Source: Salinibacterium xinjiangense
GTDB lineage: Bacteria > Actinomycetota > Actinomycetes > Actinomycetales > Microbacteriaceae
Assembly (NCBI RefSeq): GCF_014645015.1
Contig: NZ_BMLC01000002.1
Coordinates: 1 to 64,000, forward strand
Length of the DNA: 64,000 bases
Direction of reading: 5' to 3'
Shown here: positions 1 to 64,000 of the stretch, in pieces
How the letters are laid out: every line of letters begins with the position of its first letter
How positions within the stretch are numbered: the first letter of the stretch is position 1
Notes under the pieces: model-generated
Databases searched by the model: none
What the model was told of the DNA's origin: nothing
What the model saw: only the letters and a program-made list of their open reading frames with translations
Position numbers and translations under genes: made by a program

Positions 1-3
1 TGT

Positions 4-49
4 AAAATAGCCACCCCAGCTGTTGAAAAACAGCCAGGGTGGCTGTTTT
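4..49. terminator. Bidirectional rho-independent terminator-like hairpin
   Basis: Outer arms AAAATAGCCACCC (4-16) and GGGTGGCTGTTTT (37-49) pair almost fully, with an inner stem GCTGTT/AACAGC around a GAAA tetraloop (19-34). The A-rich left flank and T-run on the right make it usable in both directions. It probably ends a gene lying left of the window. Confidence 0.8.
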
Positions 50-60
50 GCGTTAAGCAC

Positions 61-480
61 CAGATGTAACGCCAGGGGCCAGCTGGTGGTGCGCACTGTC
101 AGGTCCAGCCTCACGTGGTGTGCCACGTCAGCAGTCCCAGCGGCGATCTTGGCGGTGTGGGCGCGCGACCCCACCGTCGTCTGGCCCGTGTCGCACTTGT
201 AGTGGGTTTCAACCCGGGCCGAATCAGCAGTTCCGTTGCTTCACCCGCGAGGGTGACTGGGTCAGGCGCTATTACTATGCCGCCGGGCCCGCCGTATAAC
301 GAATTTGCGCCTCGCTGGCCACGCGTCGATTCAGGAATGAACTCTGCATCACCCAAAGTAATCCGTGCTGCTGTTTGGCCCGCTGCCCTCTGGCGTAGTG
401 GCCCTTTGGCGCACTGCCTCTCGGGCGCACTGCCTCTCTGGCGCACTGCCTCTCTGGACCGCTGCGGCTAAGCTGCGAGA
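61..480. other. Intergenic region without a convincing gene
   Basis: About 420 bases between the first terminator and the GH114 gene. Open frames on both strands (for example 115-471 plus and 111-446 minus) have no RBS, no recognisable domain and lie across repeats, so I do not call them. Visible structure: a short dyad ACGTGG/CCACGT at 113-128 and three tandem 16-bp repeats at 410-457. It could be an eroded former gene, but I cannot assign one. Confidence 0.5.
410..457 (+). repeat. Three tandem 16-bp repeats
   Basis: Units at 410-425, 426-441 and 442-457 read CGCACTGCCTCTCTGG (first copy differs at two bases). A degenerate fourth copy with 11 of 16 matches precedes them at 394-409. They lie 24 bases upstream of the GTG start at 481. 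Confidence 0.85.
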
Positions 481-1341
481 GTGCGCGGATCTCGGCGGCT
501 GGTGTGGGCCGTTTGCTCGCTGGCCTCCCTGTCGCTCATAAGCTCAATAGTCGCCTGTTCGGCGGTCATCACAGAGCGGCCATCGTTTCCCCGCTCGACG
601 AGCGCGGCAGGTACGTTCCCCAGCGACCGGGTCTTCGACTATCAATTAGGCGGAGGTTACGAGCCGGCTGATGGTGTCGGCGGAGTCGCTCGAGACAGCA
701 CCGACTCAGCTGACCCCGACCGGTATTCGTTGTGCTACGTGAACGGCTTCCAAAGCCAGCCAGCGGAACGTGAATCCTGGCTCGCAGAACCTGACCTCGT
801 GTTGTTCGGCGGCGACGGCGGGCCCGTGATCGATGAGAACTGGCCGGATGAACTGATCCTCGATGCCTCCAGCGACCAGCTCCGCGCGCGTATCGCGGCC
901 CGTATCGGCGAGAGCATCACACACTGTGCCGAGGCCGGCTTTGACGCTGTGGAGATCGATAATCTCGACTCGTACACGCGCTCGGAGGGTCGACTTACCC
1001 AGGACGACGCGATCGCGCTTGCCCGCAAGTATGCGGTCATTGCGCATACCGCCGGATTGCTTATCGGCCAAAAGAATGCGGTTGAACTGGGCACGAGAGG
1101 CCGCGACGAGGTGGGGTTCGACTTCGCCGTCGCGGAGGAATGCCACCGCTACGACGAGTGTGGCGAGTACACCGAGGTGTACGGCGCCGCAATGATCGAC
1201 ATCGAATACACCGATAACCTGCGTGGCTCGTTTGCTGAGGTCTGCGACGACGCCCACACGCCGTTCTCTACGATTCTGCGCGACCGGGATCTCGTGGCCG
1301 CCGACCACGCTGGTCATGTCTTCGAGGCCTGCGCGCCCTGA
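481..1341 (+). CDS. GH114-family endo-alpha-1,4-polygalactosaminidase-like lipoprotein
   Basis: 286 aa with a GTG start. Residues 1-26 form a lipoprotein signal: basic N-terminus, hydrophobic core, then the lipobox VAC with Cys26. The mature part has the GH114 pattern: FDYQLGG near the start, LCYVNGF, DLVLFG, a central EIDNLDSYT block (acidic residues of the barrel), and VAEECHRYDECGEY near the C-terminus. Members of the family hydrolyse alpha-1,4-linked galactosaminogalactan or related polymers; here the enzyme would be tethered outside the membrane. It is alone, upstream of a PAP2 gene 85 bases away. Family call is confident; substrate is inferred from the family only. Confidence 0.82.
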   Translation: MRGSRRLVWAVCSLASLSLISSIVACSAVITERPSFPRSTSAAGTFPSDRVFDYQLGGGYEPADGVGGVARDSTDSADPDRYSLCYVNGFQSQPAERESWLAEPDLVLFGGDGGPVIDENWPDELILDASSDQLRARIAARIGESITHCAEAGFDAVEIDNLDSYTRSEGRLTQDDAIALARKYAVIAHTAGLLIGQKNAVELGTRGRDEVGFDFAVAEECHRYDECGEYTEVYGAAMIDIEYTDNLRGSFAEVCDDAHTPFSTILRDRDLVAADHAGHVFEACAP

Positions 1342-1426
1342 AATCATGTGTTCACGCGGCGGCGGGCGATGCCCGCAGAAGAACGCGACAGTGACAACCG
1401 GAGAAAACCACGCGTAGGATCGTGCG

Positions 1427-2077
1427 ATGACCGAGTCGACGTCGCCGGTGCGCAGGGCGACCAGGCCCAGGGTTGCCCGCGTCGTGGGACTCCTGGCCAT
1501 CCTGCTCTCCATCGCTGGCGGCGGGGTGATCTCCCTTCTGGGTAATGGGCCGCTTGCGGTCGATGTCGCATGGTTCACGTTCAGTAACCGCACTCTCTCG
1601 CAACCGATCCTGCAGGTGTCGCGTTTTCTCAACGACGCTGGGGCGCAGGTCGTCGTCGGAGTGGTGATGCCAATTGTCGCCGCAACGCTGTTCGGGCTCC
1701 GCGGTCGCGGTTGGGCTGCGGTCGCCGTGCTTCTCTGCGGTATCGCGAGTGCCCCGCTGGTCAACGCGATAAAGTCGGCGCTCGAACGGCCACGACCCGA
1801 TGACCAGCTGATTCCGGTGTCACTGAGCGCATACCCATCCGGGCATGTCGCCAACCTGGTCGCCGTGCTCGTGGTGCTGGCTCTCATTCTCGGGTGGCGC
1901 TGGTTTAGCGTGCTGACAGTTGTGCTCTCCGCCGCCATGGCGCTCAGCCGCACCTACCTCAACGTGCATTGGATCACCGACGACATCGGCGGACTGTTGC
2001 TCGGCGCCGGCCTCGCGCTCGTGGTCTGGGGCATGCTCGCCGATCGCCTTCGGGTCGAAAGGGTTCCCCACCGCTGA
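1427..2077 (+). CDS. PAP2-family membrane phosphatase
   Basis: 216 aa integral membrane protein with about six hydrophobic helices. The three PAP2 phosphatase signatures are present in order: KSALERPRP, PSGH and SRTYLNVHWITD, which supply the Lys/Arg phosphate-binding residues, the catalytic His pair and the Asp. Such enzymes dephosphorylate lipid phosphates (undecaprenyl pyrophosphate, phosphatidic acid) at the outer face of the membrane. Start ATG follows a weak RBS. It ends 69 bases before the amylosucrase GTG, on the same strand. The exact lipid substrate cannot be read from the sequence. Confidence 0.85.
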   Translation: MTESTSPVRRATRPRVARVVGLLAILLSIAGGGVISLLGNGPLAVDVAWFTFSNRTLSQPILQVSRFLNDAGAQVVVGVVMPIVAATLFGLRGRGWAAVAVLLCGIASAPLVNAIKSALERPRPDDQLIPVSLSAYPSGHVANLVAVLVVLALILGWRWFSVLTVVLSAAMALSRTYLNVHWITDDIGGLLLGAGLALVVWGMLADRLRVERVPHR

Positions 2078-2146
2078 TGCGCAAGACTGTCATTGCCCGC
2101 GAACACGCAGGCCGTATTTCATGAACGACGCGAGGAGACGACTTCT

Positions 2147-3988
2147 GTGGCCCTGACAGCCTCCGAACGGTCCACATTCGACCGGGCTTTCGAGCAGCAT
2201 TTCCCCCGATTGGAGCTGCTGTTCGAGCGACTGTACGGTGACGGGGCCGAGGCGCGAGGCATCCTCTCCGGCGTCGCTGACGACCTGCTGCGTTCGTTCA
2301 CAGAGCGCCCTGCCGACATGAAGGCACTCGACGCCACTCGCACCGCTGACCCGGAATGGTTCCGCTCGCAACGGATGCTCGGGGCCGTCTGCTACGTCGA
2401 CCTGTATGCCATCGACCTCGCCGGGCTCAGAGATCGCATCCCGTATTTCAAGGAACTGGGGCTCACGTATCTGCACCTCATGCCGCTGTTCCGCGCACCG
2501 GCCGGCAATTCGGATGGCGGATACGCCGTCTCCAGCTATCGCGACGTGCGCGCCACCCTTGGAACCATGACCGACCTCGCCGCCCTCAGTCGTGAGCTTC
2601 GCGCCGCGGGGATCTCCCTGGTTGTGGACTTCATCTTCAACCACACCTCGGATGAACACGACTGGGCGGTGCGCGCGCGGAATGGCGAGCCCGGCTTCGA
2701 GGACTACTACTGGATCTTCCCTGATCGCATGATGCCGGATGCCTTCGAGCAGAGCACGCGCGAGGTCTTTCCTGACGACCACCCCGGATCATTCGTCCCG
2801 TTGCCGGACGGCAGGTGGGTGTGGGCGACCTTCCACAGCTTCCAGTGGGACCTCAACTACACGAATCCCGCTGTGTTCCGAGCCATGCTCGGAGAGATGC
2901 TGTTCCTCGCGAACCAGGGCATCGAAATCCTGCGAATGGATGCCGTCGCCTTCATCTGGAAGCAGCTGGGTACCGCATGCGAGAGCCTTCCCGAGGCGCA
3001 TATGCTGCTTCAGGCATTCAATGCGGCGTGCAGCATCGGGGCCCCGTCTCTGCTCTTCAAATCGGAGGCGATCGTGCACCCGGATGAGGTCATCGAATAC
3101 ATCGACCCCGACGAGTGCCAGCTCAGTTACAACCCGCTGCAGATGGCGTTGATCTGGAGTTCGCTTGCGACTCGCGATGTCGGCCTTCTCAGCCAGGCGC
3201 TCGCGGGGCGAAACGATCTGCCGGTGGGAACAAGTTGGGTGAACTACGTGCGCAGCCACGACGACATCGGCTGGACCTTCGCTGACGAGGATGCCGCGAA
3301 ACTGGGGATAGACGGACTCGAACACCGTCGCTTCCTCAACGCGTTCTACGTGGATCGGTTTCCCGGAAGTTTCGCACGCGGCGTGCCCTTCCAGGAGAAC
3401 CCGAGAACAGGAGATGCCCGGGTATCCGGAACTACAGCGTCGCTGGCGGGAATCGAGGCGAGGGACCCAGAGGGGGTTGGCCGGGTGCTGCTCGCACACT
3501 CCATCGTGCTGAGCACCGGGGGTATCCCGCTGCTGTACCTCGGCGACGAGGTGGGCCAGTTGAACGACTACGGCTACATCGATGATCCGGGTAAAGCCGG
3601 TGACAGCCGATGGTCGGGGCGTCCTCCGTATCCGTCACCGGCATATTCTGAGCGCGACGATCCGGCAACGACAGCCGGCAGGATCTTCGCCGGGCTGCGG
3701 ACACTCATCGGAGTCCGCAAGCAGACAGCCGAGTTCGCGGCGGGGGCGCTCGAGGTCTTCGATACGTGGCATCCATCGGTGCTCGGCTACCAGCGGTTCG
3801 CGGCAGACGGCAGCCGGGTTCTCGTGTTCGCGAACTTCGCAGATGTTGTATCCATAGTGGATGCTGCCCGCTTCGCCGCCGTCGCGCCGCAGTGCACCGA
3901 CCTCGTATCCGGTGCCTTGGTAGACCTGACGGATGGGCTGATCCTCACACCGCACGAGTTTTTCTGGTTGCGCGAGACAGATCGCTGA
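2147..3988 (+). CDS. ams: Amylosucrase (GH13 subfamily 4)
   Basis: 613 aa from a GTG at 2147, chosen because GAGGAG sits nine bases upstream; an upstream in-frame TTG at 2093 has no RBS. The helical N-terminal domain (about residues 1-75) typical of amylosucrases precedes the GH13 barrel. Catalytic residues are Asp265 (RMDAVAF), Glu307 (KSEAI) and Asp372 (SHDDIGW). Their spacing (42 and 65) is the same as in Neisseria polysaccharea amylosucrase (D286, E328, D393). The enzyme transfers glucose from sucrose onto alpha-1,4-glucan, releasing fructose. Trehalose synthase-like and sucrose hydrolase proteins are relatives, but the N-terminal domain and DYGYIDDPGKAGDSRW segment favour amylosucrase. 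No sucrose transporter is adjacent. Confidence 0.85.
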   Translation: MALTASERSTFDRAFEQHFPRLELLFERLYGDGAEARGILSGVADDLLRSFTERPADMKALDATRTADPEWFRSQRMLGAVCYVDLYAIDLAGLRDRIPYFKELGLTYLHLMPLFRAPAGNSDGGYAVSSYRDVRATLGTMTDLAALSRELRAAGISLVVDFIFNHTSDEHDWAVRARNGEPGFEDYYWIFPDRMMPDAFEQSTREVFPDDHPGSFVPLPDGRWVWATFHSFQWDLNYTNPAVFRAMLGEMLFLANQGIEILRMDAVAFIWKQLGTACESLPEAHMLLQAFNAACSIGAPSLLFKSEAIVHPDEVIEYIDPDECQLSYNPLQMALIWSSLATRDVGLLSQALAGRNDLPVGTSWVNYVRSHDDIGWTFADEDAAKLGIDGLEHRRFLNAFYVDRFPGSFARGVPFQENPRTGDARVSGTTASLAGIEARDPEGVGRVLLAHSIVLSTGGIPLLYLGDEVGQLNDYGYIDDPGKAGDSRWSGRPPYPSPAYSERDDPATTAGRIFAGLRTLIGVRKQTAEFAAGALEVFDTWHPSVLGYQRFAADGSRVLVFANFADVVSIVDAARFAAVAPQCTDLVSGALVDLTDGLILTPHEFFWLRETDR

Positions 3989-4007
3989 GATCGTCGCGCT
4001 GTAGGCG

Positions 4008-4811
4008 CTACGTCTGGATCAGCGACGAAGCATGATCCGGTACGTAGCGGTGCAGTTCTTTAACCGGCCGGTCGTATTTGTCTGCCCGCGGACGATTCGG
4101 GATCTTGACCTTCGCGGGGTGGAGTGGTTTATAGGGAACCTGGGAGAGGAGGTGCTTGATGGTGTTGATGCGTGCGGCGCGTTTATCATCGCTCTCGATG
4201 GTCCACCACGGCGCCTTGTCGGTGTCGGTGCGTTCAAACATTTCGTCTTTTGCTCGTGAGTAGTCCTCCCATTTGGTGATGGAGGCGAGATCGGTTTCCG
4301 ACAGCTTCCAGCGTCGCAACGGATCTTTTTTCCGGGATCGGAATCGCTTCTCCTGTTCGCGGTCTGAGACTGAATACCAGTATTTGATGAAGATGATCCC
4401 ATCGTCGACGAGAAGTCGTTCCAGCACCGGAGTCTGCTGGAGAAACAGCTCATGCTGCTGAGGGGTGCAGAACTCCATGACCTTCTCGACCCCGGCCCGG
4501 TTGTACCAGGACCGATCCATGAGCACGATCTCGCCAGCAGTGGGGAGATGCTCGATGTACCTCTGGTAATACCACTGGCCCTTCTCCCTCTGGTCGGGTT
4601 GGGGCAGGGCGACGACTCGAGCAGACCGAGGATTGAGATATTGCATAACGCGTTTGATCGAGCCGCCTTTGCCGGCCGCATCCCGACCTTCGAAAATCAC
4701 CAGGACTCTGGCCCCGGTCTCGATGACCCAGCGTTGCATGTTCACGAGTTCGGACTGCAGTCGAACGAGTTCCTGCTCGTAAGCTCCCTTGGACATTCTT
4801 GCGGTGAACAT
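4008..4811 (-). CDS. ppk2: Polyphosphate kinase 2 (PPK2 family)
   Basis: 267 aa. P-loop FEGRDAAGKGG at residues 40-50, Walker B-like VLMDRSWYNRAGVE about 50 residues later, and the lid-type RFRSRKKDPLRRWKLSETD stretch identify a single-domain PPK2. It moves phosphate between polyphosphate and nucleoside diphosphates. Sequence features (WVIETGARVLVIFEGRD, YYQRYIEHLPTAGEIV) fit class I, which mainly makes ATP/GTP from NDPs, but the class cannot be fixed without a tree. Convergent with amylosucrase (19 bases apart) and divergent from the DUF1206 gene. Confidence 0.88.
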   Translation of the reverse strand: MFTARMSKGAYEQELVRLQSELVNMQRWVIETGARVLVIFEGRDAAGKGGSIKRVMQYLNPRSARVVALPQPDQREKGQWYYQRYIEHLPTAGEIVLMDRSWYNRAGVEKVMEFCTPQQHELFLQQTPVLERLLVDDGIIFIKYWYSVSDREQEKRFRSRKKDPLRRWKLSETDLASITKWEDYSRAKDEMFERTDTDKAPWWTIESDDKRAARINTIKHLLSQVPYKPLHPAKVKIPNRPRADKYDRPVKELHRYVPDHASSLIQT

Positions 4812-4887
4812 GGCGTGAGTCTAAGACCGGGCGCGCGGGATCGAGAGGGATTGACAGCGGGAAGGGGCAGGAAGCTACGCTGCGACC

Positions 4888-5697
4888 ATGAGTTCACCCG
4901 TAGAGAGCGCAGCGCGAGCCGCCCAGGATTCGGTCGCGTTCAGGGCTTTGGCGAGGCTCGGGTTCGCGGTCAACGGTCTGATGCACATTATCATCGGTGT
5001 CATCGCGATCGGAGTGGCCAGCGGTGCCGGTGGCAGCGCAGACCAGTCGGGAGCGCTCGGGCAGATCGCCGGCACTCCAGGCGGCACGGTCATCCTGTGG
5101 GTGACGGCTGTCGGCCTGGCAGCGCTGGGCATCTGGCTCATCGTCAGTGCAGTCCGCTACCCGAGCCGCAACAAGAAGAAGAAAGCCTCAGAGCTCGTCA
5201 CCGGCCTGGCGAAGGGTGTCGCCTACCTCGCGATCGGCGGCGCAGCCGTGACGTTCGCGAGCGGTGGGTCCACCGATGGCGAGAGTGCAATCGACACGCT
5301 GAGCGCTGCACTCATCGCAGCGCCGGGCGGAATCATCGTGTTGTGGGCGTTAGCACTGACGGTCGTTGGGATCGGCGGGTTCTTCATCGTCACTGGTGCA
5401 CGCCGGCGCTTCATCGATGACATCACGCTGCCCGCCGGAAAGCCGGGCAGATCGATCATCCTGCTCGGCGTCATCGGATATGTCGCGAAGGGAATCGCGC
5501 TCGCGTTCACCGGTGTGCTGCTTTCGATTGCCGCCGCGACGGCGGATCCCAGCCAGGCCGCGGGGCTGGACGGCTCGCTCAAAGCTCTCGCTGGGCTGCC
5601 GCTCGGCCGGGTCATCCTCATCCTCATCGGGCTCGGTTTCGTGGCCTATGGAATCTACTGCTTCGTGCTGGCACGGATCGCACGGCTGCGGGGCTGA
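4888..5697 (+). CDS. DUF1206 family membrane protein
   Basis: 269 aa, six predicted transmembrane helices arranged as three two-helix repeats, each starting with an ARLGFAVNGLMHIIIGV / AKGVAYLAIGGAAV / YVAKGIALAFTGVLL type sequence. This triple repeat is the DUF1206 pattern common in actinobacteria. A basic loop RNKKKKASE separates the first two repeats. Function is unknown. It is transcribed divergently from ppk2 across a 76-base gap, so the two may share control elements. Confidence 0.8.
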   Translation: MSSPVESAARAAQDSVAFRALARLGFAVNGLMHIIIGVIAIGVASGAGGSADQSGALGQIAGTPGGTVILWVTAVGLAALGIWLIVSAVRYPSRNKKKKASELVTGLAKGVAYLAIGGAAVTFASGGSTDGESAIDTLSAALIAAPGGIIVLWALALTVVGIGGFFIVTGARRRFIDDITLPAGKPGRSIILLGVIGYVAKGIALAFTGVLLSIAAATADPSQAAGLDGSLKALAGLPLGRVILILIGLGFVAYGIYCFVLARIARLRG

Positions 5698-6181
5698 GGC
5701 TTTCGGTAGTGACGCGGCGTGACGGATGCGCTTCGGCCGGGCTTCGGGATCGACGCGCTCGCTGCGGCGATTACCTCGAAATTGCTGCCCGCCGGCCAGA
5801 CCGCTTCAGGATTGCCGTCGACAGGAAGGCCCAGGCTGGTCGCTGGCGAGACACTCCGCAGGATCCACATCGCTCAGCATCGGAATCGTCCGGAGTGTCC
5901 CGCCCACCGTGTACTCGCAGCAGCTGGAGCATCTCGCAGTAACGCTCTGGGGTGCTCTTCAGGATGCCAGCACCGCCCCGTTCTGGTTCGACTCCCCCGG
6001 TCGCTCGAGAGTTTCGCCGCGCTGATGGCCGCGCACCCGACGCAATCTTCTATGAGGGCGACGAAATGCCGGTGAGGCAGCTGATGCGCCGAGCGGCGCG
6101 GCATCATCGATTCGTCCCGGGGGTTCCACGACTCATAAATGCTGTGCTCGGTCGGCGCGGCGTGCGCCCTACGCTTAAGCG
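5698..6181 (+). other. Gene-poor stretch, possible decayed coding remnant
   Basis: No intact gene is convincing in these 484 bases. Two plus-strand frames hold protein-like segments in succession: QLEHLAVTLWGALQDASTAPFWFDSPGR (around 5915-6000, broken here) and, in a different frame, DAIFYEGDEMPVRQLMRR (around 6040-6090). The change of frame without a start or RBS suggests a frameshifted remnant, but I do not recognise the parent family. Confidence 0.35.
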
Positions 6182-6982
6182 GTGCCCCATGACGAACTCC
6201 TGACCATCGCCAGCACTATCGCCCTCAGGGCCGGTGAACTCGCGAAGAAGCGCCGGACCGAAGGCATCGAGGTCGCCGCAACGAAGTCGTCGCCGGTGGA
6301 TATCGTCACCGAAGCGGACCGTGAGACCGAGGCACTCATCCGCTCCCTGCTGATGGATGCCCGCCCCGACGACGGATTCTTCGGCGAGGAGAGCGGCGCC
6401 GATCCCGGCTCGAGCGGTCTCACCTGGATCGTCGACCCCATCGACGGCACCGTCAACTACCTGTACGGCATTCCCCACTATGCGGTGAGCATCGCGGTGG
6501 TGGAGGGTGAACCCGACCCGCTGACGTGGTCGGCGCTCGCCGGCGTCGTCATCAACCCGGTGACGACTGAGCTGTTCACCGCGACGCTGGGCGGGGGAGC
6601 CGCACTCGGTGGAGCTGCAATCCATGTCGCCGAGTCCGTGGATCTCTCGCAGGCGCTCGTGGCCACGGGATTCTCCTACGACTCCGCGACCCGGGCCGAG
6701 CAGGGTGCTGTCATCGCGGGGCTGCTGTCGATGGTTCGCGACATCCGTCGGATGGGTACGGCGTCGCTCGACATCTGTTTTGTGGCATCCGGTCGCACCA
6801 ATGCCTACTTCGAACGCGGCCTGAGCCCATGGGATCACGCAGCCGGTACCCTCATCGCGCGCGAGGCGGGCGCGACAGTCGCGGGGCTGGATGGTGGGGC
6901 GCCCAGCCGGGATTTCATTCTCGCGGCGCACCCTGCCGTCGCCCTGGAGCTTGAAAGAGCGATCAGGGCCCTGGCCCTGTGA
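6182..6982 (+). CDS. Inositol monophosphatase family protein
   Basis: 266 aa from a GTG at 6182. Metal-binding motifs of the superfamily are present: the GEESG motif (Glu pair, about residue 64-68), WIVDPIDGTVNYLYG (DPIDGT, about residues 83-96) and LSPWDHAAG (WDxAAG, about residues 217-225). These bind the Mg ions that hydrolyse a sugar or inositol phosphate. In actinobacteria such proteins serve as inositol-1-phosphatase or histidinol-phosphatase; nothing nearby separates these options. It is followed by 139 bases and then the M23 peptidase gene. Confidence 0.87.
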   Translation: MPHDELLTIASTIALRAGELAKKRRTEGIEVAATKSSPVDIVTEADRETEALIRSLLMDARPDDGFFGEESGADPGSSGLTWIVDPIDGTVNYLYGIPHYAVSIAVVEGEPDPLTWSALAGVVINPVTTELFTATLGGGAALGGAAIHVAESVDLSQALVATGFSYDSATRAEQGAVIAGLLSMVRDIRRMGTASLDICFVASGRTNAYFERGLSPWDHAAGTLIAREAGATVAGLDGGAPSRDFILAAHPAVALELERAIRALAL

Positions 6983-7121
6983 CCCGCTCGGGGGTTCGCG
7001 CCGACCCCCGGCAGCCGGTAACCTTTACCTACCCGTTACATTTCGCACCGCCAGGTGCGTGATCCATTACCCGAAGATTCACTCTGCGCTGCGCGCATTC
7101 GTGATCTCTGAGGAGCGAGCT

Positions 7122-8171
7122 ATGACACCGAGCGACAGGCCGGATTCCGTCCTGTCCGCGGTGCCCCATGTTCACGGGGTCGGCGGCGGCGGGCAACTGC
7201 CACCACTCACGCGCCGCGAGTCCCGGGCACGGGAAGCCGCTCTTGTGCCATCCGCAGAGGTGCCATCTACCGCGGCACCAGCTGCCGCGGTGCGGCAGGT
7301 TTCGTTCCCTGACCCCGATGCCATCTCTGCGGCAGCCCCGCTCACCCGGCTAGAGCCTCCCGCTGACGTCGTCGCAGCCATCTGGCCTCGTGCGGTGCCC
7401 GTGCCGAGGAAGACGTTCGCGGATCGCCGGGCATCGAAGCGTGCCGAGCGAGCCGTGCGGTCGGCGACGGCTCGCCCCCGGCACACGTCGAGCCTCGGCT
7501 CGAAACTGGTTTCACTCAGCGCCCTCGTCATTGCGGGTGCGCTGCTGGTTGGCTCATCCCTCCCCATCAATGTGCTCACCACCGCTTCGATCGCAACTGC
7601 TGCCAACACCGCCGCGTCGTCAGGTGTCATCGCAGGCCAGACCCTGCAGGTGTCGGCTGACGCCATCGAGAGCGCCCCCGTGCGCGACAACTTCGACGTG
7701 GTGTCACCCGCCGAGGTGCTGGCATTGAAGTTCGCCGGGGTCGACTATGCCTACACGCTGACGAGCGGTGCCGTGCGTTGGCCGCTCTCGTCGGCGATAC
7801 CGATCACCGACGGGTTCGGTCCGCGCTCTGGCGGGTTCCACAAGGGCGTCGACTTCGTGCCCGGCGAAGGCTCGCCCATCTACGCGATTGCGGATGGTGT
7901 CGTCGTGTCAGCGGGCTACGACACCTCGGGCTACGGCAACCATGTCGTCATCCAGCACAATCTCGGCGGCATCAGCGTGAAGAGCAACTCGGCCCACATG
8001 ATCATGGACTCCAGTCCGATCGTGGCCGGACAGCAGATCAAGGTCGGCGACTACCTGGGTCTCGTCGGGGACACCGGCATCTCCTACGGCGCTCATCTCC
8101 ACTTCGAGATCTACGTGGATGATGAGGCTGTGGATCCGTATTCCTGGCTGTCCGCCAACGCGTCCGACTAG
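7122..8171 (+). CDS. Secreted or membrane-anchored M23 peptidoglycan peptidase
   Basis: 349 aa. Start ATG 7122 follows GAGGAG by six bases; the longer frame upstream has no RBS. A long Pro/Ala/Arg-rich cytoplasmic part (about 1-128) is followed by one hydrophobic helix near residues 130-152, so the C-terminal domain lies outside. The LytM/M23 fold carries GGFHKGVDF with His240 and Asp244, and HLHFE with His325 and His327, the zinc ligands of an active endopeptidase. It would cut peptide cross-links of the wall. The leader contains GTAAC (7018-7022) and GTTAC (7033-7037) as inverted pentamers, a possible regulator site, weakly supported. Confidence 0.87.
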   Translation: MTPSDRPDSVLSAVPHVHGVGGGGQLPPLTRRESRAREAALVPSAEVPSTAAPAAAVRQVSFPDPDAISAAAPLTRLEPPADVVAAIWPRAVPVPRKTFADRRASKRAERAVRSATARPRHTSSLGSKLVSLSALVIAGALLVGSSLPINVLTTASIATAANTAASSGVIAGQTLQVSADAIESAPVRDNFDVVSPAEVLALKFAGVDYAYTLTSGAVRWPLSSAIPITDGFGPRSGGFHKGVDFVPGEGSPIYAIADGVVVSAGYDTSGYGNHVVIQHNLGGISVKSNSAHMIMDSSPIVAGQQIKVGDYLGLVGDTGISYGAHLHFEIYVDDEAVDPYSWLSANASD

Positions 8172-8187
8172 GAAGCCACCTTCCCGG

Positions 8188-9951
8188 CTAGCTGCGCAGC
8201 CACACAGCGGTGTCTGCAGGAAGCGCGCCACCGACGATCTCTTCGCTTGCCAGCAGCATTTCGTCGAGCGGCAGTTCGACCGCCACGTCGCCGAAGTTCA
8301 CGATGACGGTGACCGCGCCGTTGCGCATGGCGAGAACGTCGACGCCGTAGCCATCGAGCCATTCGATGTGGCCGGCACCGAGGCCGTGCTCGGCGCGCAG
8401 CGCGAGCGCGGAGCGGTACAGCTCGAGGGTGCTGCCGGGTACTCCCTCCTGCGCGTCACGAGAGTAGGGTCCCCAGTCTGTGGGCTGAGGGAGCCAGCTC
8501 TTCGCCGCAGGGCCGAAGCCGTATGACGGCTTGTCGGCCTCCCAGGGAATCGGCACGCGACATCCGTCCCGTCCATACTTCTCGTGGTCGGTGCGGAACC
8601 AGGTGGGATCCTGGCGGGCGGCATCGGGAAGTTCCATGTCTTCAGGAAGGCCCAGCTCTTCGCCCTGATAGAGGTAGGCGCTGCCGGGAAGGGCGAGCAT
8701 CAGGGATGTGGCGGCGCGTGCTCGGCGCAGCCCCTCAGCGGTATCGGGCTTGCCCTCGGTGTCTGGCCCAATGCCGGAACCCTGCGGAACGTCAGCATGC
8801 AGCGCGAGCCTGGTCGCGTGCCTGACCACATCGTGGTTTGACAGCACCCACGTGCTCGGTGCGCCGACGCTGGAAAATGCGGCGATGGACTCGTCGATGA
8901 TGCTGCGCATGGTCGGGGCAGTCCACTCGGTGAACATGTAGCCGAAATTGAAGGCCTGGCTGAACTCGTCGGGCCTCACCCAGAGGGCCATCTTCTCTAG
9001 CGGATCCACCCACGCTTCTGCTGCCATGACACGGTCACCCTCATACTCGGCGAGCACCGCGTTCCAACCGCGCCAGATCTCGTGCACTCCCGAGTGTCCC
9101 CAGTAGGGCGGGTCCGGGTGCACTTCGGGGGTCACGGGATCGAGGTCGGATGCTACGGCGGCAGTGCCGCCCATGCTGGCGCCTTCGACGGGAGGCGAGT
9201 AGTCGGGGAGGCCCTCCTCCTTGATCATGCCGTGTGCGACATCCACCCTGAATCCATCGACGCCACGGTCGAGCCAGAAGCGCAGAATGCCGAAGAACTG
9301 CTCGCGAACCCACGGGTTCTCCCAGTTGAGGTCGGGCTGTGAGACGTCGAAGATGTGCAGGTACCACTGCCCGGGGGTGCCGTCGGAATTGGTGGTGCGC
9401 TGCCACATCGGCCCACCGAAGACGGATTCCCAGTTGTTGGGGGCGAGGTCGCCGTTCGGCCCCTGGCCGTCGTGGAACATGTAGCGGTCGCGCTCCGGGG
9501 AGCCCACCGGTGACGCGAGCGCCTCCAGGAACCACGCATGCTGATCGGAGGTGTGATTAGGGACCATGTCGACGATGACTTTGAGGCCCAGGCCGTGGGC
9601 AGTGGTTACGAGCGTGTCGAAATCCGCGAGCGTGCCGAACATGGGATCGACGTTGCAGTAGTCGGAGACGTCGTAGCCCGCGTCGTTCTGCGGCGAAGTA
9701 AAGAAGGGGGACAGCCAGATGGCGTCAACACCGAGCTCGGAGAGGGAATGCAGCCGGCCCGTGATGCCCGGGAGGTCGCCGATTCCGTTGCCGGTGGAGT
9801 CGGCGAACGACCTCGGATAGATCTGGTAGATGACCGCTGTGCGCCACCATTCCGAGCCTGTCGCGGTCACAACCTCGGTGGTTTCGGGCTGATCTGCGGG
9901 CACGGCAAAGGCTTCGGCGCTCTCGAGGGTCATGCGAACACGATACTTCAT
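8188..9951 (-). CDS. GH13 alpha-glucosidase (oligo-1,6-glucosidase / maltase type)
   Basis: 587 aa from ATG 9951; ATG 9933 is equally possible since neither has a good RBS. The GH13 regions appear in order: VDMVPNHTSDQH, DGFRVDVAHGM with nucleophile Asp237, AAEAWVDP with acid/base Glu312, and LSNHDVVRH with Asp374. YQIYPRSFADSTGNGIGDLPG at the start is typical of the oligosaccharide hydrolases that release glucose from malto- or isomalto-oligosaccharides in the cytoplasm. No transporter is adjacent. A LacI-type operator lies just upstream. It is convergent with the M23 gene, only 16 bases apart. Confidence 0.87.
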   Translation of the reverse strand: MKYRVRMTLESAEAFAVPADQPETTEVVTATGSEWWRTAVIYQIYPRSFADSTGNGIGDLPGITGRLHSLSELGVDAIWLSPFFTSPQNDAGYDVSDYCNVDPMFGTLADFDTLVTTAHGLGLKVIVDMVPNHTSDQHAWFLEALASPVGSPERDRYMFHDGQGPNGDLAPNNWESVFGGPMWQRTTNSDGTPGQWYLHIFDVSQPDLNWENPWVREQFFGILRFWLDRGVDGFRVDVAHGMIKEEGLPDYSPPVEGASMGGTAAVASDLDPVTPEVHPDPPYWGHSGVHEIWRGWNAVLAEYEGDRVMAAEAWVDPLEKMALWVRPDEFSQAFNFGYMFTEWTAPTMRSIIDESIAAFSSVGAPSTWVLSNHDVVRHATRLALHADVPQGSGIGPDTEGKPDTAEGLRRARAATSLMLALPGSAYLYQGEELGLPEDMELPDAARQDPTWFRTDHEKYGRDGCRVPIPWEADKPSYGFGPAAKSWLPQPTDWGPYSRDAQEGVPGSTLELYRSALALRAEHGLGAGHIEWLDGYGVDVLAMRNGAVTVIVNFGDVAVELPLDEMLLASEEIVGGALPADTAVWLRS

Positions 9952-9961
9952 GACGACAAAG

Positions 9962-9977
9962 GCGAAAGCGCTTGCAC
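9962..9977 (-). promoter_or_regulatory. LacI-family operator candidate
   Basis: The perfect 8-bp palindrome AAGCGCTT (9966-9973) sits within GCGAAAGCGCTTGCAC, ten bases before the GH13 start codon. The CG-centred form matches operators bound by LacI/GalR sugar repressors, so repression of the alpha-glucosidase by such a protein is likely. The regulator is not in the window. Confidence 0.65.
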
Positions 9978-10105
9978 TTTTGCCGCAGTCTGCTACCCCT
10001 GCATCGAAACGTCGCGCGACGGGCAACCGGCCGGTTTCGCACGGATGAGGCTCCCGGGAATGCTAGTCTCTTACGGTGCCAAACGGACGGCTAAGTCCTT
10101 TGTGC

Positions 10106-10177
<72 letters not shown>

Positions 10178-10202
10178 CCGCAGTTGCTTCCAGCGGCTGC
10201 AT

Positions 10203-10276
10203 GGCTGAGTAGCTCAGTTGGTTAGAGCGCACGACTCATAATCGTGAGGTCGCGGGATCGTGCCCCGCCTCAGCTA
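10203..10276 (+). tRNA. tRNA-Met(CAT)
   Basis: Acceptor GGCTGAG/CTCAGCT (first pair G-T), D-arm with GGTTAGAGC, anticodon stem CACGA/TCGTG with loop CTCATAA giving anticodon CAT, T-arm GCGGG/CCCGC. The normal first pair argues for elongator Met rather than initiator. It follows tRNA-Thr by 25 bases and is probably cotranscribed with it. Confidence 0.92.
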
Positions 10277-10286
10277 CCGAAAGAGA

Positions 10287-10315
10287 AAAGACCCCGCCGT
10301 TCGCGTGGGGTCTTT
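10287..10315 (+). terminator. Terminator after the tRNA pair
   Basis: AAAGACCCC (10287-10295) pairs with GGGGTCTTT (10307-10315) and is followed by a T-rich tail GTTGTTG. The remaining bases to 10453 show no gene. Confidence 0.85.
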
Positions 10316-10453
10316 GTTGTTGTGGGCGGGAGCGATGGCTATGGCTACGGCGAATCCGAAACCGCCCAGCAGTAGGTGTGAAGCAGCTATGGCGAATCCG
10401 GTGCCGACAGAGACGCCAGCGATCTCGGAGCCACCAGCACCGGACAACCCTAG

Positions 10454-11296
10454 TTACCGGTCCTTCCCCTCGCGCCGCTGCACCTGAGCGAGGAGCCCTG
10501 CCCCCGCACGGAAATCGATCCGCAGGATCATTCCCTGATCGATGATGAAGTCGAACACGACCTTTGGTTCACCAAGGAGAATCCAGGCTGCCCCGGGCCG
10601 ATCGCCGACGAACACGGGGAAGGCCGTTGTGGCTGCGCCGTTGAAGAACCGTGCGACCTGTTCGGCACCTTCGATGCGTTGCGGGGTTCCGAGCGCGATG
10701 GCCGCTGGGTCACCTTCCACGACCACCGCCGGTGCGAGCAGTGCCAGTAACCGGTGGAAGTCGCCTTCTCGGGCCGCAACCAGGAACGCGTCAACCACCT
10801 TCCAGTCAGGCAACGGGTCTGTGTCGGTTGGCCGGGTACGTGGTTGATCGATCTTGCTCCGAGCCCTCGACGCGAGCTTGCGGGTAGCTGCCGGCGTGCG
10901 CCCCAGGATCTCTGCGATGGTGGCGAAGTCGAAGCCGAAGCTCTCGTGCAGCACGAACGCGACCCGCTCATTCGGGGTCAACCGATCCAGCAGGATCTGG
11001 AGGGCGACCCCGACCGTCTCGGCGAGAGCCACCTGCTCCGAGGCGTCGGGGGTGCTGCCGCCGCCGTCGGCGTCAACGTCGATCACCGGGATTCTGCCCC
11101 TGAGGCGGTCAAGGCACAATCGGGTGGTGGCCGTTGTCAGCCAGCCCGGGAGGTTGTAGATCTCGCCCTCCACCGACTGCATGCGCAGCCAGGCGTTCTG
11201 CACGACGTCCTGGGCTTCGTGGGAGTCACCCAGGATCCGCCCTGCCATCCGCAGCAGCCGGCTCCGCTCTTCCGCAAACACCGTGGTGCGATCCAT
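10454..11296 (-). CDS. sigJ: ECF41-like RNA polymerase sigma factor with SnoaL-type C-terminal domain
   Basis: 280 aa. Sigma region 2 (FAEERSRLLRMAGRILGDSHEAQDVVQNAWLR) and region 4 (LDRLTPNERVAFVLHESFGFDFATIAEILGRTPAATRKLASRAR) fill residues 1-165. A SnoaL_2-like domain follows (about 175-275). This arrangement is the SigJ/ECF41 type, where the fused domain modulates sigma activity in place of a separate anti-sigma factor. The usual ECF41 neighbour (a carboxymuconolactone decarboxylase or oxidoreductase) is absent. I cannot see the DGGGK motif of the classical C-terminal domain, so this may be a divergent member. The symbol is a family-level label. Confidence 0.8.
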   Translation of the reverse strand: MDRTTVFAEERSRLLRMAGRILGDSHEAQDVVQNAWLRMQSVEGEIYNLPGWLTTATTRLCLDRLRGRIPVIDVDADGGGSTPDASEQVALAETVGVALQILLDRLTPNERVAFVLHESFGFDFATIAEILGRTPAATRKLASRARSKIDQPRTRPTDTDPLPDWKVVDAFLVAAREGDFHRLLALLAPAVVVEGDPAAIALGTPQRIEGAEQVARFFNGAATTAFPVFVGDRPGAAWILLGEPKVVFDFIIDQGMILRIDFRAGAGLLAQVQRREGKDR

Positions 11297-11344
11297 TGTG
11301 GTTCAGCCCTCGTCATCACTCGCTAGCGAGTCGTCGAGGCAAAC

Positions 11345-11581
11345 CTAGCGCTCGGGGAGCGAAGCGAACGCCTTCTTCGTATTGGAGTACCACTCCATGG
11401 ATTGCCGTGGATGCTTCCAGCGATTTTTCATCTCCAGCCGAGCCGCATCGTGAGTCGCATCTTCGTCTTTCACGGCCTGCTTGAGGTGCTGGTCCTGATC
11501 CTTGATGATCTGGTCGGCGGTTTCTGCGTTCAGTTCGAGGTCACACGGTCCACCGAGCTGTCTGCATGTCATGGTCTTCAT
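11345..11581 (-). CDS. DUF1059-like small protein
   Basis: 78 aa from ATG 11581, preceded by AAGGAA at proper spacing; the frame extends upstream but without RBS. The N-terminus MKTMTCRQLGGPCDLE matches the start of DUF1059 proteins (two Cys at 6 and 12), followed by a charged helical part with ADQIIKDQDQHLKQAV. Function unknown. It is 48 bases downstream of the ECF gene end on the same strand side but transcribed separately. Confidence 0.72.
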   Translation of the reverse strand: MKTMTCRQLGGPCDLELNAETADQIIKDQDQHLKQAVKDEDATHDAARLEMKNRWKHPRQSMEWYSNTKKAFASLPER

Positions 11582-11758
11582 GGGTTTCGTTCCTTTTGAT
11601 CGATTGGACAGGCCCCTGTCGCAGGGCCCTGTCTGTATGACGATTCGGGCCGCCCAAGTGTGACCGGAATACCTCGATCGGGGAACTTCGGGCCCTGAGC
11701 CCACGCACAACACCGGCTCACGCTGTCACCACGTCCAGAAGCAAACGGAGGAGGAGAA

Positions 11759-12046
11759 ATGCACGCGCTAGTCGCCTACGAATCCCTGTGGGTAAACATC
11801 CGGCAGGTCGCGCACGCCATGGGGAACGAGCCCGAGTCGCGCATGGCCGTCGAGCGGGTGACATCAGAGCTGGCATCGTCGAATCTGGTCAGGCACGACC
11901 CCGTTGCCGTCGGCGGCCCCACGCACGCGTTTTCCATGACCCGAGTCTCCACTTGGCACGCTGCCATGGGGAACGATGATGCTCTCGAAATCGGCACGAC
12001 AAAGGGGGCACCACAGAAGTGGTGCCCCCTCTCTGAAGAGTTCTAG
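11759..12046 (+). pseudogene. Decayed flavodoxin-family gene
   Basis: A strong RBS (GGAGGAGGAG) precedes an ORF whose start MHALVAYESLWVNIRQVA and later VGGPTHAFSMTR match the two ends of the FMN site of actinobacterial flavodoxin-like proteins (usual form ALVVYESMFGNTR and VGGPTHAFGMSR). The phosphate loop is damaged (GNT replaced by VNI), the spacing between the two motifs is short, and the C-terminal half is missing. The frame runs through the terminator hairpin at 12003-12030 before stopping, so the native end is lost. I read it as a pseudogene; an unusual short protein is the alternative. Confidence 0.65.
12003..12030. terminator. Convergent terminator hairpin
   Basis: AGGGGGCACCA (12003-12013) pairs perfectly with TGGTGCCCCCT (12020-12030) around a 6-base loop. 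It lies between the convergent flavodoxin remnant and the osmC-type gene and could serve both. Confidence 0.85.
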
Positions 12047-12483
12047 ACTTCGAGCGTCGCGTCGAGCGTGATCTCGACTCCGGTGAGCGCCTTGCTGACG
12101 GGGCAGTTCACCTTGGCCGACTCCGCTGCTGCGAGGAAGGCACCGCTGTCGACACCTGTCACCTCGCCGCGAACCGTCAGCTTGATGCTGGTGAGGCGGA
12201 AGCCGCCCGCGGGGTCGGCGCCGAGGGAGACGTCGGCCGAGACATCCAGGGCTTCGATGGTTCCGCCGGCAGCGGCGAGTTCAGCCGACAACTGCATGGC
12301 GTAGCACGAGGTGTGCGCTGCCGCGAGCAGTTCTTCGGGGCTGGTCGATCCGTTGGCCTCGTCGGCCGCTCGCTTGGGGAAAGACACGTCGAACGTGGCG
12401 AGCTGTGAGCTGGTGAGCTCGACCTGCCCGGAGCCTTCCTCGAGGGTTCCGTTCCAGGCGGTGCGTGCGGTACGTGTTGGCAT
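12043..12483 (-). CDS. osmC: OsmC/Ohr-family peroxiredoxin
   Basis: 146 aa, normal length. The two redox cysteines are present: Cys60 in AAHTSCYAMQL and Cys127 in AKVNCPVSKAL. The family reduces organic and fatty-acid hydroperoxides with thiol donors in the cytoplasm. The start ARTAWNGTLEEGSGQVEL looks OsmC-like rather than canonical Ohr. It lies 56 bases downstream of the OhrR-type regulator gene on the same strand, so the two form the usual hydroperoxide-response pair. A hairpin GACCGG/CCGGTC (12511-12526) sits in the gap. Confidence 0.87.
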   Translation of the reverse strand: MPTRTARTAWNGTLEEGSGQVELTSSQLATFDVSFPKRAADEANGSTSPEELLAAAHTSCYAMQLSAELAAAGGTIEALDVSADVSLGADPAGGFRLTSIKLTVRGEVTGVDSGAFLAAAESAKVNCPVSKALTGVEITLDATLEV

Positions 12484-12539
12484 AGTTGATTCCTTGCTCG
12501 TGAGATGGATGACCGGGAATCCGGTCGCGTCGAAAAAAC

Positions 12540-12980
12540 TCAGCCAAACTCGCGCACCTGTGTCGCGAGGGTGGCGATCTGGCCCTGCAGCCTGGCGAGA
12601 TCACCGAGTGCGAAACCGGTGGACGCGCAGATCTGCTCGGCGATGCGGGGGGCTTCATTGCGCATTTCGCTGGCGGCTGGGGTGAGCGAGATCTCGACCA
12701 CTCGCTCGTCGAGCGTGGAACGCGTTCGAGTGACGAGACCGAGCGCCTGCAGTCGTTTGAGCAACGGCGACAGCGTGCCGGAGTCGAGTTGGAGTCGATC
12801 GCCGAGTTGGCGAACCGTGCTGGTGCCGGTTTCCCACAACACGAGCAACACGAGGTACTGGGGGTAGGTGACGCCCAGCGGCGCGAGAAGCTCCCGGTAT
12901 CGGCCCGTGATCGATCTCGACGCCGAGTACAGGGCAAAGCAGATCTGTTCCTCCAGTGGGCGGATCGCGGTGTCGGGCAT
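12540..12980 (-). CDS. ohrR: MarR-family organic peroxide sensor (OhrR-like)
   Basis: 146 aa from ATG 12980. The N-terminal IRPLEEQICFALYSASR carries Cys14, matching the reactive cysteine of OhrR (Cys15 in Bacillus subtilis). The winged helix follows: VTYPQYLVLLVLWE, STVRQLGDRLQLDSGTLSPLLKRL and the wing RTRSTLDERVVEISLT. It should repress until an organic hydroperoxide oxidises the cysteine. It is upstream of the osmC-type gene and divergent from the monooxygenase-hydrolase fusion; a perfect 12-bp dyad lies in the shared upstream region. Confidence 0.87.
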   Translation of the reverse strand: MPDTAIRPLEEQICFALYSASRSITGRYRELLAPLGVTYPQYLVLLVLWETGTSTVRQLGDRLQLDSGTLSPLLKRLQALGLVTRTRSTLDERVVEISLTPAASEMRNEAPRIAEQICASTGFALGDLARLQGQIATLATQVREFG

Positions 12981-12996
12981 GACGTCACAGTAACAC

Positions 12997-13008
12997 ATTG
13001 TGCACAAT
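12997..13008. promoter_or_regulatory. OhrR/MarR operator candidate
   Basis: ATTGTGCACAAT is a perfect palindrome 16 bases upstream of the ohrR start and 58 bases upstream of the divergent fusion gene. Size and AT-rich arms fit a MarR-family dimer site. A second, weaker dyad TTCCA/TGGAA lies at 13037-13053 nearer the fusion gene. Confidence 0.7.
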
Positions 13009-13066
13009 AGAATCGTGGACAGCCCAAACCACACTCTTCCACAGCATCTGGAATTAGTCTTAAGTG

Positions 13067-15469
13067 ATGACAGAACACATCGACGTGTTGATCGTGGGCG
13101 CTGGCCTCAGCGGTGTGGGAGCAGCAAGCCACCTCCGCCGCGAATGCCCCGGAAGATCCGTGCTGATCCTCGAATCGCGGAGCTCGATCGGCGGAACCTG
13201 GGATCTTTTCCGCTATCCCGGCGTGCGCTCAGACTCGGACATGTTCACGCTCGGGTACTCGTTCAGGCCGTGGACCGATCCGAAAGCGATCGCCGATGGC
13301 GAGTCGATCCGCAATTACATCGATGACACGGTCGCAGACGAAGGGCTCGACTCGGTGATCCGGCTTAATCACCGCGTGACCAACGCCGAGTGGTCGAGCG
13401 AGATGGCGCGCTGGACGGTGACCGCCCTGCAGACCACCGGTGACGACTATTCGATGGATGCTCCGCCGCAGGGGGAGACCGTCGTCTTCACCTGCTCGTT
13501 CCTCTCGGTGTGCTCGGGCTACTACCGTTACGACGAAGGCTTCGCTCCCACGTTCCCGGGGGCGGACACGTTCGAGGGCAGGATCGTGCATCCCCAGCAC
13601 TGGCCCGTCGATCTCGACTACGAGGGCAAGCGTGTTGTGATCATCGGTAGTGGCGCGACGGCTGTCACCCTCGTGCCGGCGATGGCAAAAGCCGCGGCGC
13701 ACGTCACCATGTTGCAGCGTTCGCCGACGTACATTGCCCCCGTGGCATCCAGTGACAGGCATGCAGACAGGATCCGTCGCCTGCTGCCCACGAAGCTCGC
13801 GTACGGGCTCGTGCGTGCCAAGAACATCGGCTATTCGATGCTCACATACCAGTTGAGCCGCCGTCGCCCCGGCACCATGAAGTCGATCCTGCGCAAGGCC
13901 GCGCTCTCGACGTTGCCCGAGGGCTTCGACTACGACAAACACTTGACCCCCGCGTATAACCCGTGGGACCAGCGCCTGTGCGTAATCCCGGACGCAGATC
14001 TTTTCAGGTCGATCAGCGACGGTCGCGCAGACATCGTCACCGACTCCATCAGCACGCTGACGCCCACGGGGATCGAGCTGGCGTCGGGAGCAACACTCGA
14101 CGCTGACGTCATCGTGAGCGCCACGGGGCTGAACATCCTCGCGATGGGGGGGATGACGCTGGTCGTCGACGGTCGACCCGTCGATGTGCCCACAACTCTC
14201 ACCTATAAGGGGATGATGCTCGCGGGGGTGCCCAACTTCGCGCTTACCATCGGCTACACGAACGCCTCCTGGACACTCAAAGCCGACCTCGTGGCGCAGT
14301 ACGTGTGTCGCGTGCTGAAGCACATGAGCGACAAGGGATACGACACCGTCGTCCCGGATCCGCCGGAGTCGGTGAGCTCGGGAGATCTCGTTTCCCTCAT
14401 CGACCTGGATGCCGGGTACGTTCGCCGCGGTGTCTCGCAGCTCCCGCGACAGGGTGCGAAGGCCCCATGGCGCCTGCATCAGAACTACGTGCGGGATTTC
14501 AGGCTGCTGAGACTCGGCCGCATCACCGACGACGTGCGTTTCGAACGGCGGAGAGTGAGCGTTCCGCTAGCGCATGAGGGTTCTGCCTTCATGACGATCG
14601 GCGGGCTCGGGCTGCGCTACCGGATCACCGGAGAGGGTTCACCGATCCTGCTGCTTCATGGAATCGGTCGAAGCCTCGAGGATTGGGACGAACAGCACGA
14701 GTTGCTCTCAGCCCATCACCGGGTCATCAGCATCGACATGCCCGGGTTCGCCTGGTCGGATCGGGCAGCGGGCGCCGCGAGTCTCGCGACCCTCGCCGGT
14801 GTGCTCGACCCGTTTCTGGAGTCGGTCGGGGTCGCCGGAGCATTACCAGTCATTGGTAACTCGCTCGGTGGTGCGGTCGCCATGACATTTGCCGTCACCC
14901 ATCCCGAGCGGGTCTCGAGCCTCGTGCTCGTCAACAGCGTCGGTTTCGGTAAGGAGGTCACCGTCGCGCTGAGAGTGCTCGCCATCAAGGGTGTCGGCGC
15001 TGCGCTCGCCCGCCCGAATCCGAAGACCTCGGCGCGCAGCGCGGAATCCCTCTTCTACGACAAGAAGTTCGCGACCGCCGAGCGAATCGATCGCTCATAC
15101 AGCCTGGCGCTGAGACCGGGACACACCCAGACCCTTCTCGATGTCGCTCACGAACTGGGGACGATCAGGGGCGTGCGGCCGCAATGGCGTGAATCACTGC
15201 TCGGCGCCGTGCGCGCGCTCGGAATACCGATCCTGGTGACGTGGGGGGATCACGACCACGTGCTTCCGTTTCTCCACCATGATGCGGCGGTCACGGCCCT
15301 GCCCGGTGCCGAAGGGCACGTCTTCGCGAGGACCGGTCACATGCCGCAGATCGAACAGTCTGAGGAGTTCGCCGCAGTCGTCGAAGAGTTTCTCGCACGA
15401 ACAGGCTCCGCCGCGCGAACCACGGGAGTTCCGCGGGCAGCGGCGGACAGCGCGCACAGTCGGGCCTGA
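13067..15469 (+). CDS. Baeyer-Villiger monooxygenase fused to an alpha/beta hydrolase
   Basis: 800 aa from ATG 13067 (a GTG immediately before is an alternative). Residues 1-500 are an EthA-like class B flavoprotein monooxygenase: FAD site GAGLSGVG, GGTWDLFRYPGVRSDSDMF, the Baeyer-Villiger fingerprint FEGRIVHPQHWP from residue 169, and the NADPH site GSGATAV. Residues from about 512 are an alpha/beta hydrolase: LLHGIGRS oxyanion loop, nucleophile Ser599 in GNSLGG, Asp728 in WGDHDHV and His758 in RTGHMPQ. The first domain would turn a ketone into an ester or lactone with NADPH and O2; the second would hydrolyse that ester. Both active sites look intact. It is divergent from ohrR across an operator-bearing gap. 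Confidence 0.88.
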   Translation: MTEHIDVLIVGAGLSGVGAASHLRRECPGRSVLILESRSSIGGTWDLFRYPGVRSDSDMFTLGYSFRPWTDPKAIADGESIRNYIDDTVADEGLDSVIRLNHRVTNAEWSSEMARWTVTALQTTGDDYSMDAPPQGETVVFTCSFLSVCSGYYRYDEGFAPTFPGADTFEGRIVHPQHWPVDLDYEGKRVVIIGSGATAVTLVPAMAKAAAHVTMLQRSPTYIAPVASSDRHADRIRRLLPTKLAYGLVRAKNIGYSMLTYQLSRRRPGTMKSILRKAALSTLPEGFDYDKHLTPAYNPWDQRLCVIPDADLFRSISDGRADIVTDSISTLTPTGIELASGATLDADVIVSATGLNILAMGGMTLVVDGRPVDVPTTLTYKGMMLAGVPNFALTIGYTNASWTLKADLVAQYVCRVLKHMSDKGYDTVVPDPPESVSSGDLVSLIDLDAGYVRRGVSQLPRQGAKAPWRLHQNYVRDFRLLRLGRITDDVRFERRRVSVPLAHEGSAFMTIGGLGLRYRITGEGSPILLLHGIGRSLEDWDEQHELLSAHHRVISIDMPGFAWSDRAAGAASLATLAGVLDPFLESVGVAGALPVIGNSLGGAVAMTFAVTHPERVSSLVLVNSVGFGKEVTVALRVLAIKGVGAALARPNPKTSARSAESLFYDKKFATAERIDRSYSLALRPGHTQTLLDVAHELGTIRGVRPQWRESLLGAVRALGIPILVTWGDHDHVLPFLHHDAAVTALPGAEGHVFARTGHMPQIEQSEEFAAVVEEFLARTGSAARTTGVPRAAADSAHSRA

Positions 15470-15542
15470 CCAGGCCGTTCTGCCCACTCCTAAGCCCGGC
15501 TGTTACGGTAGAAAGTCCGCCTGACCCTCGAGGAACCCCGCC

Positions 15543-16226
15543 ATGACCGCATCGCACAGCACCCGCGCACCGCGCATACGGTCTGCTGTGGGCGCCCGCC
15601 ACGGGCTCGCAGTCGTGGCGTTGGTCGGCGCCTTCGCGCTGGTGACCGTCGGATCGCTCGCGCCCCCGCCGGTGTCCGATGTCGCCGCGGCCGGGCCGAA
15701 CGCCCAGTCCTACCGCCCTGCTGGTGCGCAGAAACTGGTCATCCCCGAGCGCGCGCAGGTCGTTACCGTCGCGAGGGACGGGTACACGGCAACCGCCGGT
15801 GTGCAGAGTCTTGCCGCTGGCGGCACCAACTACGACTGGGCCAAACTGGTGCTGCTGAAAGCCGGCTTCCCCATGACCGACAGCAACGTCACGGTCATGA
15901 CGAGGTGGATGCGCCAGGAGAACGGCGCAGACGACTGGTGGAACCGCAATAACCCCCTGAATAACGGATGGGGTTCGGGCGGCAACAGCGGTCTCGGCAG
16001 CTACGACAGCCTCGAGCTCGCCGCCGAGAACGCCGCTGAAGCGCTGCACAGCGTCGGTGGCTACAGCGCAATCGTCGCGGGCTTCGCGGCCTCCGCTCCG
16101 ACGGAGGTCATCGAATCCGCGATCTGGGCATCACCGTGGGCATCCAGTCACTATGCCAACGGCGGGCACTGGGCGTACACCGCGGTGCAGGTCGTGACCT
16201 CACCCGACGGAACCTGGGCCGGCTAA
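15543..16226 (+). CDS. Secreted protein of unknown function, lysozyme-like signature possible
   Basis: 227 aa. A twin basic N-terminus and hydrophobic stretch LAVVALVGAFALVTVG (about 21-36) followed by VAAA predict export. After a linker, residues 98-227 hold a compact domain: NYDWAKLVLLKAGFPMTDSN, RWMRQENGADDWWNRNNPLNN and ALHSVGGYSAIV. A Glu after a Trp-rich helix and the following NNPLN resemble the catalytic neighbourhood of lysozyme or transglycosylase-like folds, but this is a guess from pattern only. The last four bases overlap the convergent menB stop. Confidence 0.6.
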   Translation: MTASHSTRAPRIRSAVGARHGLAVVALVGAFALVTVGSLAPPPVSDVAAAGPNAQSYRPAGAQKLVIPERAQVVTVARDGYTATAGVQSLAAGGTNYDWAKLVLLKAGFPMTDSNVTVMTRWMRQENGADDWWNRNNPLNNGWGSGGNSGLGSYDSLELAAENAAEALHSVGGYSAIVAGFAASAPTEVIESAIWASPWASSHYANGGHWAYTAVQVVTSPDGTWAG

Positions 16227-17110
16227 AACTGCCAGGGGTACGGCCCCCAGTCCGGTTCACGCTTCTCGAGGAAGGCATCCCTGCCCTCGACGGCCTCGTC
16301 TGTGCCGTAAGCGAGTCGGGTCGCCTCACCCACGAGCACCTGCTGGCCGGCGAGACCGTCATCGATGGCGTTCAGCGAGAATTTGAGCATCCGGATGCTG
16401 GTCGGCGATTTCCCCAGAATCGTCTCCGCCCACTCGAGGGCCGTGTTCTCGAGCTGCGCGTGGGGCACGACCGCGTTGATCGTTCCCATCTCGTACGCGC
16501 GCTGCGCGCTGTACTCCTGCCCGAGGAAGAAGATTTCGCGCGCGAACTTCTGCCCGACCTGGCGGGCCAGGTACGCGCTTCCATATCCTCCATCGAAGGA
16601 GCCGACATCGGCATCTGTCTGCTTGAAGCGGGCGTGCTCGGCGCTCGCGATGGTCAGGTCGCATACGACGTGCAGTGAATGCCCGCCGCCCGCCGCCCAC
16701 CCCGGCACGACGGCGATGATGACCTTCGGCATCGTGCGGATGAGTCGTTGGACCTCGAGAATATGCAGGCGCCCGGTGGATGCCGTGCCGTCGGCGTACT
16801 GGTAGCCGTCGCGGCCCCGGATGCGCTGGTCGCCACCCGAGCAGAATGCCCAGCCGCCGTCTTTGGGGCTCGGCCCGTTGCCCGTGATGAGCACGACTCC
16901 GATGCGGGTGTTCTGCCTCGCATGGTCGAGCGCGCGATACAGCTCGTCGACCGACTGTGGGCGGAACGCGTTGCGCACCTCCGGTCGGTTGAAGGCGACC
17001 CTCGCGATTCGACCGCTCGTGTCATGGTGGTAGGTGATGTCGTCCAGGGTCTCGAAACCCACCACATCCTGCCAGCGAACAGGGTCGAATAGTTCAGAAA
17101 CCGGAGCCAT
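16223..17110 (-). CDS. menB: 1,4-dihydroxy-2-naphthoyl-CoA synthase
   Basis: 295 aa crotonase-fold enzyme. MenB-specific features are clear: RPEVRNAFRPQSVDEL, FCSGGDQRIRG (oxyanion hole), the VPGWAAGGGHSLHVVCDLTIAS segment, QTDADVGSFDGGYGSAYLAR and the C-terminal EKREPDWGPYPWQF. It closes the naphthoate ring of o-succinylbenzoyl-CoA in menaquinone synthesis. Other men genes are not in the window. The gene is divergent from the thiolase across about 94 bases. Confidence 0.94.
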   Translation of the reverse strand: MAPVSELFDPVRWQDVVGFETLDDITYHHDTSGRIARVAFNRPEVRNAFRPQSVDELYRALDHARQNTRIGVVLITGNGPSPKDGGWAFCSGGDQRIRGRDGYQYADGTASTGRLHILEVQRLIRTMPKVIIAVVPGWAAGGGHSLHVVCDLTIASAEHARFKQTDADVGSFDGGYGSAYLARQVGQKFAREIFFLGQEYSAQRAYEMGTINAVVPHAQLENTALEWAETILGKSPTSIRMLKFSLNAIDDGLAGQQVLVGEATRLAYGTDEAVEGRDAFLEKREPDWGPYPWQF

Positions 17111-17204
17111 GATCCCAGCCTAACGATCGGCTGCCGACCCTCGCCGCGCGCAGCCTCATGGTGTAAAAACGAAGGTGCAACTTGCGCAGACGGAAGAGGT
17201 CGCT

Positions 17205-18386
17205 ATGGCAGGGTCAGTCATCATCGCCGGAGCACGGACGCCGATCGGGCGTTTGCTCGGCTGCCTGTCGGAGTTCACGGCTCCCGAACTGGGTGGTTTC
17301 GCTATCGCCGCTGCGATCGAGCGGGCGGGAATCACCGCCGACCAGGTCGATGCCGTGATCATGGGCAATGTTCTGCAGGCGGGGGTCGGCCCCGGCCCGA
17401 GTCGCCAGGCGGCCGTCGCCGGCGGGATCTCGCTGGCCGTGCCATCCACCACCGTCAATAAGCTGTGCCTGTCCGGCCTCACCGCGATCGCCATGGCCGA
17501 CCAGGCGATCGTGAGCGGGCAGCACGAGATAGTGATCGCTGGTGGCATGGAGTCGATGACTAACGCGCCCCACCTTGTGCGCGGAGTGCGCCGCGGAATC
17601 AGCTATGGCAGCCGGCAGTTCGAAGACGCGATCGATCGCGATGGCCTCATCGGCCCGATCGAGGGCATCACCATGGGCGCTGCGACCGAACGGGACCAGC
17701 GAAAGTTCGGATTAACCCGCGAACAGCAGGATGCGTTCGCCACCGAATCTCATCGCCGTGCACATGCGGCCACGACGAGTGGCCGCTTTGCCGCGGAGAT
17801 CATCCCCGTCACCACAGCAAAGGGGGTGGTGATTGATTCGGATGAGGGAATTCGCCCCACAACCACTGTCGACACACTGGCCAGGCTTAAGCCGGCCTTC
17901 GCTCCCGGCGGCACCATCACGGCTGGCTCAGCCTCGCAACTCTCTGATGGGGCTGCGGCCGTGGTGGTCATGTCGAAGGCGAGAGCACGGGAGCTCGGGC
18001 TCCGCTGGATCGCCGAGATCGTCGCGTATGGCACGGTTGCGGGCCCCGACACTTCGCTGCTGCACCAGCCGGCCAACGCCATCCGTGACGCCCTGCGACG
18101 CGACGGCACCCTCACCATCGACGACATCGACCTGTTCGAGATGAACGAGGCGTTCGCCAGCGTCGCGATGGCCTCTATTGCAGAGCTTGGCGTCGATTCT
18201 GCGAAGGTCAACATCAACGGAGGCGCCATCGCCGTCGGCCACCCGATCGGTATGACCGGCGCGAGGTTGGTGCTCGACCTCGCACTCGAGCTGGGCCGAC
18301 TTGGCGGGCAGCGCGTCGGCGCCGCCGCCCTCTGTGGCGGCGGCGGCCAGGGCGACGCCCTGCTCATCAGGGTTGGCGGGCAGTAG
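17205..18386 (+). CDS. Acetyl-CoA C-acetyltransferase (thiolase)
   Basis: 393 aa; ATG 17205 is taken over an upstream in-frame ATG because GGAAGAGG sits just before it. Nucleophile Cys88 (NKLCLSG), MNEAFA, INGGAIAVGHPIGMTGAR (His) and ALCGGGGQGDA (second Cys) are intact. It makes acetoacetyl-CoA from two acetyl-CoA or runs in reverse for fatty-acid breakdown. No other beta-oxidation genes adjoin it, so the direction is not evident. Confidence 0.92.
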   Translation: MAGSVIIAGARTPIGRLLGCLSEFTAPELGGFAIAAAIERAGITADQVDAVIMGNVLQAGVGPGPSRQAAVAGGISLAVPSTTVNKLCLSGLTAIAMADQAIVSGQHEIVIAGGMESMTNAPHLVRGVRRGISYGSRQFEDAIDRDGLIGPIEGITMGAATERDQRKFGLTREQQDAFATESHRRAHAATTSGRFAAEIIPVTTAKGVVIDSDEGIRPTTTVDTLARLKPAFAPGGTITAGSASQLSDGAAAVVVMSKARARELGLRWIAEIVAYGTVAGPDTSLLHQPANAIRDALRRDGTLTIDDIDLFEMNEAFASVAMASIAELGVDSAKVNINGGAIAVGHPIGMTGARLVLDLALELGRLGGQRVGAAALCGGGGQGDALLIRVGGQ

Positions 18387-18459
18387 GGCGACGAGCACAG
18401 GGCCGGCCGGAAAGCTCAGGCGAGGGGCTGCTTTTCAGGGCCCCAGTGGCGGAGCAGAG

Positions 18460-18681
18460 TCAGGCTGCGAAACTGTGTTTTGCGGCATCCACCGTGCTGA
18501 AGGTGCCGAGCTGTTCACCCAGGCAGGTCATCGCTGCGAAACCACCGTCTCGCACCGACTCGATCATCCCGGCGAACTCGCCTCCGCGCTTACCGATCCA
18601 GAGTCCGCGCTGGATGACTTTCCACTGGATGGGACCGCCTGTTTTTTGCTCGCGGGTGGCCGCTGGTCTTGTGATCGTCAT
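18460..18681 (-). CDS. Small conserved-looking hypothetical protein
   Basis: 73 aa from ATG 18681 with a strong GGGGGAGC RBS. The sequence has basic and aromatic residues (GPIQWKVIQRGLWIGKRGGEFAGMIE) and ends TVDAAKHSFAA, a compact alpha/beta-like pattern. I do not recognise a named family. A short dyad TTTCC/GGAAA lies in its leader. It faces the thiolase gene (73 bases between the stops). Confidence 0.65.
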   Translation of the reverse strand: MTITRPAATREQKTGGPIQWKVIQRGLWIGKRGGEFAGMIESVRDGGFAAMTCLGEQLGTFSTVDAAKHSFAA

Positions 18682-19079
18682 GGCTTGCTCCCCCAATTTT
18701 CCTTTAGTGGAAATGCGGAACACTCTTCCCGGCACTGCACACGCTGCTGTAGCCCTGAGTAAACCCCGTGGGACACGCACCTGTCGAGACGTATCGGCGA
18801 ACTCCAAGCAAACGGGACCCGGAGCTGCCGACTTGGGCAGGCCGGAGGAGGCAGTGTTGGTTCGGCAGCGTGGCCCGGACTTGTGAGGCCCGGACTGGTC
18901 GCTCCCTGACACCCCATGGGATCGCCCCGGTGCTGCAGGATGTGCGTGACATGAGCGGGCGATGGAGCTGACGATGCAGCGCGCCAGGCCGCAGCGGCCG
19001 CAATGGTGCCGTGGGCAGCACGCAGAGTGGGATTCTCGGAAAAACTTCGCCGACACGCCGAAAACACAACATGTAGTGG
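18682..19079. other. Intergenic region, no gene seen
   Basis: Between the 73-aa gene and the promoter of the small peptide gene. Open frames here lack RBS and domains. The motif TAGTGGAA(A)TG occurs at both edges (18705-18715 and 19074-19083), next to the two divergent promoters; its meaning is unknown. Confidence 0.5.
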
Positions 19080-19110
19080 AATGACAGGGGTGTCATTCAC
19101 GTTATATAGT
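19080..19110 (+). promoter_or_regulatory. Promoter with operator-like dyad for the small peptide gene
   Basis: -35 TGACAG (19082-19087), 17-base spacer, -10 TATAGT (19105-19110). The -35 lies inside a dyad AATGACA/TGTCATT (19080-19086 and 19091-19097), so a bound repressor would block RNA polymerase. In the roughly 80-base leader a perfect hairpin ACTGCC/GGCAGT forms at 19151-19165. Confidence 0.6.
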
Positions 19111-19197
19111 GGAGGTCCAGCCGCAGACAGCGGGTGGCATGGTCACAGATACTGCCTTTGGCAGTCACGGCCACACAAGAACTTGGGGAGGATCGCC

Positions 19198-19296
19198 ATG
19201 GATAACGACAGCTACAACAACGACGGTGACAATGTCGGCGGATACGCAGTTCCCGTCGACCCGATGGATCTTCTACAGTGCGACAGCTGCCAGTAA
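19198..19296 (+). CDS. 32-aa peptide, Asp/Asn-rich leader with Gly-Gly and C-terminal CxxC
   Basis: The ORF starts at ATG 19198 with a textbook RBS GGGGAGGA (19185-19192) five bases upstream. The N-terminal MDNDSYNNDGDNVGG is acidic and ends in Gly14-Gly15; the rest, YAVPVDPMDLLQCDSCQ, has Cys28 and Cys31. A promoter lies upstream and a terminator 25 bases after the stop, so this is a complete monocistronic unit. The layout recalls a modified or exported peptide precursor, or a small metal-binding protein, but no modifying enzyme or exporter is adjacent and I cannot name a family. Confidence 0.72.
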   Translation: MDNDSYNNDGDNVGGYAVPVDPMDLLQCDSCQ

Positions 19297-19321
19297 AGCG
19301 TCGTACAGCAATAGATTACGC

Positions 19322-19353
19322 AAACCCCGGTGCCCACGTGGCCACCGGGGTTT
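19322..19353 (+). terminator. Terminator of the small peptide gene
   Basis: AAACCCCGGTG (19322-19332) pairs perfectly with CACCGGGGTTT (19343-19353), followed by a further T. An 11-bp GC-rich stem with T-run is a strong intrinsic terminator. Confidence 0.92.
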
Positions 19354-19401
19354 TGCAGTTCATCACACGGATGGCGCTGGGCTTGTGGGTAGGCTGACCT
19401 G

Positions 19402-19848
19402 GTGCCAGTGAATCCAGACATTCAGGGTCGGGTGTTCGCCCCCACCGCCCCGTATCTCGTCGGGCGGGAGAAAGTGCGCGAGTTTGCTCGGGCCGTTTTC
19501 GCCTCCAGCCCGCTCAATTTCGATGTGGCCGCCGCTGCCGCCGCCGGATACTCCGACTTGGTGGCTCCGCCCACGTTTCCTGTCGTCGTGCAGGAAGCTA
19601 CCCTCGCGCAATTACTCGCTGAGCCCGACGCGGGGATCGATTTCTCGAGGGTCGTGCATGGTGAGCAGCGATTCAGCTATACGCGCCCGATCATCGCCGG
19701 CGATGAGCTCACGGCGACCCTCGCCGTCACCAGCGTCAAATCTCTCGGCGGCAATTCCATGGTGACCGCGGAATCGACCATCGTGGATGCGCGTGGTTCG
19801 CATGTGGTCACTGCCATTTCAACACTTGTCGTAAGGGGTGACGCATGA
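19402..19848 (+). CDS. hadA: MaoC-like (3R)-hydroxyacyl-ACP/CoA dehydratase subunit, HadA/UPF0336 type
   Basis: 148 aa from GTG 19402, giving the typical start MPVNPDIQGRVFAPTAPYLVGREKVREFA. The hot-dog fold half lacks the catalytic Asp/His pair, as in HadA-type subunits; LVAPPTFPVV and VHGEQRFSYTRPIIAGDELTAT are characteristic. It pairs with the next gene, overlapping it by four bases, to form a heterodimeric dehydratase acting on beta-hydroxyacyl thioesters. The actinobacterial order hadA-hadB-murB is conserved elsewhere. Confidence 0.85.
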   Translation: MPVNPDIQGRVFAPTAPYLVGREKVREFARAVFASSPLNFDVAAAAAAGYSDLVAPPTFPVVVQEATLAQLLAEPDAGIDFSRVVHGEQRFSYTRPIIAGDELTATLAVTSVKSLGGNSMVTAESTIVDARGSHVVTAISTLVVRGDA

Positions 19849-20249
19849 GCGAGCTGACCGTTGGTGACGTGATCGCCGAGCGCACCTTCGCCATCACGCG
19901 CGACTCGCTGGTGCGCTATGCCGGGGCATCCGGTGACTTCAACAACATCCATTACCGGGACGACATTGCACACTCCGTCGGCCTGCCCGGGGTGCTTGCA
20001 CACGGCATGCTCACCATGGGACTGGCCGTCCAACCCGTCGTCGACTGGCTGGGCGAGCGTGGTGTTGTGCTCGACTATCACGTGCGCTTCACACGTCCGG
20101 TGCTCGTCGATGCGATCGAGGGCGCGCACATCACGGTTGTTGCGAAGATCGGCCTTGCCGACGAGGATTCGACCCGTATCGACCTGGTCGTGACTGCCGC
20201 AGACCAGACCGTTCTCGGCAAGTCCCAGGTCAGGGTCTCGTTCACCTGA
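19845..20249 (+). CDS. hadB: MaoC-like dehydratase catalytic subunit, HadB type
   Basis: 134 aa. The hydratase-2 motif is intact: YAGASGDFNNIHYRDDIAHSVGLPGVLAHGMLTMG, with the Asp and His of the catalytic dyad. It overlaps hadA by an ATGA junction and murB by one base (TGATG), so the three are translated together. Its role would be dehydration of hydroxyacyl thioesters in fatty-acid metabolism; the true substrate is not determined by sequence. Confidence 0.87.
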   Translation: MSELTVGDVIAERTFAITRDSLVRYAGASGDFNNIHYRDDIAHSVGLPGVLAHGMLTMGLAVQPVVDWLGERGVVLDYHVRFTRPVLVDAIEGAHITVVAKIGLADEDSTRIDLVVTAADQTVLGKSQVRVSFT

Positions 20250-21325
20250 TGCTGTTGTCTGAGCTCACCACTATGCGGGTCGGCGGTCCGGCCGGTCGAT
20301 TGGTGGATGCTACGACGCGCGATGAGCTGGTGGCGGCAGCCCGCGAAGCCTGGTCGTCCGGCGATGAGTGGATGGTGTTGGGCGGCGGCTCGAACGTGGT
20401 CATCTCGGATGCGGGGTTCGACGGCACGGTCATCCGTGCTCTTTCTCGAGGGATCGACCGTTCGGTCGATGGCGGCGGCAGGGTCGTAGTGCAGGCCGGG
20501 GAGCCCTGGGACGCTGTGGTCGAGTTCGCGGTATCGAACGGCCTCTCTGGTATCGAGGCGCTCAGCGGGATTCCAGGATCGAGCGGGGCGGCGCCCATCC
20601 AGAACATCGGCGCGTACGGCCAGGAGATAAGCGACACCCTGGTCTCGGTCCAGTTTCTCGACTACCTGACCGGGCAGGTCGAGCACATCCCCGCCGACGA
20701 GCTTGTCCTCGGCTACCGCACCTCGAGCCTCAAGGCAGGGCGTCAGGGTGTAGTACTGGCGATCGAGCTCAGACTGGCCAGCAGGCCAGCGGGTGCCGTG
20801 GCGTATCCCCAGCTGGCCACCGCGCTGGGTGTGCCGTTGGGCACCGAGGTGCCTTTGGCCGACGTGCGCTCCAGCGTGCTTGCCCTTCGGGCGGCCAAGG
20901 GCATGGTCCTCAACCCTGACGACCCCGATTCGACCAGCTGCGGCTCGTTCTTCACCAATCCGATAGTCGACGAGAACGTCGCGCGCCGCCTCCCAAAAGA
21001 TGCCCCACGGTGGCCCATCGGTCTCGGGGAGCCGGATCTGGTCGTGCCGCTGGGGCAGCAACTCCCCGAACGCAGGTACGAGCAGTCATCCCTCGTGAAG
21101 CTGAGCGCGGCCTGGCTCATCGAGCACGCAGGGATCGGTAAGGGCTTCGCGCTGCCGGGATCGCGTGCCGCGATCTCCAGCAAGCACACTCTCGCGATCA
21201 CGAATCGTGGCGAAGCAACGGCGGAGCAGGTCGCCGAGCTCGCACGGTTTGTCCAGGCGCGGGTACTCGCGGAGTTCGGCCTCACCCTGCAGGCCGAACC
21301 GACCGTTATCGGCTTCCAGCTGTAG
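20249..21325 (+). CDS. murB: UDP-N-acetylmuramate dehydrogenase
   Basis: 358 aa, type I length. FAD-binding LTTMRVGGPAGRLVDA and VLGGGSNVVISDAGFDG, the AIQNIGAYGQE-like segment (APIQNIGAYGQE), and CGSFFTNPIV with the proton-donating Ser are present, as is a C-terminal SSKHTLAITNRG region. It reduces UDP-GlcNAc-enolpyruvate to UDP-MurNAc with NADPH in wall precursor synthesis. It ends the hadA-hadB-murB operon. Confidence 0.94.
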   Translation: MLLSELTTMRVGGPAGRLVDATTRDELVAAAREAWSSGDEWMVLGGGSNVVISDAGFDGTVIRALSRGIDRSVDGGGRVVVQAGEPWDAVVEFAVSNGLSGIEALSGIPGSSGAAPIQNIGAYGQEISDTLVSVQFLDYLTGQVEHIPADELVLGYRTSSLKAGRQGVVLAIELRLASRPAGAVAYPQLATALGVPLGTEVPLADVRSSVLALRAAKGMVLNPDDPDSTSCGSFFTNPIVDENVARRLPKDAPRWPIGLGEPDLVVPLGQQLPERRYEQSSLVKLSAAWLIEHAGIGKGFALPGSRAAISSKHTLAITNRGEATAEQVAELARFVQARVLAEFGLTLQAEPTVIGFQL

Positions 21326-21368
21326 CGGGTCACCAGATGGTGCTCGTCTCACCGGCGCCCTCACGAGC

Positions 21369-22049
21369 TCAGTCGGCGATCGCGCCTTCGAGCAGTTCCT
21401 TGATCCTGGAAAGGAACACCGCGCCGGTTGCGCCGTCGACTGCCCGGTGATCGCAGGTGAGTGTCAATTCGGCGATAGGGCGCCATTGCCCTCCGCCCTC
21501 GGTGAAAACGAAGCGCTGACGGGTTGATGCAACCGCGAGAATCGCAACCTGCGGAACGTTCAGAATGGCGTCGAACCTGTCGATTCCGAGCATCCCCAGA
21601 TTGGAGATGGTGAAGGTGCCGCCGGTGACGTCGTTCATAGTGAGGCGCCGAGTTCGCGCACGCTCGACTGCGCCCTTCCTCAGTTCAGCGATACCAGCGA
21701 GAGGAAGCCCCCCGACCCGGTGCAGGTTGGGAACCGTGAGGCCGGCGTCTGTTGCCACGGCAAGTCCGATATTGACCTCATCGAATGTGGTGATGCCGTT
21801 TTCGCCGTAGTGAGAGTTGAGTGCAGGGTGGTCGATGAGGGCTTTGGCGCAGACTGACACGAGCAGGTCAGTGACCGTCGAACCCGGCGCTACCGTTTTG
21901 ACGGTCAGGGCCGTTGTCATGTCGACCTCGACAGTGAGGTGAAATGCGGGCGCCTCCCACGCTGCGATCATCTGACGGGCTGCCGCGCGTCGTATTCCTG
22001 CCAGCGGTTTGGTTGTGCCTTCTACTACGTACGCGTCCGTATTTGCCAT
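21369..22049 (-). CDS. Stand-alone 2-oxoacid dehydrogenase E2 catalytic domain, no lipoyl domain
   Basis: 226 aa from ATG 22049 with AAGGAAG RBS. It matches only the C-terminal acyltransferase domain of E2 proteins: PLAGIRRAAARQMIAAWEAPAFHLTVEVDM, TISNLGMLGIDRFDAILN and the active site CDHRAVDGA with His201 and Asp205. The lipoyl and E1/E3-binding domains that normally precede it (150-200 aa) are missing. A free lipoyl protein is encoded at 26876-27130 in the divergent operon, suggesting that the two halves work together to pass an acyl group from E1 to CoA. The gene is divergent from the FAD dehydrogenase gene. Confidence 0.85.
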   Translation of the reverse strand: MANTDAYVVEGTTKPLAGIRRAAARQMIAAWEAPAFHLTVEVDMTTALTVKTVAPGSTVTDLLVSVCAKALIDHPALNSHYGENGITTFDEVNIGLAVATDAGLTVPNLHRVGGLPLAGIAELRKGAVERARTRRLTMNDVTGGTFTISNLGMLGIDRFDAILNVPQVAILAVASTRQRFVFTEGGGQWRPIAELTLTCDHRAVDGATGAVFLSRIKELLEGAIAD

Positions 22050-22114
22050 AGTTGACTTCCTTGAGAGGTGGGATCGAGGTGTGTGATGGTGCGATCCGGG
22101 CCGAGAAATCGGCA

Positions 22115-22143
22115 TTGACAGCACCGTTCTTCTCCGTCATACT
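22115..22143 (+). promoter_or_regulatory. Promoter of the catabolic operon
   Basis: Consensus -35 TTGACA (22115-22120), 17-base spacer, -10 CATACT (22138-22143). Transcription would begin near 22150, at or next to the ATG at 22151, implying a leaderless or nearly leaderless mRNA. Confidence 0.6.
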
Positions 22144-22146
22144 AAC

Positions 22147-22184
22147 TCACATGAATCACATATGTGAAGAGTTGCACAGGTGTG
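22147..22184. promoter_or_regulatory. Operator array: TCACATATGTGA and CACAGGTGTG
   Basis: A perfect 12-bp palindrome TCACATATGTGA (22156-22167), a second dyad CACAGGTGTG (22175-22184) and a half-site TCACATGA (22147-22154) cluster just after the -10. A similar dyad CACAAATGTG lies after the -10 of the promoter at 29825. The SorC protein encoded in the locus is the natural candidate to bind them. Confidence 0.6.
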
Positions 22185-23860
22185 AGAGTCACAAGGGCGT
22201 TGACTTACCCGGTGTCGATATTCTCATAGTTGGTGGCGGGGTCAATGGGTTGGCTGTCGCGCGTGAAGCGCAAGTTCGCGGATGGTCAGCTACGGTCGTG
22301 GAGGCTGACGACATCGGAGCTGGAACCAGCGGCACGTCCAGTCGGCTCGTGCACGGCGGAGTCAGGTACCTCGAGAACCTCGAGTTTCACCTGGTTCGGG
22401 AATCTCTGAAAGAACGCGAACGCCTCCTCTTCACTGCCCCGCACCTCGTGCAGCCGTACCCCTTACTGATTCCGTTCTACAAGCACAACAGGCGCCACGG
22501 ATTCGTCCTGCGTCTCGGAATGGTGCTGTACGACGTTCTTTCGTTCGACAAGTCCACGCCACTTCATCGCACCTTCAGCAAAACGCGGGTGCAGCAGGCG
22601 TATCCCGGACTGGACTCAAAAGACCTTTACGGTGCGGCCCTTTACTACGACGCCCAAGCGGCGAACACCGAGCGCCTCTGCGTTGAACAGGCTCTCGACA
22701 TCGTTGCGCTCGGCGGCAGCGTGCGAAACCACACCCGCGTCACTGGCCTGACCGAGCAGGCCTCCGGCATCTCCGTGAGTATGTTCGACTCCCTTACGGA
22801 AACTCATTACACACAAACGGCGGCAATCGTGGTCAACGCCGCAGGCCCCTGGGTCGACAGGGTGTTGGGTCTCAGTAAGACGGCGAGCTCGCAGTTGATC
22901 GGCGGTACGAAGGGTTCGCACCTGACCGTTGGTCCATTCCCCGGTGCTCCCTCGACAGGGGTTCACTTCGAGGCAACGAGCGACGGCCGGGCAATTCTGG
23001 TTCTTCCGCTCCCAGACGGCAACTACCTGGTCGGGGCGACCGATATCTTCTTCGAAGGCGATCCGGGCTCGGCCGTCATGTCCGATGAGGAGATCGACTA
23101 CCTCATTTCCGAAGTCAACCGGCTGGTGCCGGCAGCCCACCTCCTCCGGTCGGATGTGCTGCACACGGTGTCAGGCGTGCGGCCGTTGCCGTTCTCGCCG
23201 AAAGCCAAGTCGGCCGCACAGGTCAGCCGCAGCCACCACCTCGTGGCGCACCCCGCCATGTCTGGGCTTTTCAGTATCACGGGCGGTAAACTCACGACCC
23301 ATCGCGCTCTCGGTGAAATGGCGATCAACAAGCTGCAATCCCGCCCAGCAACACCAGGAGCTCCAGGACGGCGACGGTTGCTCTCGCAACTGTTCAATCC
23401 TTCGGCGAGCACTCGTCGGCTCAAACTTCCCGGTGCGCGATCGTCAGACCTGACGCGGTTCACCTCATCGTTTCGGCGGACGACATCGCTTCCCGCTGCG
23501 TCGATCGATCGGTTGCTCGGCCTCTACGGGGTCCGGGTCGAGAGGCTGGAGCAACTGGTGGCGAGTCGTCCTGAGTTGGCGGCAACGCTACCCGGGCGCG
23601 ATGACGCGATTGCGGCGGAGGTGGTGATGGCCGTGCAGGACGAATTCGCTCGCACCCTCACCGACATCGTCGCCCGTCGACTCCTGCTGGTCTGGAATGA
23701 CGACGCTGGCCTGGATTCGCTGGACGGCGTGGCCGCTGTTGCCGCGCAGGAACTGGGCTGGGACCAGGCTCAGATCGATCGCGAGATCGCCTCGTACCGC
23801 GACTGGATCCGTCTGCGTCGCCCAGCGGCCTATGAACCCGATGCCAGCATTGCCCGCTGA
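22151..23860 (+). CDS. GlpD-like FAD-dependent polyol-phosphate dehydrogenase
   Basis: 569 aa from ATG 22151; a TTG at 22172 is the other possible start. VDILIVGGGVNGLAVAREAQVRGWSATVVEADDIGAGTSGTSSRLVHGG is the FAD site and glycerol-3-phosphate dehydrogenase signature (broken by position here: residues about 23-70). KGSHLTVG, SGVRPLPF and ITGGKLTTHRALGEMA follow. Relatives oxidise glycerol-3-phosphate or, in erythritol catabolism (EryB), a tetritol phosphate. Neighbouring FGGY kinase and SorC regulator resemble that kind of pathway. First gene of a long operon with aldolase, E1, lipoyl protein and kinase. Actual substrate unknown. Confidence 0.82.
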   Translation: MNHICEELHRCESHKGVDLPGVDILIVGGGVNGLAVAREAQVRGWSATVVEADDIGAGTSGTSSRLVHGGVRYLENLEFHLVRESLKERERLLFTAPHLVQPYPLLIPFYKHNRRHGFVLRLGMVLYDVLSFDKSTPLHRTFSKTRVQQAYPGLDSKDLYGAALYYDAQAANTERLCVEQALDIVALGGSVRNHTRVTGLTEQASGISVSMFDSLTETHYTQTAAIVVNAAGPWVDRVLGLSKTASSQLIGGTKGSHLTVGPFPGAPSTGVHFEATSDGRAILVLPLPDGNYLVGATDIFFEGDPGSAVMSDEEIDYLISEVNRLVPAAHLLRSDVLHTVSGVRPLPFSPKAKSAAQVSRSHHLVAHPAMSGLFSITGGKLTTHRALGEMAINKLQSRPATPGAPGRRRLLSQLFNPSASTRRLKLPGARSSDLTRFTSSFRRTTSLPAASIDRLLGLYGVRVERLEQLVASRPELAATLPGRDDAIAAEVVMAVQDEFARTLTDIVARRLLLVWNDDAGLDSLDGVAAVAAQELGWDQAQIDREIASYRDWIRLRRPAAYEPDASIAR

Positions 23861-23913
23861 CTCGCCCACTGCCAACCCAACCAACTATCAATGATGAAAT
23901 TGGAGCACGTCAC

Positions 23914-24810
23914 ATGCCACTAGTTCCCCTCCCCGAGCTTCTCAGCCACGCCGGAGCCAATAAGTACGCCGTCGGGTATTTCGAGTCCTGGGATGTCTAC
24001 AGCCTCCAGGCGACCGTCGCGGCTGCGGAAGCCAGCAACTCGCCGGTGATTATCGGCATCGGTGGCCTCTCGTGCAGCCATGAATGGTTGCAGTCCGGAG
24101 GCATTGAGATTTATGGCGCCATCGCCGCCTCTCTCGCCGCCCGGTCTTCCGTGCCCATCTCCACACTCTTCAACGAAGCAGACAGCTTTCGCGAGGCGGC
24201 GGGTGGCCTCGGCGCCGGGTTCAACTCGGTCATGATGCACACGCAGGGGTGGGACCAGGACAAACTGCTTGCGGACACTGCCTCCCTCGTGGCGGCATCG
24301 CACGCCGTCAACGTGGCAGTCGAGGGTGAAATCGGCGCACTGGCTGAGATCAAGGATGGCGTCCTCGACGCTGCCGGCGCCTCATACACGTCCCCCGAAG
24401 CGGCAGAGCTGTTCGTGCGTGAGACCGGCGTCGACTGTCTGGCCGTTGCCGTAGGCAACGTGCATTTCGTCACGGGCAGCCATGTTCCCACTGTGCAGGT
24501 CGATCTCATCAAGCAGATCGGCGAGGCTGTGAACGTGCCACTGGTGTTGCACGGCGGCTCGGGAACTCCCGACGACCAGACCCAGCGCGCCGTTCAGGCT
24601 GGCATCACCAAGATCAACGTCGGCACCAAGCTCAAGTTCGTCTACGGCAACGCTCTTGTCGCCGAATTGGGAAGTACGGTCGATGACCCCAACCTTGCCT
24701 TCGGTTCCCGGTTCGAGGCCGACGTGAACTCACGGGCTGGCGTGGCGCTGGCGAAAGAGATCCAGCGACTGATGGACGTTTTCGGTTCGACCGGCCAGGC
24801 AAAGCGCTGA
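23914..24810 (+). CDS. Class II aldolase homologue with altered active-site motif
   Basis: 298 aa, related to fructose/tagatose-bisphosphate aldolases: NSPVIIGIGG, EGEIGALAEIKDGV, VGNVHFVTG (His ligand), VPLVLHGGSGTPDDQ (His ligand) and ITKINVGTKLK (phosphate and Na site). The motif VPVALHLDHG that gives the catalytic Asp and one zinc ligand His in the family is VPISTLFNEA here (Leu85 to Ala89), so Asp becomes Asn87 and His becomes Glu88. The N-terminal part (GYFESWDVYSLQATV) is also unusual. It may bind metal through Glu or catalyse another reaction. Coupled to the E1 gene by a one-base overlap. Confidence 0.8.
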   Translation: MPLVPLPELLSHAGANKYAVGYFESWDVYSLQATVAAAEASNSPVIIGIGGLSCSHEWLQSGGIEIYGAIAASLAARSSVPISTLFNEADSFREAAGGLGAGFNSVMMHTQGWDQDKLLADTASLVAASHAVNVAVEGEIGALAEIKDGVLDAAGASYTSPEAAELFVRETGVDCLAVAVGNVHFVTGSHVPTVQVDLIKQIGEAVNVPLVLHGGSGTPDDQTQRAVQAGITKINVGTKLKFVYGNALVAELGSTVDDPNLAFGSRFEADVNSRAGVALAKEIQRLMDVFGSTGQAKR

Positions 24811-26876
24811 TGGCGGGCGAGCACTTCGGGTTGGATGAGAGTCTCCACCTGCTCGAAGAGATGGTTCTGATCCGCCAGTTCGAGCAGGTTGCCTACCTGC
24901 GGTATCTCCAGGGGGAAATCCCCGGCACCCTGCACCAATCCCAGGGTCAGGAAGCCGTCGCGGTCGGAGTCTGTTCTCTGCTGCGCAAAGAAGACTGGAT
25001 CACCTCTACCCATCGTCCCCACGGACACGCCCTGGCCAAGGGGCTTGACCCGTCAGCAGGCATGGCCGAGATCTACGGCCGGGCGACAGGCTGCCTCGGT
25101 GGTCGGGGTGGCTCGATGCATCTCGGTGACCCCGAGCTCGGCATCCTGCCTTCGATCGCCATCGTCGGCGGTGGCATCACCATCGCGCCCGGAATTGCGA
25201 CAGCGTTGAAGATGAAGGGCACCGATAACGTCGTGGTCTGCTTCTTCGGCGACGGGGCTGTGAACGAAGGAGCCTTCCATGAAGGCGTGAACTACGCGGC
25301 AGCTTTCAACCTGCCGGTGGTCTTCGTGTGCGAGAACAACATGTACGGCGCGTCTACTCCATTCCACGAGACGACCCGCAACATCAACGTCGCCTCAAGG
25401 GGAGCTGCGTACGGCATTCCCTCGGAACAGGTCGACGGCATGGACATCCGCGCAGTCCGCGAGTCGGCCGCGAAAGCCATCGAAACGGCCCGCAGCGGCA
25501 AGGGACCTGTGCTCCTGGAATACCTGACCTATCGTTACGTCGGTCACAGCAGGGGCGATGCCCGCGGATACCGCACAAAGGACGAAGAGGCTTACTGGCT
25601 CGCGAAAGACCCCATCGCAACCTACGGTGACTCGCTCATCAAGGACGGGATAGCAAGCGAAGAGCAGGTGAAGGAGGCCACGTCGCGAGGTAAAAAGCGC
25701 ATCTCGGTCGCCCTCAAGCACGCCCAGAATGCTCCATGGCCCGACCCGGTGACAGCGCTCGCTCCCAACATCATGTTCGGTAATCCACCCCAGGTGGTCG
25801 AAGGTGCCGGTCCTCTTGAACTCGGGCCCGAGGAGCGGACCAAGTCGATAGCCGAGGCAATCCGCGAAACCCTGGATGCCGAGCTCGCGCTCGACCCGAC
25901 TCTCATCCTGCTCGGCGAAGACGTCGGCGTGCCAGGCGGCTTCGGTGGGGCCTTCGGGGTCTACCAGGGACTTGCCGAGAAATACGGCCGCGATCGGGTG
26001 ATTGATACCCCGATCAGCGAGAAGGCCATCATCGGTGCCTCCATCGGTGCGGCGATCGGGGGGCTGCGCACAGTGCCCGACCTGCAGTACGCCGACTTCG
26101 TGTTCGAGGCGATGGATGAGTTGGTCAACGAGGCTGCGAAGCAGCGCTACATGTCCAATGGGAAGCTGACCATTCCGATGGTGTTGCGGTGCCCGGTCGG
26201 CGCGTCCCAGCGCGGCGCCCAGCACGCCCAGCACCCTGAAAGCTTCTTCATGCACGTCCCCGGAATCAAGGTGCTGTGCATCTCGGATCCGTATACCGCA
26301 AAGGGCGCCCTGACCGCGGCCATTCGCGACGACGACCCGGTGCTCGTGTTCGAGCACAAGCTGCTCTATGGCGCCAAGCGCAAGGAGGCGGGCTCGATCG
26401 ACACCAAGGCATTCGTGCCAGAGGAGAATTTCGCGCTGCCGGTCGGACAGGCGAGAGTGCGCCGATTCGGCACGGACGCGACGATCGTAGCTACGTTCAC
26501 CGAGCTTTACGCGGCGCTCGAATTGGCCGAGAAGCTGGCAGAAGAGGGAATCGAGATCGAGGTCATCGACCCGGTGTGGCTTTCGCCGTTCGACTGGACC
26601 ACCGTGACGAACAGCGTCAGGAAGACTGGTCGCCTGGTGATAGCCCACGAAGCACACCTCACAGGTGGCTGGGGTGCAGAAGTGAGTGCTCGAATTTCGG
26701 ACGAGCTCTACACTGACCTCAAGGCTCCGGTGCGCAGGGTCGCCAGTCGGGATATCCCGATGCCGTTCTCCCCGCCGCTCGAGGCAGCTGTCTTGCCTCA
26801 GAAGGAAGATATCGAGGCGGCCTTGCGGTCCGTCCTTGCCATGGATCACAGACGCGAAAAATTAGTGGAGGCGTAA
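24810..26876 (+). CDS. TPP-dependent dehydrogenase E1, alpha and beta subunits fused
   Basis: 688 aa. Residues 1-330 are an E1-alpha of the acetoin/pyruvate/branched-chain type, with the TPP motif GDG (147-149) to NN (176-177), and GHSRGDARGYRTKDE. From about residue 350 an E1-beta follows: ALDPTLILLGEDVGVPGGFGG, TPISEKAIIGASIGAA, QYADFVFEAMDELVNEAAKQRYMS and a transketolase C-terminal domain. The two are separate genes in most bacteria. The enzyme would decarboxylate a 2-oxoacid or cleave an acyloin and load the acyl group on the lipoyl protein encoded next (one-base overlap). Sequence resembles acetoin dehydrogenase more than PDH, but the substrate is inferred. Confidence 0.87.
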   Translation: MAGEHFGLDESLHLLEEMVLIRQFEQVAYLRYLQGEIPGTLHQSQGQEAVAVGVCSLLRKEDWITSTHRPHGHALAKGLDPSAGMAEIYGRATGCLGGRGGSMHLGDPELGILPSIAIVGGGITIAPGIATALKMKGTDNVVVCFFGDGAVNEGAFHEGVNYAAAFNLPVVFVCENNMYGASTPFHETTRNINVASRGAAYGIPSEQVDGMDIRAVRESAAKAIETARSGKGPVLLEYLTYRYVGHSRGDARGYRTKDEEAYWLAKDPIATYGDSLIKDGIASEEQVKEATSRGKKRISVALKHAQNAPWPDPVTALAPNIMFGNPPQVVEGAGPLELGPEERTKSIAEAIRETLDAELALDPTLILLGEDVGVPGGFGGAFGVYQGLAEKYGRDRVIDTPISEKAIIGASIGAAIGGLRTVPDLQYADFVFEAMDELVNEAAKQRYMSNGKLTIPMVLRCPVGASQRGAQHAQHPESFFMHVPGIKVLCISDPYTAKGALTAAIRDDDPVLVFEHKLLYGAKRKEAGSIDTKAFVPEENFALPVGQARVRRFGTDATIVATFTELYAALELAEKLAEEGIEIEVIDPVWLSPFDWTTVTNSVRKTGRLVIAHEAHLTGGWGAEVSARISDELYTDLKAPVRRVASRDIPMPFSPPLEAAVLPQKEDIEAALRSVLAMDHRREKLVEA

Positions 26877-27130
26877 TGGAAGCGATTATCATGCCAGCGC
26901 TCGGTCAGACCAGCGACGAGGCCTATATCCAGGAATGGTATTTCAAGGAAGGCGACACCGTCGAGATGGGCGACCCCCTTCTCAGCGTCGAGACTGATAA
27001 AGCCCAGCTTGATGTCGAGTGCGTTGCTGACGGCATACTGCTCAAGATCGTCGCGGCCGCGGAGACCAGCGTCACCGCGGGCACCGTCATCGCTTATATC
27101 GGTGACGAAGGCGAGACCGCCCCAGAATAG
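26876..27130 (+). CDS. Free-standing lipoyl-domain protein
   Basis: 84 aa consisting of one biotinyl/lipoyl domain: IMPALGQTSDEAYIQEWYFKEGD, GDPLLSVETDKAQLDV with lipoyl-Lys42, and GTVIAYIGDEG. It starts within the E1 stop (TAATG). Lipoyl domains normally form the N-terminus of E2; here it is a separate small carrier, like the H protein of glycine cleavage. It should swing between the fused E1 and the divergent E2 catalytic protein. No dihydrolipoyl dehydrogenase is in the locus, so the cell-wide E3 presumably reoxidises it. Confidence 0.88.
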   Translation: MEAIIMPALGQTSDEAYIQEWYFKEGDTVEMGDPLLSVETDKAQLDVECVADGILLKIVAAAETSVTAGTVIAYIGDEGETAPE

Positions 27131-27176
27131 CGGCGTGTACGGCAGCAACAAACGGTTTCTACAAGGAAGTAGTACT

Positions 27177-28676
27177 TTGCCTGGCACCCAAATAATTGCC
27201 ATCGACTGCGGCACGCAGTCTGTGCGTTGTCTCATCGTCGACGTCGACACTGGTGCACACAGTGTCGGCGCGACAGAGTCGATAGCGCTCAGGCCGATGG
27301 TGGGCAACCGCATCGAGGTTGACCCGGGGCTTATTGCCGCGGCAACTATCAGGGTGCTGCGATCAACGCTCGCCCTGTGCCCGACTCCCGTAAGCATCGC
27401 CATCACCAACATGCGCGAGACGGCCATCGCCTGGGATAAGAAGACCGGGGAGCCGGTACACGACGGCATCATGTGGATGTCCCAGCAGAGCCAGAATATT
27501 GTCGACCGCTGGAGCGACGCAGGCTTGTCTGAGCAGATCCGGGTCAAGACCGGCCTGTCGAACCATACTTTCTTCTTCGGATCCAAAATCGCCTGGCTTC
27601 TCGATGCGCGCCCGGACATCGGAGCAGATGCAGCAGCGGGAAGAGTGGCGGTCGGGACTGTTGACTCCTGGCTGCTCTTCGTGTTGACCGGCGGGGCCAC
27701 CCACGCCACGGATGTTTCTAACGCTTCCCGCTATCAGCTTTTGAATCTTCAGGATCTCGAGTGGGATGGCGAGTTGGCGGAGGCGCTGGGAATCCCACTC
27801 GCGGCCCTGCCGGCTATTCACCCCACCAGCAGCGACTTCGGTTTCACCGACGTCGGTATCGTGGGAGCGCGAATTCCCATCACGGGCATGATCGGCGACC
27901 AGCAGGCCTCGCTGCTGGGGCACGACTGTGTGTCTGTTGGTGACGCGAAAGCTACCTTTGGCACCTCCTGCGTAGTCGGGGTCAATCTGGGAGCCGAAGC
28001 GACGCTGGGTGAGGGTCTCGTGACCAGCGTTGCCTGGTCTCACGCGAATGAGTCAGTCGTCTACGAAATGGAGGGATCAGCCTTCCATTCCGGGTTTACC
28101 GTGACCTGGCTGGACCGCATCCTCCAGTTGCCGGCCAACTCAAACGCGCTGGTGACGCGAAGCACTGTGCCACCGGAGGGGCGTGTCGCGGTCGTGCCGT
28201 CGTTCACAGAGCTCGGCGCTCCCCGCTGGCTGAAGGGCCGGGGGGCATCAATTCATGGCCTGACAATGGACACCGATGCTCGTGACATCCTTCGGGCAGG
28301 CATCGAGAGTATGGCCTTCCAGGCTTTCGACCTCGTGTCGGCAGTTCCGAATGCGCAGCGTCATGGCCCGCTGTCAGTCGACGGTGGCGCGGCCAGCAAT
28401 GACTACATGTGCCAACTCCTGGCAGATCTGGCCAATCGCGTCATCGTACGACCGCCGAGTCGAGAGTTGACTGGATTCGGTGCGGCGCGAGCAGCCGCTG
28501 CCTTCCTCGGTATTGACATTCCGGCAAGTTCGAGAGAAGAAGGGGCGTGTGCCCAGTTCGTCCCCGCGGCGGACAGGTCGTACGCCGAAGGTGGATTTGA
28601 GCACTGGCAGAAAGTCACGCAGTCGACTTTAGAAGCCGGCTCAAGGGAGGCTCGAGTCCCCGAGTTGCTAGGCTAG
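27177..28676 (+). CDS. FGGY-family carbohydrate kinase
   Basis: 499 aa from TTG 27177, chosen because AAGGAAG lies seven bases upstream and the family's usual start (IIAIDCGTQSVRCLIVD) follows at once. Other FGGY marks: MWMSQQ, TGMIGDQQASLLGHDC, ATFGTSCVVGVN, VVPSFTELGAPRW and LSVDGGAASNDYMCQLLADL. It would phosphorylate a polyol or sugar delivered by the ABC importer downstream. It resembles glycerol/erythritol kinase-like members, but FGGY specificity cannot be read by eye. Confidence 0.87.
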   Translation: MPGTQIIAIDCGTQSVRCLIVDVDTGAHSVGATESIALRPMVGNRIEVDPGLIAAATIRVLRSTLALCPTPVSIAITNMRETAIAWDKKTGEPVHDGIMWMSQQSQNIVDRWSDAGLSEQIRVKTGLSNHTFFFGSKIAWLLDARPDIGADAAAGRVAVGTVDSWLLFVLTGGATHATDVSNASRYQLLNLQDLEWDGELAEALGIPLAALPAIHPTSSDFGFTDVGIVGARIPITGMIGDQQASLLGHDCVSVGDAKATFGTSCVVGVNLGAEATLGEGLVTSVAWSHANESVVYEMEGSAFHSGFTVTWLDRILQLPANSNALVTRSTVPPEGRVAVVPSFTELGAPRWLKGRGASIHGLTMDTDARDILRAGIESMAFQAFDLVSAVPNAQRHGPLSVDGGAASNDYMCQLLADLANRVIVRPPSRELTGFGAARAAAAFLGIDIPASSREEGACAQFVPAADRSYAEGGFEHWQKVTQSTLEAGSREARVPELLG

Positions 28677-28711
28677 GGACTCACAAATATGGGCGCATGG
28701 GGGATAGTGCA

Positions 28712-29677
28712 ATGGCTCGAATGAGGGAAGAGCGATTGGCGCACGCTGCTTTTCTCTACTACATCCAGGGGCAGTCGCAAGCCGATATCGCGGCCACCCT
28801 GGGTGTCACTCGTTCCAACGTCTCCCGAATGCTCACCGCAGCCCGCGAGCAGTACATCGTTCGTTTTGAAATCGCTTATCCATTGGACCGCGACCCTGTC
28901 CTCGAGCAAAGGCTGACTGCCAGTTTTGCCGCGGAGGGCGTGCGTGAAGTAATAGTCGTGCCCACCCGCGCATCAGGAGTGGGGCGGGCGAGCCACGGGC
29001 TGCTGAACGTCGGCCAGGCTTGTTCGGCCTGGCTCGACATCAACCTGCGAGATCAGGATCGTCTTGGGCTGTGCTGGGGCAGCACGATTGAGGCCATGGT
29101 TGAAAGCTCTCACTTCGACAGGCGCGTCGATGTGGAAGTGGTGCAGATTGCCGGTGAGCTCAGTATCGATTCGCGCTTCTCCGGCCACGATCTCGTGCGA
29201 AACCTGGCCCAAAAGCTCGGTGGGCGCTACCGCTACTTCAATGCTCCGGCGGCCATCCGCGACGAGGAGACGGCCATAGCGCTTGCGCAGACGCCGCAGG
29301 TCGCCGAAGCGCTCGCGGCTGCTCGCGGCTGTGACGTCGCTATCGTCGGGGTTGGCCAATTCGCCAGCGGCAGCTCTGACCTGTTTCTGAAGCGGGCCAA
29401 CGTGACTCCGGAAGAGACGCAGGAGGCGCTGGATCTCGGCGCAGTCGGACAGATCTGCGGCCGTTTCTACAATGACAAAGGCGATCAGATCGACCTTGCG
29501 ATAAGTCGCCGCACCCTGTCGCTCGACCTGGACGAAATCACAGCGATCCAGACCGTCGTCGTGGTGGCCAGCGGCAGCGAGAAGGCGAAAGCGGTGAGAG
29601 CTGCGATCCGGGGTGGGTTTGTGCAGGTTCTGATAGTCGATGATTCACTGGCGCAAGGCCTCGCCGGACTCCAGTGA
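28712..29677 (+). CDS. SorC-family sugar-sensing transcriptional regulator
   Basis: 321 aa from ATG 28712, which has GGGGGA seven bases upstream; ATG 28697 would add five residues. N-terminal helix-turn-helix (QSQADIAATLGVTRSNVSRMLTAAREQ, about residues 20-46, given here in two parts) and a long ligand domain: GLCWGSTIEAMVE, VEVVQIAGEL, YRYFNAPAAI and ALDLGAVGQICGRFYNDKG. SorC proteins respond to sugar phosphates; EryD of the erythritol operons belongs here. Position inside the operon and the CACAnnTGTG dyads at both promoters suggest local control. Confidence 0.87.
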   Translation: MARMREERLAHAAFLYYIQGQSQADIAATLGVTRSNVSRMLTAAREQYIVRFEIAYPLDRDPVLEQRLTASFAAEGVREVIVVPTRASGVGRASHGLLNVGQACSAWLDINLRDQDRLGLCWGSTIEAMVESSHFDRRVDVEVVQIAGELSIDSRFSGHDLVRNLAQKLGGRYRYFNAPAAIRDEETAIALAQTPQVAEALAAARGCDVAIVGVGQFASGSSDLFLKRANVTPEETQEALDLGAVGQICGRFYNDKGDQIDLAISRRTLSLDLDEITAIQTVVVVASGSEKAKAVRAAIRGGFVQVLIVDDSLAQGLAGLQ

Positions 29678-29824
29678 CGTAACGGCGAGCCAGCCGCTTC
29701 CCCTGTGTGCTCGTGCTCGCGTGCAAACGTGCCCGGTCAGTGGCGTCCATGGCTCAATCCAGTGTCCATGTCGGGGAGCTGTTACTAGAAAGTCTCATTT
29801 TGGTAGCGTCTCTTGCGGGGGAGG

Positions 29825-29852
29825 TTGACATCGGGCATCTCCGCATTACACT
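29825..29852 (+). promoter_or_regulatory. Promoter for the dehydrogenase-transporter operon
   Basis: TTGACA (29825-29830), 16-base spacer, TACACT (29847-29852). Same type as the promoter at 22115, and like it followed closely by a CACAnnTGTG dyad. Confidence 0.5.
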
Positions 29853-29871
29853 TCTCACAACGGTGATCGGG

Positions 29872-29894
29872 TGCACAAATGTGAATCCCTTCAC
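29872..29894. promoter_or_regulatory. Operator candidate CACAAATGTG plus GTGAA/TTCAC dyad
   Basis: CACAAATGTG (29874-29883) overlaps a second dyad GTGAATCCCTTCAC (29881-29894). The first shares arms CACA/TGTG and the trailing GAA with TCACATATGTGAA at 22156. It would sit at about +15 from the predicted start point, a roadblock position. Confidence 0.55.
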
Positions 29895-29930
29895 TTGGTC
29901 GACATCAGTTTGATGAAGCAAAACCACAAA

Positions 29931-29995
29931 TCGGTATCGATATTGCAGGAACTTTCTACCAATCGGGAAGTTTCGGCATATCGGTGTCGACACTG
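29931..29995. repeat. Two 15-bp palindromic boxes exactly 50 bp apart
   Basis: TCGGTATCGATATTG (29931-29945) and TCGGTGTCGACACTG (29981-29995) match at 12 of 15 bases. Both are centred on TCGA; positions 6 and 11 change together (A/T to G/C), preserving symmetry. The 50-base period is about five helical turns. Confidence 0.65.
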
Positions 29996-30105
29996 ACAAC
30001 GCTGTCGGGCCCATGCTCAGCCGCACTCAGGTCGATACCCGTTTCAGTGGGAAGCAATCCAGATCCGGCGCGAGCCGGTGGGACCGGGATGGAGTGTCAA
30101 AGCAG

Positions 30106-31128
30106 ATGCGCGCTGTGGTTTTTGAATCAGCAGGAAAAATGAGTCTCGTAGATCGGCCTGAGCCGACTGCTGGTGCCAAGGAAGTTGTCGTCGAAGTCGC
30201 GGCAGTGGGTGTGTGTGGAACCGATACGCATGTCTTTGACGGAGAGTTCGAGGGAACGGTTTTCCCCCTGGTGCCCGGGCATGAGGCAACCGGGGTGGTC
30301 GTTGCGATCGGCGAAGGCGTGAGCCATGTGGCACTGGGCGATCACGTTGCCGTGAACCCCTCAACCACCTGTGGTGAATGTGAATTCTGCCTCACCGGCA
30401 AAGCCAATCTCTGCAGATTCTGGAACGGGCTCGGCGTCGTGGCCTCTGACGGCGCATCCCAGCAGCGCTTCACGGCACCAGCAGCCAACGTCTTCAAGCT
30501 CCGGCCGGAAACTGACATCTACCACGCCGCGCTCATCGAGCCGCTGGCCTGTGCCATCCACGCCTACGACCTCCTTCCTCGCAGGATGGGTGAGCACTAC
30601 CTCGTCTACGGTTCTGGGACCATGGGCCTGTTGATGGCCCAGCTGGCTCCCCGTGCGGGAGCCGCCAGCGTGACAATCATCGACGTCAATGAGCACCGCC
30701 TCGAGACGGCAAAAGAAGTAGGCGTGACGCAGGCCTTCACCAGCGCCAATGAATCCGATCGTGAGACGTGGGATGTGGTCATAGACTGCACCGGCAACCT
30801 CCGTGCCATCGAGGATGGTCTGCCCCGTGTCAAGCCCGGCGGTACTTTCCAGCATTTTGGCGTTGCGCCGGCTGACGCGTTCGCGTCATATTCCCCGTTC
30901 AGGGTCTATCGCGATGAGATCTCCGTCGTTGGCACAATGGCGGTCCTGAATTCCTTCGGTCGGGCAGTTGAGATGTTCGAGGCGGGCGCCATCAACAGCG
31001 CCGCCATGATCAGCCATTCCTTCAGCCTCGAGGACTACGCCGAAGCGCTGGACATGTTCCGCAAGGGCACCGGCCGAAAACTGCAGATCAGACCCAACGA
31101 CTCAGGATCAAAGGTGTTCCACGGATGA
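30106..31128 (+). CDS. Zinc-dependent medium-chain alcohol/polyol dehydrogenase
   Basis: 340 aa from ATG 30106. Catalytic zinc ligands Cys37 (GVCGTD), His59 and Glu60 (PGHEATG) and four structural-zinc cysteines 89, 92, 95 and 103 are present; NAD site YGSGTMGLLMAQLA follows. Layout is that of sorbitol, threonine or polyol dehydrogenases. First gene of the operon with DUF2291 and the ABC importer, so it likely oxidises the imported polyol or an intermediate. It overlaps the next gene by four bases. A GTG at 30094 is an alternative start. Confidence 0.85.
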   Translation: MRAVVFESAGKMSLVDRPEPTAGAKEVVVEVAAVGVCGTDTHVFDGEFEGTVFPLVPGHEATGVVVAIGEGVSHVALGDHVAVNPSTTCGECEFCLTGKANLCRFWNGLGVVASDGASQQRFTAPAANVFKLRPETDIYHAALIEPLACAIHAYDLLPRRMGEHYLVYGSGTMGLLMAQLAPRAGAASVTIIDVNEHRLETAKEVGVTQAFTSANESDRETWDVVIDCTGNLRAIEDGLPRVKPGGTFQHFGVAPADAFASYSPFRVYRDEISVVGTMAVLNSFGRAVEMFEAGAINSAAMISHSFSLEDYAEALDMFRKGTGRKLQIRPNDSGSKVFHG

Positions 31129-31760
31129 AGAACATGTCACAAAAGCAGCGGCGTGGCGTCTGGGCCATCGTGCTCATCGTCGTGCTCGTTGCGATCAGTC
31201 TGTCGACCAAGGTCATCTCCGGCGCTGAACTCACAGCAAACCAGCCGGTGGAATTCAACTCCGAACAGTTCGGGGCTGAGCATTTCCCTGAAGTGTCTGC
31301 CGCGATCATCGAGACCGCGGCCCCGCTGGGTGACGTGGCCACGGCCCTGGCTGCCGACCAGGCGGGTGCCGTTGGGAAATACGGTGTTGTGGAGGGCACG
31401 TCGTTTCCGGTGTTCCCCGTGACGTTCACCGCTGTCGCCGGGCCGGCGGATGCAGCTGGCTTCGTTCCGTTCACTGTTGACGGCGTTCCCTCTGCCATCA
31501 CTGTGCGGATCCAGACCGGCCCGGCCATTGGCGGAACCGATCTGCGTGACGCCACAGGCACCATCCACTTCGCCGACTTCACTAACCAGATCGAATACCA
31601 GGATGCTGGAGTCGCCCTGAACAACGAGCTCAAGACGCAGGTGCTCGCCAAGGTGAAGGCGGCAGACCTGAATGGGAAGACGGTCACTGTGACCGGTGCC
31701 TTTCAGCTGGTCAACCCGGGGGCGTACACAATCACCCCCGTCGCGATCGAGGTGAACTAG
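31125..31760 (+). CDS. DUF2291-family membrane-anchored protein
   Basis: 211 aa. One N-terminal hydrophobic helix (WAIVLIVVLVAISLSTKVI, about 13-31) anchors an extracytoplasmic domain: GTDLRDATGTIHFADFTNQIEYQ (written here in part) and ADLNGKTVTVTGAF. DUF2291 proteins are repeatedly found beside ribose-type sugar ABC transporters; their task is unknown, perhaps assisting the binding protein. The ATGA overlap with the dehydrogenase and two-base gap to the ATPase gene put it firmly in this operon. Confidence 0.8.
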   Translation: MKNMSQKQRRGVWAIVLIVVLVAISLSTKVISGAELTANQPVEFNSEQFGAEHFPEVSAAIIETAAPLGDVATALAADQAGAVGKYGVVEGTSFPVFPVTFTAVAGPADAAGFVPFTVDGVPSAITVRIQTGPAIGGTDLRDATGTIHFADFTNQIEYQDAGVALNNELKTQVLAKVKAADLNGKTVTVTGAFQLVNPGAYTITPVAIEVN

Positions 31761-31762
31761 CG

Positions 31763-33286
31763 ATGGTGATGCAGGGTGAGGTTCTCCTGAGTGCACGCTC
31801 GGTCGTTAAACGATACGGCGGCGTGCACGCTCTCAAAGGGGTCAATTTCGAGGTGCACCGGGGCGCCGTCACCACGCTTTTCGGAGAGAATGGCGCCGGA
31901 AAGTCGACGCTCATGAAAATCCTTTCGGGCGTTGAGGTCCCCACATCAGGACAGCTGATCCTCGACGGTCAGCCCGTTGAATTCACTTCGACTGTCGACG
32001 CCCGCGAAAAAGGCATCTCGATCATCCACCAGGAACTCAGCCTTGCGCCGAACCTGTCGGTCCGCGACAACATTTTCATGGGCCGCGAGATCACGACCAA
32101 TCGCGGCACCGTCGATTATGCAGCAGAAGAAAAGGCCGTGCGAGCCCTCATGGAGGGCCTCGAAGAGAACATCAGTCCGAAGACGCTGGTCTCCGAGTTG
32201 CGCCTCGGCCAGCAGCAGATCGTCGAGATCGCTCGGGCACTGTCGGTCAATTCGCGCATCCTGATCATGGATGAGCCAACCTCGGCGCTCAGCGCGAACG
32301 AAGTGGAGGTCCTGTTCAGGGTCATCCACGATCTCACCGCATCCGGAGTGTCTATTGTCTACATCTCGCACCACCTTGAGGAGGCCCTGCAGATCACGGA
32401 CTTCGCGGTGGTTCTGCGTGATGGTGAGATCGTGGCGCAGGACGAGGCCGCCAACATCGACCTCGTGTGGATCGTCTCGAACATGGTCGGTCGCAATTTC
32501 GACCTGGGCACACCGCCCACGGGGTACGAGTTCGGTGAGACCGTGTTGCAGGTCAAGCAGGTCAGCGTTGCAGATCCGGCGAACCCCGACCGCTACCTGG
32601 TCAACAACCTCACACTCGATATCCGCGCTGGTGAAATTGTGTGCGTCTACGGCCTGATGGGTGCCGGCCGCACGGAACTGCTCGAAGCCGTGGCTGGCCG
32701 TGGTTCCATAGCGTCCGGTGAGGTTCTGCTCAATGGCATGGACGTGGCGAAACTGTCGATAGCCCAGCGCATAGAACGCGGTCTTGGACTGGTGCCCGAA
32801 GATCGTCAGCGCGACGGCCTCGTGCAGACAATGACAGTCGGGCACAACTTGTCCCTCGCCAGCCTGCAGTCGCTGGTGAAGGGGGTGCTAATGTCTTCCA
32901 CTTCGGAATCCAGGCTCGTTGATAACCAGATCGCGAAGGTGCACGTCAAGACAAACGGCGGGGGAGCCGCTATCGGCTCTCTCAGTGGAGGCAACCAGCA
33001 AAAGGTCGTCATCGGCAAGATGCTGGCCACCAACCCGACAGTGATTCTGCTCGACGAGCCGAGTCGTGGCATCGATGTCGGGGCGAAGGCGGAGGTTTTT
33101 GGTCTTCTCTCGTCGCTGGCCAGCCAGGGTGTTGCGGTGCTCTACTCAACCTCCGAAGTCGGCGAATGCCTCAGCATCGCACATCGCATCGTGGTCATGA
33201 ACAAGGGTCGGATCCTGGCATCCTTCGGGCCTAACGTCACCAAAGAACAGATAATGTCCGCGTCCGGCGAAGCCGTACTCGCCTAG
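31763..33286 (+). CDS. Sugar ABC transporter ATP-binding protein (RbsA type)
   Basis: 507 aa with two ABC domains. Domain 1: Walker A GENGAGKST, Q-loop, signature ELRLGQQQIVEIARAL, Walker B ILIMDEPTSAL. Domain 2: degenerate Walker A GLMGAGRTE, signature LSGGNQQKVVIGKML and VILLDEPSRGIDVGAK. This tandem is typical of ribose/xylose/polyol importers of the CUT2 family. It energises uptake by the permease and binding protein encoded next. Confidence 0.92.
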   Translation: MVMQGEVLLSARSVVKRYGGVHALKGVNFEVHRGAVTTLFGENGAGKSTLMKILSGVEVPTSGQLILDGQPVEFTSTVDAREKGISIIHQELSLAPNLSVRDNIFMGREITTNRGTVDYAAEEKAVRALMEGLEENISPKTLVSELRLGQQQIVEIARALSVNSRILIMDEPTSALSANEVEVLFRVIHDLTASGVSIVYISHHLEEALQITDFAVVLRDGEIVAQDEAANIDLVWIVSNMVGRNFDLGTPPTGYEFGETVLQVKQVSVADPANPDRYLVNNLTLDIRAGEIVCVYGLMGAGRTELLEAVAGRGSIASGEVLLNGMDVAKLSIAQRIERGLGLVPEDRQRDGLVQTMTVGHNLSLASLQSLVKGVLMSSTSESRLVDNQIAKVHVKTNGGGAAIGSLSGGNQQKVVIGKMLATNPTVILLDEPSRGIDVGAKAEVFGLLSSLASQGVAVLYSTSEVGECLSIAHRIVVMNKGRILASFGPNVTKEQIMSASGEAVLA

Positions 33287-33306
33287 ATCTCAGGAGGAGA
33301 CAACTC

Positions 33307-34428
33307 ATGAGCACGTCAAAACCCACACGCCTGGTTTCGCTTTTCAATGACGGGTTCGATATTCGAGCCACCTTGTTGAGGGGGAGGGCGTGGTTTGCGC
33401 TCATCATCATCATCATCGTTTTCTCGGTGTTATCACCCAACTACCTGTCACTGAACAACATCCTTCAGATGTCAGCGCACGTCGCCGTCTTCGCCATCCT
33501 GTCGATGGGCATGTTGATGGTCATCCTGAACGGCGGTATCGACCTGTCCGTCGGTTCTACTCTCGGGTTTGCCGGCATCATCGCTGGTTCGCTCATGCAG
33601 GGAGTCGACATACCGGCGCTTGGTATCAAGTTGTTCCCAGCAGTGTGGGTCGTCGTCTTGATCGCCGTTGCCTGTGGCGCAGGGATCGGTTTCATCAACG
33701 GGGTGCTGATCTCCCGATTCAGGGTCGCCCCCTTCGTGGCCACGCTGGGCATGCTCTACGTGGTGCGCGGCGCAGCTCTCCTCATTACCGGCGGCCTCAC
33801 GTTTCCAAAACTGCAGGGATCGGCCGACCTCGGAAACACAGGCTTCAACTGGCTTGGCTTCAATCGGGTCTTCGGGGTCCCGGTGGGCGTCGTGATCATG
33901 CTCGTGATTGCCATCCTGCTCAGCGTCCTCCTCAACCGCACGGTCTTCGGCCGCTGGATTTATGCGTCAGGTGGCAACAATCGCGCGGCCGAGCTGTCGG
34001 GCATCCCGGTCAAGAAGGTGCAGATTCGCGTATATGTCATCTCGGGCATGTGTGCAGCCATCGCCGGGGTGATCATCGCTTCCGAGCTCACCAGTGCCAG
34101 TCCGGTCGCTGGTGAGACCTTCGAACTCACCGCTATCGCCGCGGTAGTCATTGGTGGGGCAAGTCTCGCCGGAGGTATCGGAGCCATCCGCGGCACCCTG
34201 CTTGGCGCCTTCGTGATCGGCTTCCTCTCAGACGGACTCGTGATCATCGGCGTCTCCGAGTACTGGCAGATGATCTTCAAGGGCGGCGTGATCGTGCTGG
34301 CAGTCATGCTGAACGCCATTCACTACCGGGGGCGCAAGAGAGGCCCCGACTCTCCACCCCCCACAGCTTCCTTCGCCGCAGTCTCGTCGGCTCCCGCCGA
34401 ACCGAGGGCAGAGAAGAACGTCGCCTAG
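33307..34428 (+). CDS. Sugar ABC transporter permease (RbsC type)
   Basis: 373 aa from ATG 33307 with AGGAGGAGA RBS. About ten hydrophobic helices; family marks are MGMLMVILNGGIDLSVGSTLGF, NGVLISRFRVAPFVATLGMLYVVRG, RAAELSGIPVKKVQ and GGASLAGGIGAIRGT (first two given in abbreviated spans). Likely a homodimer forming the CUT2 channel. The C-terminal tail is Pro/Ala-rich and cytoplasmic. Confidence 0.92.
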   Translation: MSTSKPTRLVSLFNDGFDIRATLLRGRAWFALIIIIIVFSVLSPNYLSLNNILQMSAHVAVFAILSMGMLMVILNGGIDLSVGSTLGFAGIIAGSLMQGVDIPALGIKLFPAVWVVVLIAVACGAGIGFINGVLISRFRVAPFVATLGMLYVVRGAALLITGGLTFPKLQGSADLGNTGFNWLGFNRVFGVPVGVVIMLVIAILLSVLLNRTVFGRWIYASGGNNRAAELSGIPVKKVQIRVYVISGMCAAIAGVIIASELTSASPVAGETFELTAIAAVVIGGASLAGGIGAIRGTLLGAFVIGFLSDGLVIIGVSEYWQMIFKGGVIVLAVMLNAIHYRGRKRGPDSPPPTASFAAVSSAPAEPRAEKNVA

Positions 34429-34466
34429 CAACCTGGGCGACTACCCATCACCGAGAGGAAAGCAGT

Positions 34467-35447
34467 ATGTTTCGCAAAATAGCAGCAACGCTTGCCGCAG
34501 TAACCGTTGTTGTCGCGATGGCCGGATGTGCCGGCGCGACCCCTACCCCCGATGACAACGCCGCGCCAGCCTCCGATGGCGGAGGGTTGATCTCGATCAT
34601 CGTCAACGACCCGGCCAACCCGTACTGGACTGCAGAGGGCGACGCGGCCAAGGCCGAGGCTGAGAAACTTGGCTACACAGCTAACGTGTCAGCGCATAAG
34701 GGTGATTCCAAGCTCGAGAGCGACCTGATCGACACCGCCATCACCAACAAATCGGTCGCGATCATCATCGACCCGGCCGACGCCGATGGGTCGATCGGTG
34801 CGGTTCAGAAGGCGACGGATGCGGGAATCCCCGTCTTCCTCGTGAACGCCGAGATCAACGAGGAGGGCATTGCAAAGGGCCAGCTCGTGTCCAACAATGC
34901 ACAGGGCGCGGCACTGGGCGCGACGGAGTTCGTCAAAGCCACCGGTGGCAAGGGCATCTACGTCGAACTCAAGGGCAAGCCCAGTGACAACAACGCCGCG
35001 ACCCGGTCCAACGGTTATGCATCGGTGCTCTCGCAGTATCCGGATCTGAAGTTGGTTGGCCAGGAAGTTGCAAACTGGGACACCAAGGAAGCTCACGACA
35101 AGACCCAGACGTTGCTCACTGCTCACCCGGAGATCACCGCGATCATCGCAGGAAATGACACGATGGCACTGGGTGCGATCGCTGCCCTCAAGGAAGCCAG
35201 CCGTACCGACGTCATCGTCGGTGGATTCGATGGTTCCCCGGATGCTGCTGCGGCGGTGGCTGACGGCTCCATGGCCTACACGGTTCTCCAGCCCGTCACG
35301 ATCTACGCGACTGCAGCTGTGACCCAGGCTGATGCCTTCCTCAAGTCCGGCAAGACCGGGGTTGCCACCGAGAAGCAAACTTTCGATTGCTTCCTGATCA
35401 ACAAGGACAACATCGCCAAGTACGGCTCGTTCAGCATCAACCCTTAA
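34467..35447 (+). CDS. Sugar/polyol ABC transporter substrate-binding lipoprotein (RbsB type)
   Basis: 326 aa. Lipoprotein signal with lipobox AGC (VVAMAGCAGA) near residue 22. The periplasmic-binding-protein-like fold of the ribose group follows: LISIIVNDPANPYW, AIIIDPADADGSIGAVQKA, GIPVFLVNAEI, NNAQGAALGATEFVKA, AIIAGNDTMALGAIAALKEA, GGFDGSPDAAAAV. It captures the substrate outside the membrane for the permease. A large hairpin follows 3 bases after the stop, closing the operon. Confidence 0.92.
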   Translation: MFRKIAATLAAVTVVVAMAGCAGATPTPDDNAAPASDGGGLISIIVNDPANPYWTAEGDAAKAEAEKLGYTANVSAHKGDSKLESDLIDTAITNKSVAIIIDPADADGSIGAVQKATDAGIPVFLVNAEINEEGIAKGQLVSNNAQGAALGATEFVKATGGKGIYVELKGKPSDNNAATRSNGYASVLSQYPDLKLVGQEVANWDTKEAHDKTQTLLTAHPEITAIIAGNDTMALGAIAALKEASRTDVIVGGFDGSPDAAAAVADGSMAYTVLQPVTIYATAAVTQADAFLKSGKTGVATEKQTFDCFLINKDNIAKYGSFSINP

Positions 35448-35450
35448 CAG

Positions 35451-35500
35451 ATGCCCGGGCCGGAATCGACCAGATGACTGGTGGGTTCCGGCTCGGGCAT
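35451..35500 (+). terminator. Operon-end hairpin
   Basis: ATGCCCGGGCCGGAA (35451-35465) pairs with TTCCGGCTCGGGCAT (35486-35500) with a single G-T wobble, forming a 15-bp stem around a 20-base loop. There is no T-run, so it may act as a 3-prime stabiliser or a GC-rich actinobacterial terminator. Confidence 0.7.
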
Positions 35501-35581
35501 TCCCTGATCGCAGACGGTTGGCGCCCACTCCACCCCGGCCGGTCGTCACCGCCGCAGTTGTGGAATAGCTGTTACCGGGCC

Positions 35582-36415
35582 CTAGCTATCCTTGCGGATC
35601 CAACGAAACGTCATACGGGTCACCGCGAGTCCGACCACGAGCCAGATCGCCGTGACGATCGCGACGCCCGCGAGATCCCACGTTCCACCCTGCTCGAGTG
35701 AGGCGAAATCCTCCGGCAGGAACACGGAGCGCATGCCCTGCGCCATCCACTTCAGCGGGAAGACGCTGGCCACAGTCTGCAGCCACTCCGGAAGCTGCGA
35801 GAAGCCGAGATATACGCCCGAGATGAACTGGAGCACGAGAGCGATCGGGATGATGACGGCCGTCGCGCTCTTGCCGCTTCGGGGCAGCCCGCTCAGCGCG
35901 ATTCCCAGGATCGCCGAGGTCGATACCCCGAGCACGAACACCCAGGCGAAGGGCGCCCATTTCTCCGGCTGCGTGGGCAGCTCCATCTGGAAGGCGACCC
36001 GCGCGACTACCAGCAACATCGCAGCCTGCAGGATCCCCGTGACGAACACCTGCCCGATCTTGCCGATGAAGTAGCTCGGCACGGGCAGGGGAGTACCGGC
36101 CAGGCGCTTCAGAGTGCCGTCGCCCTTCTCCGCCGCGATATCGATCGCGAGGTTCTGCAGCCCGCTGAGCAGCAGGCCGGCCGCCATCATCCCGGGAAGG
36201 TAGAACGCTGCAGCGCTGAGGGGGGCATCTTCCGTTCCCAAGTTCTGCTCGCTGAAGGCCACAGAGAAGATGGTGAGCAGGACCAGCGGAAACAGGAACG
36301 AGAAGAAGGCGGAGTCACCCTGGCGGAAATACGTCTTCACCTCGTAGCGGACGCGGCTGAGCCCTAGAAGCACGGTCCGGCCGGCCTGCAGGGTCGGGAT
36401 GCTCGTGACGGTCAT
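35582..36415 (-). CDS. ABC-2 type exporter permease
   Basis: 277 aa with six predicted helices. FFSFLFPLVLLTIFSVAFSEQ, FYLPGMMAAGLLLSGLQNLA, EKGDGTLKRLAGTPLPVPSYF and the late GVYLGFSQLPEWLQTVASVFPLKW are characteristic of ABC2_membrane drug/lipid exporters (spans abbreviated). The start overlaps the ATPase gene end by four bases, so the two form one exporter. The exported compound is unknown. Confidence 0.87.
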   Translation of the reverse strand: MTVTSIPTLQAGRTVLLGLSRVRYEVKTYFRQGDSAFFSFLFPLVLLTIFSVAFSEQNLGTEDAPLSAAAFYLPGMMAAGLLLSGLQNLAIDIAAEKGDGTLKRLAGTPLPVPSYFIGKIGQVFVTGILQAAMLLVVARVAFQMELPTQPEKWAPFAWVFVLGVSTSAILGIALSGLPRSGKSATAVIIPIALVLQFISGVYLGFSQLPEWLQTVASVFPLKWMAQGMRSVFLPEDFASLEQGGTWDLAGVAIVTAIWLVVGLAVTRMTFRWIRKDS

Positions 36416-37296
36416 GGCGCGTTCTCCATCAGGTCGGCGGCCTCTCCGGCCGCGTGGTCGGCTAGCAGTTGAAGGTAGATGTCTTCGAGGCTCGGACGGA
36501 TGATCTCCAGCCCCTGCGGCTCACCGACCTCTGCCACGACTCGCGCGACCACCAGGCCGAGCTCGGTCGTGCGCACGCTCCTCTCGACGCCATCCTGTCT
36601 CCAGCGCACGATCGGAACGCGGGATTCGGCTCCACCGATCTCGTCGATCCCGCCGATGTCGATCAGCCTGCCACCGGTGATCACGCCGGCACGGTCGCCC
36701 AGGCGGGCGGCCTCGTCGAGGTAGTGGGTGGTCAACAGGATGGTCGTTCCATCCTGTTTCAGGCCCTCGACCAGTTGCCAGAACTGGCGCCGGGCCTCGG
36801 GGTCGAAGCCCGTGGTCGGTTCGTCCAGGAACAGCAACTCGGGGCGACCGATGATGCCGAGTGCCACATCCACCCTCCGGCGCTGGCCGCCTGACAGCTT
36901 GCGGATCAACGTCTTCTGCTTGTCGACGAGCCCTACCGCAGCGATCACCTCGTCCACGTCGCGAGAGTGAGGGTAGAGACCGGCGAAGTGGGTGAGCTGC
37001 TCACGCACTGTCACGTTGCCGCTCTCGCCCGTCGACTGCAGCACGATGCCGAGCCTGGCCTTCCATTCGAGCCCACCCCTGCCGGGGTCGACCCCGAGCA
37101 CGCTCGCCTCACCGCTCGTGCGATTGCGGTAGCCCTCGAGGATCTCGATCGTGGTGGACTTGCCCGCGCCGTTCGGGCCGAGCAGGGCGAATGTCTCGCC
37201 GCGATGGATGTCGAAGCTCACGCCGTCGAAGGCGGGGAAGCTGCCGTAGCGCTTGTGGAGATCACGCACCCTCACGACCGGGTCGGTGGTTGTCAT
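36412..37296 (-). CDS. ABC exporter ATP-binding protein
   Basis: 294 aa from ATG 37296; the frame extends upstream but the DLHKRYGSFPAFDGVSF start fits ATG 37296. Walker A GPNGAGKST, signature KLSGGQRRRVDVALG, Walker B ELLFLDEPTTGFD and the C-terminal DUF4162-like part (IRPSLEDIYLQLL) place it in the DrrA/CcmA-type exporter group. It pairs with the coupled ABC-2 permease. Confidence 0.9.
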   Translation of the reverse strand: MTTTDPVVRVRDLHKRYGSFPAFDGVSFDIHRGETFALLGPNGAGKSTTIEILEGYRNRTSGEASVLGVDPGRGGLEWKARLGIVLQSTGESGNVTVREQLTHFAGLYPHSRDVDEVIAAVGLVDKQKTLIRKLSGGQRRRVDVALGIIGRPELLFLDEPTTGFDPEARRQFWQLVEGLKQDGTTILLTTHYLDEAARLGDRAGVITGGRLIDIGGIDEIGGAESRVPIVRWRQDGVERSVRTTELGLVVARVVAEVGEPQGLEIIRPSLEDIYLQLLADHAAGEAADLMENAP

Positions 37297-37377
37297 GAGT
37301 CGATAGTGCCCCTGCCGGGAGCTGTTCCACCGCCATCCACCGGAGGGCGGCGCATCCACCGAACGCTGGATGCGGGG

Positions 37378-38075
37378 TCAGGCGAGCAACCCCGGCAGTT
37401 CAGCGAGGGTCGTGATGGTGTGGATTCCCGCCGCAGGGTCGTGCGCGGCGACTTCGTCCACGGCGCCGGCGCCGGAGCGATCGAGCCACACCCCGGTCAA
37501 GCCGGCCCCCGCCGCTCCGACGGCATCCGTCTCGAGACGATCGCCCACATAGACCGCCTGTGACGGATGCACGTCGAACCTCTCACAGGCGAGAGCGAAG
37601 ATGCGGGCATCCGGTTTCGCGAAGCCCACGTCGCCACTCGCGATCACGTGCTCGAGGCGCGAATCGAGGCTCGTCAACTCGAGCTTCTCGGTCTGGAACG
37701 CGAGATCTCCATTGGTAATAAGCCCGATCCTCAGTCCGGCGGCATCCAGCGCATCGAGACACGGGATGGTGTCGGTGTGCAGCGACCAGGCCCGTCTGTA
37801 TTCCACGAAGTACCTGTCGTACCAGGCGTCGGCCTCGGTGTCGGTAGTGAGCGCCAGGCCATAGGGCTCAGCCATCGCCCGAGCCCGCACTCGTCGCTGC
37901 GGGATGAGCCCGAGCTCCCCAGACAGATAGCGCGGGTAGTGCAGCTCTTCGAGGTCGTGCCAGCGCACGACCTCGGCTGGATCATCAGTGTCGAGGAATC
38001 TGGCGATCGCGGTGTCGACGGCGTACCGGTGGGCGAACAGGGTGTCATCGAGATCGAACAGGACGACGGCGATGG

Positions 38076-38079
<4 letters not shown>
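37378..38079 (-). CDS. HAD-family hydrolase
   Basis: 233 aa from GTG 38079, supported by the four-base GTGA overlap with the preceding gene's stop. HAD motif I FDLDDTLF with nucleophile Asp9 and Asp11, motif II LITNGD, motif III region KLELTSLD to SGDVGFAKPD, motif IV VYVGDRLETDAVGA. Family members are small-molecule phosphatases of the YjjG/pyrimidine-nucleotidase kind. Part of the trpS-GNAT-HAD chain. Confidence 0.85.
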
Positions 38080-40508
<2,429 letters not shown>

Positions 40509-40548
40509 GATTCGAGCCTACCGACGGCTGCCGACGCTGCGGCCGCAG

Positions 40549-41505
40549 CTACAGCGCCGTCGCGGTGTCGCTGGGTCGCGCGTCGGTCTTCTTACCGTGC
40601 TTCTGGCTGCCGGTGAGGCTCACACCCCTGTCTTCCGAGCTCACCGAGATCCATGACGCTGCAAGCAGGATCACCTGGCAGATGACGTTGAACCAGATGA
40701 GCAGACCGATGATCACCGCGAACGATGCGAGCAGGGGGTTCTGGGTCGCGCCGCCGAGAAGGCTGCTACCCAGGGCCTTGAGCACGCCGAGGGCAACGGC
40801 TCCGATGATGGTTCCCTGCGCGAGAATCCGCCACGGGATGCGGATGCCGGACACCACCCTGTAAAACGCACCGAGCACGACGATATCCAGCATGAGTGCG
40901 ATCAGGAGGCCGGCGATGCGCACCACGATGACGGTGAAATCCGAGGTGGAGTCGATGCCGAGCCACCCGATGACCGTCGCCAGGGCGGCTGTGCTGAGCA
41001 CGGTGACCGCGGCGGACAGGATCAGGGCGAGGCCGAAGAAGATCGCGATACCGAGGTCTTTGACCTTCAGCAGCAGGAAGTTGGTGGGGGCGGGCAAGAG
41101 GCTGAAGATGTTGCGCACGGCGTCGCGACCCGAGGCGAGCCAGCCCAGCGCGGTGAAGAGGAGCCCGACGGCGGCGATGGCGCCCGTCCAGGTGAGGATC
41201 CCGGTCGAGAAGAGTTCGTCGGGTTTGATCGCCCCGTCGCTCCCGTTTCCCCCGATCAGGCCGGGGACGTTGGAGCGCAGCAGACCGAGGAATGCGCCTT
41301 CGAATTCGGGATTCGACCTGATCACGAAGCCCGCGATCGCGAATCCGACCCAGATTGCCGCGAACGCCGCGAAGATGGCCTGGAATGACAGGCCGGCGGC
41401 CATCAGCGGTCCGTTGTGCGCTGCATAGTGGAGAAACACACGCACGGGTTTCAGTTTCATCACCCGCGCGGTGATTGCTGTGACCTTCTCCATCAACGCC
41501 ATCAC
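40549..41505 (-). CDS. YihY/BrkB family membrane protein
   Basis: 318 aa with six hydrophobic helices. VRVFLHYAAHNGPLMAAGLSFQAIFA and GRDAVRNIFSLLPAP, GVLKALGSSLLG and LIWFNVICQVILLAASWI mark the family (once called tRNase BN, now regarded as membrane proteins of unknown role). Two ATGs lie four codons apart at the start; either could be used. Confidence 0.85.
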   Translation of the reverse strand: MMALMEKVTAITARVMKLKPVRVFLHYAAHNGPLMAAGLSFQAIFAAFAAIWVGFAIAGFVIRSNPEFEGAFLGLLRSNVPGLIGGNGSDGAIKPDELFSTGILTWTGAIAAVGLLFTALGWLASGRDAVRNIFSLLPAPTNFLLLKVKDLGIAIFFGLALILSAAVTVLSTAALATVIGWLGIDSTSDFTVIVVRIAGLLIALMLDIVVLGAFYRVVSGIRIPWRILAQGTIIGAVALGVLKALGSSLLGGATQNPLLASFAVIIGLLIWFNVICQVILLAASWISVSSEDRGVSLTGSQKHGKKTDARPSDTATAL

Positions 41506-41588
41506 TCCACCATAGCTAGGCTGATGCGGACGGTATCGTGTCGGTCTCGATCGTGCACCGCCACAACCCCGATGGAGAGGACCGGCAG

Positions 41589-43238
41589 ATGGATTTGCAC
41601 GGCGTAGGAGTCGGCCGCGGAATCGCCGTCGGGCCCATCCTGAGAATGCCCGACCCGCTGCCGGAGCCCACGGACGACCGCCACACCGGCGATGCTGCCG
41701 CCGAATACGCCATAGTGCAAAAGTCGCTCTCGGCCGTAGCCGCCGAGCTGGCGGCGAAGGGTGCCTCCGCGGGCGGAGAGGCCCAGGCCGTGCTCGAGGC
41801 AGCGTCCATGATGGCGCAGGATCCGATGCTCACCGATGACGTGAAAGAGCGCATCGAGGCCGGTAAGTCGGGCGAGCGTGCGGTGTTCGAAGCGTTCGCG
41901 GCGTTCCAGGAGATCCTGGTCGGCATGGGTGGTTACATGGCCGAGCGGGCGACCGACCTCGGTGACGTGTCGCAGCGCATCATCGCGCACCTGCGTGGGG
42001 TGCTGGCACCGGGGGTGCCTACCAGCGACACCCCGTTCATTCTCATCGCTGCGGATCTCGCTCCCGCCGATACGGCGCTCCTCGATCTCGACAAGGTGCT
42101 CGGCCTGATCACCCGCGACGGCGGCCCGACCAGCCACACCGCGATCCTGGCCCGGTCGAAGTCGATCCCGGCCATCGTCGGGGTGCCAGGTGCGCTCGAG
42201 ATCGCCGACGGCACTGTTGTGATCATGGATGCCGCGGCAGGGCTCGTCACGATCGACCCCGCCGAGGCGGCCATCGCCGACGCGAACTCGCGCATCGCTG
42301 CCCGCGCCGCCGCGTCGACCATCCCGGTCGTGGATGGCGCGCTCTCCGATGGCACGAAGATCCCGCTACTGGCCAACGTCGGTTCGCCGAAAGACGGGCT
42401 GGAGGCCGTCGAGCTGGGTGCCGAGGGCGTCGGCCTGTTCCGCACCGAGTTCCTGTTCCTCGACTCGAAGACGGCACCGACCGTCGCCGACCAGCAGGCC
42501 AGGTACACCGAGCTCTTGTCGTTCTTCCCCGGCAAAAAGGTCGTGGTGCGCGCTCTCGACGCCGGGGCAGACAAGCCTCTCGCCTTCCTGAATAGCGCCC
42601 ACGAAGAGAATCCGGCGCTCGGGCTCCGTGGGCTGCGTGCCCTGAGGGCGAGCGAGCAGATCCTGCTCGACCAGCTCACGGCGTTGAAAGGCGCGCAGGA
42701 TGCGACGGAGGCCGACCTCTGGGTCATGGCACCGATGGTCGCCGACGCCGAAGAGACCCGGTACTTCGTCAAGCTCGGTAAGGCCCTCGGTCTGAAGACG
42801 GTCGGAGTGATGGCCGAGATCCCGTCGCTCGCCCTGATGGCAGACCAGGTGCTGGCCGCGGCTGATTTCGTGTCGATCGGTACGAACGACCTGACCCAGT
42901 ACACGATGGCGGCAGACCGGATGCTCGGCTCCGTCGCGAGCTACCAGGATCCGTGGCATCCTGCCGTGCTCCGACTCGTCAAGATGTTGGGTGATGCCGG
43001 GGCCGTCGCGGGCAAGGGCGTCGGAATCTGCGGTGAGGCGGCCGCAGATCCTCAGCTGGCCGTGGTGCTCGTCGGTCTCGGTGCGACCACCCTGTCGATG
43101 ACACCGGCGGCGCTCGCGGATGTGCGGGCAGAGCTTGCGACGGTGAATCCTGAGCAGGCGCGAGCACGAGCTGACGCTGCCCTCGGTGCGTCGACGGCCG
43201 CCGGGGCACGCGCGGCCGCCGCGGCCGTCGGGCCCTGA
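41589..43238 (+). CDS. ptsI: PTS enzyme I (phosphoenolpyruvate-protein phosphotransferase)
   Basis: 549 aa from ATG 41589, with GGAGAGG eight bases upstream. LHGVGVGRGIAVGP start, phosphohistidine in DGGPTSHTAILARS, PEP-site GVGLFRTEFLF, GTNDLTQYTMAADR and the Cys of GICGEAAADP are all present. It transfers phosphate from PEP to HPr, starting the sugar PTS. HPr is not in the window; an EIIA-EIIB pair is at the far end (63034-63882). Divergent from the YihY gene. Confidence 0.94.
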   Translation: MDLHGVGVGRGIAVGPILRMPDPLPEPTDDRHTGDAAAEYAIVQKSLSAVAAELAAKGASAGGEAQAVLEAASMMAQDPMLTDDVKERIEAGKSGERAVFEAFAAFQEILVGMGGYMAERATDLGDVSQRIIAHLRGVLAPGVPTSDTPFILIAADLAPADTALLDLDKVLGLITRDGGPTSHTAILARSKSIPAIVGVPGALEIADGTVVIMDAAAGLVTIDPAEAAIADANSRIAARAAASTIPVVDGALSDGTKIPLLANVGSPKDGLEAVELGAEGVGLFRTEFLFLDSKTAPTVADQQARYTELLSFFPGKKVVVRALDAGADKPLAFLNSAHEENPALGLRGLRALRASEQILLDQLTALKGAQDATEADLWVMAPMVADAEETRYFVKLGKALGLKTVGVMAEIPSLALMADQVLAAADFVSIGTNDLTQYTMAADRMLGSVASYQDPWHPAVLRLVKMLGDAGAVAGKGVGICGEAAADPQLAVVLVGLGATTLSMTPAALADVRAELATVNPEQARARADAALGASTAAGARAAAAAVGP

Positions 43239-43392
43239 GCCGGGGCATCCCATTAATATTTGGAATTATTTTGGAGGATCGGCGTCATAATTGCCCCGCT
43301 CGGCGGTCTCTCAGGTTGAGGGAAAGCTGGGGGAATTGCGTGCCAGCACGGCACAATGGGGTAGTCGATTCTGGGGGGAAGGGACCAAGGGG

Positions 43393-45003
43393 ATGAATAG
43401 TAGCGACGGCGCAGAGCCACCCATCTCGGACCAGGCACTGGTCGAGCAGACTCGCGCGGGTGACCAGCGCGCGTTCGCGGAGCTGTGGCGTCGCCACTTC
43501 CGCTCGGGCGCTCGCGTCGCCCGACAGTTCACATCGTCGATAGATTCGGACGACCTCGTTTCCGAGGCGTACACCCGCATCTACCAGCGTGTCCTTACGG
43601 GCGGCGGCCCTACCGGAGCCTTCCGCCCCTACCTCTACACGACCATCCGCAACCTCGCCTCGACATGGGGTGCCGCCTCCAGGGACGTGCAGGTCGCCGA
43701 TATCGCCGACTTCGAAGACCCGGCGACGATCGACGATCCAGCGGCCATCGCCCTGGACCGCACACTCACGGCCCGTGCCTTTCGCAGTCTCCCCGAACGC
43801 TGGCAGTCGGTGCTGTGGTACACCGAGGTCGAAGGAATGGATCCGCACGAGGTCGCGCCGGTGCTCGGCATGACCGCCAACGGTGTCGCGGCGCTGTCGT
43901 ACCGGGCGCGCGAAGGGCTACGAAAGGCCTGGTTGCAGGCCCACATCAACGACGCCACGGCCTCCGGGGAATGCCAATGGACGATCTCGCGCATAGGCGA
44001 GCACGCCCGAAAGGGCTTGACGGCACGAGACACCGAGCGGCTGGATGCCCACCTCATGACCTGCGCCAAGTGCGCCATCATCAATGAGGAGGTCGACGAG
44101 GTCGGATCGCGGCTGGCCTTCGTGATGCTTCCCATCCTGCTGGGTGGTGTCGCCGGTGGCGCCATGCTCGCCTCGTACGGAGGGGCTGGCTCTGCCATGG
44201 CGGCCAGCGTCGGAACTATCCCGGCCGTGCCAGCGGTGTTCGGCCCGGGAGCCGCGACCACAGGGGCCCTCGGGTTCTTCAGCATCGCCGGGACCTCCAT
44301 CGGCGTGGTGGGAACCCTTGCACTGGTCGTGCTCGTCTCGGGGTCTGCAGTTTCTTTCGGCCCCCTGGACAGCGTTGTCGACGACACCGCGAGCACGTCC
44401 GTCTCCGAGCTCGATGAGAGCGCGGCAGCGCAGGGCGATTCCGGATGGGGTTCGGCGCAGGACTCGGGAACGCGCATTGACGACGCTGCCAACCTCGGAC
44501 TCGCCGTGCCCGAGGCCGTGATGGACTTGCTTGGCGGTCCTCGTGAGGGTGGAGTCACCGACGGGGTGGGAACCGTCCTCGGCGGTGTCGGCCAGGCGCT
44601 CGAGGGCGATCTGGGAGGAGCTGTCGGCGGAGTGGTCGACGGAGTCACGGGGGTTGTCGGTTCGGTGACTGGCGGTGCGGTCGTTGCCGACCTCTCCCTC
44701 AACCTTGCCGGTTCAGCGACGCCCGGCGCGCAACTCTCGCTGCAGGCAGCGGGCCAGGTGTATGCGACGACAACGGTCAGTGCGACCGGCGGTTGGGTGC
44801 TCAATGCGGCTGGGATCCCGGGCGGAGTGAGTTCTCTCGACCTGGTCCAGCACGTCGATCGCGCCTATCTGAAGAGCACGCTTCCCGGAGGCGGCGCCCT
44901 GGCGACCGTTCTCGGCACCGCCGACTCTCTGATCGACGCCCTCGTGAAGCCGCTGCTGCTCACCAGCGGCGGCTCGGGCGTCACCGTCAACCTGCTCGGC
45001 TGA
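43393..45003 (+). CDS. ECF sigma factor fused to zinc-finger, membrane and extracytoplasmic anti-sigma-like region
   Basis: 536 aa from ATG 43393. Residues 8-185 are an ECF sigma factor: region 2 QALVEQTRAGDQRAFAELW and SDDLVSEAYTRIYQRV, region 4 SLPERWQSVLWYTEVEGMDP, MTANGVAALSYRAREGLRK. Then comes a zinc-binding anti-sigma motif (HLMTCAKC, about 219-226), a hydrophobic stretch around 238-262, a second around 298-322, and an external Gly/Val-rich part to 536. The sigma is thus tied to the membrane with its own sensor. Similar fusions are known in actinobacterial ECF groups. The -10-like CATAAT at 43286-43291 may mark its promoter. Confidence 0.82.
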   Translation: MNSSDGAEPPISDQALVEQTRAGDQRAFAELWRRHFRSGARVARQFTSSIDSDDLVSEAYTRIYQRVLTGGGPTGAFRPYLYTTIRNLASTWGAASRDVQVADIADFEDPATIDDPAAIALDRTLTARAFRSLPERWQSVLWYTEVEGMDPHEVAPVLGMTANGVAALSYRAREGLRKAWLQAHINDATASGECQWTISRIGEHARKGLTARDTERLDAHLMTCAKCAIINEEVDEVGSRLAFVMLPILLGGVAGGAMLASYGGAGSAMAASVGTIPAVPAVFGPGAATTGALGFFSIAGTSIGVVGTLALVVLVSGSAVSFGPLDSVVDDTASTSVSELDESAAAQGDSGWGSAQDSGTRIDDAANLGLAVPEAVMDLLGGPREGGVTDGVGTVLGGVGQALEGDLGGAVGGVVDGVTGVVGSVTGGAVVADLSLNLAGSATPGAQLSLQAAGQVYATTTVSATGGWVLNAAGIPGGVSSLDLVQHVDRAYLKSTLPGGGALATVLGTADSLIDALVKPLLLTSGGSGVTVNLLG

Positions 45004-45105
45004 CAACCTGCTCAACTGAAGGCCTGGGCGTTCCGCCGGTCCGGTTGCTTCCGCGGCAGCCTCCCTCAAGCTCGGCACCCGCGGGGCATCCCTCCGGAAA
45101 AAGCC

Positions 45106-45867
45106 CTAGGCCTTGCCCCGGAGGATGGCCTGTTTGACCTCGGCGATGGCCTGCGTCACCTGGATGCCCCGGGGGCAGGCGTCGGTGCAGTTGAAGGTAG
45201 TGCGGCAGCGCCACACGCCCTCTTTGTCGTTGAGGATGTCCAGGCGAACCTGGGCGTTGTCGTCGCGGGAATCGAAGATGAACCGGTGCGCATTCACGAT
45301 TGCCGCAGGCCCGAAGTACTGTCCGTCGGTCCAGAACACGGGGCAACTGGAGGTGCAGGCAGCGCACAGGATGCACTTGGTCGTGTCATCGAAGCGCGCG
45401 CGCTCCACGGGGCTCTGCTTGCGCTCCTTCCCGGCCTTCGGGACGCTTCCCGCCATGAGGAACGGGTTGACGCTCTTGAAGGAGTCAAAGAACGGCTCCA
45501 TGTCGACGACGAGGTCTTTCTCCAGCGGCAGGCCCTTGATGGCCTCGATGTAGATCGGCTTCGAGATATCGAGGTCTTTGATGAGCGTCTTGCACGCCAG
45601 TCGGTTGCGGCCGTTGATGCGCATAGCATCGGAGCCGCAGACGCCGTGCGCGCACGAGCGGCGGAAGGTCAATGACCCATCCTGTTCCCACTTGATCTTG
45701 TGCAGGGCGTCGAGCACACGGTCGGTGCCGTGCATCTGCACGTCGAAGTCCTGCCAGCGCGGCTCGTCATCCACCTCGGGGTCGAAGCGTCGGATGATGA
45801 GCGTGGCCGTGAACGTGGGAATCTCTTCCGGGATGCTCGGCTTGCTTTCCATGACCGCGTTGCTCAT
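45106..45867 (-). CDS. sdhB: Succinate dehydrogenase iron-sulfur subunit
   Basis: 253 aa. The three Fe-S clusters are seen: [2Fe-2S] cysteines in RRSCAHGVCGSD with the later RLAC, [4Fe-4S] in CILCAACTSSCPVFW, and [3Fe-4S] in CRTTFNCTDACPRGI. It passes electrons from SdhA to the quinone site. Last gene of sdhCDAB, 11 bases after sdhA. Confidence 0.95.
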   Translation of the reverse strand: MSNAVMESKPSIPEEIPTFTATLIIRRFDPEVDDEPRWQDFDVQMHGTDRVLDALHKIKWEQDGSLTFRRSCAHGVCGSDAMRINGRNRLACKTLIKDLDISKPIYIEAIKGLPLEKDLVVDMEPFFDSFKSVNPFLMAGSVPKAGKERKQSPVERARFDDTTKCILCAACTSSCPVFWTDGQYFGPAAIVNAHRFIFDSRDDNAQVRLDILNDKEGVWRCRTTFNCTDACPRGIQVTQAIAEVKQAILRGKA

Positions 45868-45878
45868 GAGACTGTTCC

Positions 45879-47729
45879 TCAGTACTTTCGTTCCATCGGC
45901 GGGTAGTTCGTGATCACGACAGGCTTCCAGTCGAGACGGATGTGCTCTCCGGCGTCGGTGGACTCCGGGTCGCCGACGCGGTAAGCCATCGTATGCACGA
46001 GGAATTTCTCGTCGTCGCGGTTGGGGAAGTCTTCCCGCATGTGGCCACCACGGGATTCGTGCCGTGAGCGTGCCGAGTAGACGAGCACCTCGGCGAGGTC
46101 GAGCAGGAAGCCCAGTTCGACAGCTTCGAGCAGGTCGGTGTTGAACCGCTTGCCCTTGTCCTGGATCTGGATGTTCTTGTACCGCGCGCGCAGCGTCTCG
46201 ATGAGATCTGTGACCTCTTTGAGACTTTCCTCCGTGCGGAAGATCTGCGCGTTGCGGTCCATCGAATCCTGCAGCTCTTTGCGGATGACTGCGATTCGCT
46301 CGGTGCCGTTGCCCGCGCGCACCATGTCAAGGATCGACTGGATGCCCGCGGTCGGGTTCTCGGGGAGCGGGGTGAACTCGGCGGTCTGCACGTACTCGAC
46401 CGCTCGCTTTCCGGCTCGCTTACCGAACACGTTGATGTCGAGAAGCGAGTTGGTTCCGAGCCGATTCGATCCGTGCACCGACACGCAGGCGCACTCGCCA
46501 GCGGCGTAGAGCCCCTTGACCACGTCGGTGTTGTTGCGCAGCACCTCGGCATGCACGTTGGTCGGGATCCCGCCCATGGCGTAGTGCGCTGTGGGCAGCA
46601 CCGGCACGGGTTCCGTATACGGCTCGACTCCGAGGTAAGTGCGGGCGAACTCCGTGATGTCCGGAAGCTTCTCGTCGATCACGGCCGGTTCGAGGTGGGT
46701 GATGTCGAGGTACAGGTAATCCTTATTCGGGCCTGCGCCACGTCCTTCCCTGATCTCGAGGGCCATCGATCGCGCGATGATGTCTCGTGGCGCCAGGTCT
46801 TTCAGGGTCGGGGTGTAACGCTCCATGAAGCGTTCGCCTTCGGCATTTCTCAGGATTGCGCCCTCGCCGCGAGCGGCTTCCGAGAGCAGGATTCCGAGCC
46901 CCGCGAGCCCAGTGGGGTGGAACTGGAAGAACTCCATGTCTTCGAGCGGCAGCCCCTTACGCCAGATGATCCCGACGCCGTCACCCGTAAGGGTGTGGGC
47001 GTTGGAGGTCGTCTTGTAGATCTTGCCGAAGCCGCCGGTCGCGAAGATGATCGCCTTCGCCTGGAAGACGTGCAGTTCACCGGTGGCGAGCTCGTAGGCG
47101 ACGACACCGGACGGCTGCTCGAGCCCATCCACCTCGGTCATCACCATGTCGAGCACGTAGAACTCGTTGAAGAAGTTGATGCCGAGCCTGACACAGTTCT
47201 GGTACAGGGTCTGGAGGATCATGTGACCCGTGCGGTCCGCTGCGTAGCAGGCACGCCGAACAGGGGCCTTGCCATGCTCGCGGGTGTGGCCACCGAAGCG
47301 GCGCTGGTCGATCAAGCCGTCGGGTGTGCGGTTGAATGGCAGGCCCATGTTCTCGAGGTCGATGACCGCATCGATGGCCTCTTTCGCGAGAATCTCTGCG
47401 GCGTCCTGGTCGACCAGGTAGTCGCCGCCCTTGACGGTGTCGTAGGTGTGCCACTCCCAGTTGTCATCTTCGACGTTGGCCAGGGCCGCAGCCATGCCAC
47501 CCTGCGCGGCACCCGTGTGGGATCGCGTTGGGTACAGCTTCGAGATGACCGCAGTGCGCGCTCCCGGGCCCGCCTCGATCGCCGCGCGCATGCCAGCACC
47601 GCCAGCACCCACGATTACGATGTCGAACTGGTGGTAGTGCACCCCGTCGACTATCGCGCCGTCTTCGATCATGCCGTTCGTGTTGTCGGCCCCGTTCGTG
47701 TTGTCGGCCCCGTTCGTGTTGTCGGCCAT
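45879..47729 (-). CDS. sdhA: Succinate dehydrogenase flavoprotein subunit
   Basis: 616 aa. FAD site [17 protein letters not shown], flavinylation region [19 protein letters not shown], substrate residues in [12 protein letters not shown] and [15 protein letters not shown] are intact. The ATG at 47729 overlaps the sdhD stop (TAATG). Residues 2-19 are three ADNTNG copies, an extra not found in usual SdhA; without them the protein would start at the Met before IEDGAIVDG. It oxidises succinate to fumarate in the TCA cycle. Confidence 0.95.
47673..47726 (-). repeat. Three in-frame 18-bp repeats at the sdhA 5-prime end
   Basis: GCCGACAACACGAACGGG is repeated three times directly after the ATG (last copy ends GGC), encoding ADNTNG three times. 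The copies are otherwise identical, which suggests recent slippage. Confidence 0.9.
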
Positions 47730-48178
47730 TAGGGCACCGGGCAGAAGCTGGGGAGTAGGTCAGCGGCAGTTCCTGCGGGGCAGGGGTCGAACGTATAAAT
47801 CACAAGGGTTCCCAAAACAATCAGTAGGGCGGTGGAGATGGCAACGGCACTGAGCAGCACCGTGCGCACGAGTTGGTTGTTCGCGTAATCGTTGATCAGG
47901 GTGCGCATACCGTTGCCGCCATGGATGAGGGCCAGCCAGAGCAGCGCGGTGTCCCATGCGACCCAGAAGGGATCGGCCCACTTTCCGGCGACGAACGCGA
48001 AGTCAATCGCCTTCACCCCGTCGCCCGCCACGAGGTTGACGAAGAGGTGCCCGAAGATCAGCACGACGAGAACGACACCGCTTGCACGCATGTAGATCCA
48101 GCCCCACTTCTCCCAGTTGACGCCACCGCGAGGACGGCGAACGGGAGCAGGGGTGCGCGGAGCCTCGATAGTGGTCAT
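47729..48178 (-). CDS. sdhD: Succinate dehydrogenase membrane anchor subunit
   Basis: 149 aa from ATG 48178, overlapping sdhC by four bases. Three hydrophobic helices: [41 protein letters not shown] and [21 protein letters not shown] (spans abbreviated). FGHLF and LIHGGNG carry the likely heme/quinone His residues. It anchors SdhAB in the membrane. Confidence 0.9.
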
Positions 48179-48618
48179 TCTCCGCCTCCGAAAATGTGCA
48201 TGAACTGGCGAGGTACGAAGCCGACCATCAGCACGACCCACAGGCCGATGACGATGTAGAACATGAGCTTTTGGTGCTTCGTGCCTACGCTCCAGAAGTC
48301 GATCAGGATGATGCGCAGCCCATTGAGCGCGTGCAGCCCGATAGCCGCGACAAGCCCGATCTCGCCAAGGCCCATGAGGGGCGTCTTGTACTGGTTGATC
48401 ACCGCGTTGTACGCCTCGGGGCTGACTCGAACGAGCGCGGTATCGAGAATGTGGACGAGAAGGAAGAAGTAGATCGCGACACCGGTGATGCGATGCATCA
48501 CCCACGACCACATTCCTTCGCGCCCCCGGTAAAGCGTTCCCGCTGGCCGTTTCGGCATGGCAATGATGGGGGTGACGGGCTGTTTGCCCGCCAGGGTACC
48601 GGCCGATTTATCGGACAC
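48175..48618 (-). CDS. sdhC: Succinate dehydrogenase cytochrome b556 subunit
   Basis: 147 aa from GTG 48618 with GAGGAGGG upstream. LYRGREGMWSWVMHRITGVAIYFFLLVHILDTALV contains the SdhC signature around the Ser/Arg and His residues (spans about residues 30-65), followed by LHALNGLRIILIDFW. First gene of the sdhCDAB operon. Confidence 0.92.
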   Translation of the reverse strand: MSDKSAGTLAGKQPVTPIIAMPKRPAGTLYRGREGMWSWVMHRITGVAIYFFLLVHILDTALVRVSPEAYNAVINQYKTPLMGLGEIGLVAAIGLHALNGLRIILIDFWSVGTKHQKLMFYIVIGLWVVLMVGFVPRQFMHIFGGGE

Positions 48619-48757
48619 GATCAACCCTCCTCGCGGATTCCAGGCCATCAGTTATGGCCGACGAATTGTCCGGTTGACGGACGCAATCAGTCTATTCGGA
48701 CGAATGGACCCTCACTGCGCAGGAGGCCCTCAAAACAGCACTGAACGGGTCAGTTTC

Positions 48758-48777
48758 GAAAGAATTAGCTTTCTTTC
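48758..48777 (-). terminator. Hairpin after the glycosyltransferase gene
   Basis: On the minus strand GAAAGAA and TTCTTTC (7-bp arms) pair around AGCTAA. Between it and the stop codon lie two direct copies of GAAAGCGATG (about 48778-48800). AT-rich and downstream of the stop, it may terminate the GT4 gene. Confidence 0.55.
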
Positions 48778-48801
48778 ATCGCTTTCTCGCATCGCTTTCT
48801 T

Positions 48802-49953
48802 TTATCGCCGGTTGGCGATGACCGAGCGCCTGGCTGGCACGGCCCGGCCGGCGACCGCGTGCGCATAGTGCCCGAGCAATTCGTCGCAGAGGGATTCCCA
48901 GTCGCGGGGAAGTACTGCTCGGCGACCCGCCTCCCCCATGCGCGACATGAGCGCGCCATCCGCTGCCAGTGCCTGCACGCTTGCCCGCAACTGCGAATCG
49001 TTGCCGGGCTCGTACAGGAAGCCGTTACGGCCGTGGTCGACGAGGTCGATCGGGCCGCCGGCGCGCGGCGCGATGACGGGAATACCGGTCGCTTGGGCCT
49101 CCTGGATTGTTTGCCCGAACGTTTCTTCTGTACCGGTGTGCAGGAACATGTCGAAACTGCCGTAGGCGGTCGCGAGATCAGGCCCTGAGAGCTTGCCGAG
49201 CCAGCTGACAGGCATGCCAGCGAGTTGCTTCCTGACGTAGGGAACTGACGGGCCGTCGCCGACGATAGCGATGCAGATGCCCCCCACGCCGCGAAGGGCG
49301 GCGAGCCGCTCCACCTGTTTCTCCGGGGCGATTCGTCCGACGTATCCCACCACCGTCTCCCCGCGGGGTGCGATCTGCTCGCGAAGGGCTTTAGTTGCCG
49401 GGGTCGCCCTGTTCCTCGGGTGATAGGTCACCAGATCCACCCCTCGACCCCACCGGGCGAGCCCGGTGATTCCGGCCTTCTCCAGGTCGGCCATCGATGC
49501 GCTGGACGGTACGAGAGTGAGGTCTGCGCCCTCGTGGATCCACCGCACCACCCGCCACGCAAACCCCGTGGCAGCACCGAGGTGATTGCGCCTGGCATAG
49601 CCCGCGACGTCCGTCTGGAAGATGGCGACGGAGGGGATACCCAGCCTGCCGCCGGCGGCGATCGCCTGGGCGCCGAGAAGAAAGGGTGATGCCGCGTGGA
49701 TCACATCCGGCGCGAAGTCGGCGATGAGCCGCTGCACCTGTGGACTCGGAAGTCCCACCGGAAACTGCCGATAGGCGATCGTGGGAACGCCAAACACGGG
49801 GAACCCCGCATAACTCGTGGGCGCGCCAGTCGATGGCACAATCACGATGGCTTCGTGGCCACCGCGCTGCAGATGATCCAGCACCTGCCTGACGCTGGTG
49901 GTGACGCCGTTGACTGTGGGAAGGAAACTTTCGCTGACAACTGCAACTCGCAC
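48802..49953 (-). CDS. GT4 glycosyltransferase (actinobacterial alpha-mannosyltransferase type)
   Basis: 383 aa from GTG 49953 preceded by GGAG; upstream frame has no RBS. VAVVSESFLPTVNGVTTSV is the start of PimB/MgtA-like enzymes. Donor-site pattern VGYVGRIAPEKQVERLA and the E-x7-E motif in TEETFGQTIQEAQATG are clear. It should transfer a sugar, probably mannose from GDP-mannose, to a lipid or glycan at the inner membrane face. The divergent neighbour makes GDP-mannose, which supports the donor; the acceptor is unknown. Confidence 0.87.
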   Translation of the reverse strand: MRVAVVSESFLPTVNGVTTSVRQVLDHLQRGGHEAIVIVPSTGAPTSYAGFPVFGVPTIAYRQFPVGLPSPQVQRLIADFAPDVIHAASPFLLGAQAIAAGGRLGIPSVAIFQTDVAGYARRNHLGAATGFAWRVVRWIHEGADLTLVPSSASMADLEKAGITGLARWGRGVDLVTYHPRNRATPATKALREQIAPRGETVVGYVGRIAPEKQVERLAALRGVGGICIAIVGDGPSVPYVRKQLAGMPVSWLGKLSGPDLATAYGSFDMFLHTGTEETFGQTIQEAQATGIPVIAPRAGGPIDLVDHGRNGFLYEPGNDSQLRASVQALAADGALMSRMGEAGRRAVLPRDWESLCDELLGHYAHAVAGRAVPARRSVIANRR

Positions 49954-50040
49954 ACCGACTCCGCTCGATCGCCGTGTTTTCCACGCTAAGCGGGCAGGGT
50001 GTCCTGAGAGTGAATGCCACGTTAAGCCTATGGTTGGGGC

Positions 50041-51159
50041 ATGAACAAGCCCTCCGTTTTCGATGATTTCTACAGCGTGATCCCGGCCGGCGGTATCGGC
50101 TCCAGGCTGTGGCCGTTGTCGAGGGCCGACGCCCCCAAGTTTCTTCACGACCTCACGGGGTCGGGCAAGACGCTCCTTCGTGACACCTGGGATCGACTGG
50201 TGCCTCTCTCAGGAGTCGACCGCATCATGGTCGTCACAGGCAGGGCGCACCGCGCAGCCGTGGAAGAGCAGCTGCCAGACCTCTTAGACCCGAATGTCGT
50301 GCTCGAGAGCGAGCCGAAAGACTCATCGGCGGCAATTGGGCTCGCCGCGGCGATCCTGTTGCGTCGAGAACCCAATGTCATCGTGGGATCTTTTGCGGCA
50401 GACCACGTCATCAAGGACATGCGAGGATTCCGTCGAGCCGTGGCCGAAGGTGTGGCTGCAGCCCGCGCTGGCTATATCGCCACGATCGGCATCACGCCGA
50501 CCGATCCGGCGATCGGGTTCGGCTACATCCAGTGTGGGGATCCGCTCTCTATAGCAGGTGCGCCAAACGCCGTGACAGTTCGTTCGTTCGTCGAGAAGCC
50601 CGACCTGGAGACGGCAGAGCGGTACCTGGCTGGTGGTGACCACCTCTGGAACGGAGGGATGTTCATCGCCAAGGCCGACGTTCTTCTCGAGCAACTCGGT
50701 AAGGCTGAACCGGCACTACTCGCCGGACTCACGGAGCTCGCGGAGGCGTGGGACACCCCGCGTCGCGGAGCCGTCGTCGACAGGGTCTGGCCGGGCCTCA
50801 CCAAGGTCGCGATCGACTACACCGTGGCCGAACCTGCCGCTGCCGCGGGAAAGCTCGTTGTCATCCCCGGCGACTTCGACTGGGACGATGTCGGTGACTT
50901 CGCCTCGATCGCCAAGCTTCATTCCGGCGGCCGAAAGTCTGACCTCGCGATCCTCGGTGAAAACGCGAGAGTGCTTGCCGATGCATCCACCGGTGTCGTC
51001 ATCAGTCAGAGCGGCCGTCTGATCTCTCTCATCGGCGTCACGGACATCGTTGTCGTCGACACTCCGGATGCCCTGCTCGTGACCACGACGGCGAATGCCC
51101 AGCGAGTGAAGTCCGTCGTCGATGCGCTCAAGCTGTCCGGTCGCGACGACGTGCTGTGA
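50041..51159 (+). CDS. manC: Mannose-1-phosphate guanylyltransferase
   Basis: 372 aa. The nucleotidyltransferase signature VIPAGGIGSRLWPLSRADAPK starts near residue 14; FAADHVIKD, GYIQCGDP, VEKPDLETA, LWNGGMFIAK and PGDFDWDDVGDF follow. No phosphomannose isomerase domain is attached. It converts mannose-1-P and GTP to GDP-mannose. Divergent from the GT4 gene with 87 bases between starts. Confidence 0.92.
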   Translation: MNKPSVFDDFYSVIPAGGIGSRLWPLSRADAPKFLHDLTGSGKTLLRDTWDRLVPLSGVDRIMVVTGRAHRAAVEEQLPDLLDPNVVLESEPKDSSAAIGLAAAILLRREPNVIVGSFAADHVIKDMRGFRRAVAEGVAAARAGYIATIGITPTDPAIGFGYIQCGDPLSIAGAPNAVTVRSFVEKPDLETAERYLAGGDHLWNGGMFIAKADVLLEQLGKAEPALLAGLTELAEAWDTPRRGAVVDRVWPGLTKVAIDYTVAEPAAAAGKLVVIPGDFDWDDVGDFASIAKLHSGGRKSDLAILGENARVLADASTGVVISQSGRLISLIGVTDIVVVDTPDALLVTTTANAQRVKSVVDALKLSGRDDVL

Positions 51160-51181
51160 CGTCGACCTCGAACGTCAGCCA

Positions 51182-51217
51182 GTAACGAAGTCGTAACGAA
51201 CTCGGTCGTGCGCGACC
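51182..51217 (+). promoter_or_regulatory. Direct GTAACGAA repeats and GGTCG/CGACC dyad upstream of the nucleoside operon
   Basis: GTAACGAA occurs at 51182 and 51193, an 11-base period as in tandem half-sites of OmpR-type response regulators. A dyad GGTCGTGCGCGACC (51204-51217) follows. Both lie 90-120 bases before the first BMP gene. Confidence 0.5.
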
Positions 51218-51303
51218 TCGACTGGTCGTGTCATCGGCGATGTGGCTAGCGTCATTTCCAATGGAACGGCGTTCAGTCGGCCAGGTCACAGGGAGCAGGG
51301 CTC

Positions 51304-52374
51304 ATGTCGAAATCGTTTGTGGTGCGCACAGTCGCTGTTGTCGCCGTCGCGATGCTGTCTCTGGCCGGTTGCGCCCCAGCCCCTGACGCGCCGGGTGCGG
51401 ACGGTGGAGGCGAGCAGTTCTGCGCTCGTATGGTCACCAACTCCGGTGGATTGGACGACCGGTCATTCAACGACGCCAGCTGGAAAGGCATGCAGGACGC
51501 GGCCGGCCAGTTCGGAATCGACGTCGATGTGCTCGTCTCTACCTCCGAGACCGACCTCGCGCCCAACATGCAGCAGGCGGTCGACACGGGGTGCGGATTC
51601 ATCCTGACGGTCGGCTACGAGCTCACCCCCGCCACCATCGAGCAGGCGGCAAGCAACCCCGACGTCGATTTCGCCATCGTCGACGATGTGGCGGATGCCC
51701 CGAATATCAAGCCGCTCGTCTTCGACACCGCGCAGGCGGCCTTCCTCTCCGGCTACCTCGCCGCCGGGGTCTCCACTACCGGGAAGGTAGCGACCTTCGG
51801 CGGAGGAAACCAGCCACCTGTCACGCTCTTCATGGACGGCTTCGTCGATGGTGTCGCGAAGTACAACGAGGTGCACGGCACAGCCGTCGTCGCTCTCGGG
51901 TGGGACAAGCAAACCCAGGACGGTGTGTTCACCGGTGACTTCGAAGACATCAACAAGGGGCTTACCGTGACGCAAGGCCTGATCGACCAGGGCGCCGACG
52001 TCATCCTGCCCGTCGCTGGACAGGTCGGCGAGGGGGCGGCCCGCGCGGCCCTCGATTCCGGTGGTCGTGCATCCGTCATCTGGGTCGACACCGATGGATA
52101 CGACGTGCTCGCGCCCGAGTTCCGGCCCGTGTTGCTGACCTCCGTATTGAAGAACACGGGAGACGCCGTCGTCACGATCGTCAAGTCCAGCATCGATGGG
52201 GAGTTCGACAACAGCCCATACATCGGCACCCTGGAGAACGGTGGAGTCGATATCGCTCCATTCCACGACCTGGCCGGCAAAGTGACCGCCGAACTGTCTG
52301 CCGAGATCGATGCGCTGCGTGCCGACATAATCTCCGGTGCGGTGACGGTCACCAGCCCGAGCACGCCGCGCTGA
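51304..52374 (+). CDS. BMP-family nucleoside-binding lipoprotein 1
   Basis: 356 aa with lipobox LAGC near residue 23. Bmp/Med/PnrA pattern: MVTNSGGLDDRSFNDASWKG, SETDLAPNMQQAVDTGCGFILTVG (abbreviated span), DIAPFHDLAGKV. Binds purine or pyrimidine nucleosides outside the membrane. First of two paralogous binding proteins upstream of one transporter; a hypothetical 172-base gap with no hairpin separates them. Confidence 0.88.
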   Translation: MSKSFVVRTVAVVAVAMLSLAGCAPAPDAPGADGGGEQFCARMVTNSGGLDDRSFNDASWKGMQDAAGQFGIDVDVLVSTSETDLAPNMQQAVDTGCGFILTVGYELTPATIEQAASNPDVDFAIVDDVADAPNIKPLVFDTAQAAFLSGYLAAGVSTTGKVATFGGGNQPPVTLFMDGFVDGVAKYNEVHGTAVVALGWDKQTQDGVFTGDFEDINKGLTVTQGLIDQGADVILPVAGQVGEGAARAALDSGGRASVIWVDTDGYDVLAPEFRPVLLTSVLKNTGDAVVTIVKSSIDGEFDNSPYIGTLENGGVDIAPFHDLAGKVTAELSAEIDALRADIISGAVTVTSPSTPR

Positions 52375-52546
52375 CCCGGCCGCGACCTCAGCCCTGCGGC
52401 ACATGTCAGGTTGATTTCGGAGCAGTCGCGGTTTGGTAACCATTCAGTGTCTGCCTCTATTTCTACTGTCAGCCCTAGCCGGAAATCTGTAGCCTGAAGC
52501 CACTATGTCCCAGCCCTGATGGTTGGGCAGCACCCTGGAGGACACC

Positions 52547-53647
52547 TTGAGAATCACCTCACGCGGCCGCGTCGTCAGCGGCATTGCACTAGTCGGAGCG
52601 AGCGCCATCGTGCTCGCCGGTTGTGCAGCACCACCCGAATCCACAGGCGACGGTACAGCTGCCGCCAGCGACTTCATCCCCTGCATGGTCTCTGATAGCG
52701 GCGGGTTCGATGACAACTCGTTCAACCAGCTCGGCTTCGAGGGGCTCACCGAGGCTTCAGATGAGATCGGTGTCAAGCCGATCACCGTCCAGTCCGACGC
52801 CGAGACCGACTTCGCACCCAACCTCGAGAACCTCGTGGCACAGGGCTGCAACCTGATCATCACCGTCGGATTCGCGCTGTCGCAGGCGACCGTCGAGTCA
52901 GCGCTGGCCAACCCCGACGTCGAGTACGCCATCATCGATGACGCAGCTGACAACGACTTCAACGGCGAGGTCGACGCGCCGAACATCAAGCCGATCCTTT
53001 TCAACACGGCGCAGTCGGCCTTCCTCGTCGGGTACGCCGCAGCGAGCTACTCGAAGTCGGGCATCGTCGCGACGTGGGGCGGACTCCCGTTCCCGACTGT
53101 CTCGATCTTCTCTGACGGATTCGCCCAGGGCGTTGCATACTTCAACACGGAGAAGGGCAAAGACGTCAAGGTCCTCGGTTACGACCCGGCCAGCCCCGAC
53201 ACCTACACGGTGACCGGTGGATTCCAGGCGAACGATGTCGCCAAGTCGACCGCGCAGAACTTCATCGACCAGGGCGCAGACGTACTGCTGCCCGTCGGTG
53301 GACCGATCTACCAGAGCGCCATCGCGGCCATCACTGACTCCGGCAAAGATGTCGCCCTCCTCGGTGTCGACGCCGACCTGTTCGTGACCGACCCCACCAC
53401 CGCAGACGTCATCCTGACCTCGATCCTCAAGGGAATCAAGAGTGCAACCTCGGCCGTCGTCTCTGACGCTGCCGCTGGAGACTTCTCGACCGACTCCTAC
53501 GTGGGAACCCTCGAGAACGATGGAGTCGGCTACGCGCCGTTCCACAACTTCGAGTCGAAGGTCGACCCGGCACTCGCTGACGAGCTCGACCAGCTCAAGG
53601 CTGACATCATCTCGGGAACGATCCCGGTCAAGTCGTACCTCGGCTAA
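52547..53647 (+). CDS. BMP-family nucleoside-binding lipoprotein 2
   Basis: 366 aa from TTG 52547, chosen for GGAGG five bases upstream and because a normal lipoprotein signal (MRITSRGRVV to LAGC) then results. MVSDSGGFDDNSFNQLGFEG, DAETDFAPNLENLVAQGC and YAPFHNFESKV match the BMP family and paralogue 1. It probably delivers nucleosides to the permeases encoded downstream. A strong hairpin 37 bases after the stop separates it from the ATPase gene. Confidence 0.88.
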   Translation: MRITSRGRVVSGIALVGASAIVLAGCAAPPESTGDGTAAASDFIPCMVSDSGGFDDNSFNQLGFEGLTEASDEIGVKPITVQSDAETDFAPNLENLVAQGCNLIITVGFALSQATVESALANPDVEYAIIDDAADNDFNGEVDAPNIKPILFNTAQSAFLVGYAAASYSKSGIVATWGGLPFPTVSIFSDGFAQGVAYFNTEKGKDVKVLGYDPASPDTYTVTGGFQANDVAKSTAQNFIDQGADVLLPVGGPIYQSAIAAITDSGKDVALLGVDADLFVTDPTTADVILTSILKGIKSATSAVVSDAAAGDFSTDSYVGTLENDGVGYAPFHNFESKVDPALADELDQLKADIISGTIPVKSYLG

Positions 53648-53683
53648 TATCGCTCTCACGAGGTTCTCTAGGCAGAACCAAGA

Positions 53684-53714
53684 TCGGGGAGGTCAGCTCA
53701 GCTGGCCTCCCCGA
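53684..53714 (+). terminator. Hairpin after the second BMP gene
   Basis: TCGGGGAGG (53684-53692) pairs with CCTCCCCGA (53706-53714), and the inside continues nearly fully as GTCAGCT/AGCTGGC. Followed by CCTGTTT. May attenuate or process the transcript so that the binding proteins are made in excess over the transporter. Confidence 0.8.
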
Positions 53715-53798
53715 CCTGTTTAACATGCCGGAGGGCCTGTTTGACATGCCGGAGGGCCTGTTTAACATGCCGGAAGGCCTGTTTAATGTGCCGGAGGG
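53715..53798 (+). repeat. Four tandem 21-bp repeats
   Basis: Units at 53715, 53736, 53757 and 53778 follow CCTGTTTAACATGCCGGAGG plus G with one to three changes. They fill most of the gap between the hairpin and the ATPase gene. No spacer, so not a CRISPR. Confidence 0.93.
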
Positions 53799-53821
53799 CT
53801 GCGGTGAATACCCCGAATAAA

Positions 53822-53846
53822 GACAATGTTGTCTGCAGGTTAGATT
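53822..53846 (+). promoter_or_regulatory. Dyad GACAA/TTGTC and -10-like TAGATT before the ATPase gene
   Basis: GACAATGTTGTC (53822-53833) has 5-bp arms; TAGATT (53841-53846) lies seven bases before ATG 53854. If TAGATT is a -10, transcription would start at the ATG, giving a leaderless mRNA with an operator upstream of the -10. No clear -35 is seen. Confidence 0.4.
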
Positions 53847-53853
53847 GGTTGAC

Positions 53854-55371
53854 ATGAAGCTAGAACTTCGCGGAATCACCAAGAGATTCGGTTCGTTGGT
53901 CGCCAACGACCACATCGATCTCACGGTTGAGCCGGGCGAGATCCACTGCCTCCTGGGTGAGAACGGCGCTGGCAAGTCCACCCTGATGAACGTGTTGTAC
54001 GGCCTGTACCAGGCCGACGAGGGCCAGATCCTGCTCGGCGACGAAGTGCAGCATTTCAGCGGTCCCGGCGACGCGATGGCGGCCGGCATCGGCATGGTGC
54101 ACCAGCACTTCATGCTCATCCCCGTGTTCACCGTTGCCGAGAATGTCATGCTCGGTCACGAAGACACCACGTTCGGAGGTCGGCTCGACCTTGCGGGCGC
54201 ACGTGAGAAGGTTCGTGAGATCTCGAGCCGATTCGGATTCGACGTCGACCCTGACGCCCTCATCGACGATCTCCCCGTGGGTGTGCAGCAGCGGGTCGAG
54301 ATTATCAAGGCGCTGTCGCGCGACGCGAAGGTGCTCGTGTTCGACGAGCCGACAGCCGTGCTCACCCCGCAGGAGACCGATGAGCTGATGGCCATCATGC
54401 GTCAACTCAAGCAAACCGGCACCTCTATCGTCTTCATCACGCACAAGTTGCGCGAGGTGCGTGAGGTCGCGGATCGGATCACCGTCATCAGGCTCGGCAA
54501 GGTCGTGGGCGAGGCATCACCCACGGAGACCAATGAAGAGCTCGCCTCCCTCATGGTCGGTCGCGCCGTCGACCTGACCGTCGACAAGGGACCGGCGCAT
54601 CCTGGCAAGGCAGCCCTCGTCGTCGACCACCTCTCCGTGGTTGACTCGCGCAACCAGATCGTCGTCAACAATGTGAGCTTCACTGTTCACGAGGGCGAGA
54701 TCCTCGCTATCGCCGGAGTGCAGGGCAACGGCCAGACCGAGCTCGTCGAGGCCATCATGGGCCTGCAGCACAAGGTGCGCGGCGGGATCGAGCTCAACGG
54801 CCATTCGATCCGTGGTTCGGTTCGGAAGACCCTGGATGCCGGGGTCGGGTTCATCCCGGAAGACCGCACCGAGGATGGACTCGTCGGCGAGTTCACCATC
54901 TCGGAGAATCTCATGCTCGATCGGTATCACAAGCCGCCGTTTGTCAGGATGGGAACGCTGCAGCTCGGCTACCTCGATGAGTTTGCTCGGGAGAAGATAA
55001 CCGAGTTCGACATCCGGGCCCAGGGGATCGGCACCCACGTCGCACGACTGTCCGGGGGAAACCAGCAGAAAGTGGTGCTCGCGCGCGAACTCAGCCGCGA
55101 CCTGAGCCTCTTCGTCGCGGCCCAGCCCACACGTGGTCTCGACGTCGGTTCCGTCGAGTTCGTGCACACCCGGATCATTCAGACCCGGGATGCTGGCATC
55201 CCGGTCATCGTCGTCTCCACCGAGCTCGACGAGGTTGTTGCGCTCGCAGACCGCATCGCGGTGATGTACCGCGGGACCATTGTCGGAATCGTGCCCGGAG
55301 ACACCCCCAGAGAAGTGCTCGGCCTCATGATGGCCGGCGAAATACCCCGATCGGCAGAGAGCGCGGCATGA
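53854..55371 (+). CDS. Nucleoside ABC transporter ATP-binding protein
   Basis: 505 aa from ATG 53854; TTG 53845 is also possible and neither has an RBS. Two ABC domains: GENGAGKST, VGVQQRVEIIKALSRDAKVLVFDEPTAVL; then GVQGNGQTE, LSGGNQQKVVLAREL and AAQPTRGLDVGSVEF (aspartate/glutamate after Walker B replaced by Gln in AAQP, usual for this group). Matches YufO/NupA-like ATPases that work with BMP binding proteins. Overlaps the first permease gene by four bases. Confidence 0.9.
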   Translation: MKLELRGITKRFGSLVANDHIDLTVEPGEIHCLLGENGAGKSTLMNVLYGLYQADEGQILLGDEVQHFSGPGDAMAAGIGMVHQHFMLIPVFTVAENVMLGHEDTTFGGRLDLAGAREKVREISSRFGFDVDPDALIDDLPVGVQQRVEIIKALSRDAKVLVFDEPTAVLTPQETDELMAIMRQLKQTGTSIVFITHKLREVREVADRITVIRLGKVVGEASPTETNEELASLMVGRAVDLTVDKGPAHPGKAALVVDHLSVVDSRNQIVVNNVSFTVHEGEILAIAGVQGNGQTELVEAIMGLQHKVRGGIELNGHSIRGSVRKTLDAGVGFIPEDRTEDGLVGEFTISENLMLDRYHKPPFVRMGTLQLGYLDEFAREKITEFDIRAQGIGTHVARLSGGNQQKVVLARELSRDLSLFVAAQPTRGLDVGSVEFVHTRIIQTRDAGIPVIVVSTELDEVVALADRIAVMYRGTIVGIVPGDTPREVLGLMMAGEIPRSAESAA

Positions 55372-56651
55372 GCGAACAACTTCCCCCGCCGGTGCAGCCG
55401 GAGGCCACTGAGGCCCCGGCGAAGCCGGTTGCAGACCCCCAGCATTCCTCACGCACCGAGCAGGTGCTCAGGGACATCGTCGGCGGCAACGCGATGATCT
55501 CGGTTCTCGCTGTCGCGCTGGCATTGCTCGTCGGCGCGATCCTGATCGCTTTCACCGACGAAGACGTGCAGGCCGCATCCGGCTACTTCTTCTCCCGGCC
55601 CGGCGACACGCTACAGGCGATCTGGAACGCGGCATCCGGAGCGTATTCTGCGCTGTTCCAGGGCTCGATCTACAACTTCAGGCGTCCTGGATTTGCTGAT
55701 GGCATCCGGCCGCTGACCGAAACCCTCACCTTCGCCACCCCGCTGATCGCTGCCGGACTCGGTGTCGCGGTGTCGTTTCGCACCGGGCTTTTCAACATCG
55801 GTGGCCGTGGGCAGATGCTCGTCGCCGCTGGCGCTGCGGGCTACGTGGCGTTCGCCCTGCCGATGCCGTTCCCGCTGCACCTGATCGTGGCCGTTATCGC
55901 CGGCGTCGCAGCAGGGGCGCTCTGGGGCGGAATCGCCGGACTGCTGAAAGCGCGCACCGGTGCGCATGAGGTGATCGTCACGATCATGCTCAACTACATC
56001 GGGCTCTACCTGATTTCCTACCTTCTGCGTACGCAGGGTGCACTGCAAGCGCCGGGATCGAACAACCCGAAATCGCCGGCCATGTTACCCAGCGCCATCT
56101 TCCCCGAGCTGTTCGGTGCGAAGTACAACCTGCACTGGGGGTTCATCTTCGCCATCGCAGCAACCGCCTGGGTCTGGTACCTCATCAACAGGTCGACCCT
56201 CGGATTCCAGTTCCGCGCAGTGGGGGAGAACCCGCACGCTGCTCGCGTGGCCGGCATCAACGTGAAGAACGTCTACGTCTACGCGATGCTGATCTCGGGT
56301 GGCCTCATCGGCCTGGCCGGTGTGTCGCAAGTGCTCGGAACCGTGACCACCGGATTCAGTGAGGGCATCGATGCCGGCATCGGATTCGACGCGATCACGG
56401 TCGCGCTGCTCGGTCGCTCGAAGCCCGTCGGAGTGTTCTTCGCCGGCATCCTGTTCGGCGCACTCAAGGCTGGAGGCTACTCGATGCAGGCGGCGCAGGG
56501 AGTTCCCGTCGACATCGTGCTCGTCGTGCAGTCACTCATCGTGCTGTTCATCGCAGCGCCCCCGCTCGTGCGTGCGATCTTCAGGCTGCCGATACCAGGA
56601 ACCATGCGCCGAGCGAGGGCGCTCAACCCGAAGGCGATGGTGACCAGATGA
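55368..56651 (+). CDS. Nucleoside ABC transporter permease 1
   Basis: 427 aa, about ten helices after a Pro/Ala-rich N-terminus. GLFNIGGRGQMLVAAGAAGYV, KARTGAHEVIVTIMLNYIGLY and GENPHAARVAGINVKNVYV are the BPD_transp_2 marks of YufP-type permeases. It pairs with permease 2 to form the channel. Four-base overlaps on both sides keep the transporter genes coupled. Confidence 0.9.
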   Translation: MSEQLPPPVQPEATEAPAKPVADPQHSSRTEQVLRDIVGGNAMISVLAVALALLVGAILIAFTDEDVQAASGYFFSRPGDTLQAIWNAASGAYSALFQGSIYNFRRPGFADGIRPLTETLTFATPLIAAGLGVAVSFRTGLFNIGGRGQMLVAAGAAGYVAFALPMPFPLHLIVAVIAGVAAGALWGGIAGLLKARTGAHEVIVTIMLNYIGLYLISYLLRTQGALQAPGSNNPKSPAMLPSAIFPELFGAKYNLHWGFIFAIAATAWVWYLINRSTLGFQFRAVGENPHAARVAGINVKNVYVYAMLISGGLIGLAGVSQVLGTVTTGFSEGIDAGIGFDAITVALLGRSKPVGVFFAGILFGALKAGGYSMQAAQGVPVDIVLVVQSLIVLFIAAPPLVRAIFRLPIPGTMRRARALNPKAMVTR

Positions 56652-57931
56652 GCGTCGCTACCCCCACCCAGACCGCGACGACGACCGGCCTCGAGCGCGC
56701 CGCGGTGCGCAACTGGAAGCCGCCGATCGGCCTGGGAGTCTTCGCGGTCATCGCGCTGCTGCTCTTCACGGTCGGTTCGCGCAGCGGCGTCACCATGTTC
56801 CGCCTGTCGACCACCAGCGACCTCATCCAGCTGCCCGAAGTCGCGGCTGATGTGGCGGTCGTCACGATTATCGTCACTATCGTTCTGTTCGGCATCGCCG
56901 CGCTCTCGGCCTGGCGTGCATATCGCGCGGCGCCTACTCCACTGTGGCTGACCTCGGTCTTCGCCGCCCTGTTCCTTGTCGCCTTCCTCAGCTGGGCGGC
57001 TGCGGGCGCGACCATTCCGGTGCCGGGGCTGCTCGTCGGTGCGGTGGGGCTGAGCGCTCCGCTGATCTTCGGTGCACTCGGCGGCGTCATCTCGGAGCGC
57101 GTCGGTGTCGTGAACGTGGCGATCGAAGGCCAGCTACTGGCCGGGGCTTTCGCGTCGGCGGTCGTGGCATCCATCACCCAGTCGCTCGTCGCTGGACTCA
57201 TCGCCGCCGTCGTCGCGGGTGTGCTCGTATCGTTCGTGCTCGCGACTTTCTCTATCAGGTACGTCGTCGACCAGGTGATCGTGGGCGTCGTGCTCAATGT
57301 GCTGGTCATCGGGCTTACGAGCTTCCTGTTCTCGAAGGTACTGAGCCCCAACTCCGCGGTTCTCAATTCCCCGCCCCGGTTCCAGCGCTTGCCCATTCCG
57401 CTGCTCGGTGAGATCCCTATCATCGGGCCCGTGTTGTTCCGCCAGACGATCATCATCTACATCATGTACGTCGCGATCGCGGTCGTGTGGTTCGCTCTCT
57501 TCAAGACGAAGTGGGGCCTGAGGCTCCGCGCTGTGGGGGAACACCCGCAGGCGGCAGACACCGTAGGCATCAACGTCAACCGCACGAGATTCTGGAATGT
57601 GTCCCTGGCCGGTGCCATCGCGGGCCTCGGCGGGGCCTACTTCACCCTCGGATCGGTCGGTGCCTTCAATAAGGAGATGACGGCGGGCGCAGGCTTCATC
57701 GCCCTCGCCGCGGTAATCTTCGGCCGCTGGGATCCGATCCGGGCGACCCTGGCTGCGCTTCTCTTTGGTTTCGCCTCGAACCTTCAGAGCGTGCTCAGCA
57801 TCGTCGGGTCCCCAGTCCCCAGCCAGTTCATGCTGATGCTGCCATACCTCGTCACGATCTTCGCGGTCGCGGGGCTCGTGGGCCACGTGAGAGCGCCGGC
57901 CGCATCCGGGAAGGCATACGTGAAATCGTGA
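56648..57931 (+). CDS. Nucleoside ABC transporter permease 2
   Basis: 427 aa, YufQ-like. PLIFGALGGVISERVGVVNVAIEGQLLAGAF (abbreviated span), VDQVIVGVVLNVLVIGLTSFL and GEHPQAADTVGINVNRTRFW identify it. The N-terminal third has extra helices compared with permease 1. Overlaps the cytidine deaminase GTG by four bases. Confidence 0.9.
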   Translation: MSVATPTQTATTTGLERAAVRNWKPPIGLGVFAVIALLLFTVGSRSGVTMFRLSTTSDLIQLPEVAADVAVVTIIVTIVLFGIAALSAWRAYRAAPTPLWLTSVFAALFLVAFLSWAAAGATIPVPGLLVGAVGLSAPLIFGALGGVISERVGVVNVAIEGQLLAGAFASAVVASITQSLVAGLIAAVVAGVLVSFVLATFSIRYVVDQVIVGVVLNVLVIGLTSFLFSKVLSPNSAVLNSPPRFQRLPIPLLGEIPIIGPVLFRQTIIIYIMYVAIAVVWFALFKTKWGLRLRAVGEHPQAADTVGINVNRTRFWNVSLAGAIAGLGGAYFTLGSVGAFNKEMTAGAGFIALAAVIFGRWDPIRATLAALLFGFASNLQSVLSIVGSPVPSQFMLMLPYLVTIFAVAGLVGHVRAPAASGKAYVKS

Positions 57932-58404
57932 CCATCGATTCGAACGCCACCGACCCCGCCAGCATCGACCCCATCAGCACCGATCCCATCACTATCGACT
58001 CCACCACCATCGATTGGGACGCCCTGCGTGCGGTCGCCAATGAAGCCGCCACCCACGCTTACGTGCCGTATTCGAATTTTCCCGTGGGGGTTGCCGCGAT
58101 CGTCGACGACGGTCGGGTCATCTCCGGTGCGAACGTCGAGAACGCCTCGTACGGGCTGACCCTGTGCGCCGAATGTGCGCTCGTGTCGTCCCTGCACATG
58201 ACGGGTGGCGGCAAGCTCGTCGCCTTCACCTGCGTCGATGGTCATGGCGGCGCGCTGATGCCGTGCGGGCGGTGCCGGCAATTGCTCTTCGAACATTCCG
58301 CTGAGGGCATGCTTCTCGAGACCGTCTCCGGAATCCGCACCATCGATGAAGTGATCCCGGATGCCTTCGGTCCGCGCACCCTCGCGGCGTACCGGGATGA
58401 ATAG
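57928..58404 (+). CDS. cdd: Cytidine deaminase with repetitive N-terminal extension
   Basis: 158 aa from GTG 57928. Zinc site: CAECALV (Cys and catalytic Glu) and PCGRCRQLL; substrate segment GANVENASYGLTLCAE. It deaminates cytidine and deoxycytidine. Residues 3-28 are an imperfect repeat (TDPASIDPISTDPITIDSTT) not present in usual Cdd, about 130 aa. The true start might be further in, but no better RBS is seen and GTG is coupled to the permease stop. Confidence 0.93.
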   Translation: MTIDSNATDPASIDPISTDPITIDSTTIDWDALRAVANEAATHAYVPYSNFPVGVAAIVDDGRVISGANVENASYGLTLCAECALVSSLHMTGGGKLVAFTCVDGHGGALMPCGRCRQLLFEHSAEGMLLETVSGIRTIDEVIPDAFGPRTLAAYRDE

Positions 58405-58447
58405 CTCGACCCGCAATCGTCTCGCCCCCACGTTGTAAGGAATCACC

Positions 58448-59743
58448 ATGGCTGTTGAAGCTTTCGATGTCGTCGACCTCATCCACACCAAGCGCGACCA
58501 CGGCGCCCTGACCGCCGCGCAGATCGACTGGCTGGTCGACGCCTACACGCGCGGCTACGTCGCAGACGAGCAGATGGCCGCCATGACCATGGCGATCTTT
58601 CTCAATGGCATGGAACGCGACGAGATTCGCGACCTCACTCTCGCGATGATCGCATCGGGTGAGACGCTGTCGTTTGACGGCCTCGGCAAGATCACGACGG
58701 ACAAGCACTCCACGGGAGGCGTCGGCGACAAGATCACGCTGCCCCTCGCCCCGCTCGTGGCCTCCTTCGGCGTGGCCGTGCCTCAGCTCTCAGGCCGTGG
58801 GCTCGGGCACACCGGTGGCACGCTCGACAAGCTGGAGAGCATCCCGGGGTGGCGCGCAGCGCTCTCCAACGACGAGTTCTACGCCCAGTTGCGTTCGGTA
58901 GGGGCCGTGATCTGCGCGGCAGGCACCGGCCTCGCACCCGCGGACGGCAAGCTGTACAGCCTGCGCGACATCACCGGCACCGTCGAGGCGATTCCCCTGA
59001 TCGCGTCATCCATCATGAGCAAGAAGATCGCCGAAGGTACGGCGTCGCTCGTGCTCGACGTCAAGTTCGGCTCCGGTGCGTTCATGAAAGACCCTGCGCG
59101 CAGCCGGGAGCTCGCAGAGACCATGGTGCGACTCGGTACCGATGCCGGGGTGAAGACGGTCGCGCTGCTCACCAACATGAATGTGCCGCTCGGGCTCACG
59201 ATCGGAAACGCCAACGAGGTCCGCGAGTCGGTGGAGGTGCTTGCCGGGGGCGGACCTGCGGATGTCGTGGAGCTGACCCTCGCCCTCGCCCGGGAGATGC
59301 TGGCGCTCGCCGGCCAGCCTGACGCCGACGTCGAGACCGCCCTCGCCGACGGTCGGGCCATGGACACCTGGCGCAGCATGATCTCGGCCCAGGGCGGGGA
59401 TCCGGATGCGGCGCTGCCCAGCCCGCGCGAGTCGCAGCCTGTGCTCGCCGAGAGGGATGGCGTGCTCGTCGCGCAGGAGGCTTTGCCGTTCGGCATCGCG
59501 GCCTGGCGGCTCGGCGCGGGTCGCGCGCGCAAGCAGGATCCTGTTCACCATGCCGCAGGGATCGACCTGCTCGCCAAGCCAGGTGACACCGTCGTGAAGG
59601 GCCAGCCTCTGTTCATCATGCACACCGATGAGCCCGCGCGGTTCGACCGCGCGATCGAGGCGCTCACGGGTGCGTACCGCATCGGCGCAGTCGGCGACCC
59701 CGTCGAGAACGGCGGCCCGCTGGTCGCTGGCAGGGTCGGCTAG
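58448..59743 (+). CDS. deoA: Thymidine/pyrimidine-nucleoside phosphorylase
   Basis: 431 aa. Phosphate-binding KHSTGGVGDK, LSGRGLGHTGGTLDKLESIPGW (abbreviated span), ITGTVEAIPLIASSIMSKKIAEG and the C-terminal domain ending HTDEPARFDRAIEAL are characteristic. It splits thymidine or uridine with phosphate to base and (deoxy)ribose-1-P. Directly follows cdd, which supplies deoxyuridine/uridine. Start ATG after AAGGAA. Confidence 0.94.
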   Translation: MAVEAFDVVDLIHTKRDHGALTAAQIDWLVDAYTRGYVADEQMAAMTMAIFLNGMERDEIRDLTLAMIASGETLSFDGLGKITTDKHSTGGVGDKITLPLAPLVASFGVAVPQLSGRGLGHTGGTLDKLESIPGWRAALSNDEFYAQLRSVGAVICAAGTGLAPADGKLYSLRDITGTVEAIPLIASSIMSKKIAEGTASLVLDVKFGSGAFMKDPARSRELAETMVRLGTDAGVKTVALLTNMNVPLGLTIGNANEVRESVEVLAGGGPADVVELTLALAREMLALAGQPDADVETALADGRAMDTWRSMISAQGGDPDAALPSPRESQPVLAERDGVLVAQEALPFGIAAWRLGAGRARKQDPVHHAAGIDLLAKPGDTVVKGQPLFIMHTDEPARFDRAIEALTGAYRIGAVGDPVENGGPLVAGRVG

Positions 59744-59790
59744 CTCCTCCAGTTTCGTCGCCGTCTACGACTCGACCCGACCATTCCCGC

Positions 59791-59850
59791 CGCCGGCGTG
59801 CGGCAATTGCACCTTCCGCCGACCCTCGAGGATGCGATTGCCGCACCTCA
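59791..59850 (-). repeat. 60-nt palindromic repeat, left copy
   Basis: Read on the minus strand it begins TGAGGTGCGGCAATCGCATC and ends near CCGGCG. Inner arms GTGCGGCAAT/ATTGCCGCAC form a hairpin. It aligns without gaps to the right copy at 60831-60890 (45 of 60 identical, ends conserved, loop variable), which has the opposite orientation. The stop codon of the intervening gene is its first three bases. Confidence 0.8.
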
Positions 59851-60762
59851 CGGAGTCCATCCTCGCTCGAGAAGTACTCGCCGTGTCCTCGCGAGAATGT
59901 AGTGCGGGTCGGCGAGGTCGGCGGCGGAGAGTCGCGTGTGGTGCCAGTTCGCGTCTTGGAGCAGAGGAACGCGGCGAAGGTCCTTGCGCCACTGTCCTGG
60001 ATCGGTGCGGTGATGGTCGCCCTCGTAGTCGAACGCCATTCGAAATAGAGGGAATTGGAGGTCCGGCATCGCGAGGAACCTGCCCTGCGCATCGAAAACA
60101 TCTTTATTAGGAATCGGATCAGGGAACCCGGCACGAATGAATCGCAGCCGAAACGCTGTTTCGGGGCTGGAGTCGGACCGTGGACTCGCCAGCGGCAGCA
60201 GTTCGAGAAAGCGGGTTCGCCCGCGTCGTGCGGTAGTGCTGGCCAGCGCCGCGGTGATGGTCGGAATAGTTGCACGTATCTGCGGTCTCCTCCGTCTCCA
60301 CAGAATGTTGTCTATTGCTCCCAGCAGCTCTTCGTCATCGAGCAACGTCGCGAGATCGAGGACCGTGCGCTCCAGAGATGTCACGCATAACCCGGAGATT
60401 CGCTGCAGGTCGGGTCTGCGCAGTTGAAGGCGGTGTCCGATGACATCCCGCCCCTCGGGAGCTCGGCGCGGGTCGGGAACAGCGACGTGGAGCGGGAGTG
60501 CGCCCTGGAGTCGAAGCGGCAGGGGGATGTCCCATAATTGCGCAGCGGTCACATGTGAGAAAAGCGCGAGAGGTGACATCCGCGGGAGGTAGGACGCTGC
60601 GAGCTCGCGAATGCTGGTGCCGGATCCCAGGGCGCGCACTCCCCAGAATGGGCGCGTGAGGTCGGATCCCGCTAGCCTTCCGCGGCCGACTCCCATCGCG
60701 GCACCCAGGGTCACTCGGAAGTTCGGGCCGAGGGAGTCAGGAAGGGGGATGCGTGCCGACAT
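59848..60762 (-). CDS. AbiEi-like/DUF559-like protein
   Basis: 304 aa from ATG 60762. The N-terminal half (TRPFWGVRALGSGTSIRELAAS, LALFSHVTAAQLWDIPLP, abbreviated) resembles AbiEi-type regulator proteins common in actinobacteria. The C-terminal half has SSPETAFRLRFIRAGFPDP, DLQFPLFRMAFDYEGDHHRTD and RKDLRRVPLL, like the DUF559/Vsr nuclease-like fold with acidic residues. The role is unproven; antitoxin-like or nuclease-like activity is possible. It interrupts the nucleoside salvage genes and is flanked by inverted palindromic repeats, which suggests insertion. Confidence 0.65.
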   Translation of the reverse strand: MSARIPLPDSLGPNFRVTLGAAMGVGRGRLAGSDLTRPFWGVRALGSGTSIRELAASYLPRMSPLALFSHVTAAQLWDIPLPLRLQGALPLHVAVPDPRRAPEGRDVIGHRLQLRRPDLQRISGLCVTSLERTVLDLATLLDDEELLGAIDNILWRRRRPQIRATIPTITAALASTTARRGRTRFLELLPLASPRSDSSPETAFRLRFIRAGFPDPIPNKDVFDAQGRFLAMPDLQFPLFRMAFDYEGDHHRTDPGQWRKDLRRVPLLQDANWHHTRLSAADLADPHYILARTRRVLLERGWTP

Positions 60763-60830
60763 TCCGACATCTTGGTCGCCCGCCGGCTCCCGTGCGGGTT
60801 GTCCACAGGCCGAGTTGAGCCCGCGCGGCC

Positions 60831-60890
60831 TGAGGTGCGGCAAACGCATCCGCGGGTGGCCTGCGTAGCTGCCTTTGCCGCACCTCGGCG
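60831..60890 (+). repeat. 60-nt palindromic repeat, right copy
   Basis: Begins TGAGGTGCGGCAAACGCATC. GAGGTGCGGCAAA (60832-60844) pairs perfectly with TTTGCCGCACCTC (60874-60886). Relative to the left copy the changed base in the arm is compensated on the other arm, keeping the pairing. Confidence 0.85.
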
Positions 60891-60918
60891 GCCGGCGGTA
60901 CCTGGAGACCGGCGCCGG

Positions 60919-61866
60919 CTACTGCTCCGGATCGCCGATGCGCTCCAGCGCGTCGACCACCAGGCTCCAGAACTTCGCGTGGTCGAGCTTTCCCGCGACC
61001 TGGGTCGTGCAGCTGGCCGGCGCCGGCGCGCGGAAGTCAGCCACGGTCATCCCGAGCGTAAGGGTCCCGGTTAGTTCGACATCGAGCGGCACTCGCGTCA
61101 CCTGCATGACGGTTGGATCGATCACGAAGGCCACGGCGCAGGGGTCGTGCACGGGAGGATGCTCGAAACCCTGCTGCTCGCGATAGGTCTCGCCGAAGAA
61201 CTCCAGCAATTCACCGACGAACCTCGACGGCGCGGTGTCGATCGCCGCGATGGCTTCGACGACGGTGGGAGTGGCGAGTGCCTCGTGGGTCAGGTCGAGG
61301 CCGACCATGGTGAGCGGCCATGGCTCGTTAAAGACGATGTGGGCAGCCTCAGGATCGATGACGATGTTGAACTCGCTTGTTGCGCTCCAGTTGCCGACGT
61401 TCACGCCGCCGCCCATCAGCACCACCTGCTTCACCCGCTCGACGATGCGAGGCTCTTTGCGCACTGCCATCGCGATGTTGGTGAGGGCTCCGGTCGGAAC
61501 GAGGGTGATGTCGCCCACATCGGCCGCCATGATCGTGTCGATGATGAAGTCCACGGCATGGCGAGGATCGAGCTCCAGTGTCGGCTCGGGAAGTCGCGGC
61601 CCGTCGAGCCCTGATTTTCCATGGATGCTTTCGGCTACCTCGATCTGGCGCACGAGAGGCCGGTGTGCCCCGCGGGCGAACGGCACGCCGGTGATCCCCG
61701 CGACCCGAGCGACAGAGAGGGCATTGCGTGTCACCTTCTCGATCGTCTGGTTACCCATGACGGTCGTTACGCCGACCAGGTCGATCTCGGGGCTCCCCCA
61801 GGCGAGCAGCAGGGCTATGGCGTCATCGTGCCCCGGATCGCAGTCCAGGATGATCTTGTTCGGCAT
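60919..61866 (-). CDS. Inosine/uridine-preferring nucleoside hydrolase
   Basis: 315 aa from ATG 61866. The calcium-binding signature DCDPGHDDA is at residues 7-15, with LVGVTTVMGNQ, VLMGGGVNVGN, EFNIVIDPEAAHIVF and HDPCAVAFVIDP further on. It hydrolyses the N-glycosidic bond of ribonucleosides to ribose and base. Divergent from adenosine deaminase with 46 bases between starts, so the two probably share control. Confidence 0.9.
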   Translation of the reverse strand: MPNKIILDCDPGHDDAIALLLAWGSPEIDLVGVTTVMGNQTIEKVTRNALSVARVAGITGVPFARGAHRPLVRQIEVAESIHGKSGLDGPRLPEPTLELDPRHAVDFIIDTIMAADVGDITLVPTGALTNIAMAVRKEPRIVERVKQVVLMGGGVNVGNWSATSEFNIVIDPEAAHIVFNEPWPLTMVGLDLTHEALATPTVVEAIAAIDTAPSRFVGELLEFFGETYREQQGFEHPPVHDPCAVAFVIDPTVMQVTRVPLDVELTGTLTLGMTVADFRAPAPASCTTQVAGKLDHAKFWSLVVDALERIGDPEQ

Positions 61867-61912
61867 CGGATCTGAGGCTACCCCCCAGCGACCACCCGGT
61901 AGATTGATCCCT

Positions 61913-63034
61913 ATGAACACCGCGGTCGACGACTACACAATGCCCGGGGGCGGCGCCAACATCGCCAGCCTCCCCAAGGTTTCCCTGCATGATCACCTCG
62001 ATGGTGGCCTGCGCCCGCAGACGATCATAGAGCTGGCGGATGCCGTCGGCATGGCCGTGCCGGTAGCCGACGCCGCGGGGCTCGCGACGTGGTTCGCCGA
62101 CCAGGCCGATTCCGGATCGCTCGTGGAATACCTGAAGACGTTCGACATCACCACCGGCGTGATGCAGACAAAGGAGGGCCTCACCAGGGTCGCTCGCGAA
62201 TTCGTGCAGGATCTCGGCGCGGATGGGGTCGTCTATGGCGAGATCCGGTGGGCTCCGGAGCAGCACCTCGCACGTGGGCTCAGTCTCGACGAGGTGGTGG
62301 AGGCCGTGCAGGAGGGCCTCGACGCGGGAGCAGATGACGTCGCTGGCTCCGGCGGGAGCATCCGGGTCGGCCAGCTGATCAGCGCTATGCGCCACGCTGA
62401 CCGCGGGCTCGAGATCGCCGAACTCGCCGTTCGCCACCGCGACAACGGTGTCGTCGGCTTCGACATCGCCGGCGCTGAGGCAGGCTTTCCAGCGGGAAAG
62501 ATGCGCGAGGCCTTCGACTTCCTCGCCCGAAACTACCTCCCCGCCACGATCCACGCCGGCGAGGCCGATGGGCTGGAGTCGATTCGTGGCGCCCTGTTCG
62601 ATGGTCGCGCGCTCAGGCTCGGCCACGGCGTGCGGCTTGCGGAGGACATCACCACCTCGAGCGAGGACGACGAGAACACTTACGTAACGCTCGGGCCGGT
62701 CGCCCAGTGGGTCAAGGATCGCGAGATTGCGCTGGAACTCAGCCCCAGCTCGAACCTGCAAACCGGCGCCATCGAGCAATGGGGGGACGAGCTCGTCGAC
62801 CACCCATTCGACCTGCTGTACCAGCTTGGATTCCGCGTCACGGTCAACGCCGACAACCGGCTGATGAGCGCCACGTCGCTCACGCGCGAACTCTTCCTCC
62901 TGTCTGAGACGTTCGGCTACGACCTCTCGGACCTTGCGGTGTTCCAGTTGAATGCCGCAGCATCGTTGTTCCTGCCGTTAGAGGAGCGAGAGGAGCTCGC
63001 AGACATCATCACCGCGGGTTTCGACGCGGCCTGA
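61913..63034 (+). CDS. add: Adenosine deaminase
   Basis: 373 aa from ATG 61913. Metal ligands and catalytic residues: VSLHDHLDGGLRP, TIHAGEADG, RLGHGVRL, ELSPSSNLQTG and VTVNADNRLMS (Asp of the zinc site). Converts adenosine to inosine. It feeds the divergent nucleoside hydrolase. The stop overlaps the EIIA start (TGATG), an unexpected coupling to PTS genes. Confidence 0.93.
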   Translation: MNTAVDDYTMPGGGANIASLPKVSLHDHLDGGLRPQTIIELADAVGMAVPVADAAGLATWFADQADSGSLVEYLKTFDITTGVMQTKEGLTRVAREFVQDLGADGVVYGEIRWAPEQHLARGLSLDEVVEAVQEGLDAGADDVAGSGGSIRVGQLISAMRHADRGLEIAELAVRHRDNGVVGFDIAGAEAGFPAGKMREAFDFLARNYLPATIHAGEADGLESIRGALFDGRALRLGHGVRLAEDITTSSEDDENTYVTLGPVAQWVKDREIALELSPSSNLQTGAIEQWGDELVDHPFDLLYQLGFRVTVNADNRLMSATSLTRELFLLSETFGYDLSDLAVFQLNAAASLFLPLEEREELADIITAGFDAA

Positions 63035-63483
63035 TGACCCTTCCCCCGCTTCCTGAGAGTGCTATCGTCCTCGCGGCGGAGGCAGCGGACTGGCGTGCCG
63101 CTGTCACGCTGGCGGGGGAGGCGCTGACCCGTTCTGGCTCGGCCGAACCCGGATACTCACGCGAGATGATCCGGATGATCGAGCAGCACGGTCCCTATGT
63201 CGTCATCGCACCGGGGCTCGCCCTCGCGCACGCGAGGCCAGGGCCCGAGGTCATTGCCGATGGGCTGTCGATCGTGACGCTCGCGAGCCCAGTCAACTTC
63301 GGGCACCCGCACAATGATCCGGTCAGTGTGGTGCTCGGGTTGGCGATCGCCTCCGCCGACACCCATCTCGCGGCTGTCGCCGCCGTGGCGAACGTGTTCA
63401 ACGACTCGTCCGCCATCGCCGACCTGGCAGCAGCAGTTTCGGCACTCGAGGTGCAGAAGATCATGGGCGCGGTGGAGCTATGA
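63034..63483 (+). CDS. PTS EIIA component, fructose/mannitol-ascorbate type
   Basis: 149 aa PTS_EIIA_2 domain. Phosphorylated His66 lies in GLALAHARPGPE; YVVIAPGLA and NFGHPHNDPVSVVLGLA are typical of UlaC-like EIIA. It would accept phosphate from HPr and pass it to EIIB. Coupled to add by a one-base overlap, and followed by a duplicated 65-bp spacer before the EIIB gene. No EIIC is in the window. Confidence 0.87.
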   Translation: MTLPPLPESAIVLAAEAADWRAAVTLAGEALTRSGSAEPGYSREMIRMIEQHGPYVVIAPGLALAHARPGPEVIADGLSIVTLASPVNFGHPHNDPVSVVLGLAIASADTHLAAVAAVANVFNDSSAIADLAAAVSALEVQKIMGAVEL

Positions 63484-63600
63484 GAATCGCGCCAGCGATT
63501 CGGCGACCCCAGCGCCGACTGAGCCTGCGAGGGAGGGTGGAGCTATGAGAATCGCGCCAGCGATTCGGCGACCCCAGCGCCGACTGAGCCTGCGAGGGAG
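63471..63600 (+). repeat. Perfect 65-bp tandem duplication between EIIA and EIIB genes
   Basis: Units 63471-63535 and 63536-63600 are identical, and the first 13 bases (GGTGGAGCTATGA) occur a third time at 63601. The unit starts inside the last EIIA codons and contains the RBS GGGAGG used by what follows. Confidence 0.96.
63480..63548 (+). CDS. 22-aa ORF in duplicated spacer, copy 1
   Basis: ATG 63480 overlaps the EIIA stop (ATGA). The peptide starts MRIAPAIRRPQRR and is highly basic; it ends in VEL like EIIA itself. Its stop overlaps the ATG of copy 2. It may be only a by-product that keeps ribosomes moving through the spacer. Confidence 0.4.
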   Translation: MRIAPAIRRPQRRLSLRGRVEL

Positions 63601-63613
63601 GGTGGAGCTATGA
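63545..63613 (+). CDS. 22-aa ORF in duplicated spacer, copy 2
   Basis: Identical to copy 1. It has the RBS GGGAGG a few bases upstream and its TGA overlaps the EIIB ATG at 63610, so it hands ribosomes to EIIB. Confidence 0.4.
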   Translation: MRIAPAIRRPQRRLSLRGRVEL

Positions 63614-63882
63614 AGATCGTGACCATCTGCGGCGCCGGGATCGGCAGCTCGGGCATCCTGAAGGTCAACGCCGAGCGCGTGCTGGCAAGACTCGACATCG
63701 AGGCCATCGTGATCGCCGCCGATGTCGCTTCGGTTCAGGATGTCGCGGCCGACGCCCAGGTCATCCTGACGTCTGCCGAGTTCGTGGAGGCGATCGGCGC
63801 GACGTTCGCCGACGTCATCGTCATCGAAAACTATTTCGACACCGCAGAGTTGAGCGCCAAGCTGGAGGCGGCGCTGGGCTGA
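63610..63882 (+). CDS. PTS EIIB component, ascorbate/lactose type
   Basis: 90 aa. Phosphocysteine Cys7 in TICGAGIGSSGIL fits the UlaB-like PTS_IIB family; ILTSAEFVEAIG and VIVIENYFD follow. It takes phosphate from EIIA and would pass it to a sugar on EIIC. The next gene is on the opposite strand, so EIIC must be elsewhere or absent. Confidence 0.87.
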   Translation: MKIVTICGAGIGSSGILKVNAERVLARLDIEAIVIAADVASVQDVAADAQVILTSAEFVEAIGATFADVIVIENYFDTAELSAKLEAALG

Positions 63883-63896
63883 GCGCTGGCTGTCGA

Positions 63897-64000
63897 TTAA
63901 CCGGCCAGCAGCGCCCGCATGCCGGCCTCGAGTTCGGCCACGACGGCGTTTGCCGCCGCCCGCCGCTCGCTCGCGTCACCGGCGGTGCTCGATGCGTCGA
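63897..64000 (-). CDS. C-terminal end of an unidentified gene (partial)
   Basis: An open minus-strand frame runs off the window and ends at TAA (63897-63899). The visible C-terminus is DASSTAGDASERRAAANAVV then AELEAGMRALLAG, a helical Ala-rich tail with good codon bias. The family cannot be named from 34 residues; a nucleoside or sugar-phosphate enzyme would fit the context. Confidence 0.5.
   Translation of the reverse strand, partial: DASSTAGDASERRAAANAVVAELEAGMRALLAG

Follow-up and report, generated by a model that had tools for sequence, protein, structure and literature searches.

Layout of the locus

The window, i.e. the whole 64,000-nt stretch of the Salinibacterium xinjiangense contig that was analysed, carries a cluster of ~14 kb (positions 21369–35447) in which the parts of a complex of the 2-oxoacid dehydrogenase type, related to pyruvate dehydrogenase, lie among genes for sugar transport and sugar-phosphate metabolism (Table 1). 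An earlier sequence-only reading described the complex as built from untethered parts: a fused E1 alpha/beta, a free lipoyl protein, and a separate E2. Open reading frames together with Pfam and NCBIfam matches confirm this. The same reading called the E2 gene divergent, which holds for its strand, but a GlpD-like and an aldolase-like gene separate it from E1. E1 shares one base with the aldolase-like gene before it and one with the lipoyl gene after it.

Table 1. Genes and regulatory features of the cluster (positions are those of the window).
Feature	Position	Strand	Matches and remarks
E2 acyltransferase, catalytic domain only, 226 aa	21369..22049	-	PF00198
Sigma-70-like promoter TTGACA-17-CATACT, GlpD-like operon	22115..22143	+	10/12 consensus positions
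GlpD/EryB-like FAD polyol-phosphate dehydrogenase	22151..23860	+	PF01266, PF16901
Putative SorC-type operator TCACATATGTGA, palindrome, E2/GlpD divergent region	22156..22167		exact match
Class II aldolase relative	23914..24810	+	PF01116
Fused E1 alpha/beta, thiamine-diphosphate dehydrogenase, 688 aa	24810..26876	+	Pfam/NCBIfam
Free lipoyl protein, 84 aa, Lys42 in ETDKA	26876..27130	+	PF00364
FGGY kinase, GlpK-like	27177..28676	+	PF00370/PF02782
SorC/DeoR-type sugar-binding regulator	28697..29677	+	PF04198
Promoter-like TTGACA-16-TACACT	29825-29852	+	upstream of transport operon
Operator-like GCACAAATGTGA	29873-29884	+	before transport operon; 2 mismatches
Zinc alcohol (polyol) dehydrogenase	30013..31128	+	PF08240, PF00107
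DUF2291 lipoprotein	31125..31760	+	PF10054
Sugar ABC transporter ATPase, XylG/RbsA-like	31763..33286	+	
Sugar ABC transporter permease	33307..34428	+	PF02653
RbsB-like sugar-binding protein	34467..35447	+	PF13407; RbsB model 125.6 bits, below cut-off of 337

This neighbourhood, which the earlier reading did not bring up, points to the breakdown of a sugar phosphate or polyol phosphate, as far as gene content can indicate. The GlpD-like protein scores 308 bits against a cut-off of 360 for the NCBIfam model PRK12266, and glycerol-3-phosphate may therefore not be its substrate; we take it to resemble EryB. The FGGY kinase, whose TTG start at 27177 was chosen among several candidate starts, likewise scores 394.9 bits with the glycerol kinase model TIGR01311 (cut-off 590). 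None of four cluster genes tested is found between murB and the gene at 35582 in any of five congeners, and in one of these (G407) the two flanking genes are only 46 bp apart. By this comparison, the 14-kb sugar-phosphate cluster is an acquired insert. The system is rare: the E2 is found at 70% in one of 26 other genomes of the genus, the lipoyl protein at 60% in one of 395 others in the order sample, and the start of the aldolase relative at ≥60% in none of 118 others in the phylum sample.

The GlpD-like gene starts directly downstream of its promoter, both hexamers of which are present in all five loci aligned. The putative operator recurs at the same position without mismatches in four relatives (L029, L030, L032, and L137) and with one in L031, while no copy was found in L122, L035, and L109. 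Exact copies number six in 191 kb (nine sequences) against 0.003 expected, with the relatives' copies being homologous, not independent. The SorC-type regulator is assigned to this site, putatively, by neighbourhood. The operator-like sequence before the transport operon is weak on its own, as the window, shuffled 100 times, yields that many matches in 6 cases.

A fused E1 followed by a free lipoyl protein

E1 carries the alpha and beta parts in one chain, with E1_dh (PF00676) at residues 17–313 and Transket_pyr and Transketolase_C (PF02779 and PF02780) at residues 346–668; it has the thiamine-diphosphate (TPP) motif GDG...NN at residue 147. Fusion of E1 alpha and beta is not rare, occurring in 18 of 80 loci among relatives. 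In a tree of the E1 beta half, from which matches covering <250 positions were left out, a branch with support 100/99 sets 11 loci apart from the rest; this clade (the window, L029–L036, L117, and L122) spans Micrococcales and Thermoleophilia. A free lipoyl gene lies directly 3′ of E1 in every one of the 11 loci and a catalytic-only E2 accompanies them in 10, which bears out the co-occurrence on which the sequence-only reading had staked its proposal.

The lipoyl protein matches Biotin_lipoyl (PF00364) with 64.8 bits (cut-off 22.1). Residue 42 is the lysine of a VETDKA stretch, and the DKA motif marks lipoylation as opposed to biotinylation. In the ten clade members aligned the protein is free-standing, 82–93 aa long, and keeps Lys42 without exception. 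The reading likened it to a shuttle carrier such as the glycine cleavage H protein, a comparison that stands for function and fails for family: hmmscan of the 84-aa protein gave PF00364 and a sub-cut-off PF13533 only, with no match to the GcvH family (PF01597), and membership of the H-protein family is rejected.

An E2 reduced to its catalytic domain

With the ATG start at 22049, the only match in E2 is 2-oxoacid_dh (PF00198, 211 bits), with no lipoyl or E3_binding match; an alternative frame from a GTG at 22124 adds 25 aa. The earlier claim that the E1/E3-binding domain is missing is thus upheld, and the three matches to E3_binding (PF02817) in the genome all fall in full-length E2 frames elsewhere. 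A lipoyl or binding domain hidden by a frameshift or a wrongly chosen start is rejected by this genome search and by four relatives (L029, L032, L034, and L137), in which only 3–29 bp separate E2 from the preceding gene, leaving no room for a lipoyl domain. The catalytic-only form is found in all clade loci where an E2 was seen; in L035, no E2 lies within 13.4 kb. For the other 58 E2 domains scored, 141–364 aa precede the domain in their frames, one of them (L113) being OdhA-like; matches covering ≤150 model positions were dropped here, taking 73 matches to 67 rows.

The word 'dismantled', used in the earlier reading, does not hold in the sense of decay. His201 and Asp205 of the HxxxDG motif are invariant in 20 of 20 aligned E2s, and Lys42 is kept in the lipoyl proteins of the clade. 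With catalytic residues and architecture conserved, decay is rejected; E1, carrier, and E2 are, to judge by their sequences, separate, intact-looking, and conserved as such. The AlphaFold model of the window E2 has a mean pLDDT of 91.2, and its best Foldseek matches are E2 cores (E 7e-24, TM 0.80). The hydrophobic C-terminal tail, considered with regard to a 24- or 60-mer core, is weaker in split E2s only on average: the last six residues hold 1.6 hydrophobic residues in these and 2.9 in tethered ones, with two of nine split E2s having three; 8 of the 58 tethered E2s, which have longer tails, were left out of this count.

The split E2s of the clade fall into three lineages in an E2 tree without L137, and the best NCBIfam model differs: TIGR01349 for the window, TIGR01348 for L034, and TIGR02927 for L123. 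A single split-E2 clade gives a p-AU of 1.2e-6 with nine E2s and of 0.026 with eight (without L123), the latter set being picked after the tree was seen. That the split E2s arose only once is rejected by these tests, which are to be read with the long branches of the E2 tree and the post hoc choice of the eight-row set. As three E2 lineages occur around one conserved E1/lipoyl pair, the acyltransferase looks exchangeable while this pair stays constant.

Where the E3 is found

The earlier reading had E3 missing. This is true of the window, in which no E3-type Pyr_redox_dim match was found, but not of the system: E3 adjoins E2 in three close relatives (L029, L032, and L137, an Arthrobacter plasmid) and lies near E2 in G078, and LipA is near E2 in L032 and G078. 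Elsewhere in the genome there are five PF02852 matches, four of them scored, and one (L112) passes the Lpd cut-off with 451 against 408.8 bits. Absence of E3 from the system is therefore rejected, and the L112 Lpd would serve the window locus.

The aldolase relative and related clusters

At the positions that hold Asp-His in three solved class II aldolases, a pair with roles in catalysis and metal binding, the aldolase relative has Asn87-Glu88, which makes retro-aldol cleavage doubtful. Its model has a pLDDT of 92.4 and finds SqiA (8q57) as best Foldseek match. The same variant occurs in Jiangella (L066) beside a full-length E2, so the aldolase variant and the E2 split are not strictly linked.

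A second cluster in the same genome (L109) combines E1, lipoyl, kinase, GlpD, and class II aldolase genes with an E1 of a different lineage; its E2 frame is broken, while its E1 and lipoyl genes are open. Sinorhizobium plasmid clusters (L118 and L119) carry an oxidoreductase, which we assume to be DXR-like; no NCBIfam model matches it at E 1e-60, and methylerythritol breakdown at these clusters is thus only a tentative lead. Among the matches listed from the open-licence literature, as far as its accessible text goes, no assayed member or similar cluster appears.

A proposed free-carrier system and its alternatives

We lean, with some reserve, towards a lipoate-dependent E1–E2–E3 oxidation system whose lipoyl domain acts as a free, diffusible carrier protein. 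From the gene set we infer its substrate, lipoylation, and assembly as follows. The cluster would import a sugar alcohol or ketose, which the FGGY kinase may phosphorylate and the GlpD-like enzyme oxidise to a ketose phosphate. From this, the aldolase-like enzyme would release a small carbonyl fragment along with a triose phosphate. The fragment would reach E1 as such or after conversion to a 2-oxo acid or hydroxyketone, and E1 would use it to reductively acylate the lipoyl group on Lys42. The carrier would then move to the separate E2, predicted to be small and probably trimeric, which would hand the acyl group to CoA to give an acyl-CoA, while a housekeeping dihydrolipoyl dehydrogenase would re-oxidise the carrier and form NADH. 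As E2 has no binding domain, it could be swapped for another with E1 and the carrier unchanged. A more specific version is less likely than not: a further lipoate-dependent system, in which the breakdown of a sugar or sugar alcohol includes an oxidative step that yields an acyl-CoA by way of a diffusible carrier. Here E1 would take an aldehyde or hydroxyketone released by the altered aldolase relative, and E2, having contact with the carrier alone, would for that reason have undergone at least two replacements.

Two alternatives are each rather unlikely. E1, E2, and E3 might bind directly in a tight complex without a binding domain, the lipoyl protein being held locally instead of diffusing. 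OdhA, the two-in-one 2-oxoglutarate dehydrogenase of actinobacteria, offers a partial parallel, as its E1 and E2 domains can lie directly against each other and receive the lipoyl group in trans, according to the accessible text of PMC10415282, but three E2 lineages fit poorly with a conserved E1–E2 interface, and a Pfam scan revealed no additional domain in either protein. The other, on a par with it, is an ordinary pyruvate dehydrogenase (PDH) dedicated to the operon, with sugar converted via triose phosphate to pyruvate for E1 and the split a neutral accident. The top NCBIfam models are indeed PDH-type (TIGR03182, PDH E1 alpha, 338 bits for E1; TIGR01349, PDH E2, 160 bits for E2), yet both scores lie under the curated cut-offs (394 and 445). 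Moreover, E1 overlaps the aldolase-like gene in a neighbourhood that recurs, and the split has been kept across several orders and two classes.

It is improbable that the separate E2 and the free lipoyl protein do not work together, with housekeeping tethered E2s serving the carrier or the lone E2 borrowing their lipoyl domains. The genome does have three full-length E2s, the E2 gene lies outside the E1 operon, and the second cluster keeps only an E2 remnant beside open E1 and lipoyl genes; against this, 10 of 11 loci have E2 inside or adjoining the cluster, and the window E2 shares the divergent operator region. Least likely by far is a transketolase- or carboligase-like E1 working without lipoate, the lipoyl protein and E2 being leftovers, as could be read from two Atribacteria loci (L085 and L086) with E1 alpha/beta in an ADH–kinase–SorC cluster and no lipoyl or E2 match in 12–14 kb, but not from the conserved Lys42 and E2 catalytic residues of the clade, nor from E3 and sometimes LipA accompanying E2 in relatives.

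Comparison with known lipoate-dependent systems

Swinging-arm complexes are the standard case of substrate channelling by covalent tethering, and a lineage that keeps E1 and the lipoyl domain while dropping the tether, the binding domain, and a fixed E2 would be a natural test of how important tethering is. The cluster hints as well at a way of making an acyl-CoA from sugars or sugar alcohols that involves an aldolase relative with a changed active site; no description of it was found among the matches listed, within the accessible text of those sources. Five lipoate-dependent systems had been characterised as of 2018, to which an Hdr-linked one was added (PMC6067878, accessible text).

The free-carrier system that we favour shares with PDH, BCKDH, and acetoin dehydrogenase an E1 alpha/beta with a TPP motif, an E2-type lipoyl domain, an E2 with the HxxxDG motif and the known E2 fold, and an E3 in the genome. 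Unlike these, it has the lipoyl domain and E2 on separate chains, lacks a binding domain, and sits in a sugar-phosphate cluster. OdhA/KGD is a fused E2–E1 that uses the lipoyl groups of AceF, the E2 of which is reduced to a trimer; dependence of an E2 catalytic domain on lipoyl groups in trans would thus be common to both, whereas the window E2 is free-standing instead of fused to E1, and the carrier is free (PMC10415282, in the part available). As with the H protein of glycine cleavage and LbpA of Hdr-like sulfur oxidation, a small lipoyl protein would ferry its group between separate enzymes (PMC6067878, in the part available). In contrast to both, it matches PF00364 without a GcvH match and neighbours E1 and E2 instead of glycine cleavage or Hdr genes, no hdr genes being found beside the lipoyl gene among the cluster genes scanned. 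Phaeobacter plasmid loci resemble the window in having a lipoyl-containing protein after E1 alpha/beta, a separate E2, and lpdA, but differ in that the lipoyl domain lies within a protein of ~430 aa and the E2 has 292 aa.

Gene content and conservation of the split architecture

The sequence-only reading had claimed a 2-oxoacid dehydrogenase layout of three genes, a fused E1, a free lipoyl protein and a separate E2, and this layout is borne out by open reading frames and domain searches. The alpha and beta parts of E1 are fused into one 688-aa protein. Directly 3′ of it lies the gene for an 84-aa protein, a lipoyl domain and nothing else, with Lys42 within VETDKA, while E2, reduced to the catalytic domain, is encoded on the opposite strand, 2.8 kb before E1. 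One-base overlaps join the aldolase-like gene to E1 and E1 to the lipoyl gene, so all three are probably translated jointly. The cluster also encodes enzymes (a class II aldolase relative, an FGGY kinase, a GlpD-like FAD enzyme and a zinc alcohol dehydrogenase), a SorC regulator, DUF2291 and an ABC transporter of the ribose/xylose type.

Coordinates of the cluster, its features and related loci
Feature	Location	Content or context
E2	window 21369-22049 (-)	
Putative operator	window 22156-22167	between divergent E2 and GlpD-like genes
Class II aldolase relative	window 23914-24810 (+) and relatives	Asn-Glu vs Asp-His of solved relatives
E1	window 24810-26876 (+)	
Lipoyl protein	window 26876-27130 (+)	
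Insertion	window 21326-35581	between murB and the gene at 35582-36415; tested cluster genes absent there in 5/5 congeners
Second cluster	L109 2720-12270 (own genome, C5:80000-98000)	3-keto-5-aminohexanoate cleavage-like, E1 alpha, E1 beta, lipoyl, GlpD-like, FGGY kinase, aldolase, SorC, E2 remnant
E2 catalytic remnant	L109 10761-11078	part of domain only, in open frame
Thermus thermophilus plasmid locus	L120 7998-10185	E1 alpha/beta, then free 82-aa lipoyl protein and TRAP transporter genes

This split architecture is conserved. A genome-collection search with E1, a lower bound because exact 8-residue words are needed, confirmed 137 loci, of which 80 were kept, nine at 61–91% identity. Eight loci at 69% or more belong to Cryobacterium, a Salinibacterium MAG, Paeniglutamicibacter, Arthrobacter agilis, two near-identical Conexibacter-type sources (Conexibacter belongs to the Thermoleophilia), a Solirubrobacterales MAG and a Chloroflexi MAG; with the window, genome G078 and an Arthrobacter plasmid they form a set of 11. 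Among the 80 loci, 18 have E1 alpha and beta fused, so fusion alone is not rare. A free lipoyl gene immediately follows E1 in all 11 loci (82–93 aa in the 10 proteins aligned), and E2 is catalytic-domain-only wherever it is seen (10 of 11), no E2 being found in the 13.4 kb of the Chloroflexi locus. The next E1 relatives, from Jiangella (61%) and Clostridium vitabionis (51%), are accompanied by full-length E2s. The 58 other E2 domains scored, one of them OdhA-like (L113), are each preceded in their open frame by 141–364 aa, as judged by frame length.

Replacement and structure of E2

In a tree of 88 rows, the E1 beta halves of the 11 loci fall on one side of a branch (support 100/99), with Jiangella next. 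The nine split E2s included in the E2 tree (67 rows) and constraint tests require three changes and form a Micrococcales group, a Thermoleophilia group and the E2 of G078, which pairs with the window genome's own SucB-type E2 (support 99/99). Constraining all nine together was rejected (p-AU 1.2e-6), and constraining the first eight less strongly so (p-AU 0.026). Their best NCBIfam models are also of three kinds (TIGR01349, TIGR01348 and TIGR02927), in agreement with the three kinds of E2. Together, these results argue that E2 was exchanged around the E1/lipoyl pair, more weakly so between the Micrococcales and Thermoleophilia groups. The long stems of these two groups (1.05 and 1.81) leave a small chance that both hold one E2 that diverged fast.

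His201 and Asp205 are invariant in all 20 aligned E2s, and a model of the window E2 (pLDDT 91.2, from 19 sequences) matches E2 cores of known structure. According to PMC10415282, a C-terminal 3-10 helix makes trimer–trimer contacts in E2 cores, and actinobacterial AceF is reduced to a trimer by a C-terminal insertion. Hydrophobic residues among the last six average 1.6 in split E2s (n=9) versus 2.9 in others with tails of at most 32 residues (50 of 58), with overlap between the groups. We infer that the window E2 is small.

E3 and lipoylation genes

In L029 and L032, E2 adjoins an E3 that scores above the curated cut-off, and L032 also contains LipA; on the Arthrobacter plasmid the gene beside E2 is annotated lpdA, and G078 has E3 (431.5 bits), LipA and E2 in a row. 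No E3 was seen next to E2 in the window, L030, L031, L033, L034 or L036. The window genome contains five PF02852 matches, of which four were scored and one, adjoining SucB, passes the Lpd cut-off. With no E3 beside its E2 and one such Lpd in the genome, the window locus most likely uses the housekeeping E3. The genome also encodes LipB/LplA-type ligases and a LipA-like gene (L112).

The cluster as an acquired unit

The cluster is one acquired unit. In each of the five congeners searched, no more than about 2 kb separates murB from the homologue of the far-flank gene (aligned ends 46 bp apart in G407), and no match to E2, the GlpD-like gene, E1 or the sugar-binding protein was found between them. 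E2 occurs at 70% identity in one of 26 other same-genus genomes (G413, with match coordinates equal to those of the Salinibacterium MAG locus, L030), and the best E2 match listed for the rest is at most 40%. In the order sample of 396 genomes, the lipoyl protein reaches at least 60% identity in G078 alone besides the window's own genome. The plasmid of Arthrobacter sp. FW306-07-I is typed as conjugative in PLSDB. One end of its record carries GlpD with divergent E3-E2, and the other carries a cut aldolase gene together with E1, lipoyl, kinase and SorC genes. The record is listed as linear, and the two ends are presumed to join. On the Arthrobacter plasmid (L137/L117, NZ_CP084551.1), thiC, a thiamine synthesis gene, adjoins the E2-E3 pair.

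Promoter and operator

Between the divergent E2 and GlpD-like genes of the window lie a promoter-like pair and the palindrome TCACATATGTGA, both conserved across five aligned loci. The palindrome occurs in six exact copies, against 0.003 expected from base composition, across nine cluster sequences (191,100 bases), in which copies in relatives are homologous and L117 and L137 come from the same plasmid. Allowing one mismatch raises the count to 16, against 0.12 expected. None was found in L122, L035 or L109. A copy precedes transporter genes, exact in L029 and with one mismatch in L031, L032 and L117; that ahead of the alcohol dehydrogenase/transport operon of the window differs at two positions and carries little weight alone. 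Shared regulation through this putative operator appears to tie the parts of the cluster together. The operator stands just behind the conserved promoter, and the GlpD-like gene, with its ATG at 22151, may lack a leader, in which case its first codons would also serve as operator.

Pathway and comparison with known systems

The GlpD-like enzyme and the kinase score under glycerol-specific cut-offs. In L033, L034 and L036 the GlpK-like kinase is replaced by an SDR and a xylulokinase-like kinase, and the 17 kb scanned of G078 contain a xylulokinase-like kinase and no GlpD or GlpK-like match. These differences point to two kinds of entry, which would both yield ketose phosphate.

The model of the aldolase relative finds its matches among class II aldolases, with the sulfofructose-phosphate aldolase SqiA at the top. 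It has Asn-Glu at the Asp-His site of 8q58, 8q57 and 3q94 in profile alignments, and the same replacement appears in single-sequence alignments to 3q94 and 7ncc. All 10 clade-type proteins in the alignment, including that of Jiangella, carry the pair. The protein in the eleventh row, from the second cluster (L109), has the usual LDH stretch but is one residue shorter at the site, so MAFFT aligns Leu-Asp with Asn-Glu. E1 and lipoyl genes with a kinase, GlpD and a class II aldolase recur in L109, of another E1 lineage, and on a Sinorhizobium plasmid E1-E2-lpdA is followed by a class II aldolase. From these neighbourhoods, a fragment of the sugar is tentatively proposed as the substrate of E1; pyruvate is a somewhat less likely candidate, and another 2-oxo acid a further one.

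The working mode would be like that of shuttle-carrier systems (H protein, LbpA), from which the window system differs in being built from PDH-family parts. It lacks the tether and the binding domain, two tested features of the canonical complex, and is therefore a variant rather than a member. The nearest precedent for an E2 that is served in trans is OdhA. The literature searched yielded no account of a cluster like this one, which is weak evidence of novelty since the search was limited to open-licence papers.

Related loci

In L109, the free lipoyl protein has 80 aa, E1 alpha and E1 beta are separate, and the class II aldolase contains LDH; one protein there weakly resembles 3-keto-5-aminohexanoate cleavage enzyme (68 bits, below cut-off). 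The Atribacteria loci L085 and L086 have E1 alpha/beta flanked by alcohol dehydrogenases, an FGGY kinase and SorC, and neither a lipoyl nor an E2 match appears in the 12–14 kb examined. No E2 is annotated within 8 kb flanks of the Thermus thermophilus plasmid locus. L118 and L119, on Sinorhizobium plasmids, are another sugar-type lipoate-dependent locus, in which SorC and an NAD(P)H-dependent oxidoreductase are clustered with E1 alpha/beta, full E2 and lpdA, and also with lipA or a class II aldolase. L124 and L125, on Phaeobacter plasmids, are another split of lipoyl domain and E2: the lipoyl-containing protein has about 430 aa, the separate E2 has 292 aa, and both are accompanied by E1 alpha/beta, a semialdehyde dehydrogenase and lpdA.
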